Part shown: positions 1 to 64,000 of the stretch, piece after piece
How positions within the stretch are numbered: position 1 is the first letter of the stretch
Layout of the letters: each line of letters starts with the position of its first letter
Assembly: GCF_000402035.1 (NCBI RefSeq)
Contig: NC_021287.1
Span: 2,790,001-2,854,000 of the forward strand
Direction of reading: 5' to 3'
Length of the DNA: 64,000 nucleotides
From: Caballeronia insecticola
GTDB lineage: Bacteria > Pseudomonadota > Gammaproteobacteria > Burkholderiales > Burkholderiaceae
Position numbers and translations under genes: made by a program
Notes under the pieces: generated by a model
The model's input: the letters and a program-made list of their open reading frames with translations, nothing else
What the model was told of the DNA's origin: nothing
Databases searched by the model: none

Positions 1-283
1 CGATATGGCGAATGCCGTGGCTGCGATATTGCGCAAGAATCGCGCGCAGATTTTCTCGCGACGATCCAATGCACGACAAATGCGGCGCGGCTTCGAAGCC
101 TTCCGCGGCCATTTCGAGCACGGTGTCGAGCGTGCCTTGCTGCGTGGAGCCGCCCGCGCCGAACGTCACGGAGACGAACTTGGGTGCGAGCTTCTTCAGT
201 TCGGCTCGGGTCGCGCGCAACTTGTCCACGCCTTCCTGCGTCTTCGGCGGGAAAAACTCGAATGAAAGTTCGATCGGTTTCAT
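1..283 (-). CDS. metF: Methylenetetrahydrofolate reductase, N-terminal part (cut by window edge)
   Basis: The reverse strand reads MKPIELSFEFFPPKT, followed by a segment containing FVSVTFGAGGS and then GFEAAPHLSC. This is the N-terminus of MetF, the flavoprotein that reduces 5,10-methylene-THF to 5-methyl-THF for methionine synthesis. The gene runs off the left edge, so only about 94 residues are visible. It is the last gene seen of an ahcY / holin-like / metF run on the minus strand. That context links it to the activated-methyl cycle and to the SAH riboswitch upstream of ahcY. Confidence 0.93.
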   Translation of the reverse strand, partial: MKPIELSFEFFPPKTQEGVDKLRATRAELKKLAPKFVSVTFGAGGSTQQGTLDTVLEMAAEGFEAAPHLSCIGSSRENLRAILAQYRSHGIRHI

Positions 284-323
284 GATGTGTGTTGGTCGAA
301 CGGCAAAGCCTGAACGACCCGAC

Positions 324-677
324 TCAGCCGAAGTTGCGGTTCCCGAAGATCAGCGCCGACAGCAGCCACGACACGATGCTGTAGAGAATCGAGCCGAAGA
401 ACGCGGACCAGAATCCCGACACCTCGAAGCCCTTCAGCAGCGACGAGCACAGCCAGAAGCACAGCGCATTCACCACGAGGATGAACAGGCCGAGCGTCAC
501 GATCGTCACCGGCAACGTGAGGATGATGAGCAGCGGACGCAGAACCGCGTTGATGAGCCCGAGCACCACCGCGATGATGAGCGCCGTGCCGAAACTGCGA
601 ATATGAATCGACGGCACGAGATAGGTGATGATCAGAAGCGCGAGCGCGTTGATCAGCCATGTCAGCAGCACGGTCAT
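324..677 (-). CDS. Small four-helix membrane protein, phage-holin (YvlD-like) family
   Basis: A 117-residue, almost wholly hydrophobic protein with about four predicted membrane segments (near residues 3-25, 28-50, 52-80 and 88-110). The segment NAVLRPLLIILTLPVTIVTLG is typical of the YvlD / 'phage holin family IV' proteins that are widespread in bacterial chromosomes. It lies between ahcY and metF on the same strand, 40 bp upstream of metF, and is probably co-transcribed with them. This gene commonly sits between ahcY and metF in beta-proteobacteria. The family name does not imply phage origin, and its role is unknown. Confidence 0.8.
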   Translation of the reverse strand: MTVLLTWLINALALLIITYLVPSIHIRSFGTALIIAVVLGLINAVLRPLLIILTLPVTIVTLGLFILVVNALCFWLCSSLLKGFEVSGFWSAFFGSILYSIVSWLLSALIFGNRNFG

Positions 678-752
678 CGAAAATTCTCCGGTTGAAGCCT
701 TGGGTCGCGCGCGGACCGAAACGCCCGCGCGCCGCCTGGCCGTCGAGCGCGA

Positions 753-2174
753 TTAATAGCGATAGTGATTCGGCTTGAACGGACCGTTCTTATCGACGCC
801 GATATAACCGGCCTGTTCCGTCGACAACACTGTCAGTTCCGCACCAATGCGTCCCAGATGCAGACGCGCGACCTTCTCGTCCAGATGCTTCGGCAGCACG
901 TACACCTTGTTCTCGTACTTGTCGCCTTGCGTGAAGAGTTCGATCTGCGCGAGCGTCTGATTCGTGAACGAGTTCGACATCACGAACGACGGATGGCCCG
1001 TGGCGCAACCCAGATTCACGAGACGGCCTTCGGCCAGCAGGATGATCTTCTTGCCGTCCGGGAAGACGATGTGATCGACTTGCGGCTTGATGTTGTCCCA
1101 CGTGTACTGGCGCGTGGAGGCGACGTCGATTTCCGAATCGAAGTGACCGATGTTGCAGACGATCGCGTTGTTGCGCATCGCCTTCATGTGGTCGTGATTG
1201 ATGACGTGATAGTTGCCCGTTGCCGTCACGAAGATGTCGGCCTTGTCGGCGGCGTATTCCATCGTCACGACGCGATAGCCTTCCATCGCGGCTTGCAGCG
1301 CGCAGATCGGATCGATTTCCGTGACCCACACGGTGGCGCCCAGACCGCGCAGCGATTGCGCGCAGCCCTTGCCCACGTCGCCGTAACCGGCCACGACCGC
1401 GATCTTGCCGGCGATCATCACGTCGGTGGCGCGCTTGATGCCGTCCACGAGCGATTCGCGGCAGCCATACAGGTTGTCGAACTTCGACTTCGTGACCGAA
1501 TCGTTCACGTTGATGGCCGGGAACGGCAGACGCCCTTCCTTTTCCATCTGATACAGACGATGCACGCCCGTGGTCGTTTCTTCCGTCACGCCCTGAATGT
1601 GCTTGAGGCGCGTGGAATACCAGACCGGATCGATGTCGAGATGGCGCGCGATGGACTTGTACAGCGCGACTTCTTCCTCGTTGGTCGGCTTGCCGATAAC
1701 CGAGCGGTCTTTTTCCGCCTTCGAGCCGAGGATGAGCAGAAGCGTTGCGTCGCCGCCGTCATCGAGAATCATGTTGGCGAATTCGCCGTTCGGCCATTCG
1801 AAAATGCGGTGCGAGAATTCCCAGTACTCGTCGAGCGATTCGCCCTTGAACGCGAATACCGGCGTGCCGCCCGCGGCGATGGCGGCAGCGGCGTGATCCT
1901 GCGTGGAGAAGATGTTGCACGATGCCCAGCGCACGTCGGCGCCGAGCGCCGTCAGCGTTTCGATCAGCACGCCGGTCTGGATGGTCATGTGCAGCGAGCC
2001 CGCGACGCGCGCGCCTTTCAGCGGCTGCTGCGCCTTGTACTCTTCGCGCGTCTGGATGAGACCGGGCATCTCCGTTTCGGCGATGTCGAGTTCCTTGCGG
2101 CCCCATGCGGCGAGCGACATGTCGGCGACGACGTAATCTTTGGAATCTTTGGAATCGAGAACTGCGGCGTTCAT
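753..2174 (-). CDS. ahcY: Adenosylhomocysteinase (S-adenosylhomocysteine hydrolase)
   Basis: A 473-residue cytosolic enzyme that splits S-adenosylhomocysteine into adenosine and homocysteine, recycling the by-product of SAM-dependent methylation. The NAD-binding glycine motif [14 protein letters not shown] and the family-typical C-terminus [10 protein letters not shown] are both present, and the length is normal for bacterial forms carrying the internal insertion. A GTG at 2177 directly precedes the ATG at 2174. The strong ribosome binding site AAAGGAGG is only 2 nt from the GTG but 5 nt from the ATG, so the ATG was chosen. The gene is preceded by an SAH riboswitch and followed by the holin-like gene and metF. 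Confidence 0.97.
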
Positions 2175-2209
2175 CACGCCCTCCTTTCTAAATAGTCTAG
2201 AAATGTTGA

Positions 2210-2333
2210 CGTGAGCGCCGTTCGATGCGGTGGCTCAGCGGGCATTTTCCATGCCTTCGAACCGTCCGGATTGAATGCTCCGAGCCTGGCGGGCGAATGT
2301 AAAGCGATTACCCGTCGCAACGCTCCTCGGAAG
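2210..2333 (-). promoter_or_regulatory. SAH riboswitch
   Basis: Read on the minus strand, the leader of ahcY contains CCGAGGAGCGTTGCGACGGG (2330-2311), then GCCAGGCTCGG (2290-2280), and ends with AACGGCGCTCACG (2222-2210). These are the conserved blocks of the S-adenosylhomocysteine riboswitch, an aptamer known to turn on SAH-recycling genes when SAH accumulates. The CCGAG/CTCGG and GAGCG/CGCTC pairings form its stems and pseudoknot. It ends about 36 nt before the ahcY start, so control of translation or of transcription is possible. Confidence 0.95.
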
Positions 2334-2342
2334 CGAGTGGCG

Positions 2343-2371
2343 ATTGTAGCAAAAAAGCCTGCGTGCTTTGT
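2343..2371 (-). promoter_or_regulatory. Possible ahcY promoter (-10 TACAAT)
   Basis: On the minus strand, TACAAT (2348-2343) lies about 7 nt before the predicted first base of the SAH riboswitch, which fits a -10 box. The -35 region is poor. The overlapping AAAGC...GCTTTTTT could instead, or also, be a weak terminator for the upstream glycosyltransferase gene. Confidence 0.4.
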
Positions 2372-2374
2372 GTC

Positions 2375-3151
2375 CTAAGCCGCCTTGACCCGCGTATTCC
2401 TCAGACGGGCCAGTTCTTCGATCGCGGCGGCCGCGCGTCGCACGGCGTGCATTTGCGCGGACATCACGGCTGCCGTGGTTTGCGGTTCGGGGTCCGTGAT
2501 GAACCCCATGTTGATGAGGAAGAACCGCTCGGCATGGATGCGCGGATGGTAGTGCATGCGTACATGCCGGGTGCCGGTCAGGCGCGTGTTGCCGAACAGC
2601 TCGAACAGCGCCTTCGACAGCGGCATGTCCTCGCCGCCGGCGGTGCGGAAAATCTCGTCGCACGGAAAGCCGCCGAGCGCCAGAAAGATCGAGCGGCGAA
2701 TCACCAGGCTGCTCGGCACGGTGCCGACGAGCAGCCCGCCGAGACGGTCGAAATCGGGATGCGTGGCGATCCGTTCGGGAAAGCCGCAAAACTCGATATT
2801 CAAGCGGACGCTCGCTTCATTGGGATAGGTGACGAGGTAGACCGCGGCCGTGTGCAGCGCGCCCGGCAGATATTCGTCGTCGGCGTCGAGGAAGGCGAGT
2901 ACGTCGTAATCGGCGTGCATTGCGCCCCAGTTACGCGCGCGGGCCGCGCCGGCATTCCGGCCCAGCGACAGGCATTTCACTTTGGAAAACTGCGCCGCGT
3001 AGCGCGCGGCAATGTCTTGCGAGCCGTCGGTCGAACCGTCGTCCACAACGATGATTTGCTTCGCCTCCGGTTGCCGTACACAGCTGTCCAGAGTTCGCGC
3101 GAGCGTCGCAGCCGCATTGAAGCAGGGAATGATGACTGACGTAGCAAGCAT
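2375..3151 (-). CDS. Family 2 glycosyltransferase (GT-A fold)
   Basis: A 258-residue protein beginning MLATSVIIPCFNAAATLART, the classic nucleotide-sugar-binding start of GT2 enzymes, followed by IIVVDDGSTDGS (residues 34-45) and the metal-binding segment LAFLDADDEYLPG (about residues 85-97). It probably transfers a sugar to a cell-surface glycan at the inner face of the cytoplasmic membrane; donor and acceptor cannot be told from sequence. It ends about 42 bp before the SAH riboswitch on the same strand, and no other glycan gene adjoins it. Confidence 0.85.
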   Translation of the reverse strand: MLATSVIIPCFNAAATLARTLDSCVRQPEAKQIIVVDDGSTDGSQDIAARYAAQFSKVKCLSLGRNAGAARARNWGAMHADYDVLAFLDADDEYLPGALHTAAVYLVTYPNEASVRLNIEFCGFPERIATHPDFDRLGGLLVGTVPSSLVIRRSIFLALGGFPCDEIFRTAGGEDMPLSKALFELFGNTRLTGTRHVRMHYHPRIHAERFFLINMGFITDPEPQTTAAVMSAQMHAVRRAAAAIEELARLRNTRVKAA

Positions 3152-3242
3152 GATCGGGCCGGATAAAAGCGAAACCGGCTATTTTATTTCGTCCGACCTC
3201 GATTTTTGGGCAGACTAGTCCGAATTCGATCGACGCGATGCG

Positions 3243-3965
3243 TCACATCGGCAGCAGGCTGAACAGCGGCGCGAGCAAGACCATGGCGACGCCCGCGATC
3301 ATCATCGTGAGACTGGCGACGACGCCCTCTTCGCTGCCGAGTTCGCGCGCCTTCGCCGTGCCGACGCCATGCGCCGCCGCGCCGAACAGCGCGCCGCGCG
3401 CGAGGCGCGTGCGCAGCGGCACGAGCGCCAGCACGATTTCGCCGAACAACATGCCGCAGACGCCCGTCGCGATGACGAACAGCGCGGTGAGATCCTTCGG
3501 CGCGTGGATTTTGTCGGAGACGGCGAGCGCGAACGGCGTGGAGACGGAGCGCGTCGCGAGGCTGCGCTGCAGTTCGGGCGACAGATGCAGCAGCTTGGCC
3601 AGCGCGAGCGATCCGCCGACCGCCACGAGAATGCCGACCGTCACGCCGACCGTCAGCGAAAGCCAGTGCCGCCTGATGAGCGCGCGGTATTCGTAGATCG
3701 GCACCGCGAACGCGACGGTCGCCGGGCCGAGCAACCACATGAGCCAGCGCGTATCGGCGAAGTAGACAGGATAAGGAATGCGCGCCACCACGACGATAAT
3801 CGCGAGCACCGCCGGCACCGCGAGCAAGGGCGTGAGCCACGGGCGGCGAAAACGCGCGTAAAGATGCTTCGCGACGAAGTACAGCGCGACTGTCAGCACG
3901 AAGCAGCCCGCCGCGATCAGGCGCGCGGCGTCGTCTGCGAAAAGGGACGTGTAGAAGTGGTTCAT
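3243..3965 (-). CDS. lrgB: LrgB/CidB family membrane protein
   Basis: A 240-residue polytopic membrane protein with about seven hydrophobic segments. It carries the family-typical SVSTPFALAVSDKI (about residues 140-153), VIATGVCGMLFGEIV and AHGVGTAKARELG. LrgB/CidB proteins act with an LrgA/CidA partner in holin-antiholin-like control of murein hydrolases, or in pyruvate and overflow-metabolite transport. It follows lrgA with a 24-bp gap in the same direction and is divergent from a LysR regulator, the usual arrangement for this system. Confidence 0.88.
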   Translation of the reverse strand: MNHFYTSLFADDAARLIAAGCFVLTVALYFVAKHLYARFRRPWLTPLLAVPAVLAIIVVVARIPYPVYFADTRWLMWLLGPATVAFAVPIYEYRALIRRHWLSLTVGVTVGILVAVGGSLALAKLLHLSPELQRSLATRSVSTPFALAVSDKIHAPKDLTALFVIATGVCGMLFGEIVLALVPLRTRLARGALFGAAAHGVGTAKARELGSEEGVVASLTMMIAGVAMVLLAPLFSLLPM

Positions 3966-3989
3966 GTCGGCTCGCTTCGTCAGGCCCGA

Positions 3990-4445
3990 TCAGGCCCGCG
4001 CATGCCGCGCCACGAGCGCGCGGCGCAACGCGAGACGGCGCTCCAGCCCCGCAGCCCGGTCGACGGCAAATGCGACCGCCACCATCACCATCAACGTTCC
4101 GCCGACGACGACCAGCGCCAGCCGCCAGCCGTCTTCCCTGAAGAGGCCGCCGTACTGAACCGCCGCGACCGCCGCCGGAATGAAGAACAGCAGCATGTCG
4201 GCGAGCAGCCAGTCGGCGCCGGCCTTCACCCAGCGCGGCGCGACGCCGCCGCAGAACAGCAGCGCCAGCAGTGCGACGAGGCCGATCACGCCGCCCGGCA
4301 CCGGCAGCGCCAGCTTGCGCGCGACGAAATCCGCGACGACCCAGATCCCCGCGAGCGCCGCCGACTGCAGCGCGACGCGCAGGAAGCGGCCGAGCGCCGC
4401 GCGGACGGTCGCGGTTTGGGTGTTGGGCAGGGTGACGGCGGACAT
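3990..4445 (-). CDS. lrgA: LrgA/CidA family membrane protein
   Basis: The minus-strand frame is open from 4685, but the family's conserved portion begins near MSAVTLPNTQ at 4445, giving 151 residues. The holin-like LrgA core includes FVARKLALPVPGGVIGLVALLALLF and the motif following it, GGVAPRWVKAGADWLLADMLLFFIPAAVA. There are four hydrophobic segments. Its partner lrgB lies just downstream and a LysR regulator is divergent. The ribosome binding site before 4445 is weak (GAAGAG), so the exact start is less certain than the function. Confidence 0.85.
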   Translation of the reverse strand: MSAVTLPNTQTATVRAALGRFLRVALQSAALAGIWVVADFVARKLALPVPGGVIGLVALLALLFCGGVAPRWVKAGADWLLADMLLFFIPAAVAAVQYGGLFREDGWRLALVVVGGTLMVMVAVAFAVDRAAGLERRLALRRALVARHARA

Positions 4446-4575
4446 GGCGGACTCTTCGGGTGAGACAAGCAATGAATAAGGGTTAACCTGTAGCCGAGTA
4501 TATGGGCGCCCTTCGCATAATAAAAATGACTTAACCTTATCCAATTCATTCCAAAGTGGAATTCGGGAGTCGAGA
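4446..4575. promoter_or_regulatory. Divergent lrgA / lysR control region
   Basis: This 130-bp AT-rich spacer holds a pair of inverted half-sites, ATAAGGGTTAA near 4473 and TTAACCTTAT near 4531-4540, about 50 bp apart. A shorter palindrome, ATTCC-N5-GGAAT at 4548-4562, lies just ahead of the LysR start. LysR-type regulators usually bind such sites in the spacer between themselves and a divergent target. That these are the operator is an inference. Confidence 0.5.
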
Positions 4576-5520
4576 ATGGAGTTGCGCGCCTTGCGGTATT
4601 TCATCGAGGTCGTGAAGCAGAAGAGCTTCACCGCCGCCGCCGAGCACATGTTCGTGACGCAGCCGACCATCAGCAAGATGGTCAAGGCGCTGGAGGACGA
4701 GGTCGGCTCGCCGCTGTTGTTGCGCGAAGGCCGTCAGATGGTGCTGACCGATACCGGGCAGATCGTGTATCAGCGCGGCGTCGAGGTGCTGGCGGCGCAC
4801 GCGCGGCTCGAAGCCGAACTGAACGATCTCGGCACGTTCGGGCGCGGCACGCTCACAATCGGCATTCCGCCGATGGGCGGCTCACTGTTCACGCCCGCCA
4901 TCGCCGAATTCCGGCGGCGTTATCCGAAGGTCGAGCTGAAGCTGTTCGAGCGCGGCTCGAAGGCGATCGAGGCGGCGCTCATCGACGGCGAACTGGAACT
5001 GGGCGGCGTGCTGCAGCCCGTCGACACCGACACGTTCGACGTCCTGCCCGTCAGCCGGCAGATTTTGTGGCTCGTCGCGCAGAAGGGTTCGCGCTGGGAC
5101 GCGTCGCGCGAAGTCGCGCTCACCGATCTCGCCGCCGAGCCGTTCGTGTTTTACGGCGAGAGCCTGGCCCTGAACGATGTCGTGCTCAACGCGTGCCGCG
5201 AGGCAGGCTTCGCGCCGACGATCGTCGGGCGCAGCGGACACTGGGATTTCATGGCGGCGCTGGTGCAGGCGGGCATCGGCATCGCGCTGCTGCCCGCGCC
5301 GTATTGCCGGCGGCTCGACGCCGACGCGTTCACTTGCCGTCCCGTGGTCGCGCCCGAAATTCACTGGGATATGGCGCTCGGCTGGCGGCGCAACGGTTAT
5401 TTGTCGCACGCGGCGCGCGCGTGGATCGAGGTCGCCCGCGAAATGCTGCCCGCTCATCTGGACCAGGATTTCGTCGGCGATGGCTTTCCGCGCGCCCGGC
5501 GCGGCGAGCCTGAAAAATAA
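4576..5520 (+). CDS. LysR-type transcriptional regulator (CidR-like by context)
   Basis: A 314-residue regulator with an N-terminal winged helix-turn-helix (MELRALRYFIEVVKQKSFTA, then EHMFVTQPTISKMVKALEDE, residues about 1-60) and a C-terminal periplasmic-binding-protein-like effector domain from about residue 90. GGGAG lies 6 nt before the ATG. It is divergent from lrgA-lrgB, so it very likely controls that operon as CidR does in other bacteria; the effector is unknown. Its last codons supply the A-run that becomes the T-tract of the minus-strand terminator for the convergent gene. Confidence 0.9.
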   Translation: MELRALRYFIEVVKQKSFTAAAEHMFVTQPTISKMVKALEDEVGSPLLLREGRQMVLTDTGQIVYQRGVEVLAAHARLEAELNDLGTFGRGTLTIGIPPMGGSLFTPAIAEFRRRYPKVELKLFERGSKAIEAALIDGELELGGVLQPVDTDTFDVLPVSRQILWLVAQKGSRWDASREVALTDLAAEPFVFYGESLALNDVVLNACREAGFAPTIVGRSGHWDFMAALVQAGIGIALLPAPYCRRLDADAFTCRPVVAPEIHWDMALGWRRNGYLSHAARAWIEVAREMLPAHLDQDFVGDGFPRARRGEPEK

Positions 5521-5554
5521 AAACGCGCCGGCCCGCGATGAGCGGGCCGGCGCG
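5512..5554 (-). terminator. Rho-independent terminator of the DUF937/OmpA-like gene
   Basis: A 13-bp perfect stem (CGCGCCGGCCCGC at 5524-5536, GCGGGCCGGCGCG at 5542-5554) with loop GATGA. On the minus strand it is followed by TTTTTATTTTT. The T-tract lies inside the 3' end of the LysR gene, so the two convergent genes share the structure. Confidence 0.85.
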
Positions 5555-5586
5555 CTTGTCAGACAGCTTTCAGCGCGTATCGAGGA

Positions 5587-7218
5587 TTAGTCGACTTGCT
5601 TGAACTCGATGCGGCGGTTCGCCGTACGGCCTGCGGCGGTCGCGTTGTCGGCGATCGGGCTGGCTTCGCCGAAGCCTTGCGCCGTCAGCGTTTCAGCAGA
5701 CACGCCGTTGCGGACCAGATACGCGCGCACAGCTTCCGCGCGCTTTTCCGACAGGCGGGCGTTCAATGCGGCATCGCCCACGTTGTCCGTGTAGCCGCCG
5801 ATCTGCAGCTTGATCGGCTTGCCGGCTGCCTGGCATTCCTTCAGCGACTTCGCCGATTCAGCCAGACCCTTGAGCGCGGCTTGCGGCAGCGTGTTCGACG
5901 CAAAGTTGAAATTGACCGGCTGGAGGCTCAACTTCTTGGCGATGTTGCCGGCTGCGCAGGCATCGTCGTCGGCATTGGCGGCAGTTGCTGCTTGCACGCC
6001 GCTCGTGGTGATCGTCCAGCCGGCGCCGAAGAGAGCCTTCAGCTTGTCCAGCCAGCCGAGCTTCGCGTCGGCGGCGCTGCCGCTCAGATCAATCTTGTCG
6101 CCGTTGATTTGAGCTTGCGCGCCCGGCACTGCCATCAGCGGCAGCAGGCCTTGGAGCTTGCTCAGCCACGAAGCCGGCTTCGTGTCCGAATCCACCGTGA
6201 TGTTCGCGTGGAACTTGTCTGCGCCCAGCGCAGCCGACAGCGCGTCGATCAGACTGCGCTTTTCGTCTTCGCTGTTGACCGTGGCGGTCAGCGTCGGGAC
6301 GCCTGCCGGATCGACGACGAACGACATCGTCGAATCCTTCGTCGGCGCGGCGACCGGTGCCGAAGCAACGGCCGAAGCAGCAGCGTCGGCTTCCGGCTTG
6401 GCGGCAGGCGTAGCTTCCTGTTCCGGCTTCGCGGCGTTGTCCGACTGCTCCGTCGTGCAACCGCGGCCGATCAGCGCGGCCAACAGCGCGAGCGCGGCGG
6501 CCACGGCGATCCACCACCAACGCTTGCGGCTCGCCTTTTCCTCCGGCACGGGCTGGCTGACGGGGGCCATTTCCGACTGGCGCGGGAATTCGGCGGCTTC
6601 GTGCGTCGCCGGGTGTTCGAGATGCGCCGTCACCGCCTTCAGGCGCGATGCCACGCCCGCGATGAACGCGCCGACCGAGCCGAGTCCGAGCGCGCTGGCG
6701 AACGAATCGGTCAGATTGGCGCGGACTGCCGGCAACTGATGGCCGAGCACACCGGGAAGATGGGACGCATCGCTGTGTTGCAGCGAGAAATGACGCTTCA
6801 GCAGGCCGAAGATCGTCGCGCAGACGACGCCGGTCAGCGTGCGGCTCGCGGTCGTCGAAACGCCCGTGTGGTCGCCGACGCGGCTGGCGAGCACGTCGAG
6901 GCTGTCGCGCGAGGCGACCGCGTGATCCAGCTTCGTGGCGTCGTCGACGAGCGCCTTGAAGCTGTCGGCGTGCGCGACGACATGCGGCAGATCTTCGGCG
7001 ATCAGCGCGTTCGCGGCGGGAGACATGACGACCGAATACAGGCTGCGTGCGCCTTCGATCGACGATGCCCGGTTCATCATCGAGCCGATGAGTGCGGGTG
7101 CGACAAGCGCCACCACACGTTTAGCGGCTTCCGGCGCGCAACCGATGCGCCCGGCGATGTCCTGCAGCACGCTGTCAGTCAGCGCGCCTTGTACCATTTG
7201 ATTGAGGTTAATGCTCAT
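5587..7218 (-). CDS. DUF937-OmpA fusion protein, cell-envelope anchored
   Basis: A 543-residue protein. Residues about 1-180 form a DUF937-like helical domain (MSINLNQMVQGALTDSVLQ...), followed by one membrane segment near residues 230-250 (WWWIAVAAALALLAALIGR). An Ala/Pro-rich linker and a BON-like segment (TLTATVNSEDEKRSLIDAL...) come next. The C-terminal OmpA/MotB peptidoglycan-binding domain (about 430-543) ends with the typical ...NRRIEFKQVD. The likely topology is an N-terminus in the cytoplasm and the OmpA domain gripping peptidoglycan in the periplasm. No partner gene adjoins it, and its physiological role is unknown. Confidence 0.8.
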   Translation of the reverse strand: MSINLNQMVQGALTDSVLQDIAGRIGCAPEAAKRVVALVAPALIGSMMNRASSIEGARSLYSVVMSPAANALIAEDLPHVVAHADSFKALVDDATKLDHAVASRDSLDVLASRVGDHTGVSTTASRTLTGVVCATIFGLLKRHFSLQHSDASHLPGVLGHQLPAVRANLTDSFASALGLGSVGAFIAGVASRLKAVTAHLEHPATHEAAEFPRQSEMAPVSQPVPEEKASRKRWWWIAVAAALALLAALIGRGCTTEQSDNAAKPEQEATPAAKPEADAAASAVASAPVAAPTKDSTMSFVVDPAGVPTLTATVNSEDEKRSLIDALSAALGADKFHANITVDSDTKPASWLSKLQGLLPLMAVPGAQAQINGDKIDLSGSAADAKLGWLDKLKALFGAGWTITTSGVQAATAANADDDACAAGNIAKKLSLQPVNFNFASNTLPQAALKGLAESAKSLKECQAAGKPIKLQIGGYTDNVGDAALNARLSEKRAEAVRAYLVRNGVSAETLTAQGFGEASPIADNATAAGRTANRRIEFKQVD

Positions 7219-7271
7219 CGCGAGTGCTTCCTTAAAGGGCGAACGGGTGTTCGCTGGAAATGGGCGAGGCG

Positions 7272-7299
7272 ATTATAGGTTCGGTATCCTGCACGTCAT
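7272..7299 (-). promoter_or_regulatory. Candidate sigma-70 promoter of the DUF937/OmpA-like gene
   Basis: On the minus strand there is a perfect -10 TATAAT (7277-7272) with ATGACG (7299-7294, 4 of 6 matches to TTGACA) 16 bp upstream. It is about 55 bp before the start at 7218. The rest of the 7219-7509 spacer shows no other recognisable feature. Confidence 0.55.
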
Positions 7300-7509
7300 T
7301 GGGGTGGCATGAACAATCAGAAACGTCCCAAGCACTTTCTCGCGAAGTGCGCTATCGGAAACGGATAGAGCATTCTGAAAAGAGCGATGCCTCTACACCC
7401 CGGACGGTTGTGCGGCCTATGATTCCTAAATTCGAGATGGCGCCCGCGGGGTCGAAAGTGGCTGTTGCGCGCGCCCGACAGTGCGCCGCGCACATGGAGG
7501 AGTCCGACG

Positions 7510-9228
7510 ATGTCCTCGTCCTCGCCCACCTTTTCCGAGATTGAAAGCCACCCGTTCGGGCAGACACACGAAGTCACGAATCAGGTGGAACCGCTCGTCG
7601 GCTACGACGCTTTCACCTTCGATCGCGCGCTCGCCGCCGCCGTCGAGCGCGAAGGCGCGCAATGGCATGCGCAGGCGCTCTCGCGCGACGGCATGGCGCT
7701 GACGCAGCCGGATGTCATCGCGCTTGCGGAGTTGGCCAACCGCCATGAACCCGAACTCGCGACACATAATCCGCGCGGCGAGCGTATCGACGCGCTGTCG
7801 TTTCATCCGGCCTGGCACGAATTGTTGCGCCGTCTGCGGCACGAAGGCCTGCACGCGCTGCCGTTCGAGCCGTCCGCGCGCGCCGGGTCGATGCCCGCGC
7901 GCTGCGCCGGCTATTTTCTGCACGGCCAGCTCGAATCCGGCTCGCTGTGTCCAATCACGATGACCTTCGCCAGCATTCCGGTCTTGCGGCAGGAACCAGA
8001 CTTGTTCGCGCGGCTGGCGCATCCGCTGTTGTCGCGCGAGCACGATTCCCGCGACTTTCCGCTGGAAGCCGGCAAGCATTCGATGATGATCGGCATGGGC
8101 ATGACGGAGAAACAGGGCGGCTCCGACGTGCGCAGCAACCGCACGCGCGCGTATGCGACCGGCGCGCCGGGACGCGGCGGCGCCTACCGGCTCGTCGGCC
8201 ACAAATGGTTCTTCTCCGCGCCGCAGTGCGACGCGCACCTCGTGCTCGCGCGCACGCAGGACGAAGGCGGCCTGTCGTGCTTCTACGTGCCGCGCTTCAG
8301 GCCGGACGGCCGCAAGAACGCGGTGCAGGTGCAGCGCCTGAAGGACAAGCTCGGCAATCGTTCGAATGCGAGCAGCGAAGTCGAATTTCTCGACGCTTAC
8401 GGCGTGATGATCGGCGACGAGGGACGCGGCGTGCCGACCATCATCGAGATGGCGAATTACACGCGGCTCGATTGCGTGATCGGCAGCGCAGCGCTGATGC
8501 GCGCGGCGCTCGTGCAGGCGATCCATCACGCGCGGCATCGCACGGCGTTCGGCGCGCATCTCGTCGATCAGCCGCTGATGCGCAACGTGCTCGCCGATCT
8601 CGCGCTCGAATCGGAAGCCGCGACGCTGCTGTTCATGCGGCTCGCGGGCGCGTTCGAGCAAAGCGCGGCGCCCGGCGGTTCGCCGCAGGCGCGCGCGTGG
8701 CGGCGCATCGTGACGCCGGCGGCCAAGTTCTGGGTCTGCAAGCGCGCGCTCGAATTCACCGGCGAGGCGATGGAAGTCTGGGGCGGCAACGGCTATGTCG
8801 AAACCGGACCGATGGCGCGCTTCTATCGCGAGGCGCCGGTCAATTCCATCTGGGAAGGTTCGGGCAACGTGATGTGTCTCGATGTGCTGCGCGCCTTCGA
8901 GCGCGAACAGGACGCCGCGCAGGCGCTGCTGGACGACTGGAAAACGAGCGCGGGCGCGCATCCGGCGCTGGCGGGCGCGCTGGCGTCGCTCGTGAAGATG
9001 CTGACGGGCGACGCCGCCGCGCGCGAGGCGTCGGCGCGGCGCATCGCGCAGCAAGTGGCGTTGTGCGCGCAGGGCGTGCTGATGGCGCGGCATGCGCCGC
9101 AGGACGTCGCCGATGCGTTCATCGACACCCGGCTCGGCGAGGCGCGCGGCGAAACGGGGCGCGTGTACGGCACGCTGCCCGCGCGCTTCGATCACGCGGC
9201 GATCGTCACGCGGGCGTTTCCGGTTTGA
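7510..9228 (+). CDS. aidB: AidB-type acyl-CoA dehydrogenase family protein (alkylation response)
   Basis: A 572-residue flavoprotein. The signature MGMTEKQGGSDV, then GHKWFFSAPQCDAHLVLA, LKDKLGNRSNASSEVEF and PVNSIWEGSGNVMCLDVLR, match AidB closely. AidB is the FAD-containing DNA-binding protein of the adaptive response to alkylating agents. The frame is open upstream to 7465, but GGAGGAG at 7496-7502 lies 7 nt before the ATG at 7510, which is therefore preferred. The C-terminal DNA-binding region of AidB is retained in length. No ada or alkB lies nearby. It is often annotated as isovaleryl-CoA dehydrogenase. Confidence 0.9.
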   Translation: MSSSSPTFSEIESHPFGQTHEVTNQVEPLVGYDAFTFDRALAAAVEREGAQWHAQALSRDGMALTQPDVIALAELANRHEPELATHNPRGERIDALSFHPAWHELLRRLRHEGLHALPFEPSARAGSMPARCAGYFLHGQLESGSLCPITMTFASIPVLRQEPDLFARLAHPLLSREHDSRDFPLEAGKHSMMIGMGMTEKQGGSDVRSNRTRAYATGAPGRGGAYRLVGHKWFFSAPQCDAHLVLARTQDEGGLSCFYVPRFRPDGRKNAVQVQRLKDKLGNRSNASSEVEFLDAYGVMIGDEGRGVPTIIEMANYTRLDCVIGSAALMRAALVQAIHHARHRTAFGAHLVDQPLMRNVLADLALESEAATLLFMRLAGAFEQSAAPGGSPQARAWRRIVTPAAKFWVCKRALEFTGEAMEVWGGNGYVETGPMARFYREAPVNSIWEGSGNVMCLDVLRAFEREQDAAQALLDDWKTSAGAHPALAGALASLVKMLTGDAAAREASARRIAQQVALCAQGVLMARHAPQDVADAFIDTRLGEARGETGRVYGTLPARFDHAAIVTRAFPV

Positions 9229-9254
9229 TTGGCTTTAAGCGGCGTTAAGCAGCG

Positions 9255-9569
9255 TCAGCGAATCGCCCGCCCCGCTTCGCGCATCGGTTCTTCGTTTTCG
9301 AGCCGGTACACCCACGACAGCAATTCCGCCACCGCGTGATACAGCGCGGGCGGAATATGCGCGTCGAGATCGACCTGCATCAGCAGCGACACCATTTCCG
9401 GCGATTCGTGCACGTACAGGCCCGCTTCCTTCGCGCGCTGCACGATCATCTCGGCGACCATGCCGTAGCCTTTCGCGACGACGCGCGGCGTCGATTCGCG
9501 ATTGCCTGCTTCATAAGCGAGCGCCGTTGCCTGCTTGCGCGTGTAGGGTGGATTGCCGGTCGAACTCAT
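9255..9569 (-). CDS. FlhB C-terminal-domain-like protein
   Basis: A 104-residue cytosolic protein that aligns by eye with the auto-cleaved C-terminal fragment of FlhB: here TPRVVAKGYGMVAEMIVQRA, in FlhB APKVVAKGVNLVAGRIRELG, each followed by the IPPALYHAVAELLSWVY / IPGALYGAVAQVLAWVY block. The membrane part and the NPTH cleavage site are missing; the N-terminus reads NPPYTRKQATALAYE where FlhB has NPTHFAVALKYA. Its start overlaps the stop of the upstream fliK-like gene by 4 bp, so the two are translationally coupled. It may stand in for, or modulate, FlhB substrate switching. Confidence 0.85.
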   Translation of the reverse strand: MSSTGNPPYTRKQATALAYEAGNRESTPRVVAKGYGMVAEMIVQRAKEAGLYVHESPEMVSLLMQVDLDAHIPPALYHAVAELLSWVYRLENEEPMREAGRAIR

Positions 9570-10924
9570 GCGTCGCCCTCCCCGCCGGACGAAGCGCGGA
9601 ACAAATGTTCGAGCGGCGAGCGCACCGGTTTTTTCGCGGCGCTGTTCGCGTCGCCGGATAACGCCGCATCGGTCGATCCGTCCATCGAGCGCACGGACAG
9701 CGACGCCAGCGCGATTCCCGCCGCTTCGAGCTGGCGCGCGAACGCGGGGCCTTCGGAGGCGAGCCGCCGTGCGCCCGCATCGCTTGCCTTGATGCGCGCG
9801 ACGAGTTTGTCGCCCGCCAAAACGAGTTCGGCGTCCACGGTGCCGAGCGCCGGCAGCGACAGCGTGATGCGCGTGCGCCAGGCGCGTTCGTCGGCGGCAT
9901 CGTCAGCGTTGGCGCTGCGCGGATCGCGCGGCTCTCGGGCGATTTCCCATTCGAAGCGCGTGCCCGGCCACGCCTCGCCCTGCCAGCGAAACTGCTCGTT
10001 GGCGAGCATGTCGAGTTGCTGGCGGACGACGTTGATCGTCGCCGGATGGATGCCCGCCGCGATCGACGCCTGCATCGCCGATTCGTGCTGGCTCGGCTGC
10101 GCGGCGGGCGTGCCGGTGCCGTTCGCGGCGGTCGCGGCACTCGTGCCTTGCGAATTCGACAGCGCGGACGGCGGCGCATCGCGCACCGACGCGGCGAGCG
10201 CGGCCGCCTGCTGCGGCGTTTGCGGCGTCGCGACGGCGCGCGCGGGGCTGTGGAAATCGGGCAGATCCGGCGCGGCCGGCGGCGCCGATGCGTCGTCGAA
10301 CCATGCTGCGCCGGCCGCGGCGCCGTTCGACGTGTTATTCGGGAAATCGAGCGGCAACGCCAGCGCGCGCGCATCGACGCGCGCCTGCGGTTCGTTGCCG
10401 AGCGACGCGGCGCTGCGCTGGCCCGCGAGCCACTGCATCAGATGGGCTTCGTAGAACAGTCCGCTCTCGCCGACGGTCTTCGCCAGTTCCGTGGCGAGCG
10501 CGGCGGCGGGCAGCGGCGGCAAATTCTGGCTCGCGGCGCGCGCCGCGGCGACGGCTGCGGCGTTGGAGGAGAAAGCGGTATCGAAGAGGCCGGTGGTGAG
10601 CGCGGCGAAGGCGCTCGCCGGGCGCGGCGGGGTCGGCCAGAGCGGCGCGTCGCTGGTGATCGCGGGGGTCGCGCCGCCGAAGCGGGAAATCACGTCGAGC
10701 GTGCGCGCGACGCTCGACAGCGCGGTTTGCGCCGATGCCGCCGGTGCGCTCGTGCCCGTCGGCGTGCCGGCGAGTGGCGAGGTGTCCGCCTGCGCCGTCG
10801 TCTGTCCGACGCTCGCGCCGGTGACGCCGCTGCCGGCGACGCCGTTGGGCGCGCGAATCGCGGACAGAAGGAGCTCGGTGCGGTTGGCGAGCAACGATGC
10901 GATCGCGGTATCGAGTCCAGTCAT
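9566..10924 (-). CDS. FliK-like flagellar hook-length control family protein
   Basis: A 452-residue Ala/Pro/Ser-rich protein. The low-complexity N-terminal two thirds lead to a C-terminal Flg_hook-like domain (about residues 310-435: FEWEIARE..., WRTRITLSLPALGTVDAELVLAGDKLVARIKA). This resembles a second FliK besides the one at 18.3 kb. An upstream GTG at 10930 is in frame, but GAGG is placed 8 nt before the ATG at 10924. It is coupled by a 4-bp overlap to the FlhB-C-like gene. The pairing of a ruler-like and a gate-like protein suggests a specificity-switch role, but this is inference. Confidence 0.75.
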   Translation of the reverse strand: MTGLDTAIASLLANRTELLLSAIRAPNGVAGSGVTGASVGQTTAQADTSPLAGTPTGTSAPAASAQTALSSVARTLDVISRFGGATPAITSDAPLWPTPPRPASAFAALTTGLFDTAFSSNAAAVAAARAASQNLPPLPAAALATELAKTVGESGLFYEAHLMQWLAGQRSAASLGNEPQARVDARALALPLDFPNNTSNGAAAGAAWFDDASAPPAAPDLPDFHSPARAVATPQTPQQAAALAASVRDAPPSALSNSQGTSAATAANGTGTPAAQPSQHESAMQASIAAGIHPATINVVRQQLDMLANEQFRWQGEAWPGTRFEWEIAREPRDPRSANADDAADERAWRTRITLSLPALGTVDAELVLAGDKLVARIKASDAGARRLASEGPAFARQLEAAGIALASLSVRSMDGSTDAALSGDANSAAKKPVRSPLEHLFRASSGGEGDA

Positions 10925-10981
10925 GCCCACATCCTCATATGCGCGTAGGCTGTGCCGCCGCGCGAACGGACGCCCAGTTGC

Positions 10982-11317
10982 CTAGCGCAGTCCGACCATC
11001 TTTTTCAGTACGCGCGCCGGGCTGTTGACCGTGAAGAGCGCGGACAGGCGCGCGAGGCTCGGCGACGTCAGATCGCGAATCGCGGCGTCGTCGGCGAGAA
11101 TCTTCTTCACGAGGTCCAGCTTGCGCGCCCGGGCGTTTTCGTCGAGTTCCGAGCCGGAGTCCACTTCCTTCAGCTTGTCGACCAGCTCGCGGTACGTGCC
11201 CTGCAACGCCTTCAGCTCGCTCCACTCTCCGCCGCGCGCGGCCGAAAGCATCTGGCCCGAAATCGTCGCGATGGCTTCGTAGTGGGCGAAATATTCTTGT
11301 GTCGTCTTCATTCTCAT
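10982..11317 (-). CDS. fliT: Flagellar chaperone/regulator FliT
   Basis: A short helical protein of 111 residues (109 if the second ATG at 11311 is used), MRMKTTQEYFAHYEAIATIS... with a hydrophobic-patterned C-terminus. Position directly after fliS (23 bp) and size fit FliT, the export chaperone of the filament cap FliD, which in enterobacteria also restrains FlhDC. Sequence conservation in FliT is low, so context carries much of the call. fliD itself is not in this window. Confidence 0.8.
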   Translation of the reverse strand: MRMKTTQEYFAHYEAIATISGQMLSAARGGEWSELKALQGTYRELVDKLKEVDSGSELDENARARKLDLVKKILADDAAIRDLTSPSLARLSALFTVNSPARVLKKMVGLR

Positions 11318-11340
11318 GAGGCTGTCGGGCCGGCTTCCCG

Positions 11341-11760
11341 TCAAACGGGCGCTGCGGTCAACTGAGCCACTTCCGGTGCAATGCCCACCCACGCTTCTTC
11401 GAGCGTCGCGAGCAGATTGTCGACTTCCACGAGCATGGCCTCGTCCTGCTTCAGGTTCGCCTCGAGCAGCCGGCGCGCCATGTACGTGTACAGCGCGTCG
11501 AGCCGTCCGGCGATCTCGCCGCCCGCTTCCTTGTTGAGCGCCTGCTGAAGCCCGCTCTCGATGATGCTGATCGCCTTGCCGATCGCCGTGCCGCGCGCGC
11601 CGATGTTGTTCTGCTGCATGTGCATGCGCGCCTGCGCGATCGCCTGGCGCGCGCCCTGGTACAGCATCGTGATCAGCCGGTGCGGGCTCGCTCCCATCAC
11701 GCCTGTCTGAACGCCCACGCGAGCGTAAGCGTTGGCTCCGGCCTGTCCTGGGGAAAACAT
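11341..11760 (-). CDS. fliS: Flagellin export chaperone FliS
   Basis: A 139-residue cytosolic helical protein. The family signature is clear: YARVGVQTGVMGASPHRLITMLYQGA (split in the family as the SPHRLI and LYQGA motifs) and later ALYTYMARRLLEANLKQD. FliS binds the disordered C-terminus of flagellin and keeps it export-competent. It is first in a minus-strand run fliS-fliT-fliK-like-flhB-like, and a sigma-28 promoter lies about 190 bp upstream, as expected for a late flagellar gene. Confidence 0.95.
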   Translation of the reverse strand: MFSPGQAGANAYARVGVQTGVMGASPHRLITMLYQGARQAIAQARMHMQQNNIGARGTAIGKAISIIESGLQQALNKEAGGEIAGRLDALYTYMARRLLEANLKQDEAMLVEVDNLLATLEEAWVGIAPEVAQLTAAPV

Positions 11761-11950
11761 CTGTCGCTTCTCCTTTTACGATGCCGCGGCGTCTCGCGAA
11801 CCCGGCGGGACGCGGCATTCGCGGCCTGCGGCGGGCGCCGGCGCGCGTCGTCCTGTGTCGATCCGGTCTCGGTGCGGCGCGAACCGGTGCAGGCGAGCGG
11901 GCCGCCCGCCGTACGCGGGCGAACCATCGTTCGCTGTGCTGTTATCGAGG

Positions 11951-11977
11951 TTATCGGAGAAACGCGGCAAAGCTTTA
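11951..11977 (-). promoter_or_regulatory. Sigma-28 (FliA) promoter of fliS operon
   Basis: On the minus strand, TAAAGCTT (11977-11970) is followed after 11 bp by TCCGATAA (11958-11951). The FliA consensus is TAAAGTTT-N11-GCCGATAA, so each half has one mismatch and the spacing is exact. The transcript would have a leader of about 185 nt. Confidence 0.85.
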
Positions 11978-12056
11978 GGAGGTAAGGCTCCAGAGCCGCT
12001 CGGGCGGACAGCCGGGCTGTCGGGCCGTGGCGGGCGGGACGAACCGGCGACGCGCG

Positions 12057-12422
12057 TCAGACCGAGATCTGCATGATGTCGTTGTAGGCCGACACGAGCT
12101 TGTTGCGCACTTGCAGCCCGAATTGCAGGCCGACGTTCGCCTTCTGCATATCCACCATCACGTCGTTGAGCGACACGTTCGGCGCGCCGATTTCGAATGC
12201 ATGCGCTTCGCCGAGCGCCTTGGTCTGAGTGTCGCTGATCTTGTCGATAGACGTTTTCAGCGCATCCGCGAAACTGCCCGCGCTGGCCGCGCCCGATGTC
12301 CCGCCCGACCCGGTGACGGCGCCCGACGCGCTGGTCGGACCGGACGTCCCGCCGGTGGCCTGCGACGCCATCGACTGGATCGCCGAGAGAGCGGCGGAAA
12401 GCGGATTGATCGGAAAGTTCAT
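12057..12422 (-). CDS. fliE: Flagellar hook-basal body complex protein FliE
   Basis: A 121-residue protein. The C-terminal half ([55 protein letters not shown]) is typical FliE, the first rod-type protein exported; it joins the MS ring to the proximal rod. The N-terminal 45 residues are a Gly/Ser/Thr-rich stretch. The frame is open upstream to 12656, but the family start [12 protein letters not shown] at 12422 fits. It is divergent from fliF and shares the flagellar box at 12573-12602. Confidence 0.93.
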
Positions 12423-12572
12423 GTTGACTCCGGGTGACGGTGAAATGCCGGCGGAACGCGTCCGAAGGCGGGACGGCCCGCGCCGACCGAGGCGGTGGGC
12501 ACAGGCTCGGGGCCGCAGCAGCGGATGACCGAGTATGAAAAAGATTAGCAGCGGGCGGTTTTTCAAAGCGCG

Positions 12573-12648
12573 GGAAGAACGGGGAAAACCCCGCTCTGTT
12601 CGCCGAATCGACTTGCAATGTTCTGCGGATAATCCCCATCGTGAAAAG
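12573..12648. promoter_or_regulatory. Flagellar early-operon promoter element (fliE / fliF)
   Basis: The box reads GGAAGAAC...CTCTGTTCG (12573-12602). About 37 bp from its CTCTG lies AATCCCCATCGTGAAAAG (12631-12648). The same two blocks with the same spacing occur before fliL, fliP and flhB. The position between divergent fliE and fliF suggests a class II flagellar control site (FlhDC-like box plus core promoter). The factor that binds it is inferred. Confidence 0.6.
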
Positions 12649-12720
12649 TCCTCCACCGCCGCTTACATGAGAGCGATAAGCGGCGCGAGGAGACACCTGG
12701 ATTCGGAGCTTCGACGCTAA

Positions 12721-14499
12721 ATGGAAACGCCCAACAACTCACTGATCACGCCAGACGCCAGAATGGGCCTGGCGGGCGCGCAGCCGGGCACGGCCGGCGC
12801 GGCCGCGGGCCCAGGCCTCGCGGGCGGCGCCGACTTCGGCGGATTCGCGCAGCGCGTGCCGATGCTCAACCAGTTCCGCTCGAATCCGCGCGTGCCGCTC
12901 ATCGTGGCCGTGGCGATTCTGGTGATGGTGGTCGCGGGCCTCGTCATGTGGTCGCGCCAGCCGGACTACCGCGTGCTGTTCTCCAATCTCTCCGATCGCG
13001 ACGGCGGCGCAATCGTTGCCGCGCTCCAGCAGGGCAACATCCCCTATAAGTTGTCCGACGGCGGCGGCGCCATTCTCGTCCCCGCCGAACAGGTTCACGA
13101 AACGCGTCTGCGTCTCGCAAGCCAGGGTTTGCCGAAAAGCGGCTCGGTCGGCTTCGAACTGATGGACAACCAGAAGTTCGGCATCAGCCAGTTCGCCGAA
13201 CAGGTCAACTATCAGCGCGCGCTGGAAGGCGAACTCGAACGCACGATCGGCGCGGTGTCGTCGGTGAAGTCGGCGCGCGTGCATCTGGCGATTCCGAAGC
13301 CGAGCGTCTTCGTGCGCGACAAGGAACTGCCGACCGCCTCCGTGATGGTCAATCTGTATCCGGGCCGCGTGCTCGACGAAGGGCAAGTGGTCGCGATCGC
13401 GCACATGGTGGCGTCGGGCGTGGCGGACATGCCGGTCAAGAACGTCAATATCGTCGATCAGGACGGCAACCTGCTCACGAGCCAGAGCGCGGCAAGCGGC
13501 CTCGACGCGTCGCAACTGAAGTACGTGCAGCAGATCGAGCACAACACGCAGAAGCGCATCGACGCGATCCTCGCGCCGCTGTTCGGCGCCGGCAACGCCC
13601 GCTCGCAGGTGAGCGCGGACATCGATTTCTCGAAGCTCGAGCAGACCGCCGAAAGCTACGGCCCGAACGGCAACCCGCAAAGCACGGCGATCCGCAGCCA
13701 GCAGTCGAGCGAATCGAGCGAAACAACGGGCAGCGGTGCTTCCGGCGTGCCGGGCGCGCTGTCGAACCAGCCGCCGCAGCCGGCATCCGCACCGGTCGAT
13801 GCAGCCGCATCCGGTGCCGCAGGCGCGGCCGCGAAGGCGACGCCGCAGAATCAGCGCCGCGACACGACCACCAACTACGAAGTGGATCGCACCGTGCGCC
13901 ACTACGAGCAGGCGACGGGCGGCATCAAGCGTCTGTCGGTGGCGGTGGTCGTCAACTACGACAAGAAGGTCGACGCAAAAGGCAACGTCACGATGACGCC
14001 GCTCGCCGCCGACAAGCTCGCGCAGGTCCAGCAACTCGTGAAGGACGCGATGGGCTTCGACGAAAAGCGCGGCGACTCGGTGAACGTGGTGAACAGCGCG
14101 TTCTCCGCGGACCTGAACGTGACGCCCGATCTGCCCTGGTGGCGCACGCCGCAGATGATCGCGTGGGGTCTGCAGGCGGCGAAGTACGTGGGCATCGGCA
14201 TCGTCGGGTTGTTCCTGTACTTCAGCATGGTGAAGCCGGCGATGCGCCGCGCCTTCCCGCCGCCGGAACCCGCCGCGCCGGCACTCGGCGCACCGGATGA
14301 ACTCTCGCTGCTGGACGGCCCGTCGGTCGGCGGCGAGAACAAGGAAGACGAAGACAAGGATGCCGAGGTGAGTCTGCTCGGTCATGAAAGCAAGAAGGCC
14401 AAATTCGATCGCAATCTCGACTACGCGCGCATGGTGGCGCGTCAGGACGCGAGAATCGTTGCGACGGTCGTGAAAAACTGGGTGTCCGATGAACGCTGA
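12721..14499 (+). CDS. fliF: Flagellar MS-ring protein FliF
   Basis: A 592-residue inner-membrane protein with a transmembrane helix near residues 58-77 and a second near 478-503. The periplasmic ring-building region lies between them, and includes YQRALEGELERTIGAVSSVKSARVHLAIPKPS (family YscJ/FliF domain, about 165-200). The cytoplasmic C-terminus (KKAKFDRNLDYARMVARQDA...VVKNWV) binds FliG. A Ser/Gln/Ala-rich loop lies near residues 320-385. It is the first gene of fliFGHIJK and its stop overlaps the fliG start by 11 bp. Confidence 0.97.
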   Translation: METPNNSLITPDARMGLAGAQPGTAGAAAGPGLAGGADFGGFAQRVPMLNQFRSNPRVPLIVAVAILVMVVAGLVMWSRQPDYRVLFSNLSDRDGGAIVAALQQGNIPYKLSDGGGAILVPAEQVHETRLRLASQGLPKSGSVGFELMDNQKFGISQFAEQVNYQRALEGELERTIGAVSSVKSARVHLAIPKPSVFVRDKELPTASVMVNLYPGRVLDEGQVVAIAHMVASGVADMPVKNVNIVDQDGNLLTSQSAASGLDASQLKYVQQIEHNTQKRIDAILAPLFGAGNARSQVSADIDFSKLEQTAESYGPNGNPQSTAIRSQQSSESSETTGSGASGVPGALSNQPPQPASAPVDAAASGAAGAAAKATPQNQRRDTTTNYEVDRTVRHYEQATGGIKRLSVAVVVNYDKKVDAKGNVTMTPLAADKLAQVQQLVKDAMGFDEKRGDSVNVVNSAFSADLNVTPDLPWWRTPQMIAWGLQAAKYVGIGIVGLFLYFSMVKPAMRRAFPPPEPAAPALGAPDELSLLDGPSVGGENKEDEDKDAEVSLLGHESKKAKFDRNLDYARMVARQDARIVATVVKNWVSDER

Positions 14500-15484
14500 A
14501 GGCCTGAATAAAGCCGCGCTCCTCCTGATGTCGATCGGTGAGGAAGAAGCCGCCGAAGTATTCAAGTATCTCGCCCCGCGCGAGGTGCAGAAGATCGGCG
14601 CGACCATGGCGGCGCTGAAAAACGTGACGCGCGAACAGCTCGACAACGTGCTGACCGAATTCGTGAGCGAAGCGGAACAGCACACCGCGCTGTCGCTGGA
14701 TTCGAGCGAATACATCCGCTCGGTGCTGACCAAGGCGCTCGGCGAGACCAAGGCCGGCGCGCTGATCGACCGCATCTTGCAGGGCAGCGACACGAGCGGC
14801 ATCGAAGGCCTGAAGTGGATGGATTCGGGCGCGGTCGCGGAACTGATCAAGAACGAGCATCCGCAGATCATCGCGACGATCCTCGTGCATCTGGACCGCG
14901 ATCAGGCGTCGGAAATCGTCTCGCTCTTGACCGAGCGGCTGCGCAACGACGTGCTGCTGCGCATCGCGACGCTCGACGGCATCCAGCCCGCCGCGCTGCG
15001 CGAACTCGACGACGTGCTGACCACGCTCCTCTCCGGCAGCGACAACCTGAAGCGCGCGCCGATGGGCGGCATCCGCACGGCGGCGGAGATTCTCAACTTC
15101 ATGTCGAGCAATCACGAGGAAGGCGTCATTTCGAACGTGCGCGAATACGATGCGGAACTCGCGCAGAAGATCATCGACCAGATGTTCGTGTTCGAAAACC
15201 TGCTCGACCTCGAAGACCGCGCGATCCAGTTGCTGCTCAAGGAAGTGGAGTCGGAGACGCTGATCGTGTCGCTCAAGGGCGCGCAGCCGGCGCTGCGTCA
15301 GAAGTTCCTGTCGAACATGTCGCAGCGCGCGGCCGAACTGCTCGCCGAAGACCTCGATTCGCGCGGTCCGGTGCGCGTGTCGGAAGTCGAGCAGCAACAG
15401 CGCAAGGTGCTGCAGATCGTGCGCAATCTCGCGGAAAACGGCCAGATCCAGCTAGGCGGCAAGGCGGAGGATGCGTATGTCTGA
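14489..15484 (+). CDS. fliG: Flagellar motor switch protein FliG
   Basis: A 331-residue rotor protein of normal length. The N-terminal domain binds FliF; the middle carries the EHPQ motif (ELIKNEHPQIIATILVHLD, about residues 117-135) that contacts FliM. The C-terminal domain (DLEDRAIQLLLKEVESETLIVSLKG) holds the charged torque helix that meets MotA. It overlaps both fliF and fliH, so translation of the operon is coupled. Confidence 0.98.
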   Translation: MNAEGLNKAALLLMSIGEEEAAEVFKYLAPREVQKIGATMAALKNVTREQLDNVLTEFVSEAEQHTALSLDSSEYIRSVLTKALGETKAGALIDRILQGSDTSGIEGLKWMDSGAVAELIKNEHPQIIATILVHLDRDQASEIVSLLTERLRNDVLLRIATLDGIQPAALRELDDVLTTLLSGSDNLKRAPMGGIRTAAEILNFMSSNHEEGVISNVREYDAELAQKIIDQMFVFENLLDLEDRAIQLLLKEVESETLIVSLKGAQPALRQKFLSNMSQRAAELLAEDLDSRGPVRVSEVEQQQRKVLQIVRNLAENGQIQLGGKAEDAYV

Positions 15485-16154
15485 CGCGGCCCGCTCGCAG
15501 AAGGCTCCGCTCTCGGCGTATCAGCGCTGGGAAATGGCGTCGTTCGATCCCGTCACCGTCACGGTCGACAACAGCGCGGCGGAACAGGCCGCACTCGAAG
15601 CGCATCTGCGCGGCCTCGAAGAAGAGGCGCACGCGCAAGGGCTCGCGAAGGGTCACGTCGCGGGACAGGCGCTCGGCTATCAGGCGGGTTTCGAGCAAGG
15701 CCAGGCGAAGGGTTTCGAGGAAGGCCGCAAGGAAGCGCTCGCGCAGGCCGCGCGTCTCGCCGAAATCGCCGACAGCTTTAAGACCGCGCTCGCCGCCGCC
15801 GATGCCGCCATCGCGGAAGCACTGGCCGAACTGGCCGTCGATATCGCGCAACAGGTCGTGCGCCAGCATCTCGCGCTCGATCCGACCGCGCTCGTCGCCG
15901 TGGCGCGTGAAGTGATCGCCGCCGAGCCGGAGCTTTCGGGCGCGCCGACGCTCGTCGTCAATCCGGCGGACATGCCGATCGTCGATGCATATCTGAAGGA
16001 CGAACTCGAAGCGGCGGGCTGGACCGTGCGGCCCGATCCGCTGGTCGAGCGCGGCGGCTGCCGTGCGCACGCCGCGACCGGCGAAGTCGATTCGACTAAC
16101 GCGTCGCGCTGGGAGCGCGTCGTGGGCGCGCTGGGGAGACACAAGCCGTGGTGA
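15477..16154 (+). CDS. fliH: Flagellar export ATPase regulator FliH
   Basis: A 225-residue protein with the typical run of GxxxG-like repeats ([21 protein letters not shown], about residues 45-75), a long helix, and a C-terminal FliH/YscL domain (VARQ-type [12 protein letters not shown]...). FliH dimers hold the FliI ATPase at the C-ring. GGAGG at 15466-15470 sits 6 nt before the ATG at 15477, so that start is preferred over the ATG at 15471. It overlaps fliG and fliI. Confidence 0.93.
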
Positions 16155-17707
16155 ACATCCAAGCAGGCAGCCAGGCGCATCGCATCACGCAGGACGGGTT
16201 GAGCGCGCTCGAACAGGAACTGGCGCGCGCATCGTTCGGCCCGCTCGCCGCCCATGACAGCACCGACGACACCGCCGCCGACGAAGCCCCCGACGAACTC
16301 GCCGCCCGCACGATCGCCGAACTTGCCGATATCGCCGGCAATCCGCACATCGACGCGTGGCGCGCCAAGCTCGACGCCCTCAAAACGCGCAGCGAACTCG
16401 CCAAGCCGCTGCGTTCGTGCGGGCGTCTGACGCGCGCCGCCGGCCTTGTGCTGGAAGCGGTCGGCCTGAAGATGGGCGTCGGCTCCGAATGCATGATCGA
16501 GCTGCCGCCGGGCAGCGCGATTCCGACCGCCGAGGCGGAAGTCGTCGGCTTCTCGGGCGACAAGCTTTTTCTGATGCCGACCACCGAAGTGGCCGGCCTT
16601 CTGCCCGGCGCGCGCGTCTATCCGCTCGAAAGCGCGCCGATCAACGATCCGATGGCGGGCGCGAAGCGCTTGCCCGTCGGCTGGGAAATGCTCGGGCGCG
16701 TGGTCGATGCGTCGGGCCGTCCGCTCGACGGCCTGGGCCCGCTCGGTGCGAAAGTCGACGCGCCGCTGTCCGCGCCGGTCATCAATCCGCTGAACCGCGA
16801 GCCGATTCACAAGGTGCTCGATGTCGGCGTGCGCGCGATCAACACGCTCCTGACTGTGGGACGCGGCCAGCGCATGGGCCTGTTCGCGGGCTCGGGCGTC
16901 GGCAAGTCGGTGCTGCTCGGCACGATGGCGCGCTACACGAGCGCGGAAGTCATCGTGATCGGGCTGATCGGCGAACGCGGCCGCGAAGTGAAGGAATTCA
17001 TCGAGCAGATTCTGGGCGAGGACGGGCTCGCGCGCTCGGTGGTGGTTGCGGCGCCGGCGGACGTGTCGCCCGTGCTGCGCATGCAGGCCGCCGCGTACAC
17101 GACTTCGCTCGCCGAATATTTCCGCGATCAGGGCAAGCACGTTCTGATGCTGATGGATTCGCTCACGCGCTACGCGATGGCGCAGCGCGAGATTGCGCTT
17201 GCGATCGGCGAGCCGCCCGCGACCAAAGGCTATCCGCCGTCGGTGTTCGCGAAGCTGCCGGCGCTCGTCGAGCGTACCGGCAACGGTCCGGAAGGCGGCG
17301 GCTCGATCACCGCGTTCTACACCGTGCTCACCGAAGGCGACGATCAGCAGGACCCGATCGCCGACTCGGCGCGCGCGATTCTCGACGGCCATATCGTGCT
17401 GAACCGCTCGCTGGCGGAGGCGGGGCACTATCCGGCTATCGATATCGAACAGTCGATCAGCCGCGCGATGACCGCGCTCATCGACGACAAACATCTCGAA
17501 CGCGTGCGCCTGTTCAAGCAGATGCTGTCGCGTTATCAGCGCAACAAGGATCTGATCAACGTAGGCGCGTATTCGAGCGGCCGCGACGCGCTGCTCGACC
17601 GCGCGATTGCGCTGTATCCGCGCATGGAGTCGTTTTTGCAGCAGGGGTTTCGCGAGCAGGCGCCGTTCGAGCCGAGCATCGCGATGTTGAATCAACTGTT
17701 CGAATAG
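16148..17707 (+). CDS. fliI: Flagellum-specific export ATPase FliI
   Basis: A 519-residue cytosolic ATPase homologous to the F1 beta subunit. Walker [16 protein letters not shown] lies near residues 243-257, Walker B near [17 protein letters not shown], and [19 protein letters not shown] is the family signature. It has a longer N-terminal extension than enterobacterial FliI (about 457 residues). The start is GTG with GGGGAGA 8 nt upstream; a second GTG follows directly at 16151. FliI powers unfolding and delivery of export substrates. Confidence 0.97.
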
Positions 17708-17772
17708 TTTTGGACTAGTATCCGAAGCATTCGTCATAAGAACGTCAAAAGACCAAACGGGACCGCCACGCC

Positions 17773-18228
17773 ATGTCCAAGAATCTGCCGATCAACACCC
17801 TCATCGGACTTGCCGAAGAGGAACTCGACGCCGCCGCCAAGAAGCTCGGCAAGCTCCAGCAGGAGCGAAACGAGATCGAGACGCAGCTGAACTCGCTCGT
17901 CACTTATCGCGACGAGTATCACGCGCGGTTCACGGCATCGGCGCAGGAAGGCACCACGGCGCAGACGCTGCGCAATTTCCAGGCGTTCGTCGATACGCTC
18001 GATGCCGCTATTTCGCAGCAGCGCGCGTTGCTGGTCGCGGCGGATCAGCGTATCGAGGCGGCCAAGCCCGACTGGCGTCTGAAGAAGCAGAAGCTCGGCA
18101 GCTACGAAGTGCTGGCCGCGCGCGGCGAGGCGATGCTCGCGAAGAAGGCCGCGCGCGTCGAGCAGCGCGATGCCGACGAGCACGCCGCGAAGATTCTGCG
18201 CATGCGCGCCGAGCGTGCCTCGTCTTAA
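17773..18228 (+). CDS. fliJ: Flagellar export chaperone FliJ
   Basis: A 151-residue, highly charged, wholly helical coiled-coil protein (LIGLAEEELDAAAKKLGKLQQERNEI...), as expected for FliJ, the stalk-like escort protein between FliI and FlhA. It lies between fliI and fliK. The 65-bp spacer to fliI has no visible terminator. Confidence 0.9.
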   Translation: MSKNLPINTLIGLAEEELDAAAKKLGKLQQERNEIETQLNSLVTYRDEYHARFTASAQEGTTAQTLRNFQAFVDTLDAAISQQRALLVAADQRIEAAKPDWRLKKQKLGSYEVLAARGEAMLAKKAARVEQRDADEHAAKILRMRAERASS

Positions 18229-18267
18229 TCGATCCAACACTATTTACTGAATTCGCAGAGGCTCAGC

Positions 18268-19680
18268 ATGTCCTCCGTTTCTCTTCTCGGCGCGCTTTCG
18301 GGCGCGGCGTCTTCGAACAAGGCGGCGTCGCAGCGTGCGGCGAGCGCGGCTGTGTCTTTCGGCATGACGCTGCAGGGCATCACCGACCGCGCGAACGCCG
18401 ACGCGCAGGCCGCGCAGGCGCGGGCGGATTCGGCGCAGGCCTCGGGCGACAAATCGAGCGTGCACGACGCGCCGAAGCCCGACGACAGCGCGCATGCAGC
18501 GGATGCGTCCAATACGTCCGATGCGTCCACCGCGCACGCTGCCGACAAGGCTGATCCGTCCGCGAAGCCGGAGGCATCGAAGCATGCGGGCAAGAGCGAT
18601 TCGGCGGATGCATCGAAGCCCGCGACGCAATCGGCGGGGGCTTCGTCGGATGCGGCTGCGGCGGCCGCGCAGGCGAAAGCGCGTGCAGATGCCGCCGACG
18701 CCGGCGACACCGACCCGACACTCGCAGAACTGAGCGACGCAGCCGTCGCCGCGACGGCGAGCGACGCGACCGGCGACACGAAATCGACCGGCGACGCGCA
18801 CAAGAGCGGCGATGCGCAATCGGCGCAATCAACACAATCGGCGCAGGACGCGTTGCAGGCGGCGCTCGCGGCGCTGAACAATCCGCAGCCGAACGCGCTG
18901 CCGGCGAACGCGGCGGCGGCCAATGGTTCTGCCGCGACGGCGCGCGAAGGTGCCGAGGGCGCGGAATCGGGCGTGCTGTCCGGCAAGGGCGGAAAGCGTG
19001 GAGACGGCGCGAGCCTGATCGCCCTGACGAATAACGCGAACGTGAACGCGACTGTGGACGCGAAGGCGGCGCAACTCGACGCCGCCGCTCAGGCCGTCGC
19101 AACGACGCCCGCCGATGCCGCGACCGCCGCATACAAGGAAGCCGCCGACGCGGCAGCGCATGCGGTGGCGCTGCAGGCGGCTTCGGCGAATTCGGCGGTG
19201 TCGAGCCCGCAAGGTTCGATGGCGGCGGCGACCAGCGCGGCGATTGCGCCGCACGTCGGCGGTTCCGGCTGGGACGATGCGTTCAGCCAGAAGGTCGTGT
19301 TTCTGTCGAAGTCGGATCAGACGAGCGCCGAGCTGACGCTGAATCCGAAGGATCTCGGGCCGTTGCAGGTGACGTTGCAGGTTTCGGAGAATCACGCGCA
19401 CGCGTTGTTCGTGTCGCAACACTCGCAGGTGCGCGAAGCGGTCGAGGCCGCGATGCCTAAGCTGCGCGAGGCGATGGAGGCGAATGGCATCAGTCTCGGG
19501 AGTGCTTCGGTATCGGATGGGTCGGCGTTTGCGCGCCAGTCGCAGCAAGGGAGCGGTGGCGAGCGCTCCGGCTCGCGTCGGGATGGCTCCGGCGGTGGCG
19601 TTGGTGGCGGCGGTGCCGTCGCGGCGGGTGTGAATGTGGCCGTGCGGCGCAGCGTCGGGATTGTGGATACGTTTGCCTGA
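18268..19680 (+). CDS. fliK: Flagellar hook-length control protein FliK
   Basis: A 470-residue protein. A long Ala/Asp/Ser-rich disordered N-terminus (about 1-320) acts as the molecular ruler. It is followed by the C-terminal substrate-switching domain (about 335-430: AELTLNPKDLGPLQVTLQVSENHAHALFV, REAVEAAMPKLREAMEANGI) and a Gly/Ser-rich tail. LNPxxLGxLxV is the FliK hallmark. It is the last gene of the fliF operon, and a 628-bp repeat lies just downstream. A FliK-like paralogue lies at 9.6 kb. Confidence 0.95.
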   Translation: MSSVSLLGALSGAASSNKAASQRAASAAVSFGMTLQGITDRANADAQAAQARADSAQASGDKSSVHDAPKPDDSAHAADASNTSDASTAHAADKADPSAKPEASKHAGKSDSADASKPATQSAGASSDAAAAAAQAKARADAADAGDTDPTLAELSDAAVAATASDATGDTKSTGDAHKSGDAQSAQSTQSAQDALQAALAALNNPQPNALPANAAAANGSAATAREGAEGAESGVLSGKGGKRGDGASLIALTNNANVNATVDAKAAQLDAAAQAVATTPADAATAAYKEAADAAAHAVALQAASANSAVSSPQGSMAAATSAAIAPHVGGSGWDDAFSQKVVFLSKSDQTSAELTLNPKDLGPLQVTLQVSENHAHALFVSQHSQVREAVEAAMPKLREAMEANGISLGSASVSDGSAFARQSQQGSGGERSGSRRDGSGGGVGGGGAVAAGVNVAVRRSVGIVDTFA

Positions 19681-19746
19681 CGGCTTTGGTTTTTTTTCGT
19701 GGAATCCTGATATTGCGGTGGGGTGTTTTCGGGGTTTCGTTGTCGT

Positions 19747-20374
19747 GGAATCCTGAGTTCACGTCGGTCTATTTGTGTTGCCCCTGTGCGGGGCGGCAGT
19801 CACTTTCTTTGCTGCTGCAAAGAAAGTAACCAAAGAAACAGCTCTCCCCATCCAAAGCACTTCACGCCGGCCGCGGCACAGGCGAATTGCCTGTGGCCCG
19901 GCAATAGCAAGTGCCGTTATAGGTCAACGTTTCTTGGCTCGCGGAACACTGTGGCATCGCGCCGTTTAACGGACTGGCACAGCACCAAATAGCTCCGGCC
20001 CGCTTCGCGGCCGACGGGTCAATCGGGTCGGCGCGTGCTTCTTTGCTGACGCTTCCATCTCGCCGCATACGCGGCACGTCGGTTTCCCTTGCAGACCCAG
20101 CGGCAGCGCGCAGCGCTGTGCCGGAACTCTTTCGTGCTGAGCCAGTGCGCTAAAAGGAATGGCGAGTCAGACCGTGCGCGAGCCAAGTCCGGCGAGACCT
20201 TTGAGGGCTACGGCTACTCCCGTGCCATAGGCAATTCGCCTGTGCCGGGGCCGGCGTGAAGTACTTTGGATGGGAGGAGCTGTTTCTTTGGTTACTTTCT
20301 TTGCAGCAGCAAAGAAAGTGACTGCCGCCCCGCACAGGGGCAGTGCTAATAGACCGACGCGAATTCAGGATTCA
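19747..20374 (+). repeat. 628-bp dispersed repeat with about 145-bp terminal inverted repeats, copy A
   Basis: The element starts GGAATCCTGA and ends TCAGGATTC. Its two ends are near-perfect inverted repeats for roughly 145 bp, containing the hairpins GCCCC-tgtgc-GGGGC and ACTTTCTTTGC-tgct-GCAAAGAAAGT. The middle matches the reverse complement of copy B (30486-31113) throughout, with only scattered differences, and both copies are 628 bp. Short frames inside (for example one reading MRGGSHFLCCCKES at the right end) are consequences of the repeat, not convincing genes, and there is no transposase. It fills most of the 863-bp fliK-fliL gap. Its origin as a non-autonomous mobile element is an inference. 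Confidence 0.88.
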
Positions 20375-20455
20375 ACGAAACAGGCGTCCACGAAAGCCCA
20401 AAGCGAAGCGAACAAAAAAAACCGCCGCCCCGCGCAGGGGCCAAAGCAATCAGAT

Positions 20456-20530
20456 GGAATAACCCCAAATCCCCCCTCTGTTCGACCCATCGCTTTACAC
20501 CGCGATCGCCAACAATTCAACCTATCGAAA
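20456..20530 (+). promoter_or_regulatory. Flagellar early-operon promoter element (fliL)
   Basis: The box GGAATAACCCC...CCTCTGTTCG (20456-20484) is followed by CAACAATTCAACCTATCGAA at 20510-20529. It is nearly identical in sequence and spacing to the region before fliP, and related to those before fliF, flhB and flgA/flgB. The fliL start lies 14 bp after the second block. Confidence 0.65.
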
Positions 20531-20543
20531 GAGGCACGCATTC

Positions 20544-21032
20544 ATGGCTACCACGACCGCAAACCAGCAACCCATCGTCCCCGCGAAGAGCGGGAAGCTC
20601 AAGCGCATCCTGATCATCGCCGTCGGCGCGATCGTCCTGCTCGGCGCGGGAGCCGGAGGCGCCTACTTCTTCCTCGGCAAGAATCACGGCCCGGCCAAGC
20701 CCGCTCCCGAGCCGCCGCCCGTGTTCTTCCCGCTCGACTCGCTCACGGTCAACCTCCAGTCCGACGACGGCTCCATGCACTATCTCCGCTCCGGCCTCAC
20801 GCTCAAGCTGAAGGACGAAAAGGTTCAGTTGCTCGTCACCGAGCACATGCCCGAAGTCCGCAGCCGCGTGCTGCTTCTGCTCTCCGGCAAGCGCCCCGAA
20901 GACCTCGCGAGCGTCGACGGCAAGAAGCAGCTCGCGAGCGAACTGCGCGCGGCGGTCGAGACGGCGGCGAGCACGGCAGAAAAGCCGGTGCGCGTCGAAG
21001 AGGTGCTGTTCACCGAATTCGTCGTTCAGTAA
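20544..21032 (+). CDS. fliL: Flagellar basal-body-associated protein FliL
   Basis: A 162-residue inner-membrane protein: a short cytoplasmic N-terminus, one transmembrane helix near residues 27-50 (ILIIAVGAIVLLGAGAGGAYFFL), and a periplasmic FliL domain (FFPLDSLTVNLQSDDGSMHYLRSGL...EEVLFTEFVVQ). FliL surrounds the stator and supports torque. It is the first gene of fliLMNO(PQR), read from the element at 20456. Confidence 0.95.
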   Translation: MATTTANQQPIVPAKSGKLKRILIIAVGAIVLLGAGAGGAYFFLGKNHGPAKPAPEPPPVFFPLDSLTVNLQSDDGSMHYLRSGLTLKLKDEKVQLLVTEHMPEVRSRVLLLLSGKRPEDLASVDGKKQLASELRAAVETAASTAEKPVRVEEVLFTEFVVQ

Positions 21033-21056
21033 CGCGGCATCATCGAGTAAAGAGTC

Positions 21057-22055
21057 ATGGGCCACGAAGAGTTCATGTCGCAAGAGGAGGTCGATGCCCT
21101 CCTCAAGGGCGTCACCGGCGAAATCGATCAGGTCTCGGACGAGACCAAACCCGCCGGTGTACGTCCCTACAACATCGCGACGCAGGAACGCATCGTCCGC
21201 GGCCGGATGCCCGGCCTCGAAATCATCAACGACCGCTTCGCGCGTCTCATGCGCGTGGGCATCTTCAACTTCATGCGGCGTTCGGCGGAAATCTCCGTCG
21301 GTCCGGTGAAGGTGCAGAAATACAGCGAGTTCACGCGCAACCTGCCGATCCCGACCAATCTCAACCTGGTCCACGTGAAGCCGTTGCGCGGCACGTCGCT
21401 GTTCGTGTTCGACCCGAACCTCGTGTTCTTCGTGGTCGACAATTTGTTCGGCGGCGACGGGCGTTTTCATACGCGCGTCGAAGGCCGCGAATTCACGCAG
21501 ACCGAGCAGCGCATCATCAGCAAGCTGCTCAATCTGGTGTTCGAGCATTACTCGACGTCCTGGCGCAGCGTGAAGCCGCTCCAGTTCGAATACATGCGCT
21601 CGGAGATGCACACGCAGTTCGCCAACGTGGCGACGCCGAACGAGATCGTCATCGTGACGCAGTTCACGATCGAGTTCGGCTCGACGGGCGGCACGCTGCA
21701 CATCTGCATGCCGTACTCGATGATCGAGCCGATCCGCGATGTGCTTTCCTCGCCGATTCAGGGCGAAGCGCTCGAAGTGGACCGCCGCTGGGTGCGCGTG
21801 CTGTCGCAGCAGGTGCAGTCGGCGGAAGTGGAGCTGACGGTGGATCTCGCGACCGTGCGCTCGTCGTTCGAGCAGATTCTCAACATGCGCGCAGGCGACG
21901 TGTTGCCGATCGACGTGCCGGAGCATGTCGTCGCGAAAGTGGATGGCGTGCCGGTCATGGAATGCGGCTACGGAATTTTCAATGGTCAATACGCGCTGCG
22001 CGTGCAGAAGATGATCAGCGCAAGCGACACGATGAAGGAAGGTGGATATGAGTGA
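21057..22055 (+). CDS. fliM: Flagellar motor switch protein FliM
   Basis: A 332-residue C-ring protein of normal length. The N-terminus EEFMSQEEVDALLKGVTGE is the CheY-P-binding peptide. The middle domain holds the GGXG-type FliG-contact loop (LFGGDGRFHT, about 131-140), and the C-terminal SpoA/FliN-like domain ends the protein. It is second in the fliL operon, with its end overlapping the fliN ribosome binding region. Confidence 0.98.
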   Translation: MGHEEFMSQEEVDALLKGVTGEIDQVSDETKPAGVRPYNIATQERIVRGRMPGLEIINDRFARLMRVGIFNFMRRSAEISVGPVKVQKYSEFTRNLPIPTNLNLVHVKPLRGTSLFVFDPNLVFFVVDNLFGGDGRFHTRVEGREFTQTEQRIISKLLNLVFEHYSTSWRSVKPLQFEYMRSEMHTQFANVATPNEIVIVTQFTIEFGSTGGTLHICMPYSMIEPIRDVLSSPIQGEALEVDRRWVRVLSQQVQSAEVELTVDLATVRSSFEQILNMRAGDVLPIDVPEHVVAKVDGVPVMECGYGIFNGQYALRVQKMISASDTMKEGGYE

Positions 22056-22476
22056 TCTGATGCAGAACGACGCGCCCGGCGCGCCTGAAAAAGACGAAGA
22101 GCTCCTGCTGGACGACTGGGCGAGCGCGCTCGCCGAGCAGAACGGCAACGAAGCGCCGGCTGCGGCCGCGGGCGTGTTCCAGCCGCTGTCGAAGGCCGCG
22201 GCGCCGTCCACGCGCAACGACATCGACATGATTCTCGATATCCCCGTGCAGATGACGGTGGAACTCGGGCGCACGAAGATCGCGATCCGCAACCTGCTGC
22301 AACTCGCGCAAGGCTCGGTCGTGGAACTCGACGGCCTCGCCGGCGAACCGATGGACGTGCTCGTGAACGGCTGCCTCATCGCGCAGGGCGAAGTGGTCGT
22401 CGTCAACGACAAGTTCGGCATTCGCCTGACCGACATCATCACGCCGTCCGAACGCATCCGGAAGCTGAACCGATGA
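22048..22476 (+). CDS. fliN: Flagellar motor switch protein FliN
   Basis: A 142-residue C-ring protein. The C-terminal SpoA domain is typical (DIPVQMTVELGRTKIAIRNLLQ, GSVVELDGLAGEPMDVLVNG, GEVVVVNDKFGIRLTDI). The start ATG at 22048 has AAGGAAGG 5 nt upstream and was preferred to the GTG at 22042. It overlaps fliM by 8 bp and its stop overlaps the fliO start in ATGA. Confidence 0.97.
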   Translation: MSDLMQNDAPGAPEKDEELLLDDWASALAEQNGNEAPAAAAGVFQPLSKAAAPSTRNDIDMILDIPVQMTVELGRTKIAIRNLLQLAQGSVVELDGLAGEPMDVLVNGCLIAQGEVVVVNDKFGIRLTDIITPSERIRKLNR

Positions 22477-22973
22477 AACGCTTCGCCGCCTTGTTGTCCG
22501 CAGCGCCGCTTCTGGCGCGCGCCGCGGACATGAACGCCGTGAATCACGCGTCGCAGATCGCATCGAGCGTCGGCGCGGGCACCGCGGTGCCGTCGCTCGG
22601 CTTCGGCGCGGTGCTGCAAACGCTCGTCGGGCTCGTCGTCGTGATCGGCTTCGTGTTCGGCTGCGCGTGGCTCGCGCGCAAGTTCGGCTATCAGGGCGGC
22701 AGGCGCGGCGGTCTCGTGAAGGTCGTGGGCGGCGCATCGCTCGGCAACAAGGAACGCGTCGCGGTCGTCGAAGTCGGCGATACGTGGCTCGTGCTCGGCG
22801 CCGGTCCCGGCAACGTGCGTCTTTTGCACACCATGCCCGCCGGTTCGGCTGAAGTCGATAGCGTGGGCGTTGCGGCGTCTTCGCCTGCGGGCAACTTTAG
22901 CGCACGCTTTCGCGACGCCCTCGCGGGCGAAGCGAACAAACGTCTTCAGAAGTTCGCCGGTTCGGGCAAATAA
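22473..22973 (+). CDS. fliO: Flagellar biosynthesis protein FliO
   Basis: A 166-residue protein with an N-terminal hydrophobic segment that could be a signal sequence, one firm membrane helix near residues 48-70 (VLQTLVGLVVVIGFVFGCAWL), and a cytoplasmic domain containing VVGGASLGNKERVAVVEVGDTWLVLG, the usual FliO block. FliO is a scaffold for assembly of the FliP ring. It is coupled to fliN by the ATGA overlap. A 171-bp gap with its own promoter-like element separates it from fliP. Confidence 0.9.
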   Translation: MKRFAALLSAAPLLARAADMNAVNHASQIASSVGAGTAVPSLGFGAVLQTLVGLVVVIGFVFGCAWLARKFGYQGGRRGGLVKVVGGASLGNKERVAVVEVGDTWLVLGAGPGNVRLLHTMPAGSAEVDSVGVAASSPAGNFSARFRDALAGEANKRLQKFAGSGK

Positions 22974-23055
22974 TCCCTACGCGTTTTTCAATGCATCGGG
23001 CGTGCTCCGCGAGGGTCACGCCCGATGTCCGTTCAAGCGGCCGCGCGCAATAGAA

Positions 23056-23131
23056 CGAGTTAGCCCCAAATCCCCCTTCTGTTCGCGCCATCGTCGGATG
23101 AATGGATAGACAACAATTCAGCCTATCGAAA
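23056..23131 (+). promoter_or_regulatory. Flagellar early-operon promoter element (fliP)
   Basis: CGAGTTAGCCCC...TTCTGTTCG (23056-23085) and CAACAATTCAGCCTATCGAA (23111-23130) repeat the fliL leader with identical spacing. The distance to the following ATG (14 bp) and the first bases of the reading frame (ATGGCTA-CACG) also match fliL. This suggests a duplicated promoter segment within the fliL-fliR run. Confidence 0.65.
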
Positions 23132-23144
23132 CAGGCAGGTTGTC

Positions 23145-23960
23145 ATGGCTATCACGTTCGTCATTTCCCAGAGCCGGCGGGAGCAAGTAATGCAGGTTAG
23201 TCGCAACATCGCGCGCGGCGTGAAGATCGCGCTGCCGGTCATCGCCGGATTGATGCCGTATCTCGCGTTCGCGCAAAGCACCGCGGGTCTGCCCGCCTTC
23301 AACACCAGCCCCGGCCCGAACGGCGGCACGACGTATTCGCTCAGCGTGCAGACGATGCTGCTGCTGACGATGCTCTCGTTCCTCCCCGCAATGGTCCTGA
23401 TGATGACGAGCTTCACGCGCATCATCATCGTGCTGTCGCTGCTGCGTCAGGCGCTCGGCACGGCCAGCACGCCGCCGAATCAGGTGCTCGTCGGCCTCGC
23501 GCTGTTTCTCTCTTTCTTCGTGATGTCGCCGGTGCTCGACCGCGCCTACAACGACGCGTACAAGCCGTTTTCCGAAGGCCAGATCGCGATGGATCAGGCG
23601 ATGACGCGCGGCGTCGCGCCCTTCAAGCAGTTCATGCTCAAGCAGACGCGCGAGTCCGATCTCGCGCTGTTCGCGCGCATCTCGAAGGCCGCGCCGATGA
23701 ACGGTCCGGAAGACGTGCCGCTGTCGCTGCTGGTGCCGTCCTTCGTCACGAGTGAACTCAAGACCGGTTTCCAGATTGGCTTCACGATCTTCATTCCGTT
23801 TCTCATCATCGACATGGTGGTGGCGAGCGTGCTGATGTCGATGGGCATGATGATGGTCTCGCCCACGACCATCGCGCTGCCGTTCAAGCTGATGCTGTTC
23901 GTGCTCGTCGATGGCTGGCAGTTGCTGATCGGCTCGCTCGCACAAAGTTTCGTTTCCTGA
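23145..23960 (+). CDS. fliP: Flagellar type III export gate protein FliP
   Basis: A protein of 271 residues from the ATG at 23145, or 256 from the ATG at 23190. FliP is made with a cleaved signal peptide, seen here as the hydrophobic stretch ending ...LMPYLAFAQ. The first 15 residues before it ([15 protein letters not shown]) are an unusual extension, and the 23190 start with GGGAG 6 nt upstream looks more natural. The core has [33 protein letters not shown] (FliP signature) and four membrane helices. It forms the export channel with FliQ and FliR. Confidence 0.95.
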
Positions 23961-23983
23961 TTTCGTATCCTGAGGAGACCCGC

Positions 23984-24253
23984 ATGACACCCGAATCCGT
24001 CATGACGATGGCCCATCAGGCGATGTACGTCGCCTTGCTGCTGGCCGCGCCGCTGTTGCTTGTCGCACTGGTCGTCGGTCTGGTGGTGAGCCTGTTTCAG
24101 GCGGCCACGCAGATCAACGAGTCGACGCTGTCGTTCATCCCGAAGCTGATCGCGGTGGCGGTGACGCTCGTGATCGCGGGTCCGTGGATGCTCGCGACGC
24201 TGCTCGATTACATGCGCCACGTCTTCACGATCACGCCTGCGATCACTGGCTGA
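23984..24253 (+). CDS. fliQ: Flagellar type III export gate protein FliQ
   Basis: An 89-residue protein with two membrane helices. The segment VALVVGLVVSLFQAATQINESTLSFIPKL is the FliQ signature, and the length is normal. GAGGAG lies just upstream of the ATG. FliQ packs against the outside of the FliP-FliR channel. It is followed after 10 bp by fliR. Confidence 0.97.
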   Translation: MTPESVMTMAHQAMYVALLLAAPLLLVALVVGLVVSLFQAATQINESTLSFIPKLIAVAVTLVIAGPWMLATLLDYMRHVFTITPAITG

Positions 24254-24263
24254 GTGTGCGCCG

Positions 24264-25058
24264 ATGTTCTCCGTCACTTACGCGCAACTGAACGGCTGGC
24301 TCACGGCGTTTCTGTGGCCGTTCGTGCGCATTCTCGCGCTGATCGCGACCGCGCCCGTGCTGAGCCACATGGCGATCCCGATGCGCGTGAAGATCGCGCT
24401 GGCCGCGTTCGTTTCGCTGATCGTCGCGCCGACGCTTCCCGCCATGCCGCAGGCGACGGTGTTCTCGGCGGCAGGCGTGTGGATCATCGTGAATCAGTTT
24501 CTGATCGGCGCGGCCATCGGCATGACGATGCAGATCGCATTCGCCGCCGTCGATGCAGCCGGCGAGTTCATCGGCCAGCAAATGGGCCTCGGCTTCGCGA
24601 TGCTTTACGATCCGCGCGCGGGCGGCAATGCGGTGGTGGTTTCGCGTTATCTCAACACGCTTGCAATGCTCGCGTTCCTCGTCTTCGATGGACACTTGCA
24701 GTTGCTGAGCGCGCTTGTCGCTACGTTTCAGAGCGTGCCGGTCGAGGCGAATGTCGTGGCCGCCGCGTCGCATGCGCAAGGGTGGCGCATTCTCGTCGGC
24801 TACGGCGCGAGCGTGTTTTCGACGGGCTTGTTGCTGGCGTTGCCCGTCGTGGCCGCGCTTCTGATTGCGAATCTCGCGCTGGGCATTCTCAATCGGGCAG
24901 CGCCGCAGATCGGCATTTTTCAGGTCGGCTTTCCGGTGACGATGCTCATCGGTCTGTTGCTGTTGCAACTGATGGTGCCGAACCTGATGCCGTTCTTTCA
25001 GCGCATATTCGATGTCGGAATCGCGCAGGTGGGACGCGTCGCGGGCGGGATGTTCTAG
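24264..25058 (+). CDS. fliR: Flagellar type III export gate protein FliR
   Basis: A 264-residue polytopic membrane protein with the FliR features (VKIALAAFVSLIVAPTLP, GEFIGQQMGLGFAMLYDP, INRAAPQIGIFQVGFP-type LNRAAPQIGIFQVGFPVTMLIG). It caps the FliP pentamer in the export gate. Its stop codon overlaps by 4 bp that of the convergent methyltransferase-glycosyltransferase gene, leaving no room for a separate terminator. Confidence 0.97.
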   Translation: MFSVTYAQLNGWLTAFLWPFVRILALIATAPVLSHMAIPMRVKIALAAFVSLIVAPTLPAMPQATVFSAAGVWIIVNQFLIGAAIGMTMQIAFAAVDAAGEFIGQQMGLGFAMLYDPRAGGNAVVVSRYLNTLAMLAFLVFDGHLQLLSALVATFQSVPVEANVVAAASHAQGWRILVGYGASVFSTGLLLALPVVAALLIANLALGILNRAAPQIGIFQVGFPVTMLIGLLLLQLMVPNLMPFFQRIFDVGIAQVGRVAGGMF

Positions 25059-26797
25059 CGCCGCCGCGCCTCCGACCATTCGCCGAGCCACGCGCCGATA
25101 CGTGCGACGACTTTCGTCCAGTCGTCGCCCCACTCCGTCCGCAGAAGACGCATGCTCGGATACCACGGGCTGTCCTCGCGGATATAGTGCCAGCGCCAGT
25201 CGCCATACGACGGCAGCATCAGCCAGACCGGCGTGCCGAGCGCGCCCGCCACATGCGCGACGGACGTATCCACGGTCACGACGACATCCAGTGCCATGAT
25301 CGCGCTGGCGGTCTGCTCCATGGTCGTCACGTGTGCGCCGATATCGTGGAAGTTGGGCAATCGTTCCGCATAGTCCGCCGCTTCGTCCGCGCCCGCGCCT
25401 TTTTGCAGGCTGTAGAACTCGGCGCCTTCAATGGCGAACAAAGAGTCGAGCACGGAAAGCGACGGAAGCGAGCGCGAGGCATCGTTCTCGTGCGTCGGGT
25501 CGCCCTTGAACACGATGCCCACTTTCACGGCGCGCGCATCGAGTTGCTCCATGCCGGGTGCGGGCACATCCGGCGCGCGAAGATACGGTATCGATGGCGG
25601 CAGCGCGTCGAGATCGAGCGGCAGATGCGCGGGGATCGCGTGGGGATAGACCCAGAAGTCGTGCGGCGGGATCGAGCCGGCGTCTTTTACGTCGATGATC
25701 GCGTCCGCTTCACCCGATGCTTCGAAGAGCTTCGTGAGCGGCGACTGACACACGACGCTGACGCTGGCCGCGCCCGCCCGCTCGCGCAGAATGCGGGCGA
25801 AGCGGAAGAAGAAGATCTCGTCGCCGAGCCCGAACTCGCTCCAGATGACGATGCGCTTGCCGGCGAGCGGTTCGCCCTTCCATGCTGGCGTGTCCTGCGG
25901 CGGTTCGGCTTTCGTGCGGCGCTGCCAGCGCATCCGCTTGGCGATTTGCTCGCGCTGAGTGAAGCCTGCTTTCAGCCGCCCAACCGAAATTTGATGGTAC
26001 GCGCGCGACAGGAGCGCCTGGTTTTCGTGCGGCATGGTTTCCACTGCGCGCTCGACCACGACGTCCATGTGCGAAAGCTCACGCCAGCGGAGCAAATGCT
26101 GCACCGCAACAAGATGGACGTCGGAGCGATACGGATAAGTCTCGATCGCCGTGTAACACGCCGCGACGCAAGCCTCCGCGCTCTTCACCGTGAAGATCGC
26201 CTTCACGCATTCGCTCATGCTTCGCACCTGGCGCTTGCGCAACACGAGTTCGATGATGCTTTCGGCCGATGCGTCCGCCGACTCATCTGCCGACTCATCC
26301 GCCGCCTCATTGGCCCGATCATCGCGAATGACCGCGAGCCGCTCGCATTGAGCGACATGCCCCAGCTTCTTCACGACTTCGAGCATATCGATGCAAGGTA
26401 ACGACGCGCTCGATGCCCCGCCGATCGAGAAGCTCCATTTGTGCGTTGCGTCGCCGTGTTCGTTCGGCACGGTAACGATCGCATGGCCGCCCGGCTTGAG
26501 CAGATCGAGCCATCGCGACAGCGCCTGCACGGGATCGTGCTGCGCGGCAAGACAGAAGTCCGCGTGCACGAAATCGAGCGATATGTCGTCGACGCCGTTC
26601 ATGTAAATCTCGCCGCCCAGCGACGTGTTCCACCACAGCACCTTCGAGACCTTGGGGAACAGATGGCTCAGGGGCCTGAAGTGTGACGCATCCGGTGCGA
26701 AATCGAGGCCCGCGCCGGCCAGATAGCGCTGCACGAATTCCGGATCGCGCGCGCGGCGCTCCGCTGTCTTGATCGCTGCTTCCACTCTCGTCTCCAC
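25055..26797 (-). CDS. Methyltransferase-like / glycosyltransferase fusion, candidate flagellin-modification enzyme
   Basis: A 580-residue protein. Residues about 30-130 look like the late part of a class I SAM methyltransferase (SLDFVHADFCLAAQHDPVQAL, LLKPGGHAIVTVPNE), but the glycine-rich SAM motif is not obvious. An acidic Ala-Asp-Glu-Ser tandem (about 160-180) follows, then a helical TPR-like region. The C-terminal part is GT9/heptosyltransferase-like (WSEFGLGDEIFFFRFARIL; VVTVDTSVAHVAGALGTPVWLMLP). Start GTG at 26797; GTG 26785 has the better-spaced GGAG. Lying between flgL and fliR, it may modify flagellin; no substrate can be read from sequence. Confidence 0.75.
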   Translation of the reverse strand: METRVEAAIKTAERRARDPEFVQRYLAGAGLDFAPDASHFRPLSHLFPKVSKVLWWNTSLGGEIYMNGVDDISLDFVHADFCLAAQHDPVQALSRWLDLLKPGGHAIVTVPNEHGDATHKWSFSIGGASSASLPCIDMLEVVKKLGHVAQCERLAVIRDDRANEAADESADESADASAESIIELVLRKRQVRSMSECVKAIFTVKSAEACVAACYTAIETYPYRSDVHLVAVQHLLRWRELSHMDVVVERAVETMPHENQALLSRAYHQISVGRLKAGFTQREQIAKRMRWQRRTKAEPPQDTPAWKGEPLAGKRIVIWSEFGLGDEIFFFRFARILRERAGAASVSVVCQSPLTKLFEASGEADAIIDVKDAGSIPPHDFWVYPHAIPAHLPLDLDALPPSIPYLRAPDVPAPGMEQLDARAVKVGIVFKGDPTHENDASRSLPSLSVLDSLFAIEGAEFYSLQKGAGADEAADYAERLPNFHDIGAHVTTMEQTASAIMALDVVVTVDTSVAHVAGALGTPVWLMLPSYGDWRWHYIREDSPWYPSMRLLRTEWGDDWTKVVARIGAWLGEWSEARRR

Positions 26798-26899
26798 GAC
26801 CCTTCGGTCCCATGCACGTTTTAAAGGCTCGAAAGTTTATTGACGAGCGTGAATCGCCGGCATAGGAAAACGCCTATTCGCACGAATGCGCGTGCAAAT

Positions 26900-26937
26900 G
26901 AGGCGTTGAAAGGAGGCGTCGAAAGGAGGCGTTAAGG
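26900..26937. repeat. Three 13-bp tandem repeats, GAGGCGTYGAAAG
   Basis: GAGGCGTTGAAAG, GAGGCGTCGAAAG and GAGGCGTTAAGG follow one another in the 238-bp spacer between flgL and the glycosyltransferase fusion. No coding capacity. They could be an operator or a replication-slippage product. The rest of this spacer has a GC-rich hairpin near 26955-26985 but no clear terminator. Confidence 0.7.
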
Positions 26938-27035
26938 AAACGAGGTTTCGGCGGGCGGCATCCACCGCCCGGGCGCCGGAGCTTACTGAAGCGCAAGCGC
27001 CCGATCGGGATGAGGACTTCGGAACCGAAGCCCGA

Positions 27036-28271
27036 TCAATTGCCGATATAGTCGAACAGCGACATCTTCTGGATCTGCGAGAAGGCCATTTGCGCCGCCT
27101 GCAGCGATGTCTGCGTCAACTCATACTGGCTGATCGACGAAACCAGATCGATGCTCGTCAGATTGGCGATATCGCTTGCCGTCTGCGTCGTGCTCGCCTG
27201 CATCGTCGATTGCGTCGACTGCACTTCCTGCTCGCGGCCGCCCACCACCGTCTGCGCCGCCAGCACGTTGTTGAACGTGTTGTTGATCTTTGTGCCTGCG
27301 GTCGTCAGGGCATTGGTGAGCGTCGCTTGCGCACCGGGCGAACCCGTCGGCTGCTTGAGCGCATTCACGATGTTGTCGAGCGTCGCGAAGATGTCGTTGT
27401 TACCCGACGACGCCGGTTGCACCGTGAAGCTGTCGCCGTCGGCGGGCGCGCCGTCGAGCGTCACCTTCTGGCCGCCGAGCGTGACGTCGGTCTTTCCGGT
27501 GTACGCGACGTTGGTCGGCAGCGACGAATCCGCCGGGTTCGACGTGATCGAATAAGTCGTCGAGCCATCCGTCTGCGATACGGAGAACTTGATCGTGTAC
27601 GTGCTCGCATTGCCCGCGTTGCTCGTGTCGCTCACGCTCACCGCGCTGATCGTGCCGGTGCCCTTGTTCTGGGCGCCCGCGCTCGATACCGGATCGCTTT
27701 CCGTTGGCGAGACGCTGCCGAAGATCGACAGACCCGTGTCGCCCACCGCGATCGAACGTCCTTCGCTGATCTGCACTGTGCGCTGGCCGAGGTCGCCCGA
27801 ATACGTCGTGCCGACGCCCGACGGATCGTCCGAGAACGGCGCCGTGCCGCCTTTGAGACCCGAGAAGATGTAGTTGCCGCTGCTGTCGGTGGTGTTCGCG
27901 AGGCCGAACAACTGGCCGCGCAGACCCTGAATCGCGTTGGCGATCGACGTGCGGTCCGCATCGGTGAGCGAGCCGTCGCCTGCGTGCACGATCTGCGTCT
28001 GAATGCTTTGCAGCACGTTGCTCACGCCGCCGAGCGTCGAATCTTCCTGCTGCAACGACGAAAGCGCGGTCGTCTGATTCGTGCCGTATTGCGCGAGCGC
28101 GCCGCTCTTCAACGTGAGCTGCACCGCCTGCGCCGCGCCGAGCGGATCGTCGGATGCGGTGAGAATGCGCTTGCCCGACGAGATCTGCTGATACATCGAC
28201 GCAAGCGTGCTTTGCTGGTCGCTCATCGAAGCGACGTTCATGTTGAAGTACTGTGAACTGGAAATGCGCAT
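27036..28271 (-). CDS. flgL: Flagellar hook-filament junction protein FlgL (HAP3)
   Basis: A 411-residue protein exported to the hook tip. The N-terminus MRISSSQYFNMNVASMSDQQSTL, with ISSGKRILTASDDPLGAAQ, and the C-terminus (LVSSISQYELTQTSLQAAQMAFSQIQKMSLFDYI) form the paired flagellin-like helices typical of FlgL. It starts 10 bp after the flgK stop and belongs to the flgK operon. Confidence 0.96.
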   Translation of the reverse strand: MRISSSQYFNMNVASMSDQQSTLASMYQQISSGKRILTASDDPLGAAQAVQLTLKSGALAQYGTNQTTALSSLQQEDSTLGGVSNVLQSIQTQIVHAGDGSLTDADRTSIANAIQGLRGQLFGLANTTDSSGNYIFSGLKGGTAPFSDDPSGVGTTYSGDLGQRTVQISEGRSIAVGDTGLSIFGSVSPTESDPVSSAGAQNKGTGTISAVSVSDTSNAGNASTYTIKFSVSQTDGSTTYSITSNPADSSLPTNVAYTGKTDVTLGGQKVTLDGAPADGDSFTVQPASSGNNDIFATLDNIVNALKQPTGSPGAQATLTNALTTAGTKINNTFNNVLAAQTVVGGREQEVQSTQSTMQASTTQTASDIANLTSIDLVSSISQYELTQTSLQAAQMAFSQIQKMSLFDYIGN

Positions 28272-28281
28272 CGCGTTTGCC

Positions 28282-30225
28282 TCAGTTGAACATGCCGAGC
28301 AGCGACTGGAACAGCGTCGCGGCGGTCTGAATCACCTTGCTGTTCGCTTGATAAAGCTGCTGATACTGAATCAGGTTGGCCGCTTCTTCGTTCAGGTTCA
28401 CGCCCTGCACCGATTGCTGCGCCGTGGTCGCCTGCGAAAGCAGCGCGGTCTGCGCCGAACTCGTGGCCTTGAGCTGATTGGTCTGGTTGCCGATCGTGTT
28501 CACGTAGCCCGCGTACGAACTCGTGAGCGTGTCGGTGCCGCCGTTGAGCGACTTCGCCGATACCAAGTTGGCCATCGCGAGCGCATTGCTGCCGTCGCTC
28601 GTGCCGCCCTTGTTCTGCGCGACGTTGAACACGTCGTTGTTTTTCGGCGTGCCGCTGATCGTCGCGGACACGCCGTTCGATACGACCGTCATGCCCTTCG
28701 ACGCGTCGTACGGAATGGTCGTGCCGGCCGCGTAAGCGGTGCCGCCGACATTGAGCGCGACGTTCGACTTGAAGCCGCCCGCAGCCGAATCGTAGGTCAG
28801 GCTGATGTCGGCGGTCATCGAATAGCCCTTCGAGATCGTCGCCGACGAAATCGATGCCGTGCCGGTGTTCGCGCTCGCCGCCGACGTCACCGCAGGCGAC
28901 GCCGCCGCGATCGCCGCGCCGTTGCTCGTCGTGAGCTGGAAGGCATCGAGAGCGCCGCGCGTCGGCTGGATCGTGAAGGAGTCGCCCTTTTGCACGCCGG
29001 TCATGCCGGACACGTCAATCTTCAAGCCGTTGATGGTCGCGTTGCCGACTGCCGGATCGATGGTGCCGAGCTTCTGCCCGCTCGCCGGGTCCGTTACCGT
29101 GTACTGGCTGCCGTCGAAACTGACGGTGAAGTCGTTGGTCGGCGGCTGCGTGCCATCGACGATCGATGCCGTCGGCGTGCCGGTGCCCTTGTTGCGCGCG
29201 TTGGCGAGAATGTTCGGTGCGCCCGCCGCGAAGAGATCGCCGCCCTTCACGCCGTTGAGGTCCACGCCGAGCGCGTTCTGGCCGTTCAGTTGGCTCGCGA
29301 AACTGGTCGCGATGGCGCCGAGTTGCGCCTGCGCCGGATCGAGCGTCTGCGTGCGGAAGTCGATCAGACCGCCGACGACGCCGCCCGTCAACGCCGAGTT
29401 GTCGAGATATTGCGTCGTGGCGGGCGTTTGCGTCGAGCCATCGCGGCTTTGAAACGCAACCGTGAGTTCGCTCGGATCGGACGGCGACGGCGCGGTCTGC
29501 AAGCCGTACTGCGTATTGCCGACGACGAGCGGCTGCCCGTTACCGATGAACACGTTGTAGTTGCCGTCCTGCTGCACGACCTGCACGCCGATCATCGAAC
29601 TCAGGTTCGTGACGAGTTGATCGCGCTGATCGAGCAACTGGTTCGGTTGCTGTCCGCCCGCGGTCGCGATGTTGATCTGCTTGTTGAGATCGGCGATCTG
29701 CTGCGAATAGCTGTTGATCTGCGTGACGGCGCTGGTCAGTTGCGTGTTGACGCTCTGACGCAACTGATCGTATTGCTCGCCGGCCGAATTGATCTGATCG
29801 GCGAGCGTTTGTGCGTTGCTCATCAGCGACTGACGCGCGGCCGAGCTATTCGCCGAGTTCGCCACCGACTGCAGGCCGGAGAAGTAATTCGTGATGCCCT
29901 GCGCGATGCCTTTGGTCGGATCGCCGACGAGGTTGTTCAGTTGCGAGATGAGCGAGTAATACGTGCTGGCCGCGCTGCTCGACGCCTGCGTGTTGTTCAC
30001 TTGCGTCGTCAGATACTGGCTGTACTGACGCGTCACGGTGACGGCCTGCACGCCGCCGCCGAGATAGCCCGAGCCGGTGAACTGCCCGGGCGACTCCTGA
30101 TACGAGACCTTTTCGAGCGTATAGCCCGGCGTCGCGGCGTTGCTGATGTTCTGGCCCGTCGTCGTCAGGCCCCACTGGGCCGCATTCAGACCGGAGAGAC
30201 CAATGCTGAAGATGTTGTTGGACAT
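28282..30225 (-). CDS. flgK: Flagellar hook-filament junction protein FlgK (HAP1)
   Basis: A 647-residue protein starting MSNNIFSIGLSGLNAAQWGL with the rod/hook motif NISNAATPGYT. The C-terminal block VNLNEEAANLIQYQQLYQANSKVIQTAATLFQSLLGMFN is the canonical FlgK end. The frame is open upstream to 30390, but AGGA 8 nt before the ATG at 30225 and the conserved start decide it. A sigma-28 promoter lies at 30281-30307. It is followed by flgL. Confidence 0.97.
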   Translation of the reverse strand: MSNNIFSIGLSGLNAAQWGLTTTGQNISNAATPGYTLEKVSYQESPGQFTGSGYLGGGVQAVTVTRQYSQYLTTQVNNTQASSSAASTYYSLISQLNNLVGDPTKGIAQGITNYFSGLQSVANSANSSAARQSLMSNAQTLADQINSAGEQYDQLRQSVNTQLTSAVTQINSYSQQIADLNKQINIATAGGQQPNQLLDQRDQLVTNLSSMIGVQVVQQDGNYNVFIGNGQPLVVGNTQYGLQTAPSPSDPSELTVAFQSRDGSTQTPATTQYLDNSALTGGVVGGLIDFRTQTLDPAQAQLGAIATSFASQLNGQNALGVDLNGVKGGDLFAAGAPNILANARNKGTGTPTASIVDGTQPPTNDFTVSFDGSQYTVTDPASGQKLGTIDPAVGNATINGLKIDVSGMTGVQKGDSFTIQPTRGALDAFQLTTSNGAAIAAASPAVTSAASANTGTASISSATISKGYSMTADISLTYDSAAGGFKSNVALNVGGTAYAAGTTIPYDASKGMTVVSNGVSATISGTPKNNDVFNVAQNKGGTSDGSNALAMANLVSAKSLNGGTDTLTSSYAGYVNTIGNQTNQLKATSSAQTALLSQATTAQQSVQGVNLNEEAANLIQYQQLYQANSKVIQTAATLFQSLLGMFN

Positions 30226-30280
30226 GCGTGAATCCTGGTGAGGCGGCGTGGGTTCGGGCGCTGCCGCATGGGTGCCTTGT

Positions 30281-30307
30281 TTATCGGCCGATTGCCGGGG
30301 AAGTTGA
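30281..30307 (-). promoter_or_regulatory. Sigma-28 (FliA) promoter of flgKL
   Basis: On the minus strand, TCAACTTC (30307-30300), then 11 bp, then a perfect GCCGATAA (30288-30281), about 55 bp before the flgK start. The -10 half is the full FliA consensus and the spacing is exact; the -35 half is the weaker part. The promoter lies between flgK and repeat copy B, so the repeat does not separate it from its gene. Confidence 0.85.
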
Positions 30308-30485
30308 GGTTTTGCTTGAGCGACTCGTCGCGGGGGGTGCGGAAGCTGGGCGCTCGTTGCGATGGGGCCATTATCGGCGGGTAGGGGCAATGGCTATTGC
30401 CCGAAGAGCTTGGGGTTTTGGCTTTATTCTTCGGTTTTGGGTTTTTGCTCTTTTTGCTCTTTTTGCTTTGTGCTTGGGCTTCTAG

Positions 30486-31113
30486 GGAATCCTGAATTCA
30501 CGTCGGTCTATTAGCACTGCCCCTGTGCGGGGCGGCAGTCACTTTCTTTGCTGCTGCAAAGAAAGTAACCAAAGAAACAGCTCCTCCCATCCAAAGCACT
30601 TCACGCCGGCCCCGGCACAGGCGAATTGCCTATGGCACGGCAATAGCCATTGCCCTCAAAGGTCTAACCGGGCTTGGCTCGCGCACGATCTGACTCGCCA
30701 AACGTTTCAGGGCGCTGGCTCAGCACGAAAGAGTTCCGGCACAGCGCTGCGCGCTGCCGCTGGGTTTGCAAGGGAAACCGACATGCCGCGCATGCGGCGA
30801 GATGGAAGCGTTAGCAAAGAAGCACGCGCCGACCCGATTGACCCGTCGGCCGCGAAGCGGGCTGGAGCTATTTGGTGCTGTGCCAGTCCGTTAAACGGCG
30901 CGATGCCACAGTGTTCCGCGAGCCAATACGCGTTGACCCTCGAGGGCACCTGCTATTGCCGTGCCACGGGCAATTCGCCTGTGCCGCGGCCGGCGTGAAG
31001 TGCTTTGGATGGGGAGAGCTGTTTCTTTGGTTACTTTCTTTGCAGCAGCAAAGAAAGTGACTGCCGCCCCGCACAGGGGCAGTGCTAATAGACCGACGCG
31101 AACTCAGGATTCC
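30486..31113 (-). repeat. 628-bp dispersed repeat with about 145-bp terminal inverted repeats, copy B
   Basis: Starts GGAATCCTGA and ends TCAGGATTCC, and is the reverse complement of copy A (19747-20374) along its whole length with only scattered changes. The terminal inverted repeats hold the same perfect ACTTTCTTTGC/GCAAAGAAAGT hairpin and the GCCCC/GGGGC hairpin. It sits between the flgK promoter and ycgR, in a 912-bp gap without a credible gene. Small frames inside mirror those of copy A. It is inverted relative to copy A, with 10.1 kb between them. Confidence 0.88.
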
Positions 31114-31137
31114 ACGAAACGAGCGCAAGCAAGAAAA

Positions 31138-31908
31138 CTACTTCGCCAAAGACCGCCGCTTCATCTCAAGCTGAGTAATAAGCCGCTGCAGCGTATTCTC
31201 CGCCGACCCCGGCATGGAAGTGAACTTGAAGCCCATCGTATACCGCCGATCGCCCTTCGGCGTAGTCGACTCACGATGCGAAACAAGCATCATATCCAGC
31301 GTCACTCTGCCATTCGCGCTGAAATGCAACTCAGCATCCTGAATCACGATGCCCATCTCGAGATTCGCAACACGTTCATCGGTCGTCCGCAACGCAACGC
31401 CACCGAGCGAAAGATCATGCACCTCGAAGCGAAAGCGCTCGCCATCCGGCAACGACCCCGTGCAGATATACGGGTCCAGCACCGGCGCCTCGACGCGGAA
31501 ATACTCGCGCCGCTGCATGTAATAAAGCACCTGAGGAAATTCCGCCTCGAACGCCGGGCGTCCGTCGAACACGGTCTCGCGCGGGGGCGCTGTCGTGAAT
31601 TCGACCCGCACGCCCTCCGGCGCCGCGTTGAAAATGAGCTTCTGCGAAGCTAGCACGCCGCGATTCTGCTCGGCCACGCCGCCCCAGTCGAAGGTGAAGC
31701 GATGCGCCGTCACGTCGACGTCCAGCAAGCGCGTCACGATCTGCCCGTCGCCATATTGCGCCGTCAGGAAATCGCCGCGATGGGCGAGATTGCGCAACGC
31801 CACGCCGATTTCGAGCGGATTACGCCGCCCGAAGTCCACGATCGGGGCAATATCCTCGTCGGCGACGTCATGCTTGTGATTGGTGTTCATGGTGCTAGCC
31901 GTGTTCAT
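31138..31908 (-). CDS. ycgR: c-di-GMP-responsive flagellar brake protein YcgR
   Basis: About 256 residues from the ATG at 31908 (250 from the ATG at 31890; the frame is open to 31974). The N-terminal YcgR domain (FGRRNPLEIGVALRNLAHRGDFLTAQY) is followed by a PilZ domain with the c-di-GMP-binding RRxxxR-type motif QRREYFRVEAP (about residues 128-138) and the later DLSLGGVALR block, matching (D/N)xSxxG. YcgR bound to c-di-GMP slows the flagellar motor at the stator-rotor interface. A sigma-28 promoter lies about 80 bp upstream. Confidence 0.92.
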   Translation of the reverse strand: MNTASTMNTNHKHDVADEDIAPIVDFGRRNPLEIGVALRNLAHRGDFLTAQYGDGQIVTRLLDVDVTAHRFTFDWGGVAEQNRGVLASQKLIFNAAPEGVRVEFTTAPPRETVFDGRPAFEAEFPQVLYYMQRREYFRVEAPVLDPYICTGSLPDGERFRFEVHDLSLGGVALRTTDERVANLEMGIVIQDAELHFSANGRVTLDMMLVSHRESTTPKGDRRYTMGFKFTSMPGSAENTLQRLITQLEMKRRSLAK

Positions 31909-31988
31909 TGTGCACGCGCGCCGCTCGCTTTTCCGAACCTCGCGCGTCGGTCCGAACCCAGATGGGCCCGGCATTTCGATTATTCAGG

Positions 31989-32015
31989 TTAGCGGCATGC
32001 CTGTTCAAAAGTTTA
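31989..32015 (-). promoter_or_regulatory. Sigma-28 (FliA) promoter of ycgR
   Basis: On the minus strand, TAAACTTT (32015-32008), 11 bp, GCCGCTAA (31996-31989). Each half differs from the FliA consensus by one base and the spacing is exact. A start point near 31982 leaves a leader of about 75 nt to the ATG at 31908 and argues against the longer frame from 31974. Confidence 0.82.
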
Positions 32016-32192
32016 GGGTCTCGCGGCGCAAATAGTATGTGGTGCGCCGTCCCGATGAACGTAAAACGTTTGCAATCGCTTAAGGTCCGAACAATCCCGC
32101 TGTGCCGCGCAAAAATGCGCGTGCGATGCCATTAATAGCAAGAAGGCGGCCGCATACATCGGTGGATTACGTTCCGGCCGCGCGCGCCTTCG

Positions 32193-33242
32193 TCAGACGA
32201 TCTGACGCATGATCGAAATGAGCTTCTTCGCGTACTGCGGATCGGTCGCGTAACCGGCCTTCTGCATGCCGTGCGCGAAGCCCGCGACATCGCGCGAAGC
32301 CTGAATCACCGGCGCATAACGCGGGTTGTTCTTGATCACGCTCGCGTAGTCGGTCAGCGCTTCCTCGTACGAATCGTAGGCGCGGAAACGCTCCACGACC
32401 TTCTGCGGACGGCCGTTGACGTATTCCGTCGTCACCGAATCGACCGTCTTGCCGGTCCAGTTGCTCGTCGCCTTGATGCCGAAGATGTTGTGGCTCGTCG
32501 CGCCGTTCGCGTGCTTGATCTCGCGCTTGCCCCAGCCGGATTCGAGCGCCGCCTGGCCGATGATGAAGCGCGCCGGAATGCCCGTCGCCGAGCTTGCAGC
32601 TTGCGCCGGTGCGGCCAGTCTGTCGACGAACGCGTTGACCTTGTCCGAGCCGTTGCCGCGCACGGGCGGTTCGAGCGAATCCGCCGCCGAATAGCCGCGC
32701 CCGGCGAGCGACGCGTTGTTCTTGCCCGCCTGCGCCGCCGCGTAAGCCTTCGCCATCGCGTTCATCGCGGCGAGATTGCCCGCGTTCGCGTCGAGGTCGC
32801 CGCCGCCGCCCGTCATGCCGCCGAGTCCCTGCATCGCGTTCATTGCACCGGCGCTGCCCGTGGCGTTCGCGTCGGTCTTGCCGCCTGCGTTGCGCATAAG
32901 CTGCTTGAGCATCATGTCCGCGACGCCGATACCCTTCGACGACATCTGCTGCGACAACTGCTGATCGAGCATCGACGTGAACGACTTCGTATCGTTCGAT
33001 TCGAACGGGCTGTCGGAAGGCGTCGCGTCACGCATGCTCTTGAGCATCATCTGCGTGAAGACCGCGTCGAACTGCTTCGCGGCCTCCTTGAGCCCCTGCT
33101 GCGGATTCGTGCCCGCCTGCGCGCGCAACGCATCGAAGCCTTGTGTGTCGAGCGCGAATTTGTTCGACAGGTTCGAAAAGCCGCTCGTCGTATCGGTCGA
33201 TGCCAGCGCGGTGCTGGCGATACCGCTCGTGTTCGAGTTCAT
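32193..33242 (-). CDS. flgJ: Flagellar rod-assembly muramidase FlgJ
   Basis: A 349-residue bifunctional protein. The N-terminal rod-capping domain (about 40-125: LKEAAKQFDAVFTQMMLKSMRDATP) and the C-terminal peptidoglycan hydrolase (about 215-349, glucosaminidase family) are joined by a Gly/Ala-rich linker. The catalytic glutamate is in QAALESGWG, near E234. It opens the peptidoglycan for the growing rod. It is the last gene of the flgB-J run, directly after flgI. Confidence 0.96.
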   Translation of the reverse strand: MNSNTSGIASTALASTDTTSGFSNLSNKFALDTQGFDALRAQAGTNPQQGLKEAAKQFDAVFTQMMLKSMRDATPSDSPFESNDTKSFTSMLDQQLSQQMSSKGIGVADMMLKQLMRNAGGKTDANATGSAGAMNAMQGLGGMTGGGGDLDANAGNLAAMNAMAKAYAAAQAGKNNASLAGRGYSAADSLEPPVRGNGSDKVNAFVDRLAAPAQAASSATGIPARFIIGQAALESGWGKREIKHANGATSHNIFGIKATSNWTGKTVDSVTTEYVNGRPQKVVERFRAYDSYEEALTDYASVIKNNPRYAPVIQASRDVAGFAHGMQKAGYATDPQYAKKLISIMRQIV

Positions 33243-33254
33243 ACCCTTCGTTCC

Positions 33255-34382
33255 TTAGATGATTTCGAGGTCGGCACGCAGCGCGCCCGCGGCCTTCATC
33301 GACTGAAGAATCGAGATCAGATCCGCCGGCGTCGCGCCGAGCGCGTTGAGCGCCTTCACGACATCCGCGAGATTGGCGCCCGCGTTCAGCATCTTGAGCG
33401 CGCCGCTGTCCTGCTTGAGCTGAATCGACGATTCCTTCGCCGCGACCGTCTGGCCGTTCGAGAACGCGCCCGGCTGGCTCACCGCCGTCTTCGTGTTGAT
33501 CACGACCGAGAGATTGCCGTGCGCGACCGCGCAGTTTTGCAACGTGACCATCTGGTTCATGACGATCGAACCGGTGCGCGCGTTCAGGATCACCTTCGCG
33601 GCGGCCTGCGCCGGACGCACGTCGATGTTCTGTAACTGCGCCATGAACGACACCTGCTCGCTCGCGTCCTGCGGCGCGCGCAGTTGAATCGTGCGGCCGT
33701 CGAGCGCGAGCGCCGTGCCCATGCCGAACTGATTGTTCACCGCCGCGACGATGCGCTGCGTCGTGTCGAAATCCATCTCGCGCAGTTCCATCTGCATGAC
33801 GCCGCCTTGCTGCTGCAGCGCCGTCGGCACCGCGCGCTCGACGATCGCGCCCGCCGAAATGCGCCCGACCGCAAGCTGATTGACCTGCACCTTGCTGCCG
33901 TTCGCGCTCGCGCCCGCGCCGCCGACGACAAGATTGCCCTGCGCCATTGCGTACACCTGGCCGTCCGCGCCCTTCAGCGGCGACATCAGCAGCGTGCCGC
34001 CGCGCAGGCTCTTCGCGTTGCCGAGCGAGGACACCGTCACGTCGATCGCTTCGCCCGGACGCGCGAACGGCGGCAGCGTCGCGGTCACCATCACGGCGGC
34101 GACGTTCTTCAACTGCATGTTCTGCGTCGTCGCCGAGTTCACCGTGATGCCGAGATTGCCGAGCATGTTGGTGAGCGATTGCGTCGTGAAAGGCGTTTGC
34201 ATCGTCTGGTCGCCGGTGCCGTCGAGACCGACGACGAGGCCATAGCCGATCAGCGGATTGTCGCGCACGCCCTGAAACGAGACGAGGTCCTTGAGACGCT
34301 CGGCGTGCGCGGGCGGTACCGTGTGGATCGCGACGAGTGCGGCCGCGAGCGAGAAGGAAACGAAACGAAGAAGCGGATTCAT
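33255..34382 (-). CDS. flgI: Flagellar P-ring protein FlgI
   Basis: A 375-residue periplasmic protein with a signal peptide ending ...HTVPPAHA before [31 protein letters not shown], the family start. It forms the bushing around the rod in the peptidoglycan. The frame is open far upstream through flgH, but the ATG at 34382, 2 bp from the flgH stop, begins the true signal peptide. Confidence 0.97.
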
Positions 34383-34384
34383 GA

Positions 34385-35068
34385 TCAGAACGGCGCGACG
34401 TTGAGGAAGAAGCGCTGGAGCCAGCCCATGTTCTGCGCTTCGTCGATATAACCCTTCGCCGAATATTCGATCTTCGCGTCGGCGATTTGCGTGGAGAACA
34501 CGGTGTTGGTGCCCGAGATGGTCGTCGGATTGACGACGCCCGAGAAGCGCACGTATTCGTTGCCCTGATTGATGAGCATCTGCTTCTCGCCGCTCACCAT
34601 CAGGTTGCCGTTGGGCAGAACGTCCGTGACGGTCACGGTCAGCGTGCCGCTGAACGTGTTGGCCGCGCTCGCGCCGCCGGTCGCGGTGAACTTGTTGGCG
34701 CCGGTGGCCGACAGATTCGTGTTGTTGAACAGGCCGCCGAAGATGCCCGGCACGGTCGGCACGGCGAACGCGGCGTTGCTGCCGCGGTTCGTGTTGGCCG
34801 CCGACGACTTCGTCGCGTTGACGTTTTCCGAGATCACGATGGTCAGGATGTCGCCCACGTTGCGCGGACGCTGATCTTCGAACAGCGGCCGGCCCGCATA
34901 GCCCGCGTTGTAGATCGCGCCCGGCGAACGCGTGCCGACGGGCGGCTGCGGCGGACGCGCCGACATCGGCTGCTGGACGATCGGCTCTTTCGGCACGAGG
35001 CCGCATGCCCCGAGCGCCGCGATGAGCGCGGCGATCGTTGCACGCGAGAGAATTTGAGTAGACGACAT
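34385..35068 (-). CDS. flgH: Flagellar L-ring lipoprotein FlgH
   Basis: A 227-residue outer-membrane lipoprotein: signal peptide with lipobox LGAC (residues 19-22, Cys22 acylated). [35 protein letters not shown] follows, which is typical FlgH (split here as GAIY and VGDIL). The protein ends with the conserved [12 protein letters not shown]. It builds the outer-membrane ring with FlgI. It sits between flgG and flgI. Confidence 0.97.
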
Positions 35069-35098
35069 CGTGGTGACTCGTATCGAGCGAATAAAGCG

Positions 35099-35887
35099 TT
35101 AAACCTGCATCTGCGAGAGCGTCTGCAACATCTGGTCGGACGTGGTCACGGCCTTGCTGTTGATCTCGTAGGCGCGCTGGGTCTGGATCATGTTGACCAG
35201 TTCCTGCACCACGTTCACGTTCGACGCTTCCACATAACCCTGTTGCAGCGAACCCGCGCCGTTCAGACCCGGCTGCGACACGTTCGGCGCGCCGGAGCTG
35301 CCCGTCTCGGAGAACAGGTTTTCGCCGCGCGCTTCGAGACCGGCCGGGTTGATGAAGGTCGCAAGCTGAATCGCGCCGACGGTCGTGCTGGTCGACGTGC
35401 CCGACTGCACGATCGACACCGTGCCGTCCGAGCCGATGGTGATCGAGGTTGCGTTCTGCGGAATCGTGATCGCCGGGTTCAGTTGATAGCCGCTCGACGT
35501 GACGAGCTGGCCCTGCGCGTTGGTCTGGAACGAGCCGTCGCGCGTATAGGCGGTCGTGCCGTCGGGCATCGTCACCTGGAAGAAGCCTTGGCCGTTGATC
35601 GCGACGTCCTTCGAATTGCCGGTCTGCTGCAAATTGCCCTGCGTGTAGAGCCGTTCGGTTGCGACCTGCTGCACGCCGGTGCCGAGCTGCACGCCCGAAG
35701 CGAGTTCGGTCTGCTGCGTGGAGTTCGCGCCCGGCTGGCGGGTCGTCTGATACAGCAGGTCTTCGAACACCGCGCGCGAGCCCTTGAAGCCGTTCGTGCT
35801 CACGTTGGCCAGGTTGTTCGAGATGGTGTCCATCTGCGCCTGTTGCGCATTCATGCCGGTCGCGGCGATGTAAAGAGAGCGATTCAT
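35099..35887 (-). CDS. flgG: Flagellar distal rod protein FlgG
   Basis: A 262-residue rod protein of standard length. [44 protein letters not shown] and the C-terminal [33 protein letters not shown] are diagnostic of FlgG. It forms the longest, outer part of the drive shaft. It lies downstream of flgF with a 31-bp gap. Confidence 0.98.
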
Positions 35888-35918
35888 GTGTGTTTCCTGA
35901 GTGTCTTGTCTGCGCCGC

Positions 35919-36671
35919 TTAGGAGAAGTTCAGCAGCTTGTTGGCCGACTGTTCGTTCTGGTCGGCCGATTCCATCAGCTTGGTCTGCATCTGGAACTGC
36001 CGGGCGTTGGTGATCATCGAGACCATCGCCGAGACCGGGTTCACGTTGCTGCCTTCGAGCGCGCCACCGGCTACGACGACGCTCGGGTCCGCATCCGCGG
36101 GGTCGCCCGTCGCGGTGCGGAAGAGCCCGTCGTCGCCGCGCGAAAGCGACGCCGGATCGGGATTCACGAGCTTCAGCTGATCGACCACCGCGATGGCCGT
36201 CGGCGGGTCGCCGGGGATCAGCGCGGAGATCGTGCCGTCGTGGCCGATCGTCACTTCCGCGCCCGGCGGAATCGACAGCGGCCCGCTGTTGCCGAGCACC
36301 GGCAGGTTGTTCGCCGTGACGAGCTGGCCGTTCTGATCGACATGCAGGTTGCCGGCGCGCGTGTACGCCTCGCTGCCGTCCGCCGCCTGCACGGACAGCC
36401 AGCCGGGGCCCTGGATCGCGACATCGAGCGGATTGCCGGTCTGCTGCACCGGGCCCGCCGAGTAGTCCGCATTCGGCGTCGACGAGAGCACGAAGGTGCG
36501 CGTCGTGCCATCGGCGGACTGGTTCTCGAACGACATCGGCACCTGGCGGAACGCCGCGAGCTGCGCCTTGAAACCCGTGGTCGACGTGTTCGCGAGGTTG
36601 TTCGCCACGACGGCTTGCTGTTCCAGTGCCTGGCTCGCGCCGGTCATCGCGGTGTAGATCAGACGGTCCAT
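35919..36671 (-). CDS. flgF: Flagellar proximal rod protein FlgF
   Basis: A 250-residue rod protein: [35 protein letters not shown] at the N-terminus in the family pattern, ending with [35 protein letters not shown]. It is shorter than FlgG and lacks its terminal QMQV, which separates the two. It lies between flgE and flgG. Confidence 0.97.
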
Positions 36672-36706
36672 GAATCGCTTCCTTCTTGCCTGCGTGCGGG
36701 CGGTGC

Positions 36707-37960
36707 TTACAGATTGATCAGCGTCTGGTCGACGGTCTGCTGCGTCTTGATCGTCTGCGCGTTCGCCTGATAGTTGCGCTGCGCGGTGATCAGGTTCACG
36801 AGTTCGCTCGTCAGATCGACGTTGGAGTTTTCCACCGCGCCGCCCTGCAGCGTGCCGTGGTTGGTCGAGCCCGGCACGGACACTTGCGCGGCGCCCGACG
36901 CGGCGGTTTGCGCGTACACGTTGCCGCCCAGGTTCTGCAGGCCGTTCTGGTTGTTGAAGTTGGCGATCGCGATCTGGCCGAGCGCCTTCGTGCCGCCGTT
37001 CGAGTAGTTCCCGGTCAGCATGCCGTCGCTGCCCACGGTGAAGCCTGTCAGTTCGCCTGTGGCGAGACCGTCCTGATGCAGGTTCGTGAGGCCGCTCTTC
37101 GCGCCGTACTGCGTCGTGCCGGCGAGGTTCAACGTGAGCGACTGCGTGGTGGCGCCGTTGTCCGCGCCGTTCGGGATCGTGAAGGTGAACTGGCCGGTCT
37201 TGGGCGAGGTCACGCCGCCCGTCGTGCTCGCGGTCGTCGAGCTGAGATTGCCGGACGCATCGAACGTCACGCCGCCGAGATCCGTGGTCTTCGAGACCGG
37301 GTCGCCGTAACCCGCGAAGGCTTCCCAGGAACCGGTGGCCGTCTTCGTGAAGTACACGGACACTTTCTGCGTGCCGCCGAGCGTGTCGAACGCATCCACC
37401 GAAGTCGACGCGTTATACGTGTTGCCGTCGTTCGGATCGAAATTGGCGGCGGCCTTGTTGGCGTCTTGCGAGTTCAGGTTGAACGAGGCGGTGATGGTCT
37501 TGGTCGCGACCGGCGAGAGATTGGCCGTCGGCACCGACAGCGGCACCGTGCTCGCGCTGTTGACGACGCCGCTCGAATCCGCCGCGTAGCCCATCAGTTG
37601 CAGGCCCGACGAGTTGACGATGTTGCCGTTGTCATCGAGATGGAACACGCCGTTGCGCGAATACACGACCGAGCCGTTGTTCGACAGCTGATAGAAACCG
37701 TTGCCGTTGATCGCGACGTCGAGCGCCTGGTTGGTCGTCGTGATCGTGCCTTGCGAGAACTGCTGCTGCACTTCCGACAGCCGCGTGCCGATGCCGATCT
37801 GGTTGTTGACGGCGGTGGCCATCGAGTTGGCGTACATGTCGGCGAATTGCGCCGAGCCCTGCTTGAAGCCGACGGTGTTCGCGTTCGCGATGTTGTTGCC
37901 GATCACGTCGAGGTCGCTCGATGCAGCGCCCAGACCGCTCAGTGCTTGTTGATAGCTCAT
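36707..37960 (-). CDS. flgE: Flagellar hook protein FlgE
   Basis: A 417-residue hook subunit: MSYQQALSGLGAASSDLDVIGNNIANANTVGFKQ at the N-terminus, a variable Thr/Asn/Gly-rich central domain (about 150-330), and the C-terminus LVNLITAQRNYQANAQTIKTQQTVDQTLINL. It polymerises into the universal joint outside the cell. FlgD, which caps its growth, is encoded just upstream in the operon. Confidence 0.98.
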   Translation of the reverse strand: MSYQQALSGLGAASSDLDVIGNNIANANTVGFKQGSAQFADMYANSMATAVNNQIGIGTRLSEVQQQFSQGTITTTNQALDVAINGNGFYQLSNNGSVVYSRNGVFHLDDNGNIVNSSGLQLMGYAADSSGVVNSASTVPLSVPTANLSPVATKTITASFNLNSQDANKAAANFDPNDGNTYNASTSVDAFDTLGGTQKVSVYFTKTATGSWEAFAGYGDPVSKTTDLGGVTFDASGNLSSTTASTTGGVTSPKTGQFTFTIPNGADNGATTQSLTLNLAGTTQYGAKSGLTNLHQDGLATGELTGFTVGSDGMLTGNYSNGGTKALGQIAIANFNNQNGLQNLGGNVYAQTAASGAAQVSVPGSTNHGTLQGGAVENSNVDLTSELVNLITAQRNYQANAQTIKTQQTVDQTLINL

Positions 37961-38006
37961 GGATGTTTCTCCGCGACGAGTCCGCGCTCGCCCTATAAAA
38001 GTGGAA

Positions 38007-38729
38007 TCAGAGGATCGACGCGACGCTCGTCAGCGCAACCGTGGAACCGTTCGCGAGCTTGAGACCCGGCGCGCCGCCCGACATCTGCACGACGCTCTGG
38101 ACCTGCGAGGCTGCAAGCGTCGTCGCCGTGGCTTGCTGGCCGTTGATCGTGCCTTGCGCAGTGATCGTGTAGCTGCCGTCGGGGAGTGCCGTGCCCTTCG
38201 AATCGACGGCCTTCCAGCCCGTCACCGGCACGACGCCCGCGCCTTGCGCGCCGAGATCGAGCGTGTTGACGATCTGGCCCGACGCGTTCTTGACCACGAT
38301 CTGCAGGTCGCTCACGTCGTTCGCGAGTTGCACGCCGAAGCTCGACGCCGTGCCGCTCGCCACCGTCACGCCGTTGCCGGCTGCAAGCACGTTCGAGCCG
38401 ATCAAGAGCGCGGCCTGCGTCTGCTGGCCGGCGGACAGTTGCGTCGCGAGCGACGACAGCGACGTGTTCAGCTGCCCGATGCCCGTCACCGTGTTGATCT
38501 GCGCGAGCTGCGAGGTCATCTGCGAGCTGTCGGCGGGGTTGGTCGGGTCCTGGTTCTTCAACTGCGTCACGAGCAGCGTCAGAAAAGTGTTCTGCAAATC
38601 CGACGCCGATTGCGCGCCGGTCGCCGAGCTCGACGAAGCCGACGAACTCGACGATGTGCCGTTCATGGTGTCGAGCAGCGTCTTCGACACCGTGGTGCCG
38701 TTGCTGCCGATGGTTGTGCTGGTCGTCAC
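38007..38729 (-). CDS. flgD: Flagellar hook capping protein FlgD
   Basis: A 240-residue protein with the conserved N-terminal segment LQNTFLTLLVTQLKNQDPTNPADSSQMTSQLAQINTVTGI (the LLVTQLKNQDP core marks the family), then a FlgD Ig-like/Tudor part (QIVVKNASGQIVNTLDLG...). It is a temporary cap that lets FlgE subunits fold at the hook tip. A Ser-rich stretch near residues 24-40 is unremarkable for the family. Confidence 0.96.
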   Translation of the reverse strand: MTTSTTIGSNGTTVSKTLLDTMNGTSSSSSASSSSATGAQSASDLQNTFLTLLVTQLKNQDPTNPADSSQMTSQLAQINTVTGIGQLNTSLSSLATQLSAGQQTQAALLIGSNVLAAGNGVTVASGTASSFGVQLANDVSDLQIVVKNASGQIVNTLDLGAQGAGVVPVTGWKAVDSKGTALPDGSYTITAQGTINGQQATATTLAASQVQSVVQMSGGAPGLKLANGSTVALTSVASIL

Positions 38730-38752
38730 GTGGGGTTCCTTGGGGTTCTGAA

Positions 38753-39178
38753 TCAGGTTCCGATGGTCAGGGTCTTGAGCATCAATTGCTTGGCGGTATT
38801 GAGCGTCTCGACGTTCGCCTGATAGGAACGCGACGCGGAAATCATGTTGACCATCTCCTGCACCGGATCGACGTTCGGCAGCGTCACGTAGCCGTCCGCG
38901 TTCGCCGCCGGATTGCTCGGGTCGTAGCTGGTTTTCATCGGCGTGGGATCGTCGATGACGCCGGTCACCTGCACGCCGCCGACCTGCTGGCCCGACGCGG
39001 TGCGCGCGCCACCGAGCGGATCGACCGCGAACACGACCTGCTTCGCCTTGTACGGCTGGCCGTCGGGGCCGGTCGTGCTGTCCGCGTTGGCGAGATTCGA
39101 CGCGGTGACGTTCAGGCGCTGCGCCTGGGCCGACATCGCCGAGCCGGCGACGTTGAAGATATTCATCAAAGAGGGCAT
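38753..39178 (-). CDS. flgC: Flagellar proximal rod protein FlgC
   Basis: A 141-residue rod protein of normal length with [31 protein letters not shown] in pattern and the C-terminus [42 protein letters not shown] lies 6-7 nt before the first ATG at 39178. It follows flgB with a 9-bp gap. Confidence 0.97.
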
Positions 39179-39187
39179 CGATATTCC

Positions 39188-39676
39188 TTAACTGTTCGAC
39201 GTGATCGCCGCGAGCATCGACTTGATCTGCGAACTCAGCACCGTCATGCCGGCCTCGAAGTGCAGCGCGTTGTCCGCGAACTGCACGCGCTCGGCGTCGA
39301 GATCGACCGTGTTGCCGTCGAGCGACGGCTGGCTCGGCACGCGATAAGCGAGGCGGCCATAGTCGTCGGTGGAGCCGCCCGATGCGTTGAGCGTCGACGT
39401 GCCGGCCATGTGGCCTTTCGCGGTCGTCGCCATCGCGGCGCCCATGCTCACGCTGACCGGCTGCGCCATCGCGAGCGTGCCGCCGTTCGACGCCGAACTC
39501 GTGCCGCCCGTCTTCTTCAGCGCGCCCGCGAGCGCGCTCGAAAATTCGACGTCGCGCGCCTTGTAGCCGGGCGTGTCCGCGTTAGCGATATTCGACGACA
39601 GCAATTCCTGCCGATAAGCGCGCACGTCGAGCGCCTCACGGCCAAAGGCGAATTCCTTGTCGAGTCTGTCTAGCAT
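39188..39676 (-). CDS. flgB: Flagellar proximal rod protein FlgB
   Basis: A 162-residue protein starting MLDRLDKEFAFGREALDVRAYRQELLSSNIANADTPGYKARDVEF in family pattern (SSNIANADTPGYKARD is the core). The frame is open to 39721, but AGGAG lies 8 nt before the ATG at 39676. It is the first gene of the minus-strand run flgBCDEFGHIJ and is divergent from flgA. Confidence 0.96.
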   Translation of the reverse strand: MLDRLDKEFAFGREALDVRAYRQELLSSNIANADTPGYKARDVEFSSALAGALKKTGGTSSASNGGTLAMAQPVSVSMGAAMATTAKGHMAGTSTLNASGGSTDDYGRLAYRVPSQPSLDGNTVDLDAERVQFADNALHFEAGMTVLSSQIKSMLAAITSNS

Positions 39677-39755
39677 TGCGGTTTCTCCTGTCGGCAGTGC
39701 CGAGGCCTTTTTGCATGACACGCATCTTAGGAGCCGCGCACAAGAACTAATCCGA

Positions 39756-39785
39756 CGAATAACCGGGAAACGGGGCCTCTATTCG
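39756..39785. promoter_or_regulatory. Shared flagellar box between flgA and flgB
   Basis: CGAATAACCGGG...CCTCTATTCG is an inverted repeat (CGAATA with 18 bp to TATTCG). Its right half CCTCTATTCG matches CCTCTGTTCG of the fliL box, and its left half matches the flhB box CGAATAACCCC. Its central place between divergent flgA and flgB suits a symmetric activator site serving both operons. The activator (FlhDC by analogy) is inferred. Confidence 0.6.
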
Positions 39786-39938
39786 ACGCTTGGCTGCTGC
39801 AGCCGATATCTAGAATGCGTTTCGTGGTCTGGCGCGGATGGGTTTTCCGCGTTCGGCCGGAATGCAGTGGCCGCGCGGTGTGCGGCCGGTCGAATAGAGA
39901 CGTCGCGCAGCGCATGCGCGGCGTGAAGGAGAGAAGTA

Positions 39939-41282
39939 ATGAGCAGGTCCGCGAAACGTGCATCGAAGCCTACGGCCCGCGCCGCAGCGACGTTCGCGCG
40001 CCGCACGCTGCGCGGACTCGCGGGCGTGTCGTTGTTCATGAGCGTCGCGTCGGGCGCGTATGCGCAGCAGGCCGACGGCCCGATCGTCATTCCGGGCAAC
40101 GCCGAGACCAATCCCGCCGCCGCAGCCGAGATGGCCAAGAGCCTGAATCAGCCTGTTGCGCGCTCGTCCGCGCCGGTTGCCCCGGTTGCTTCGACTGCGC
40201 CGACGCCCGCGCCCGATTACGCGCGCCCGAGCGGTTATCGCGCCGCGACGAAAGCCGCCGACGCCGCCATGCGCAACGCCGCGCTCGCACTCGAAGCCCG
40301 CGCCGACGCCGCCGACGATTCCATGAACGGCGCGACGAACGACGCGAACGGCATGATCGTGATTCCGGGTGCGGGCGAGGCGAAGGTTGCGCGGCCGGCT
40401 GTTATCGCTACTGCGGCACCCGCGCCGTTGACGAGAGTGCCTGCCGCATCCGCGTCGCGCGACGTGATGCCCGTCGTCGTCACCCGCGACGATGCCATCG
40501 CCCGCAATCAGAACGTGAGGCCCGTCGCGGCTGGCGCGGCCGCTCCGGTCGCTGGCGTCGCCAATGCCGCCGCAGCCTCGCCGATGAAGCGCGTCAGCTT
40601 CAATCCATCCGCGGCAACGTCCGCAGCACCTTTGCCCCAATCGACGCAAGCGCCCGCCGCGATGCAGGACGGCGAATCGATCCGCGTCGCCGCGCTCGAC
40701 TTTCTGCGCCAGCAAGCCGCCGGACTGCCAGGCAAAGTGGACATCACCGTCACGCCGGTGTTTCCGCGCGGACTTGCGCCCTGCTCGTCGCTCGATCCGT
40801 TCATGCCGACGGGCGCGCGCCTCTGGGGCCGCATGACCGTCGGCGTGCGCTGCGTCGGCGAACGGCCGTGGACGCTTTACGTACAAGCGCGTATCTCGAT
40901 CAACGCCACTTACTATCTGGCCGCCCGCGCCATCGCGCCGGGCGAGGTCCTGAACCAGGCCGATCTCGTCGCGCGCGACGGCGACATCACCTCCATGCCG
41001 CAGGCCATCGTCACCGATCCGTCGCAGGCGGTCGGCGCAGTGGCGCTGTCGCGCGTGCCCGCCGGCCTGCCGCTGCGCACCGACATGCTGCGCGCGGCCA
41101 GTTCGGTGTCGATCGGCCAGAACGTGCACGTGATCACCGGCGGCACGGGCTTCACGATTTCGGTCGAAGGTAGCGCGATGAACAACGCCGCGCCCGGCCA
41201 GCAAGTGCGTGTAAAAACTGCCGGGGGACAGATCATCACCGGCATCGTGAAGGACAGTCAGACCGTGGAAGTGTCGCTCTGA
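39939..41282 (+). CDS. flgA: Flagellar P-ring assembly chaperone FlgA, long form
   Basis: A 447-residue periplasmic protein, much longer than the roughly 220 residues of enterobacterial FlgA. A signal peptide ends near residue 42 (ASGAYA). Residues 43-245 are an Ala/Pro-rich extension with a repeated IVIPG motif (about 49-53 and 140-144). The C-terminal 200 residues are the real FlgA: IRVAALDFLRQQAAGLPGKVDITV, a SAF domain (ARAIAPGEVLNQADLVARDGDI), and the end ...PGQQVRVKTAGGQIITGIVKDSQTVEV. GGAG precedes the ATG. It assists P-ring formation by FlgI. Confidence 0.93.
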   Translation: MSRSAKRASKPTARAAATFARRTLRGLAGVSLFMSVASGAYAQQADGPIVIPGNAETNPAAAAEMAKSLNQPVARSSAPVAPVASTAPTPAPDYARPSGYRAATKAADAAMRNAALALEARADAADDSMNGATNDANGMIVIPGAGEAKVARPAVIATAAPAPLTRVPAASASRDVMPVVVTRDDAIARNQNVRPVAAGAAAPVAGVANAAAASPMKRVSFNPSAATSAAPLPQSTQAPAAMQDGESIRVAALDFLRQQAAGLPGKVDITVTPVFPRGLAPCSSLDPFMPTGARLWGRMTVGVRCVGERPWTLYVQARISINATYYLAARAIAPGEVLNQADLVARDGDITSMPQAIVTDPSQAVGAVALSRVPAGLPLRTDMLRAASSVSIGQNVHVITGGTGFTISVEGSAMNNAAPGQQVRVKTAGGQIITGIVKDSQTVEVSL

Positions 41283-41404
41283 AGCGGCTTGTGTTCGGCA
41301 TCCCACGTTTGTTTCATTTTGTTGCAATTGCGCCGAAAGCCCGCCAGACAAGGCTTTGAACGCGATGAGCGCAGCGAACGGCAGTTGGCGGTCCGGTAGC
41401 AGGG

Positions 41405-41432
41405 TAAAGTTTTCAAGCACCCTCGCCGATAA
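41405..41432 (+). promoter_or_regulatory. Sigma-28 (FliA) promoter of flgM
   Basis: TAAAGTTT (41405-41412) and GCCGATAA (41425-41432) are both perfect matches to the FliA consensus. The spacer is 12 bp rather than 11. FlgM being made from a FliA promoter gives the known feedback loop in which the anti-sigma factor is produced with late genes. Confidence 0.9.
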
Positions 41433-41452
41433 AGGACTCAACACGTTCGGGA

Positions 41453-41788
41453 ATGGACATCGTGAAAATCGAATCGAATAGCAACACCACGCTGGCAGGC
41501 CTTCAAGACAACCTGCAACGCGCGTCGCAAAACGACGCAAAAGGTGCCGCGGGCACCGTGCAACAGTCGGGCGCAAACCCGTCGACGAATTCGAAGGTGA
41601 GCTTGTCGCCGTTGTCGAGCGACCTGCGCGCATCGAACGGGTCGGACATCGACACGGCGAAAGTCGAGTCGATCAAGGCCGCGATCCGCGACGGCAGCCT
41701 GACGATGGACCCGGCCAAGATCGCCGACGGCATTCTGAGCACCGCCCGCGACCTGCTGCAAACGAGAACCCCGCCGACCGGCGGCTGA
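41453..41788 (+). CDS. flgM: Anti-sigma-28 factor FlgM
   Basis: A 111-residue, mostly disordered protein. The C-terminal FliA-binding part reads KVESIKAAIRDGSLTMDPAKIADGIL, the FlgM signature. It holds FliA inactive until hook completion, when it is exported. The ATG at 41453 is poorly spaced from any Shine-Dalgarno sequence. A GTG at 41462 (giving a start at KIESNSN) with GGGA upstream is a good alternative. It is followed by flgN. Confidence 0.93.
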   Translation: MDIVKIESNSNTTLAGLQDNLQRASQNDAKGAAGTVQQSGANPSTNSKVSLSPLSSDLRASNGSDIDTAKVESIKAAIRDGSLTMDPAKIADGILSTARDLLQTRTPPTGG

Positions 41789-41888
41789 ACGCAGTGACAC
41801 CGTCCGCGCCTTGGTTTCGAGGCGCGCGCCGGCGAGCAGCGTTCATTGCGCCGGGCGGCTTTTGTGAAACCGCTATTTGAGCGATGCA

Positions 41889-42323
41889 ATGAGAGACGCC
41901 CTGCTTGCCACCGTCACGGAAGAAGTCGCCGCTGTTCAGGCCTTCGAATCCCTCCTCGTCGAAGAGGAAAAAGCGTTGATCGCCGCGCAGCCGCTTCCGG
42001 CGCTGCCCGGCATCATCGAGAACAAGACCGCGTTGACCGAGCGCATCGCCGCGCTCGAACAGACGCGCGACGCGCAACTCAACGCGCTCGGTTTCCCCGG
42101 CGGCCTCGTCGGGATGGAAGCCGCCGCCGCGAACGACGAAGCCATCGCCGCACAATGGGCGCTCCTCACGGCCGCCGCCCGCCGCGCGAAACAAGGCAAC
42201 AACAACAATGGCGTGCTGATCCGCACGCGCATGGAATACAACCGCAAGACGCTCGCCGCCTTGCAGGTCGCGCCGTCGAAGGCCGGTTTCTACGGCCCGG
42301 ACGGCCGCGTGCCCGGCGCCTGA
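41889..42323 (+). CDS. flgN: Flagellar chaperone FlgN
   Basis: About 144 residues from the ATG at 41889 (148 if TTG 41877 is used), a long helical hairpin (LATVTEEVAAVQAFESLLVEEEKALIAAQ...) with the FlgN pattern. The typical end NRKTLAAL..., then GFYGPDGR, matches FlgN from beta-proteobacteria. It escorts the junction proteins FlgK and FlgL to the export gate. It lies just after flgM, as is usual. Confidence 0.9.
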   Translation: MRDALLATVTEEVAAVQAFESLLVEEEKALIAAQPLPALPGIIENKTALTERIAALEQTRDAQLNALGFPGGLVGMEAAAANDEAIAAQWALLTAAARRAKQGNNNNGVLIRTRMEYNRKTLAALQVAPSKAGFYGPDGRVPGA

Positions 42324-42349
42324 GCGCGCCGCACGCTTTATCGAAATAA

Positions 42350-42386
42350 CGGCGCGCGCCTCCCGCAAGGCACGCGCCGCTTTCGT
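42350..42386 (+). terminator. Possible terminator after flgMN
   Basis: CGGCGCG (42350-42356) can pair with CGCGCCG (42373-42379), with an inner CCT/AGG pairing, followed by CTTTCGTTT. The T-run is short, so termination may be weak. It lies between flgN and the flhB promoter element. Confidence 0.45.
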
Positions 42387-42405
42387 TTCCGACGCTTTCA
42401 TCGAG

Positions 42406-42482
42406 CGAATAACCCCCTTTTCTCCAGCCTTATCCGTCGATGGCGACTGGACGCTCTCCGCAATAATTCCTCTCATCGAAAA
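42406..42482 (+). promoter_or_regulatory. Flagellar early-operon promoter element (flhB)
   Basis: CGAATAACCCCC (42406-42417) begins the box, and CAATAATTCCTCTCATCGAA (42461-42480) is the downstream block. It has the same order and nearly the same spacing as before fliL and fliP (48 versus 47 bp from CCCC to CAA). The right half-site of the box is more degenerate here. It gives flhBA its own early promoter. Confidence 0.55.
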
Positions 42483-42532
42483 GCGGCTTTGCGCCGCTCG
42501 CCTGTGTGACGCAGAGGAAGGAGTAGGGCCCG

Positions 42533-43741
42533 GTGGCAGAAGAAAGCGATCTCGAAAAAACCGAATCAGCCACTCCCAAGCGCCTGGAAAAGGCGCGGGA
42601 GGAAGGCCAGGTTGCGCGCTCGCGGGAACTCGCCTCCTTCGCGTTGCTGGCGGCGGGATTTTTCGGCGTGTGGGGTTTGTCGGGGCCGATGAGCGAGCAC
42701 TTGCAGTCGATTCTGCGCGGCGCGTTCACCTTCGATCACGCGATGGTGCTCGACACGCACCAGATGATGATCGGCGCGGCGAAGGCGGGCAAGGAAGGCA
42801 TGTTCGCGGTGTTGCCGGTGCTGTTGCTCACGTGCTTCGCGGCGCTGGCCGCACCGATGGCGCTCGGCGGCTGGCTCATCACCACGAAGCCGCTCGCGCC
42901 GAACTTCGGCCGACTCAATCCGATCAGCGGTCTGGGCAAGATTTTCTCGGTGCAAGGGCCGGTTCAGCTCGGCATGTCGATTCTGAAGACGGTGGTCGTC
43001 GGCGGCATGGCGGGCTCGGCGATCTGGAGCCGCAAGGCCGAAGTGCTCGGCCTGCTGACCAAGCCGCTTGCGCTCGCACTCGCCGACGCGATGCATCTGA
43101 TCTTCGTGTGCTGCGGCATGGCGATCGCGGGTCTGTTTCTCGTCGCGGCCGTCGACGTGCCGTATCAACTCTACTCGCACGCGAAGAAGCTGCGCATGAG
43201 CAAAGAAGAAGTGAAGCGCGAGCACAAGGAAAGCGAAGGCGATCCGCACATCAAGGGCAAGATTCGCCAGCAGCAGCGCGCGGCCGCACGCCGCCGGATG
43301 ATGCAGGCGATTCCGACCGCCGACGTGATCGTGACGAACCCGACGCACTTCGCCGTCGCGCTGAAATACGCCGATGGCGAGATGCGCGCGCCGAAGGTCG
43401 TCGCGAAGGGCGTGAACCTCGTCGCGGGGCGTATCCGCGAACTGGGCCGCGAGCACAACGTGCCGCTGCTCGAAGCGCCGCCGCTGGCGCGCGCGCTGTA
43501 TCACAACGTCGAGATCAACCGCGAGATTCCGGGCGCGCTGTATGGCGCGGTCGCGCAAGTGCTGGCGTGGGTGTATCAGCTCAAACGCTACAAGGAAGAC
43601 GGCGGCACGAAGCCGGACGATCCGACCGATCTCGACGTGCCGAAAGAACTCGACAAAGGCGGCGTTTCCGACGCCGACGCCGACCGCGAAGCCGCAGAGG
43701 CTCTCGGCGGCGACAACCCTGACCAAGGAGCCGCCGCATGA
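42533..43741 (+). CDS. flhB: Flagellar export switch protein FlhB
   Basis: A 402-residue protein. Four membrane helices (about residues 30-210) follow the charged N-terminus EESDLEKTESATPKRLEKAREEGQ. The cytoplasmic domain contains the self-cleavage site NPTH (residues 269-272). It switches export from hook to filament substrates. The start is GTG with AAGGAG about 9 nt upstream. It overlaps flhA in ATGA. A free-standing C-terminal-like paralogue lies at 9.3 kb. Confidence 0.97.
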   Translation: MAEESDLEKTESATPKRLEKAREEGQVARSRELASFALLAAGFFGVWGLSGPMSEHLQSILRGAFTFDHAMVLDTHQMMIGAAKAGKEGMFAVLPVLLLTCFAALAAPMALGGWLITTKPLAPNFGRLNPISGLGKIFSVQGPVQLGMSILKTVVVGGMAGSAIWSRKAEVLGLLTKPLALALADAMHLIFVCCGMAIAGLFLVAAVDVPYQLYSHAKKLRMSKEEVKREHKESEGDPHIKGKIRQQQRAAARRRMMQAIPTADVIVTNPTHFAVALKYADGEMRAPKVVAKGVNLVAGRIRELGREHNVPLLEAPPLARALYHNVEINREIPGALYGAVAQVLAWVYQLKRYKEDGGTKPDDPTDLDVPKELDKGGVSDADADREAAEALGGDNPDQGAAA

Positions 43742-45843
43742 ACGCGCGCGCTGGATTTTTCGCCAAACGACCCGACGCGCTGGGTACGCAGAACTTGCGG
43801 GCGCTCGCCGGCCCGATCCTGATCTGCATGATCTTGGGCATGATGATTCTGCCCTTGCCGGCGTTCCTGCTGGATCTGCTGTTCACGTTCAACATCGCGC
43901 TGTCGGTGATGGTGCTGCTCGTCAGCATGTACACGCAAAAGCCGCTCGACTTCGCGGCGTTCCCGAGCGTGCTGCTGTTCTCGACGCTGCTGCGGCTTTC
44001 GCTTAACGTTGCCTCGACGCGTATCGTGCTGCTCGAAGGCCACACCGGCCCGGACGCGGCGGGTCAGGTGATCGAATCGTTCGGGCACTTTCTCGTCGGC
44101 GGGAATTTCGCGGTCGGTATTGTCGTGTTCGTGATTCTGATGATCATCAACTTCATGGTGATCACGAAGGGCGCGGGACGTATCGCGGAAGTGGGCGCGC
44201 GCTTCACGCTCGACGCGATGCCCGGCAAGCAGATGGCCATCGACGCCGACCTGAACGCCGGCCTCATCAACGAGGAAACCGCGAAGAAGCGCCGCCAGGC
44301 CGTCGCGCAGGAAGCCGAGTTCTACGGCTCGATGGACGGCGCGAGCAAGTTCGTGCGCGGCGATGCGATCGCGGGCCTCTTGATCATGGTGATCAACGTG
44401 GTCGGCGGGTTGATTGTCGGCATGCTCCAGCACGACATGGACTTCGGCCACGCGGCGACCAACTACACGCTGCTGACGATCGGCGACGGCCTCGTCGCGC
44501 AGATTCCGTCGCTCATCATTTCGACGGCGGCGGGCGTGATCGTGTCGCGCGTCGCGACCGAGGAAGATATCGGCACGCAGCTGACCGGGCAACTGTTCCA
44601 GAACCCGCGCGTGTTGATGATTACGGGCGTGATCATCGGCATCATGGGGCTGATTCCGGGCATGCCGCATTTTGCGTTCATGCTGCTCGGCGGCGGGCTC
44701 ATCTACGCCGCGCGCACGATGAACAAGCGCGCCGAAGCAAAGAAGAAAGCAGGCTCGATCACCGATGTCACGCCGCTCGCCTCGGCTGCGGCGGCGACCG
44801 CGGAGAACGCGGAAGCGAGCTGGGAAGATGTCGCGCTGATCGATCCGCTCGGGCTGGAAGTGGGCTACCGGCTGATTCCGCTCGTCGACAAGAACGCCGA
44901 TGGCGAACTGCTCAAGCGCATCAAGGGCATCCGCAAGAAGTTCGCGCAGGAAATCGGCTTTCTGCCGCCGGTCATTCATATTCGCGACAATCTCGAATTG
45001 CGGCCGAACGGTTATCGCATTGCGCTGAAGGGCGTGGAAGTGGGCGTCGGCGAAGCGTTCCCGGGCCAGTGGCTCGCGATCAATCCGGGGCAGGTGTCGG
45101 CGGCGCTGCCGGGCACGCAGACGCAGGACCCGGCGTTCGGCTTGCCGGCGGTGTGGATCGATACGAACCTGCGCGAGCAGGCGCAGGTGTATGGCTATAC
45201 CGTCGTCGATGCGAGTACGGTCGTCGCGACGCATTTGAATCATCTCGTAGTGACGCACGCCGCCGAACTGCTCGGCCGGCAGGAAGTGCAGGCGCTGCTC
45301 GAACGCATCGGCAAGGACACGCCTTCGCTCACGGAAGATCTGGTGCCGAAGGTGCTGTCGCTCACGACCTTGCAAAAGGTGCTGCAGAACCTGCTCGACG
45401 AAAGCGTGCCGATCCGCGACATGCGCACGATTCTCGACGCGCTCCAGGAGCACGCGCCGCGCATGGCCGATCCGTACGATCTCACTGGCGCCGTGCGTCT
45501 CGCGCTCGGTCGCGCGATCACGCAGCAGTGGTATCCGGGCAGCGACGATCTACAGGTGATGGGCCTCGATCCGACGCTGGAGCGGGTGCTGTCGCAGGCG
45601 CTGTCGACCGGAACGAATCCGGGGCTCGAACCGGGGCTGGCGCAAACGCTGATGACGTCGACGCAGAACGCGATGATGCGTCAGCAGAATCTGGGCTTGC
45701 CGCCGGTGCTGCTGGTGCAGCATTCACTGCGCGCCATGCTTGCGCGCTTCCTGCGGCGGAGCCTGCCGCAGTTGAAGGTGCTGTCGTATGCGGAAGTGCC
45801 GGATACGCGGAATGTGAAGGTGGTGAATCTGATTGGGGGGTGA
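43738..45843 (+). CDS. flhA: Flagellar export gate protein FlhA
   Basis: A 701-residue protein with eight membrane helices in the N-terminal half, the FHIPEP signature region (VSMYTQKPLDFAAFPSVLLFSTLLRLSLNVASTRIVLL, core LLRLSLNVASTR), and a large cytoplasmic domain that forms the nonameric docking ring for chaperone-substrate complexes. Normal length. flhF, which usually follows flhA, is not found here; the next gene downstream is the convergent sdaA. Confidence 0.98.
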   Translation: MNARAGFFAKRPDALGTQNLRALAGPILICMILGMMILPLPAFLLDLLFTFNIALSVMVLLVSMYTQKPLDFAAFPSVLLFSTLLRLSLNVASTRIVLLEGHTGPDAAGQVIESFGHFLVGGNFAVGIVVFVILMIINFMVITKGAGRIAEVGARFTLDAMPGKQMAIDADLNAGLINEETAKKRRQAVAQEAEFYGSMDGASKFVRGDAIAGLLIMVINVVGGLIVGMLQHDMDFGHAATNYTLLTIGDGLVAQIPSLIISTAAGVIVSRVATEEDIGTQLTGQLFQNPRVLMITGVIIGIMGLIPGMPHFAFMLLGGGLIYAARTMNKRAEAKKKAGSITDVTPLASAAAATAENAEASWEDVALIDPLGLEVGYRLIPLVDKNADGELLKRIKGIRKKFAQEIGFLPPVIHIRDNLELRPNGYRIALKGVEVGVGEAFPGQWLAINPGQVSAALPGTQTQDPAFGLPAVWIDTNLREQAQVYGYTVVDASTVVATHLNHLVVTHAAELLGRQEVQALLERIGKDTPSLTEDLVPKVLSLTTLQKVLQNLLDESVPIRDMRTILDALQEHAPRMADPYDLTGAVRLALGRAITQQWYPGSDDLQVMGLDPTLERVLSQALSTGTNPGLEPGLAQTLMTSTQNAMMRQQNLGLPPVLLVQHSLRAMLARFLRRSLPQLKVLSYAEVPDTRNVKVVNLIGG

Positions 45844-46016
45844 TTGCGGCGGTGCCGGTTCCTGATTTCGCTCTGTTCGGATTCGCATCGACACCTTGCA
45901 GCATTGTTTGCTCCGCATGACATTCATATCGTCATGCTAAGCAAAGTCGATGCGTTCAGACATCCGCCAGACGGACGACTTGCGCCGAACCCCGATCCGA
46001 CGCAAGCCGCAACGAC

Positions 46017-47405
46017 TCAACACTCCACAATATTCACCGCCAACCCGCCGCGCGACGTTTCCTTGTACTTGGTCTTCATATCCGCGCCGGTTTCGCGCAT
46101 GGTCTTGATGACCGAATCCAGCGAAACGTAGTGCGAGCCGTCGCCGCGCATCGCCATGCGCGCGGCATTGACCGCCTTGACCGAGCCCATCGCGTTCCGC
46201 TCGATGCACGGAATCTGCACCATTCCACCCACCGGATCGCACGTCAGCCCGAGGTTGTGCTCCATGCCGATTTCCCCCGCGTTCTCCACCTGCGCAGGCG
46301 TGCCGCCGAGCACCGCGGCGAGCGCGCCCGCCGCCATCGAACACGCGACGCCGACTTCGCCCTGACAGCCCACTTCCGCACCCGAGATCGACGCGTTCAT
46401 CTTGTACAGAATGCCGATTGCCGCCGCCGTCAGCAGGAAGTCGATCACGCCCTGTTCGTTCGATCCCGGCACGAAGCGATCGTAGTAATGCAGCACCGCC
46501 GGAACGATGCCCGCCGCGCCGTTGGTCGGCGCCGTCACGACGCGCCCGCCCACCGCGTTCTCTTCATTCACCGCGATCGCGTAGAGATTGATCCAGTCGA
46601 TCATCGACAACGGATCGCGCAGCGCCTGCTCCGGCTTTTCCGCCAGCGCCTTGTACAACAGCGGCGCGCGGCGCTTCACCTGGAACGGCCCCGGCAAATG
46701 CCCTTCGGCTTCCGGATTGCCGATGCCGCAACCACGCGCGACGCAATCCTGCATGACGTCCCAGATGCGCAGCAGCCCGCTGCGGATTTCGTCCTCGCTG
46801 CGCCAGACGCGCTCGTTCTCCCACATCAGCTGCGCAATCGACTTGCCGGATTCGGCGCACATCTTCATCAACTCGTCGCCGGTCAGGAACGGATACGGCA
46901 AGTGCTCGTGTGCGCTCAGGACCGCCGTGTTCGCCGCGCCCGCCGTCACGACGAAGCCGCCGCCCACCGACAGATATGTCGCCTCGCGCAGCAATGCGCC
47001 GCTCGAATCGAATGCGTGCAGCTTCATGCCGTTGGGATGCTCCGGCAGCGCCTGCCGGTAGAACGCAATGTTCTCCTTCAGCGTGAACGGGATCTTGTGC
47101 TCGCCGAGCAGCGCGAGCGTCTTCGATGCGCGAACCTGCTCCAGCCTCGGAACGATGGTGTGGGCATCGACGGTATCGGGGGCGTCGCCCATCAGGCCGA
47201 GCATCACGCCGCGGTCCGTGCCGTGGCCCTTGCCCGTCGCGCCGAGCGAGCCGTACAGCTCGCATTTCACCGATGCCACCGCATCCAGCAGCCCGTCGCG
47301 CCCGAGCCCTTGCGCGAACATCAGCGCTGCACGCATCGGGCCGACGGTGTGCGAGCTGGAGGGGCCGATGCCGATCTTGAAGAGGTCGAAAACGCTGACT
47401 GCCAT
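46017..47405 (-). CDS. sdaA: L-serine ammonia-lyase, iron-sulfur dependent
   Basis: A 462-residue single-chain L-serine dehydratase (serine to pyruvate and ammonia). The N-terminus [23 protein letters not shown] is the beta domain. Cluster-ligand cysteines are visible in [17 protein letters not shown] and QIPCIERN, and the last residue is a cysteine (VNIVEC), known in this family to reach into the active-site cluster. It lies downstream of gcvTHP on the same strand with two genes between, so it could drain serine made from glycine. Confidence 0.97.
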
Positions 47406-47436
47406 GATGGTGCCTGCCTATAGAAATTGACGCGAA

Positions 47437-48540
47437 TTAACGCGCAGCCAGCGGCAGACACACCGCCAGCCAGGCCGGCGGCGCGGGCGCGAGCCGCAGC
47501 GCCACCGGCGCGTAGCGGCCGTCGAGACGGGCCGCCAGATGAAAGAGTTCCGCCGCGTTCTTCGGATCCCACTGACCCGAGTAACCCGGTAATCCGGCCT
47601 CGCGACGCTTGGCGTCGAAGGGAACGGACGAATGCACGAATTCGTCGTGCGTGCGCGTGCCCAGCGCGTAAGGCGTGAGCCAGTTAAGGGCTTCGGCGAG
47701 CGTCGCGCCCGACTGCGCGCGTTCCGGCAACCAGTTGCGGTTGTGCCGGCGTGCCGCGAGCGCAGCCGTCACGAGCGGCTGGAGGTCGTAGGTGACGTAG
47801 CGCAGCGCATCGCGTTCGGCGAAATCGACGGTCGAACCATCCGGCGCGATGTTGTCGCCGATATGCTCGACGAACAGCCGCTGCGCCGCATTGATGAGCT
47901 TGCGGTCGTCGATGGTGAACGCGCCCATCGCCACCAGCTTCACGCGATGGCTCTGCCAGTTGTTGCGATACGTGCCCATGAGCGGCCGCGGCTGCTTGTC
48001 CATATCGGCGATATAGCCGGTCACCATCTTCGTGATGAATGCGTTCGCCGTGTTGCGTGTCTTCACCGGCAACGCGCTCGCCGTGAGATCGTAGGCGAGG
48101 ATCAGCGATTCGAAATTCGTCTCGTCGATCGGGTTGAAGCTCGGTTGATACGTGGTTGTCCACGCGAAGAGAAAGCGGTCGACCAGGCGCAGATAGCGTT
48201 CGTCGCCGGTGGCGCGCCACGCGAGCGCCGCGTCGCGCATCAGGCCGAGATCCTTCTCAGCCTCGACGCTTTCGTCGTAGATGCCTTCGTGCGGCAACGT
48301 GCCTTCGGTATGCAGCTTCGCGCGCGGCTTCGGCTGATCGTTGACGTGCGACTGCACCATCTTCACGAGCGCCTTCACGCCGGGATCGGCATTGGTGCGC
48401 TCGCTCGTCTGCATTGCGGGCGCGGCGCAAAAATTCATCGCCGCGTGCGCGGACGGCGCGGCGAACGCCAGTGCGCATAACACGGCGCGCGCCGCCTGGA
48501 AGCGCTTCGTCTCGTTCACCTCTCGCACCCTTGCCGCCAT
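47437..48540 (-). CDS. Alginate-lyase-family secreted protein
   Basis: A 367-residue protein with an N-terminal signal sequence (ARAVLCALAFAAPSAHA, about residues 17-34) and an (alpha/alpha) barrel of the PF05426-like alginate lyase family: GTLPHEGIYDESVEAEKDLGLMRDAALAWRATG, ETNFESLILAYDLTA and GTYRNNWQSHRVKLVAMGAF are in keeping with its NNW..H catalytic region. It probably works in the periplasm on a uronic-acid polysaccharide; the substrate is unproven. It lies 31 bp upstream of sdaA on the same strand. It has no polysaccharide-gene neighbours. Confidence 0.78.
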   Translation of the reverse strand: MAARVREVNETKRFQAARAVLCALAFAAPSAHAAMNFCAAPAMQTSERTNADPGVKALVKMVQSHVNDQPKPRAKLHTEGTLPHEGIYDESVEAEKDLGLMRDAALAWRATGDERYLRLVDRFLFAWTTTYQPSFNPIDETNFESLILAYDLTASALPVKTRNTANAFITKMVTGYIADMDKQPRPLMGTYRNNWQSHRVKLVAMGAFTIDDRKLINAAQRLFVEHIGDNIAPDGSTVDFAERDALRYVTYDLQPLVTAALAARRHNRNWLPERAQSGATLAEALNWLTPYALGTRTHDEFVHSSVPFDAKRREAGLPGYSGQWDPKNAAELFHLAARLDGRYAPVALRLAPAPPAWLAVCLPLAAR

Positions 48541-48640
48541 ATGAACTCCCTGTTTTGGCCTTTGGTCCGGGGTGAGATGTTAGCCCTTCTGACGCGCGCC
48601 GCAAAACCGCCCGACAATGCTTTACGTTTCTTCGGGCGGC

Positions 48641-49165
48641 TCAACCGCCTGCTGCATCCGGCAGGTCTGCGTCCGCTTCCTGCTGCTCGAAAATCTTCAT
48701 CGCGACGTTGTAGCAGTCGTCCACATGCTTGTTGCCCACGTACTTCATTACGCCAAAACTGAGACCCGCCGACACCGCCTGCCCGATGATCGGAACGAAC
48801 TTCGCCACCGACTTCGACGCCACGCTGATGCCGAGCCGCTTGAGCAACTGCTTGACGATCTGCTTCGTGATCGCGCGGCCGATCAGGTCGCTGCCGCGAC
48901 TCGTTGCCGCCACCAGCACGTATTGCTTGAGCTTGGGATCGCTCGACAGATCGGCTTCGCCGAGACCGAACTTCTGGTTGATGGCCGGCAGCATCGCCAT
49001 CAGCAGCGCGACATCCGCGCCTACGTCCACGCCAGGCACCGGCACCACCGCCGCGCCCGCCGACAGGCCCGCGCGCTTGGTCACCATCGACTTGCACTCA
49101 TTGCGAAGGGCTTCGATCTCTTCGCGCGAGCGGTATTTCGGCTGCATCTTGTTCGTCATCTGCAT
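48641..49165 (-). CDS. Unknown protein with a glycine/alanine-rich hydrophobic core
   Basis: A 174-residue protein from the ATG at 49165 (AAGGA 5-6 nt upstream; the frame is open to 49252). A charged helical N-terminus (KYRSREEIEALRNECKSMVTKR) is followed by two hydrophobic hairpin-like regions (AGLSAGAAVVPVPGVDVGADVALLMAML and SVAKFVPIIGQAVSAGLSFGVMKYVG). The VPxPGVDxxADxxLL pattern recalls the membrane part of DUF697-like proteins, but I do not recognise a firm family. It lies between gcvP and the alginate-lyase gene, same strand. Confidence 0.6.
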   Translation of the reverse strand: MQMTNKMQPKYRSREEIEALRNECKSMVTKRAGLSAGAAVVPVPGVDVGADVALLMAMLPAINQKFGLGEADLSSDPKLKQYVLVAATSRGSDLIGRAITKQIVKQLLKRLGISVASKSVAKFVPIIGQAVSAGLSFGVMKYVGNKHVDDCYNVAMKIFEQQEADADLPDAAGG

Positions 49166-49273
49166 CTTTTTCCTTCGAAAAGAAGATGCAGATGGTAAGG
49201 CTGCACGATCCACACAGCTTGACTCGAACAACGTAAAGTTTTGAGCACCCATGTCAGGCGCTCAAACCCTCGC

Positions 49274-52204
49274 TTACTCGTCCGTATATTCCGAAACCGG
49301 CACGCACGAGCACATCAGGTTGCGGTCGCCATACGCGTTGTCCGCGCGGCCGACCGGCGACCAGTACTTTCGCGCGATCAGCGACTTCACAGGATACGCC
49401 GCCGCTTCACGCGTGTACTTGTGCGCCCACGCATCCGACGTGACAACCGCTGCCGTATGCGGCGCGTGCTTCAGCACGTTGTCTTCGCGGTCCGCGCTGC
49501 CTTCTTCGACTGCGCGAATCTCGTTGCGAATGGCGATCATCGCGTCGATGAAGCGGTCGAGTTCTTCCTTCGATTCCGATTCCGTCGGCTCCACCATCAG
49601 CGTGCCGGGCACGGGGAAGCTCATGGTCGGCGCGTGGAAGCCGTAATCGATCAAACGCTTGGCGACGTCTTCCACCGAAATGCCGCTCGATTCCTTGATC
49701 GGCCGCACGTCGAGAATGCATTCGTGCGCGACCAGTCCGCCCGCGCCGCTGTACAGCACCGGATAGTGCGGCGCGAGTCGCTTCGCGACATAGTTCGCCG
49801 CGAGAATCGCGCTTTCGGTGGCGGCGGTGAGGCCTTGCGCGCCCATCATCGCGATATACATCCACGAGATCGGCAGGATCGCAGCCGAGCCATACGGCGC
49901 CGACGACACCGCGCCGATGCCCGCCTCATCGCGCTTGTAGCCGGTCGATGTCTGATTGGGCAGGAACTTCGCCAGATGCGCGCCGACCGCAACCGGCCCG
50001 ACGCCCGGTCCGCCGCCGCCGTGCGGAATGCAGAACGTCTTGTGCAGATTCAGGTGCGACACGTCGCCGCCGAACTGGCCGGGCGCACAGAGGCCGACCA
50101 TCGCGTTCATGTTGGCGCCATCGACATACACCTGGCCGCCGTGCGCATGCACGATGTCGCAAATCTCGCGGACATTGCGCTCGAACACGCCGTGCGTCGA
50201 CGGATACGTGATCATGATCGCCGCGAGATTCGCGGAGTGCTTCTCGGCCTTCGCCTTCAGGTCGTCGATATCGACATTGCCGTTCGCATCGCAGGCGACT
50301 ACGACCACCTGCATGCCCGCCATCTGCGCCGACGCCGGATTCGTGCCGTGCGCGGACGCCGGAATCAGACACACGTTGCGATGCCCTTCGCCGCGCGATT
50401 CGTGATACGCGTGGATGATGAGCAGGCCCGCGTACTCGCCCTGCGAACCGGCGTTCGGCTGCAGCGACACCGCCGCGTAACCCGTACACGCGACGAGCAT
50501 CTGTTCGAGTTGATCGATCATCGTGCGATAACCGACTGTCTGCTCGGCGGGCGCGAACGGGTGAATCTGCGCGAACTCGGGCCACGTCACCGGCAGCATT
50601 TCGGACGTCGCGTTGAGCTTCATCGTGCAGGAGCCGAGCGGGATCATCGTGCGGTCGAGCGCGAGATCCTTGTCGGCGAGACTGCGCAGATAGCGCAGCA
50701 TTTCGTGCTCGGAATGATGGCGATTGAAGACCGGATGCGTCAGGTAATCGCTCGTGCGCTTGAGCGCGTCCGGAATCGAATCGGCCGAGGCCGCATCGAG
50801 CGCGTCGATGTCGAACGTCTCGGTCTTGCCCGCGACTTCCGCGAACAGCGCGAAGAGCTTCAGGAGATCGTCGCGCGTGGTGGTTTCGTCGAGCGACACG
50901 CCGACCTGGCTTGCATTCACGTGGCGCAGATTGACGTGCGCGGCGTAGGCGGCCTGATGCAGCGCGTTGGTGTTCGCGCCGCTGTCGATCGTGACGGTGT
51001 CGAAGAACGTGTCGTTGGCGATGGCATAGCCGAGCTTGCGGATGCCCGCCGCGAAGATCGACGCGACGCGGTTCACGCGCTGCGCGATTGTCTTCAGGCC
51101 CTCAGGGCCGTGATAAACCGCATACATGCTCGCCATGATCGCGAGCAGCGCCTGCGCCGTGCAGACGTTCGATGTCGCCTTCTCGCGGCGAATGTGCTGT
51201 TCGCGCGTTTGCAGCGCGAGACGCAGCGCGGAATTGCCCTGCGCATCGACGGTCACGCCGACGAGTCGCCCCGGCATCTGGCGCTTGAATTCGTCGCGCA
51301 CGGCCATATAGGCCGCATGCGGGCCGCCGAAGCCGACCGGCACGCCGAAGCGCTGCGTGTTGCCGATTGCGACATCCGCGCCCCATTCGCCCGGCGGCGT
51401 GATGAGCGTGAGCGCCAGCAAGTCCGCCGCCGCGACCACATGGCCGCCCGCAGCGTGAATGGCATCCGCGAGCGCGCGATAGTCGCGCACATCGCCGCTC
51501 GCGCCGGGATATTGCAGCAGCACGCCGAACGCATTCGCGCTGGCGGCATCGGCAGCGGGGCCGACCTTCACGTCGATGCCCGCGGGTTTCGCGCGCGTCT
51601 TCACCACTTCGATGGTTTGCGGCAGCACGTCGTCCGCAACATAGAACACGTTCGATTTCGGCTTGCCGACGCGCTGCAGCAGCGTCATCGCTTCCGCAGC
51701 GGCGGTGGCTTCGTCGAGCAGCGAGGCGTTCGCCATCGCAAGGCCCGTCAGGTCCATCACCATCTGCTGGAAGTTCAGCAGCGCTTCGAGACGCCCCTGC
51801 GAAATCTCCGGCTGATACGGCGTGTAGGCCGTGTACCACGCCGGATTTTCGAGCACGTTGCGCAGGATCACCGCCGGCGTGTGCGTGCCGTAGTAACCCT
51901 GACCGATGTAAGTCCGAAACACCAGATTCTCGTCCGCCAGCTTACGCAACGACGCGAGCGCTTCCGCCTCGCTTTTCGGCTGCGTGAACGCGCCGAGCGG
52001 CAGCGTCTCCTTGCGGCGGATCGATTCAGGAATCACCGCGTCGATGAAAGCCGCGCGCGATGCGAAGCCGAGCGCATCGAGCATTGCGCGCTGGTCCGCG
52101 TCATCGGGGCCGATGTGCCGTTGCGCGAACGCATCGTGGCATTCGAGCGCGGCGAGTGACAGGGAGGTGCGGTTCATCAGGCGATCCGGGTGTTCGAGCT
52201 TCAT
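49274..52204 (-). CDS. gcvP: Glycine dehydrogenase (decarboxylating), P-protein
   Basis: A 976-residue homodimeric P-protein that decarboxylates glycine and passes the aminomethyl group to lipoyl-GcvH. The PLP-binding lysine lies in [18 protein letters not shown] (near K722). The N- and C-terminal halves show the usual internal duplication. AGGA precedes the ATG at 52204, preferred over the longer frame from 52264. It is third in gcvT-gcvH-gcvP behind the glycine riboswitch. Confidence 0.98.
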
Positions 52205-52270
52205 GTGAATTCCTGCGAGAAGCGGCTCCCGTGCGAACGCGCGCGCAGAACCGCCTTCGTCCAAAAAGAG

Positions 52271-52651
52271 TTATTCGCCGATCGACTTGCCGTAACCTTC
52301 GGCGTCGAGCAACTTGTCGAGACCGTCGTTGCTCGACGGCTTGATCTTGAAGAGCCAGCTTTCGTAGGGCGCGCCGTTCACCTGATCGGGCGCCGACGTC
52401 AGCGCATCGTTCGATGCGACGATCTCGCCCGAAACCGGCGCGTAAATGTCGGAGGCCGCCTTCACCGATTCGATGACCGCGATGGCGTCGCCCGCCGTGA
52501 CCGTCTTGCCCGCCGCGGGCAATTCGACGAAGACGATGTCACCGAGCGCTTCCTGCGCGTGATCGGTAATGCCGACGGACAGCGTGCCGTCGGATTCGGT
52601 GCGGACCCATTCGTGCGATTCGGTGTATTTCAGTTCGGCCGGGATGCTCAT
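52271..52651 (-). CDS. gcvH: Glycine cleavage system H protein
   Basis: A 126-residue lipoyl carrier. The lipoylated lysine is K64 in [20 protein letters not shown], and ESHEWVR at the N-terminus is conserved. It shuttles the aminomethyl intermediate between the P-, T- and L-proteins. It lies between gcvT (63 bp) and gcvP (67 bp). Confidence 0.98.
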
Positions 52652-52713
52652 TGGATGCTCCTTGCGTGATGCGTTCGTTGGTTCTTGATCGGAGGGAACG
52701 GGCGCGACGGCCG

Positions 52714-53838
52714 TCAGGAAAGCTCCACGAGCACACGGCCGTTGCGCACGAACGGAAGTTTTACCACGCGCGCGGGAACTTGCTTGTCGCGGATGACGAC
52801 CTGCACCGTGTCGCCCGCGGCAACAGCACTCGGCACGCGCGCAAACGCGATCGACTCCTGCATCGACGGCGAAAACGTGCCGCTCGTGATCTCGCCCTCA
52901 CCGTGTTGCGTAACGACTTTCTGATGCGCGCGCAGCACGCCGCCCGCACGGCCGTTCTCCTTAATCAGCACGAGGCCGACGAAGTTCGCCTTCGAGCCGT
53001 TCGCCTCGAGCGCGCTGCGTCCGACGAAAGCGCGCTCCGATTTGAGATCGACGGTCCATGCGAGGCCCGCGTCGAGCGGCGACACGGCTTCGTCCATGTC
53101 CTGTCCGTATAGATTCATGCCGGCTTCCAGGCGCAGCGTGTCGCGCGCGCCGAGTCCGGCGGGCTTCACGCCGGCGGCGGCGAGCGCGTTCCACAGCGCC
53201 TCGACGTGCGTTGCCGGCACGACGATCTCGAAGCCGTCTTCGCCGGTGTAGCCGGTGCGCGCGAGCATGACTTCGCCAAACGCCGTCGACGGGAAAACGA
53301 CTGCATTGAACGGCTTGATGTCCTGAGTCTGCGCGCGCGTCTCCGGCAGCACTTGCCAGGTTTTTTCGCGCGCGTTCGGCCCTTGCACCGCGACGATCGC
53401 GAGATCGCGGCGCGGCGTGATGGAAAGATTGAATTCGCCCTGGGCATTGAGCTGCCCGAACCAGGCGATGTCCTTCTCCGCCGTGCCCGCGTTCACGACC
53501 ACGCGGAAACTCGTCTCGGAGAAGTAATAGACGATCAAATCGTCGATCACGCCGCCATCGCCGTTCAGCAGGCACGAGTAGAGCGCCTTGCCCGGTGTGG
53601 TGAGCTTGTCGATGTTATTGGCGATCGCGTGGCGGAAGAATTCGCGGACGGCTTCGCCTTCGAAATCGACGACACGCATGTGCGATACGTCGAACATGCC
53701 GGCGTCGGTGCGCACGGCGCGGTGTTCGTCGATCTGCGAACCGTAGTTGACGGGCATGTCCCAGCCACCGAAATCGACCATGCGCGCGTTGAGCGCGAGG
53801 TGAGCGGCATGCAAGGGCGTGTGTTGAAGAGAAGTCAT
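52714..53838 (-). CDS. gcvT: Aminomethyltransferase, glycine cleavage T protein
   Basis: A 374-residue folate-dependent enzyme that releases ammonia and forms methylene-[36 protein letters not shown] and [11 protein letters not shown] are family signatures. The ATG at 53838 with GAGG 6 nt upstream was chosen over the longer frame from 53883. It is the first gene after the tandem glycine riboswitch. Confidence 0.98.
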
Positions 53839-53975
53839 TGGGGCCTCGGTTCGCCAGACAAAAAAGGGCCACGCAGCGCACATTTCGCTAGCGGATTTTC
53901 AGCGCGCGTGCGGCATCGATGCTATTTCGATACTGCACGCAAAACGCGTTCCGACTGGCGGTTGCGATGCGTGAC

Positions 53976-54200
53976 CCCTCTGTCCTCGGTACCTGAGAGA
54001 TTGCGCGGATCACGGATGATCCGTCGCGCGCCCCTTCGGTGGGCAACTGGCTCGATCATTTCGACGAAGCCGCTGCCGCTCTCCAGAGTGCGAGGAAATT
54101 GATTTCCTCGACGCAGTCGGTCCTTTTGCCTGAGAGTTTGCGGGTGTGCCCCTTCGGCGGCGCGGTCTTCGCTGCATGAACGAAACCACGCGCTCTCCCG
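53976..54200 (-). promoter_or_regulatory. Tandem glycine riboswitch
   Basis: On the minus strand two similar aptamers follow one another. The first holds GGGAGAG (54199-54193), GCCGAAGGGGCA and CTCTCAGGCAAAAGGACCGA. The second holds CTCTGGAGAG, CACCGAAGGGGC and CTCTCAGGTACCGAGGACAG, ending near 53976. This is the classic paired glycine aptamer that turns on gcvTHP when glycine is abundant. The last 137 nt before gcvT would hold any expression platform; no strong T-tailed hairpin was seen there. Confidence 0.96.
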
Positions 54201-54213
54201 ACGCGTGCGGCAG

Positions 54214-54242
54214 AATTTACGCGACGCCTCGCGCAATGTCAA
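54214..54242 (-). promoter_or_regulatory. Sigma-70 promoter of the gcvTHP operon
   Basis: On the minus strand, a perfect -35 TTGACA (54242-54237), a 17-bp spacer, and TAAATT (54219-54214) as -10. The predicted start near 54207 falls just ahead of the first glycine aptamer. Confidence 0.78.
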
Positions 54243-54281
54243 TTTCGTTCGAAATTCCGGGGCGAACCCGTCAGGTGTTGC

Positions 54282-55127
54282 TCAGTGCGTATATTCGCTT
54301 CTCAACGCCGCGTCGGGATCCGGCAGTGTGATCGGTCGTGAAAAAAAGGCACTGACCAGCCGCGCCAGTCCCGCAGTCGTCAGAAACTGGCCTGTGCGGC
54401 CCCCGGATGGCACGACGTTCGGAACCGGTTCGAATACCTCGAGCAGCCTGTTTGACTGCAATCCTTCGGCGATTGCGAAGAAAACCGACTGGTTGCCAAT
54501 AAAGAGCGACGCCTCTGCAATCCGATCGCAGGCGTCCTGTGCGTGGCGCGTTGGCACATGTTCGATCGGCAAGAAAGGAAAGCGCGAACTGAATTGCGCA
54601 AATTCATTCTTCAATCCGATGAATCCAATACGCCCGTCTAATTGCGCGAGCACGCCGTAATCGATCGCCTGATTCAAATAGCGCATCGAACGGCCAATCA
54701 GAATGTCATAGGGTTTCGCGTACGAGTGGACTCCGCCGGACCGTTTGAGCCAGCGAGACGGCGACTCGGCGAGCAGCGCGAAGATCTTAAAATAGTAATC
54801 CTTAATGTTTCCAGCCAAAACATTAACGCTTCCGCCGCGAAAAGCATCGAAGTTGACGGCGTCGCATGGAATGTCGTTGCCGGGAACGAAATGCACTGCC
54901 TCGATATAAGCCTGGGACCGCAGCAATGGCGCGACGAAATCGAACGCCGCATCATCGATCATCTTGTCACCGGCGGGATGACGCCTGTCCGGGCCGTAAC
55001 CCGAATTGACGTCGTTCGGAATGTAAAGCGTCACGCGGACGCCGCAGTGCCGGGCGATCGTCCGCATTGCAGGCAGCGAATAGACGATATCGCCCAGATG
55101 ACCGGAATGTTTGAATGTGACAGACAT
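54282..55127 (-). CDS. GT9-like (heptosyltransferase-fold) putative glycosyltransferase
   Basis: A 281-residue protein. The start MSVTFKHSGHLGDIVYSLPAMRTIA resembles GT9/heptosyltransferase N-termini, and the C-terminal part has RIAEASLFIGNQSVFFAIAEGLQSNRLLEV, like their donor-site loop. It is shorter than typical GT9 enzymes (about 320-350 residues). The gene and its 146-bp upstream spacer are visibly richer in A/T than their neighbours, hinting at transfer. There is no glycan cluster around it. The Shine-Dalgarno sequence is weak. Confidence 0.6.
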   Translation of the reverse strand: MSVTFKHSGHLGDIVYSLPAMRTIARHCGVRVTLYIPNDVNSGYGPDRRHPAGDKMIDDAAFDFVAPLLRSQAYIEAVHFVPGNDIPCDAVNFDAFRGGSVNVLAGNIKDYYFKIFALLAESPSRWLKRSGGVHSYAKPYDILIGRSMRYLNQAIDYGVLAQLDGRIGFIGLKNEFAQFSSRFPFLPIEHVPTRHAQDACDRIAEASLFIGNQSVFFAIAEGLQSNRLLEVFEPVPNVVPSGGRTGQFLTTAGLARLVSAFFSRPITLPDPDAALRSEYTH

Positions 55128-55189
55128 GACGAATTCGACCCGTTATTGACTTTACTCTGCCCTCAACAAATGACAGATAAACATCAAAA

Positions 55190-55236
55190 ATATTGTCCGT
55201 CATCTCGAAGAGTCAAAGCGAGTCAATGTTTGTCAA
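55190..55236 (-). promoter_or_regulatory. Candidate promoter with three TTGAC(A/T) repeats at 10-bp period
   Basis: On the minus strand TTGACA (55236-55231), TTGACT (55226-55221) and TTGACT (55216-55211) are spaced exactly 10 bp apart, one helical turn. CAATAT (55195-55190) is a possible -10, 15 bp from the nearest repeat. This lies in the AT-rich leader of the GT9-like gene. It may be a -35 region, an operator array, or both. Confidence 0.4.
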
Positions 55237-55273
55237 ATTCCATTCGGTCACACAATGTTGATGCCTCTTCGCG

Positions 55274-56320
55274 TCAGCGCAATCGGGCGAACTCCACGCG
55301 CCGCCCTTCCCGATCACTCTGAATCGCCAGTTCGATGATCGTCATCGTGTCCACGGCGTCCTGCGGCGTGACCGGAAACGGCTTGCCGTCTTGAATCGAC
55401 GCCGCGAGCGCGCTGTAAAACTCGATATACGCGCCGTCTTTCGTCGCGAATTCGTGACGCAGATCGAGGTCGCCATCGACTTCGCGCAGCAAGCCCGCCG
55501 GATTCTTGCCGAACTCCGGATTGCCCGGCCGCATGCCCGCGCGCAACTGATCTTCCTGCGTGTCGAGCCCGTTTTTCACGTAGCTGCCGCGCGTGCCGTG
55601 GATCGCGAAACGCGGCGGTTCGAGCGCGGCGAGCGCGCTTGCGTGCAGGATCACTTCCTTGTCGCCGTAGCCGAGCACGAGATGCACGTAATCCGGCGCG
55701 TGCGCATGGTCGCGATGCGCCTTGACGAACGCCGTCACCGTTTGCGGCGCGCCGAACAGCGTCAGCGCCTGATCGATCAGATGCGGCCCCAGATCGAACA
55801 GCAGGCCGCCGCCGCGCGCCTCTTCCTCGCGCCAGCGCTGCGGCACTTTCGGGCGAAAGCGGTCGAAATGCGATTCGTAATGCGTGATGCGCCCGAGCCG
55901 TCCGCTCTCGATCAACGCGCGCACCGTCATGAAATCGCCGTCCCAGCGGCGGTTGTGGAACGGCGCGAACAGCAGGCCTTTTTGCCGCGCGAGATCGGCG
56001 AGCGTGCGGGCGTCGCGCGACGACAGCGTCACCGGCTTGTCGACGACCACATGCTTGCCCGCCGACAGCGCGCGCTGCGCGAGATCGAAGTGCGTGTCGT
56101 TAGGCGTTGCGACGACGACGCATTCGAGGCCATCGACGGCGAGCAGCGCATCGAAGTCCGCGACGATCCGCGCGTTCGGATAGTCGGCCTGCGCGCGCTC
56201 GGCCTGGCTCGTCGCGATGGCGGTCACTTCCGCGCGGCCGCAATGTTCGATGACGGGCGCGTGAAACGTCGCGCCGGCGAGGCCGTAGCCCATCACGCCG
56301 ACTTTCAGTGCTGAACTCAT
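55274..56320 (-). CDS. Gfo/Idh/MocA family NAD(P)-dependent oxidoreductase
   Basis: A 348-residue enzyme. The Rossmann start KVGVMGYGLAGATFHAPVI, then VVVATPNDTHFDLAQRALSAGKHVVVDKPVTLSS with the family's catalytic lysine in DKP (about residue 95), and the C-terminal half including LLFDLGPHLIDQALTLFG. It is similar to YdgJ/YhhX-type scyllo-inositol or sugar dehydrogenases. The ATG at 56320 with AGGA 7 nt upstream was chosen over the longer frame from 56440. The substrate is unknown and no sugar operon adjoins it. Confidence 0.88.
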   Translation of the reverse strand: MSSALKVGVMGYGLAGATFHAPVIEHCGRAEVTAIATSQAERAQADYPNARIVADFDALLAVDGLECVVVATPNDTHFDLAQRALSAGKHVVVDKPVTLSSRDARTLADLARQKGLLFAPFHNRRWDGDFMTVRALIESGRLGRITHYESHFDRFRPKVPQRWREEEARGGGLLFDLGPHLIDQALTLFGAPQTVTAFVKAHRDHAHAPDYVHLVLGYGDKEVILHASALAALEPPRFAIHGTRGSYVKNGLDTQEDQLRAGMRPGNPEFGKNPAGLLREVDGDLDLRHEFATKDGAYIEFYSALAASIQDGKPFPVTPQDAVDTMTIIELAIQSDREGRRVEFARLR

Positions 56321-56493
56321 GCGGGGATCCTGTCGTGAAATCGGGTCCGATATTGTGGCACGGCCGCGCGCGAACGCCGTCCCGATACGCGGGAACGAGG
56401 GCCGGAACCGGGTGCTTTCTATCGTGTTAACATCGCGCACTCCTCCATGCGCCGGCGCTTGCCGCGCGCTTCAAATTCCAAAAGCACAGAACG

Positions 56494-58581
56494 ATGTCCG
56501 CAGGTCTGAACGCCGCGCAAAGCGAAGCCGTGCGCTATCTCGATGGTCCCTGTCTCGTGCTCGCCGGCGCGGGCAGCGGCAAGACGCGCGTCATCACGCA
56601 GAAGATTGCGCATCTGATCGAAGGACGCGGCTTCGAGCCGAAGCACATCGCCGCCCTCACTTTCACGAACAAGGCCGCGCTCGAAATGCGCGAGCGCACC
56701 GCGAAACTCCTCGAAGGCAAGACGCTGACGACGCCCGGCAAGGAAGGCCGCAAGATTCCGGTCAATCAATTGACGATCTGCACCTTTCACTCGCTCGGCG
56801 TGCAGATCATGCGGCAGGAAGCGGAGCACGTCGGGCTGAAGCCGCAGTTTTCCATCATGGATGCGGACGACTGCTTCGGCATGGTTCAGGAGCAGCTCGG
56901 CACGACCGACAAGGGCCTGATCCGCAAGGTGCAATCGACGATCTCGCTGTGGAAGAACGCGATGGTCTCGCCCGATCAGGCCGCCGTGCTCGCGAACAAC
57001 GAGGACGAGCATCAGGCGGCGATCGTCTACCGGAGCTACGCGGCGACGCTGCACGCGTATCAGGCGCTCGACTTCGACGACCTGATCCTGCGTCCCGCGC
57101 AACTCTTCGCGCAAAACGAGCAAGTGCGCGACAAATGGCAGAACCGGCTGCGCTATCTGCTGATCGACGAATATCAGGACACGAACACCTGCCAGTACGA
57201 ACTGCTGAAGCAACTCGCGGGTCCGCGCGCGGCGTTCACGGCCGTCGGCGACGACGATCAGGCGATCTACGGCTGGCGCGGCGCCACGATCGAAAATCTC
57301 GCGCAGCTTGGCAAGGATTTCCCGAAGCTGCATGTCGTCAAGCTGGAGCAGAACTATCGCTCGACGGTGCGCATTCTGACGGCGGCGAACAACGTCATCG
57401 CGAACAATCCGAAGCTTTTCGAGAAGAAGCTGTGGTCCGAGCACGGCATGGGCGACACGATCACCGTCACGGGCTGCAACGACGAAGAACACGAAGCGGA
57501 ATCGGTGGTGTTCCGGCTATCGGCGCACAAGTTCGAGCGGCGCGCGGCGTTTCGCGATTACGCCATTCTGTATCGCGGCAACTTTCAGGCGCGCATCTTC
57601 GAACAGGTCTTGCGGCGCGAGCGCATTCCTTACGTGCTGTCGGGCGGGCAATCGTTCTTCGACCGCGCGGAGATCAAGGACATCATCGCGTATCTGCGGC
57701 TGATCGCGAATCCCGACGACGATCCCGCGTTCATCCGCGCGATCACGACGCCACGGCGCGGCGTCGGCAATACGACGCTCGAAGCACTCGGCGCGTTCGC
57801 GGGCGCGGCGAAGGTGTCGCTGTTCGAGGCGGTGTTCATGGGCGGCATCGAGGCGCGCCTGTCCGCGCGGCAAGTGGAGCCGCTGCGCACGTTCTGCGAA
57901 TGGATGCGGCGTCTGGGCGATCGTGCGGCGCGCGATCCCGCGACCGAAGTCCTCGACGACATGATGGAGGCCATCCACTACGAGGCGTATCTCTACGACG
58001 CGCACGACGAACGTCAGGCGCAGTCGAAGTGGCAGAACGTGCTCGAATTTCTCGAATGGCTCAAGCGCAAGGGCACGAAGCCCGCGCCATCGGTGGACGC
58101 GGAACAGACGGGTTACGACACGGCGGACGGTTTCGGCGACGAAGGCAAGAACCTGCTCGGCCTGATCCAGACCGTCGCGCTGATGTCGATGCTCGAAGGC
58201 AAGGACGAAGATCCGGATGCGGTGCGGCTCTCAACGGTGCATGCGTCGAAGGGGCTTGAGTATCCGCACGTGTTTCTGGTGGGCGTGGAGGAAGGCATCA
58301 TGCCGCATCGCGGCGGCTCGGACGACGACGCGCCCATCGACGGTGCGCGCATCGAGGAAGAGCGGCGGCTGATGTATGTGGCGATCACGCGGGCGCAGCG
58401 CAGTCTGCATCTGAACTGGTGCAAGAAGCGCAAGCGCGCACGGGAGACGGTGGTGTGCGAGCCGTCGCGCTTCATTCCCGAGATGCTGCTCGACGATGCG
58501 CCGCCGCCCACGCCGGAGGAAGCGCCGCTCTCGCCCAAGGATCGCATGGCGATGCTCAAGGCGATGCTGCAAAAGACCTGA
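56494..58581 (+). CDS. rep: ATP-dependent DNA helicase Rep (UvrD/Rep superfamily 1)
   Basis: A 695-residue 3'-5' helicase. Walker A is LAGAGSGKTRV (GAGSGKT at 25-31), Walker B/motif II is LLIDEYQDTN, motif III is VGDDDQAIYGWRGA, motif V is LSTVHASKGLEY, and motif VI is YVAITRAQRSL. The start LNAAQSEAVRYLDGPCLVLAG and the length fit Rep rather than UvrD. It helps restart forks stalled at bound proteins. It is divergent from the Gfo/Idh gene and ends at a strong hairpin terminator. Confidence 0.95.
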   Translation: MSAGLNAAQSEAVRYLDGPCLVLAGAGSGKTRVITQKIAHLIEGRGFEPKHIAALTFTNKAALEMRERTAKLLEGKTLTTPGKEGRKIPVNQLTICTFHSLGVQIMRQEAEHVGLKPQFSIMDADDCFGMVQEQLGTTDKGLIRKVQSTISLWKNAMVSPDQAAVLANNEDEHQAAIVYRSYAATLHAYQALDFDDLILRPAQLFAQNEQVRDKWQNRLRYLLIDEYQDTNTCQYELLKQLAGPRAAFTAVGDDDQAIYGWRGATIENLAQLGKDFPKLHVVKLEQNYRSTVRILTAANNVIANNPKLFEKKLWSEHGMGDTITVTGCNDEEHEAESVVFRLSAHKFERRAAFRDYAILYRGNFQARIFEQVLRRERIPYVLSGGQSFFDRAEIKDIIAYLRLIANPDDDPAFIRAITTPRRGVGNTTLEALGAFAGAAKVSLFEAVFMGGIEARLSARQVEPLRTFCEWMRRLGDRAARDPATEVLDDMMEAIHYEAYLYDAHDERQAQSKWQNVLEFLEWLKRKGTKPAPSVDAEQTGYDTADGFGDEGKNLLGLIQTVALMSMLEGKDEDPDAVRLSTVHASKGLEYPHVFLVGVEEGIMPHRGGSDDDAPIDGARIEEERRLMYVAITRAQRSLHLNWCKKRKRARETVVCEPSRFIPEMLLDDAPPPTPEEAPLSPKDRMAMLKAMLQKT

Positions 58582-58610
58582 CTACTTGGTGCTTTCCGCG
58601 CTTTCAAATA

Positions 58611-58644
58611 AAAAACCCTGCGCCGCGAGACGCAGGGTTTTTTT
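58611..58644. terminator. Bidirectional Rho-independent terminator (rep / cytochrome c)
   Basis: A 9-bp perfect stem (AACCCTGCG at 58614-58622, CGCAGGGTT at 58631-58639) flanked by an A-run on the left and TTTTTTT on the right. It therefore works for rep on the plus strand and for the convergent cytochrome gene on the minus strand. Confidence 0.92.
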
Positions 58645-58660
58645 ATCGCGCGATGAAGCG

Positions 58661-59593
58661 TTACTTCGCCGCGTTCGCCATGTAATCGACGGCGGCTTTC
58701 ACGTCCGCGTCCGATGCGTTCGATCCGCCCTTCGGCGGCATCGCGCCCTTGCCTTTGAGCGCGTAGTTGTAGACGGTCTCCATCGGCTCTTTCAGACGCG
58801 GTGCCCATGCGGCCTTGTCGCCGAACTTCGGCGCACCGAGCACGCCTGCCGCGTGACACGCCTGGCAGACTTGCTCGTAGAGCGCCTTGCCGGCTTGAGC
58901 GGCGTCGGCGCTTTGCGCGCCTGCGGCGGGCGCTGCCGCCTGCGGCACGGATGCCAGGGCGGCCACCGCTGCCGCGGCCTGCGCGTTTTCATTGGCGTTC
59001 GCGCCGCCCGCTGCGGCTGCGGCGCCTGAATCGCCTTCCGCAGGCGCTGCTCCCGCCGCCGGTGCCGATGCCGCCGCATTTGCCGCCGCGCCCGGCGCGG
59101 GTTGTGCCGGTTCCGCGAATTTGCCGCCGCCGTTGTTCGCCATATAGACGACAGCGCGCGCGATTTCGAAGTCGCTGTAGTCGTCGGGGCTCGTGCCGCC
59201 GCGTGCGGGCATCGCCCCCTTGCCGTTGAGCGCGTTGTGCAGGAGCGTGTCGTAGCCTTCGCTGATGCGCGGGGCCCAGGCGCCGGCATCGCCGAATTTG
59301 GGTGCGCCCGCCGTTCCTGCCGCGTGACAGGCCGAGCACACGGCTTTGTAGACTTCCTCGCCGGTCTTGAAGACGCGCGGCGCGTTGGCGTCGCGGACGT
59401 CGACCTGGGCGGACGGTGCGATGCGCTCCTTCACGGAGGCTTCGAGATCGGTGCCGGCGCCGGTGCGCGTCGCGTTGTTCACGTAGACCGCGAGCAGGAT
59501 GATGATGGCGACCGGAATACCGAAGCCCGCGATGATGGCGGCGATGAGTTGGCCGGGTGTCTTGATCGGGGCTCCGTGGGGTGCTTCGCTCAT
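58661..59593 (-). CDS. Membrane-anchored di-haem cytochrome c (cytochrome c5 type)
   Basis: A 310-residue protein. One membrane helix (about residues 16-38) is followed by two c-type haem domains with CSACH (86-90) and CQACH (about 242-246), separated by an Ala-rich linker of about 70 residues. Each domain has a later methionine-containing GKGAMPxxGG loop that would supply the sixth haem ligand. It probably carries electrons in the periplasm from the bc1 complex or a dehydrogenase to an oxidase. Confidence 0.93.
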   Translation of the reverse strand: MSEAPHGAPIKTPGQLIAAIIAGFGIPVAIIILLAVYVNNATRTGAGTDLEASVKERIAPSAQVDVRDANAPRVFKTGEEVYKAVCSACHAAGTAGAPKFGDAGAWAPRISEGYDTLLHNALNGKGAMPARGGTSPDDYSDFEIARAVVYMANNGGGKFAEPAQPAPGAAANAAASAPAAGAAPAEGDSGAAAAAGGANANENAQAAAAVAALASVPQAAAPAAGAQSADAAQAGKALYEQVCQACHAAGVLGAPKFGDKAAWAPRLKEPMETVYNYALKGKGAMPPKGGSNASDADVKAAVDYMANAAK

Positions 59594-59689
59594 GCTTGTC
59601 TCGTCTCCCGTTTTTTGGTGTGAGTCGGTTCAGTGACAGCGTGACAGCTACCGCATTGCGCTAAGGCGCCTTGGGGAAAGGCACGGTCG

Positions 59690-59718
59690 ATTATAGACGG
59701 AACACTTAACTGTCGGCG
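59690..59718 (-). promoter_or_regulatory. Candidate promoter of the cytochrome c gene
   Basis: On the minus strand a perfect -10 TATAAT (59695-59690), about 95 bp before the cytochrome start; the -35 region (CGACAG-like) is weak. The remaining part of the 59594-59898 spacer holds nothing else I can name apart from the upstream region of the tRNA gene. Confidence 0.5.
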
Positions 59719-59898
59719 CGGGGCGGCGGCGTGGCGGAACGGGCGTTTACCCGAATCGTGTGATGCATACTTGCGTGTTTCGCGGAAGCCGTCCGGGCCC
59801 GCGCGATGGACGAAGTCACGGAAAGCAGGTATTCTCTCGGATTCGCATGGGCCTTGCCGCCGTGTATCGGCTCCCTCCTCGCAAGGTTCCCCGCAGTT

Positions 59899-59974
59899 GC
59901 GCCCGTAGCTCAATGGATAGAGTACTGCCCTCCGAAGGCAGGGGTTGCTGGTTCGATCCCAGCCGGGCGCGCCA
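59899..59974 (+). tRNA. tRNA-Arg (anticodon CCG)
   Basis: A 76-nt gene with an encoded CCA. Acceptor stem GCGCCCG/CGGGCGC, D-arm TAGCTCAATGGATAGAGTA, and anticodon stem CTGCC-CTCCGAA-GGCAG with anticodon CCG (reads CGG codons). The T-arm is GCTGG-TTCGATC-CCAGC. All stems pair well. No repeat of its 3' end was noticed in the window, so there is no sign of an integrated island here. Confidence 0.96.
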
Positions 59975-60054
59975 AAAATTCCGACTCAAACTAAGGCGAC
60001 AGCGCCCGCAGCATTATCAAAGCTCGTCCGCACGCATCATGACGCGCCCCCGCG

Positions 60055-61044
60055 TCACGCAACTGTCCCGTACCCAAACCCCATCCCCGCCAACCATCTC
60101 CTATAAGCCACCGCCATCCGGTCACACCTCTGATGCAACTCCACATCGAGATCGAGCGGCAGACACTTCGGCCATTGCGATTCCACGATCGGCGTGTCCT
60201 GCAACAGAATCTCCATGTTGAAGTCGTAAAGCTCCTGATCGGAATGCGTCGTGTCGTCCTCGTGAATGGACACGAGCCACGCGCGCGTCTCCGTCTGCGT
60301 CACCGGCGACGCCGCCAGCATGATGTGCAACGCGCCCTGCCCGCCTGACGCCATCTTCGTGAGACTCGCAATCAACGGCCGCTTCACGCGATACACGTAG
60401 TCCATCATCGCGCCGCTCTGCCCCGGAATGCCCGCGGGTTGCCAGTATCGGCACTGCCGCGCCTCCAGTCCGCCCGCGCGCTCGCGCACTTCGTAATCCG
60501 GCACTTCCGTGTGCGCATGCTCGCCCAGAATCCCGACATGCACGAACGAAAAGTGCGCCATATCCAGAAAATTTTCGACGACGCGCGGCGCCGACGACCT
60601 CACGGTCTGCGGCGCGAGATTGATGCGCCGGCCGCCGGGAATCGCGGCTTCGGGAAAGAAGTCGAGCGGATAAGCAGGCTCGCCGAAACACATCCACACG
60701 ACGCCGTATTTTTCATCGCTGACGAACGTCGTCGCGCACGCGCGCTTCGGCGGACGCAACGACGGATTCGACGGAATCCGCAAACACTGCCCCTCGATGT
60801 CGTAACTCCAGCCGTGATACGGACACACGATCTGGTCGCGCATCACGGCACCGAGCGACAGTTGCGCGCCACGATGCGGACAGTAATCGCGCCACACATG
60901 CGCCGCGCCGAGACTGTCGCGCCACACGACGATCCGCTCATCCGCGACGATGAAGCCACGCGCCCCGCCAGCCGGCACGTCGTCGCTGTTGCAGACCGGC
61001 AGCCATTCGGCCATCAGGGAAGTCGAAGGAGTTTGATCGGACAT
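60055..61044 (-). CDS. Rieske [2Fe-2S] non-haem iron oxygenase, large subunit
   Basis: A 329-residue oxygenase component. The Rieske centre is C55-P-H57...C74-P-Y-H77 (DYCPHRGAQLSLGAV, QIVCPYHGWSYD). The mononuclear iron site is probably in ENFLDMAHFSFVH (D and two H). Its size and single-subunit style resemble VanA-type demethylases or related ring hydroxylases. It would need a reductase partner; none is encoded next to it. The substrate cannot be told. Confidence 0.88.
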   Translation of the reverse strand: MSDQTPSTSLMAEWLPVCNSDDVPAGGARGFIVADERIVVWRDSLGAAHVWRDYCPHRGAQLSLGAVMRDQIVCPYHGWSYDIEGQCLRIPSNPSLRPPKRACATTFVSDEKYGVVWMCFGEPAYPLDFFPEAAIPGGRRINLAPQTVRSSAPRVVENFLDMAHFSFVHVGILGEHAHTEVPDYEVRERAGGLEARQCRYWQPAGIPGQSGAMMDYVYRVKRPLIASLTKMASGGQGALHIMLAASPVTQTETRAWLVSIHEDDTTHSDQELYDFNMEILLQDTPIVESQWPKCLPLDLDVELHQRCDRMAVAYRRWLAGMGFGYGTVA

Positions 61045-61264
61045 CGGTTAAAGCGCGTGGTGAGTACGAAAGCCGTTCTTACACGAAACACAGCGTCTTC
61101 GCAAAAAGTTGCAAAATAGCGGGTCGCCCGCACGGTGCAACTCGCTGCAACCCGATGCCGCCTCATGCAATCACCCACCGGTGCCGCGCGACGGACCGCA
61201 ATACAAAACAGCAAAACACAACAGCACGACACAACAGCAAGAAATCACCATCCAGGGGTTCAGT

Positions 61265-62359
61265 ATGGAGCAGGCGCATCAACCGGCACGCCGGGCTTAT
61301 GCCTTCGCATGGTCCGAGCACCGGAATCCCGAGCGCGAGCAAGCCACGCTCAGAGTCTGGATGGGCGCCGCGGTTCTTCTGGCGTATGGCGTCTTCGAAT
61401 GGCTGCACCCGTCGCACGATGCGTCTTTGGTCACGCGCTTCGTCGCATCGTATGTGGCTTACGGGGCGATGACATTGCTCATAGTGAGCCGCATGAGCGC
61501 GCCGTCGATCACGCGTCTCACCGTCACGACCATCGCCGATCAAACGATTCTCGGGCTCGCGCTCGCGGCCGGCGGTGTGATTGCGTTGCCGCTGCTGTGG
61601 GTCGTGTTCTGGTTTCTGATCGGCTCGGGTTGCCGCTATGGCAAGCGCACGCTCGCGGTTTCGTGCGCGACGGCACTCGCCATCGTGATCGCGCTCGCAA
61701 TCGGGCAGCCGTGGTGGCACGCGAATCTCCCCGCCGCCATCGGGCTGGGGCTGAGCGTGCTGGGAATATCGGTGTATCTGAGCGTGCTCGTCGACCGGCT
61801 CGGCAACGCGAACCGCATTCTCGCGCGCCAGGCATCGACCGATCCGCTCACGGGATTATCCAACCGGTACGCGCTCGAACAGATCGTCGATCGCGCGATG
61901 AGCACGCACGCAACCCACGACACTCAAGCCACCGCGCTGCTGCTGATCGATCTCGACGGCTTCAAGGAAGTGAACGATACCTACGGGCACGCCGTCGGCG
62001 ACATGCTGCTGCAGGCCTTCGCGCAATCGCTCGCGAAGCGCATGCGCCAGTCGGACACCATTGCGCGTCTGGGCGGCGACGAGTTCGTCGTGCTCGCGCA
62101 TCAGGTGCGCGACCGGACGGCGGTGCTGGCCGTGGCCGACACCATCCATGCCGTGCTGAGCACGATCACGTCGGTGCAGGAGCGGCCGGTGTCGGTATCG
62201 GCGAGCATCGGCGCGTGCCAGCTTTCCAGCGCGAGCGCCGCGCGTCAGACCGACATGACCGCCGTGCTGCGCGCCGCCGACCGCGCCATGTATCGCGCGA
62301 AAAGTCTCGGCGAAGGGAAAACCATCTTCGCCGAAACGCGCGACTTCGAAACGAACTAA
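61265..62359 (+). CDS. Membrane diguanylate cyclase (GGDEF)
   Basis: A 364-residue protein from the ATG at 61265 (AGGGG 6 nt upstream; the frame is open to 61109). About five to six membrane helices occupy residues 28-185. The cyclase domain has an intact active site GGDEF (270-274) and an intact inhibitory I-site RQSD (261-264), five residues before it. It should make c-di-GMP under product feedback. It is convergent with fliA (20 bp between stops) and may feed the YcgR brake encoded at 31 kb. Confidence 0.93.
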   Translation: MEQAHQPARRAYAFAWSEHRNPEREQATLRVWMGAAVLLAYGVFEWLHPSHDASLVTRFVASYVAYGAMTLLIVSRMSAPSITRLTVTTIADQTILGLALAAGGVIALPLLWVVFWFLIGSGCRYGKRTLAVSCATALAIVIALAIGQPWWHANLPAAIGLGLSVLGISVYLSVLVDRLGNANRILARQASTDPLTGLSNRYALEQIVDRAMSTHATHDTQATALLLIDLDGFKEVNDTYGHAVGDMLLQAFAQSLAKRMRQSDTIARLGGDEFVVLAHQVRDRTAVLAVADTIHAVLSTITSVQERPVSVSASIGACQLSSASAARQTDMTAVLRAADRAMYRAKSLGEGKTIFAETRDFETN

Positions 62360-62378
62360 ACGGCGGCGCTTCGTCCGC

Positions 62379-63110
62379 TCACGCCTCGACGCTCGTCCAG
62401 GCCTGCTCGCGCAGTTTGGTGCGCAGACGCGCCACGGCCTGGCTATGCAACTGGCATACGCGCGACTCGCTCACTTCCATCACCGCGCCGATTTCGCGCA
62501 GGTTCAGGCCGCGTTCGTAGTAGAGGCTCATCAGGAGCTTCTCGCGCTCGGGCAGCTTGTCGATCGCTTCGATCAGCGCGCCGCGCAGGCTGTCGTCGAG
62601 CAGCGCCGACAGCGGGTCCGAACGATCGACGCAATAACGGTCGAGGAACGGTTCGTCGTCAGCGGAGCGGTCGAAGTCTTCGTAATAGATGAGTTGGCTG
62701 CCGTGCAGGTCCTGCAGCATCGACTGATATTCGTCGAGCGGCATGTTCATGTGCTCGGCGATCTCCGTCTCGCTCGCGGAGCGGCCGAGGCTCTGCTCGA
62801 CCTTGTGCACCGCCGATTCCACTTCGCGCGAAGTCTTGCGCATGCTGCGCGGCAGCCAGTCGTTGGCGCGCAGCTCGTCGAGCATCGCGCCGCGAATGCG
62901 CTGGCTTGCATAGGTTTCGAACTGCGCGCCCTGATCTTCCTTGTAGCGGCTCGCCGCATCCATGAGGCCGATCATGCCGGCCTGAATCAGATCGTCGAGA
63001 TCGACGCTCGCCGGCATCTTGGCGACGAGCTGAAGCCCCAGCCGGCGAACGAGCGGTGCATATTTCGTCAGCACGTCGGACTGTGAGAGTTTGCCTTGGG
63101 CGTTATACAT
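62379..63110 (-). CDS. fliA: RNA polymerase sigma-28 factor FliA
   Basis: A 243-residue alternative sigma factor for late flagellar genes. Region 2 is VDLDDLIQAGMIGLMDAASRY...FETYASQRIRGAMLDELR, region 3 follows, and region 4 has LNLREIGAVMEVSESRVCQLHSQAVARLR. The ATG at 63110 has AGG 6-7 nt upstream; an in-frame GTG at 63119 would add three residues. Its matching promoters are seen at fliS, flgK, ycgR and flgM. It follows flhG by about 20 bp on the minus strand. Confidence 0.97.
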   Translation of the reverse strand: MYNAQGKLSQSDVLTKYAPLVRRLGLQLVAKMPASVDLDDLIQAGMIGLMDAASRYKEDQGAQFETYASQRIRGAMLDELRANDWLPRSMRKTSREVESAVHKVEQSLGRSASETEIAEHMNMPLDEYQSMLQDLHGSQLIYYEDFDRSADDEPFLDRYCVDRSDPLSALLDDSLRGALIEAIDKLPEREKLLMSLYYERGLNLREIGAVMEVSESRVCQLHSQAVARLRTKLREQAWTSVEA

Positions 63111-63128
63111 CTTGGTCACCTATCTTGA

Positions 63129-64000
63129 TCACATCGACGCCGTACTGCTCATTGCAAAGTCGTGAAGCGCAGCCGTTCGATGCGCCGCCCCCCGCCCGCC
63201 CTGTTCAGAGTCGCCTTCCGGAATTCGCACGTCTGCCTGGCCATCCGCCGCGCGCATGTACGGCGCGGGGCGCATCGGCCAGTGCAGGAGCTCCGCCGCG
63301 ATCGCGCGGTAGTCGCGTGCCGCGGCCGTGGCCGGGAACGCTTCGACTGCGCAGCGTGAGAGATCCTTCGCCCGAGCGACGCGCGCATCCTCGGACACAT
63401 ACCCTGCCTGCACGAGCGACACGGCCAGATACCGGCTCGCGACGCCCGACAGGTTGTCGAACGCGACCGCCGCGTCAGCCGGGTTCTGCACGTGATTGAT
63501 GAGCACGCGGAACTGGCCGATCGCATGGGCGTAATGCAGGCGCTTCATGCACGCATACGCTTCGGTGATCGCCGACGCGGCTACCCGCGTCACGATGAGA
63601 AAGTCATGCGCCTGCGCCGCGAGCGACGAGAGCGCGCCATGGCGATCGAGTTGCGCATCGATCAGCACGATGTCCGCCGGGCCGTCGAGCAACGCGCGGC
63701 AGTGCGCGGCGTCGTGGCTGATGCGCTCGTCGCGGGGCGCTGCGATCAGCGAGAAGCCGAACGACGTGCGCCCGACGACATCGGCGAGCGCGCGGCGTCC
63801 CGACATCACCGCGGCGAGCGCGCCTGCATCCTCGATTCCCGCCAGACGGCCGACGCAATCGGCATTGCGATGCTCGTCGATCACGAGCACGTCCTTGCCG
63901 TGCACGGACAGCGCCGCGCCGAGATTCATCACCGCCGACGTGCAGCCGATCCCCGCCGGCCCGCCCACCACCGCCACCACACGCGAGCCTGCGCGCGTGA
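63129..64000 (-). CDS. flhG: Flagellar number regulator FlhG/MinD-like ATPase (N-terminus beyond window)
   Basis: The frame runs off the right edge; about 290 residues are visible. The P-loop region is VVAVVGGPAGIGCTSAVMNLGAAL, aligned with the MinD/ParA deviant Walker A KGGxGKT but lacking both lysines (GGPAGIGCTS). VLVIDEHRN and DIVLIDAQLD follow at switch and Walker B positions. Order flhG-fliA is the usual one, so flhF is expected just outside the window. FlhG, with FlhF, sets flagellar number and place; with this P-loop, ATP binding may be changed. Confidence 0.85.
   Translation of the reverse strand, partial: TRAGSRVVAVVGGPAGIGCTSAVMNLGAALSVHGKDVLVIDEHRNADCVGRLAGIEDAGALAAVMSGRRALADVVGRTSFGFSLIAAPRDERISHDAAHCRALLDGPADIVLIDAQLDRHGALSSLAAQAHDFLIVTRVAASAITEAYACMKRLHYAHAIGQFRVLINHVQNPADAAVAFDNLSGVASRYLAVSLVQAGYVSEDARVARAKDLSRCAVEAFPATAAARDYRAIAAELLHWPMRPAPYMRAADGQADVRIPEGDSEQGGRGAAHRTAALHDFAMSSTASM

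What the first reader, a model, noticed from the sequence alone, without database searches (positions are those of the whole stretch)
19747..31113. Pair of inverted 628-bp non-coding repeats bracketing fliL-R, a glycosyltransferase and flgKL
Two elements of identical length (19747-20374 and 30486-31113) are reverse complements with only scattered differences. Each has about 145-bp terminal inverted repeats and perfect internal hairpins, and carries no transposase. They sit only in spacers between flagellar operons. They could be non-autonomous mobile elements moved in trans, structured RNAs, or recombination sites able to invert the 10 kb between them.
Basis: seen in the sequence. Interest (0 to 1): 0.72.

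Follow-up and report, generated by a model that had tools for sequence, protein, structure and literature searches.

The report
Giant palindromic repeats behind stop codons
Two mirror-image 628-base non-coding repeats around a flagellar gene block belong to an old bacterial family of giant hairpins that sit just behind genes, where related bacteria often have ordinary transcription stop signals, are kept alike within each genome, and mark places where this gene block has flipped or moved in relatives.

Summary
A (19747-20374) and B (30486-31113) are inverted copies, 590 of 628 bases identical; each is itself one long imperfect palindrome. They belong to a family of about 600 bp: 6 full copies in this genome, matches in 24 of 24 genus relatives searched; the genus is Caballeronia by its relatives.

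Among 66 full copies, two were called divergent and both look like miscalls; copies start a median 24.5 bp behind a stop codon. Sites A and B are old (hits in 32 of 50 and 29 of 50 genomes). Yet copies resemble their own genome's copies more than their orthologues (55 of 58), and A-B beat any orthologue in 9 of 11 genomes: concerted evolution, most simply gene conversion.

In three relatives the flagellar block is inverted or relocated with elements or fragments at the junctions: slow recombination, not a shown switch.

Element-free relatives often have an intrinsic terminator there (10 of 13 at A, 10 of 21 at B). My best, unproven reading is a two-way transcription-unit boundary. No target duplication was found, no partner transposase seen, no description met in ten paper searches. 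Rfam Bp1_684 matches the ends below threshold.

The parts
19747..20374 (+). Element A, 628-bp near-palindromic non-coding element in the fliK-fliL spacer, 66 bp behind the fliK stop codon
30486..31113 (-). Element B, inverted copy of A (590 of 628 identical) in the ycgR-flgK spacer, 24 bp behind the ycgR stop codon
19747..19891 (+). Left outer arm of A (about 145 bp), pairs with the right outer arm at 93%
20230..20374 (+). Right outer arm of A
19780..19794 (+). Short GC hairpin GCCCCTGTGCGGGGC, followed by CACTTTCTTTG: terminator-like when read inward
   Evidence: sequence; the same module is scored in some relatives, not in A or B, by the detector
19802..19838 (+). Signature hairpin ACTTTCTTTGC-TGCT-GCAAAGAAAGTAACCAAAGAAA (left end of A)
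20283..20319 (-). Signature hairpin at the right end of A
30541..30577 (+). Signature hairpin at one end of B
   Evidence: genome coordinates minus 2790000
31022..31058 (-). Signature hairpin at the other end of B
19681..19746 (+). T/G-rich stretch between the fliK stop and A, with an extra partial end motif TCGTGGAATCCTGA near 19698-19711
   Evidence: family-wide composition
20375..20440 (+). A/C-rich, G-poor stretch after A
   Evidence: family-wide composition
18268..19680 (+). fliK, the gene reading into A
   Evidence: PF02120
20544..25058 (+). fliL, fliM, fliN, fliO, fliP, fliR (fliQ not tested), inside the A-B interval
25055..26797 (-). Glycosyltransferase/methyltransferase-like gene inside the interval (weak matches)
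27036..30390 (-). flgL (27036-28271) and flgK (28282-30390), inside the interval
   Evidence: flgK: (PF22638); flgL: Flagellin_N match and its place behind flgK
31138..31974 (-). YcgR-type gene (PilZN + PilZ), reading into B

Best explanation
A and B belong to an old family of about 600-bp non-coding, near-palindromic elements that occupy the ends of transcription units. SHOWN: the copies sampled sit a few tens of bases behind stop codons; sites A and B and 14 other sites are shared by species of the genus; copies are more alike within a genome than between orthologous sites, A with B most of all; and the flagellar block is inverted or moved in three relatives with elements or their fragments at the junctions. 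INFERRED: they act as two-way transcription-unit boundaries in place of ordinary terminators. Transcripts entering from either side meet the same GC hairpin plus CTTTCTTTG and then a very long hairpin that could shield the mRNA 3' end; what reads through enters an A/C-rich, G-poor stretch suited to Rho. INFERRED: homogenisation and rearrangement come from ordinary homologous recombination. Because each copy is almost its own reverse complement, a pair can act both as inverted repeats (inversion) and as imperfect direct repeats (excision).
For: Position: 66 copies (6 own, 60 taken from the places listed, 10 relatives): tandem 47, convergent 16, divergent 2, undetermined 1; distance from the stop of the gene reading in: n=80, median 24.5 bp. 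Both divergent calls look wrong: beside L006 a His_biosynth gene reads in; the orthologues of L103 are tandem. In the window 6 of 30 spacers of 50 bp or more are divergent; P=7e-5 for 2 of 65. Terminators: one scoring -15 or better within about 60 nt of the stop in 10 of 13 element-free A spacers and 10 of 21 at B. First 22 nt after the stop: T 0.52, A 0.03 in 20 element spacers, T 0.21, A 0.18 in 30 element-free ones, both sets picked by me. Sites: hits at A in 25 of 30 plus 7 of 20, at B in 29 of 30 plus 0 of 20. Best paralogue beats best orthologue in 55 of 58, 34 of 34 without A/B; A-B beats any orthologue in 9 of 11, and any other sampled own copy in 6 of 6; tree. Rearrangements.
Against: No transcript data, so termination is untested. 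3 of 13 element-free A spacers and 11 of 21 at B show no such terminator; A spacers whose fliK end was not found or that hold a fragment were left out. Element-free species are mostly the more distant ones, so the swap may be few events, and the gap between stop and element is too short to hold a terminator. The exit side is A-rich, not T-rich, so the outer stem is no classic intrinsic terminator; the detector calls nothing in A or B themselves. The inner arms of a copy do not co-vary copy by copy (0.756 against 0.750; own above mean in 26 of 65) and the two collars of a copy match no better than those of others. In G006 and G437 A-B is not closer than the best orthologue, and several genomes are split in the tree. 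At 2 of the 14 further shared sites the element lies in opposite orientation in different species, which fits flipping or re-insertion as well as conversion. Sense-strand wobble excess is modest (OR 1.61, p=0.006, five genomes; two of the five show almost none) and could be transcription-linked deamination.
Confidence: 0.55

Rival explanations
1. They are non-autonomous mobile elements (MITE-like), moved by a transposase in trans that prefers gene 3' ends. Old insertions persist and new ones overwrite old ones, which looks like concerted evolution.
For: Dispersed on several replicons and in many relatives; inverted ends; the outer 100-nt ends form one pool (own arms 0.897, other copies 0.894, same side 0.898); occupied and unoccupied versions of the same sites exist; opposite element orientation at 2 of 14 further shared sites.
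Against: No target duplication: flank words of 66 copies match no better than shuffled pairs (82 of 200 shuffles reach the observed mean). One search shows no further place with the long ends, though it would miss short shared ends and I did not annotate genes beside the remnants. 16 sites shared between species. Element-free sites lack the T-rich context.
Confidence: 0.25
2. They are outsized REP/BIME-type extragenic palindromes maintained by a RAYT (Y1 transposase).
For: Palindromic, extragenic, at 3' ends; 57 of 58 genus genomes hold a Y1_Tnp match over Pfam's cut-off.
Against: The common gene is weak (about 33 bits) and also present in genomes with only 2 element matches, such as G007, G012 and G018; in the own genome no element hit lies near it; the elements are about 600 bp, not tens of bases.
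Confidence: 0.1
3. A and B are a programmed inversion switch for flagellar genes.
For: Inverted orientation and inversions with elements at the junctions in two relatives.
Against: Only 2 of 35 genomes (own included) with both sites on one contig are inverted; the same element sits at many other genes. No recombinase was searched for.
Confidence: 0.04
4. They encode a large structured RNA or sRNA that is transcribed as a unit.
For: Rfam RF02421 (Burkholderia sRNA candidate) matches both ends at 41.6 and 34.9 bits against a threshold of 44; wobble pairs lean to the sense strand.
Against: Matches are below threshold; no per-copy compensation of inner arms; by its name the candidate comes from SIPHT, which uses terminator predictions (passage).
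Confidence: 0.06

Closest known systems
REP/BIME elements of enterobacteria and REPINs of Pseudomonas (features recalled; abstracts, passages of PMC12306157)
   Same: Extragenic palindromes, many copies, mostly transcribed with upstream genes; gene conversion has been raised for REP (title of a cited review seen)
   Different: Here about 600 bp, often where relatives have terminators, at orthologous sites across species; no RAYT link shown
Intergenic repeat families of Pseudomonas fluorescens SBW25/Pf0-1/Pf-5 (PMC2718517, passages)
   Same: Intergenic elements, some with inverted repeats, with a Tail-repeat-Tail bias that the authors link to terminator-like stem-loops
   Different: Those listed are 50-352 bp and read as MITEs; sequences not compared here
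Rfam RF02421 Bp1_684
   Same: Covers the end of the element and its flank
   Different: 113-nt sRNA candidate; the match is sub-threshold; the large palindrome is not part of the family
Bacterial MITEs such as ERIC and Correia elements (recalled)
   Same: Non-coding, inverted ends, intergenic
   Different: Shorter, with TA target duplication (recalled); no duplication found here

Membership tests
MITE (non-autonomous transposable element) | Terminal inverted repeats | tested here: met
   Outer 145 bp pair at 93-97%
MITE (non-autonomous transposable element) | Target-site duplication | tested here: not met
   Flank words of 66 copies match as in shuffled pairs; 1 of 66 has a shared word of 5 bases, none longer; boundaries known to a few bases only
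MITE (non-autonomous transposable element) | Autonomous relative sharing the ends | tested here: inconclusive
   None seen in the own genome by BLAST; short shared ends would be missed; other genomes not checked
REP/BIME with RAYT | Extragenic palindrome, not between divergent genes | tested here: met
REP/BIME with RAYT | Short unit (tens of bases) and RAYT gene flanked by the repeat | tested here: not met
   Unit is about 600 bp; no element hit near the Y1-like gene at C1:2635364
Invertible switch | Dedicated recombinase and mixed orientations in one strain | not testable with these tools
   One assembly per species and no reads; recombinase genes not searched for
Intrinsic terminator | GC hairpin followed at once by a T tract | tested here: inconclusive
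   The end module GC hairpin + CTTTCTTT scores -15 or better in 2 of 11 full-element A spacers and 3 of 13 at B, not in A or B of the window
Rfam RF02421 Bp1_684 | Score at or above 44 bits | tested here: not met
   41.6 and 34.9 bits

The most novel reading that the evidence does not exclude
A class of giant palindromic transcription-unit boundary elements, spread over Beta- and Gammaproteobacteria and recognised by the signature ACTTTCTTTGC-N-GCAAAGAAAGTA..CAAAGAAA, replaces ordinary terminators at many genes, evolves in concert within each genome, and sets the points where gene blocks invert or move.
Probability: 0.3. Interest if true: 0.82.

Novelty: new variant of a known kind. Interest (0 to 1): 0.62.

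Why it matters
If true, a set of bacteria ends many transcription units with 600-bp palindromes instead of terminators of a few tens of bases. It would show non-coding DNA that stays in place across a genus while its sequence is rewritten in each species, and it gives a simple cause for gene-order change at flagellar loci. The window's likely host is an insect symbiont (recalled) whose flagella are reported to matter in colonisation (recalled), so the effect could be tested. It would also warn that the small hypothetical proteins translated from these repeats (83 relatives of one such ORF) are probably spurious.

Tried and rejected
Protein coding: seven ORFs of the two elements and three of a distant palindrome (L123) have no Pfam or NCBIfam match beyond one chance-level hit (E 0.096) in L123; one ORF has 83 relatives, those with a given name being hypothetical or unknown proteins, mostly of Caballeronia and Paraburkholderia. 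Phage origin: no match in 50,697 phage records; one exact form of the signature is absent from viral contigs. Plasmid records: the five stretches opened carry no annotation, so gene context rests on my own codon-score ORF caller trained on the window. Strand-specific RNA folding: the first count (38 against 5 elements with more sense wobble pairs) was confounded with genome; the stratified test leaves OR 1.61. Per-copy compensation of inner arms and specific pairing of collars were tested and not found. Assembly artefact: rejected, since A and B differ at 38 positions and the sites are occupied in other genomes. A first alignment used loci in the wrong orientation and was redone. In some searches the gene at 31138 is labelled flgJ and the one at 32193 flgI; searches show ycgR and flgJ. 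A note says 8 relatives for the 60 copies; the right number is 10. Another note says about 36 same-contig genomes; the recount is 35.

Literature: sequence strings and word searches gave no description of this family in the open-licence library; most subscription papers are not in it. I saw only term hits and passages of PMC3521395 (neither the candidate's number nor the word repeat occurs), PMC2267715 (no hit), PMC12306157 and PMC2718517; all others only as search listings.

Full report
WHAT IS THERE. A (19747-20374) and B (30486-31113, reversed) are 628 bp each and agree at 590 positions without gaps. Each is a single long imperfect palindrome: the self-complement match covers 667 columns at 77.5%, the six own full copies fold to between -420 and -484 kcal/mol as RNA, and 192 other pieces of the window reach at most 41.7 bits of self-match against 357. 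The outer 145 bp pair at 93% (A) and 97% (B); the inner part is less regular. Each end of A carries a GC hairpin and a perfect hairpin CTTTCTTTGC-N4-GCAAAGAAAG. Pfam places the elements between fliK and fliL and between flgK and a YcgR-type gene.

FAMILY. The genome (6.96 Mb, 5 contigs) has 6 full copies, one shortened copy, one end remnant and one inner fragment. Of 24 genus relatives searched 24 have a match, six of them only two; outside the genus 2 of 16 genomes do. A looser signature pattern occurs in 11 of 398 phylum genomes (own included), with 0 hits for the reversed control pattern. Of 14 such distant loci checked, 8 show a large palindrome or widely spaced inverted arms and 6 do not. 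Among those 8 plus three Caballeronia/Paraburkholderia plasmid loci, 6 of 11 have genes called as reading in from both sides, some calls being weak (caller trained on the window).

PLACE. In 66 full copies the gene arrangement is tandem 47, convergent 16, divergent 2, undetermined 1, and the stop codon of the gene reading in lies at a median of 24.5 bp (n=80). Both divergent calls appear to be errors: beside L006 a His_biosynth gene reads in, and L103 has tandem orthologues. In the window 6 of 30 spacers of at least 50 bp are divergent. The copies were taken from the top of the BLAST list, so diverged or broken copies are under-represented.

COLLARS AND TERMINATORS. Bases 5-25 before the element are T 0.46, G 0.31, A 0.06, and those after it A 0.47, C 0.31, T 0.07. 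Element-free versions of sites A and B lack this (20 and 30 spacers that I picked; four element-free rows, G007 at A and G443, G458, G459 at B, were not included). So the collars seem to come with the element and not to be the target. At site A 10 of 13 and at site B 10 of 21 element-free spacers show an intrinsic terminator scoring -15 or better within about 60 nt of the stop (my detector; A rows without a recognisable fliK end or with an element fragment left out). At the same cut-off the detector calls the element's own end in 2 of 11 full-element A spacers and 3 of 13 at B, but not in A or B of the window. This suggests that the element took the place of terminators, with the caveat that element-free species are mostly the distant ones.

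OLD SITES, YOUNG SEQUENCES. Elements or pieces lie within up to 1.5 kb or 1.9 kb beside fliL in 25 of 30 close and 7 of 20 further genomes (three of the seven score only about 38-54 bits), and beside ycgR in 29 of 30 and 0 of 20; some hits are partial or at contig ends. Fourteen further sites are shared with both flanks homologous; at two of them the element has opposite orientation in different species. Yet in a tree of 89 elements copies group mostly by genome; some genomes, such as G005, G006, G008 and G021, are split or mixed. Of 58 elements with both kinds of partner, 55 have a closer paralogue than orthologue; mean identity 0.856 against 0.763. A and B are closer to each other than to any orthologue in 9 of 11 genomes, G006 and G437 being the exceptions, and A is closer to B than to any other sampled own copy in 6 of 6. 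Gene conversion, stronger between near neighbours, is the simplest cause; replacement by new insertions at the same sites is the alternative. Flanks show no target duplication.

REARRANGEMENTS. The common order is fliK>[A]fliL..fliR> <flgL<flgK[B]<ycgR, for example in G460 and, as far as its contig goes, in C. peredens (G446). In C. concitans (G438) the whole A-B block is inverted, with elements at both ends. In G454 only the block holding fliL-fliR is inverted, between A and a third element behind flgL. In Burkholderia sp. 8Y (G461) fliK and ycgR face each other across one element, matched in two pieces, and the fliL-flgK block lies about 38 kb away with element fragments (57 and 162 bp) near its ends. 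Of 35 genomes (own included) with both sites on one contig, 18 carry elements at A or B, and these three are among them; none of the other 17 is inverted (counted by hand). Of those 17, G019 was not examined at A, G023 and G459 have a weak fragment at A, and G464, G023 and G024 have unexplained longer distances of about 15-18 kb. Draft assembly error cannot be fully excluded for C. concitans.

RNA OR DNA. Wobble pairs prefer the sense strand modestly (OR 1.61, p=0.006 over five genomes; G010 and G020 show almost none). But the inner arms of one copy are no more alike than arms of different copies, so exact pairing is not under visible selection; the outer 100 nt behave as one shared pool. I therefore rate the boundary function at about even odds and the evolutionary facts as firmer.

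KNOWN KINDS. The behaviour is closest to REP/BIME elements and to the Tail-repeat-Tail repeats of P. fluorescens (PMC2718517, passages), but size, apparent terminator replacement and site conservation differ. Rfam RF02421 touches only the ends and below its threshold.

Noticed in passing
window 53970-54210, minus: Two glycine riboswitch aptamers in tandem (Rfam RF00504)
   Followed up: no
window 2206-2334, minus: SAH riboswitch (RF01057)
   Followed up: no
L018, around 1480-1575 (G000:C4 about 164294-164390): Short palindromic remnant made of just the two outer ends of the element, as if the inside was lost
   Followed up: partly
L196 10226-10813; L197 10203-10844; L317 9669-10475: A third element site behind flgL in some relatives, where the window has the glycosyltransferase-like gene
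   Followed up: partly
L061, L075, L101 and L071, L106: Two orthologous sites at which the element lies in opposite orientation in different species
   Followed up: no
G000:C1:2635364-2635654: Y1_Tnp-like match (33 bits); 57 of 58 genus genomes have at least one such match
   Followed up: no
   Followed up: no
L119 1492-1893: An A/T-rich locus with the signature hairpin at both ends in a distant genome that looks like Pasteurellaceae (my guess)
   Followed up: partly
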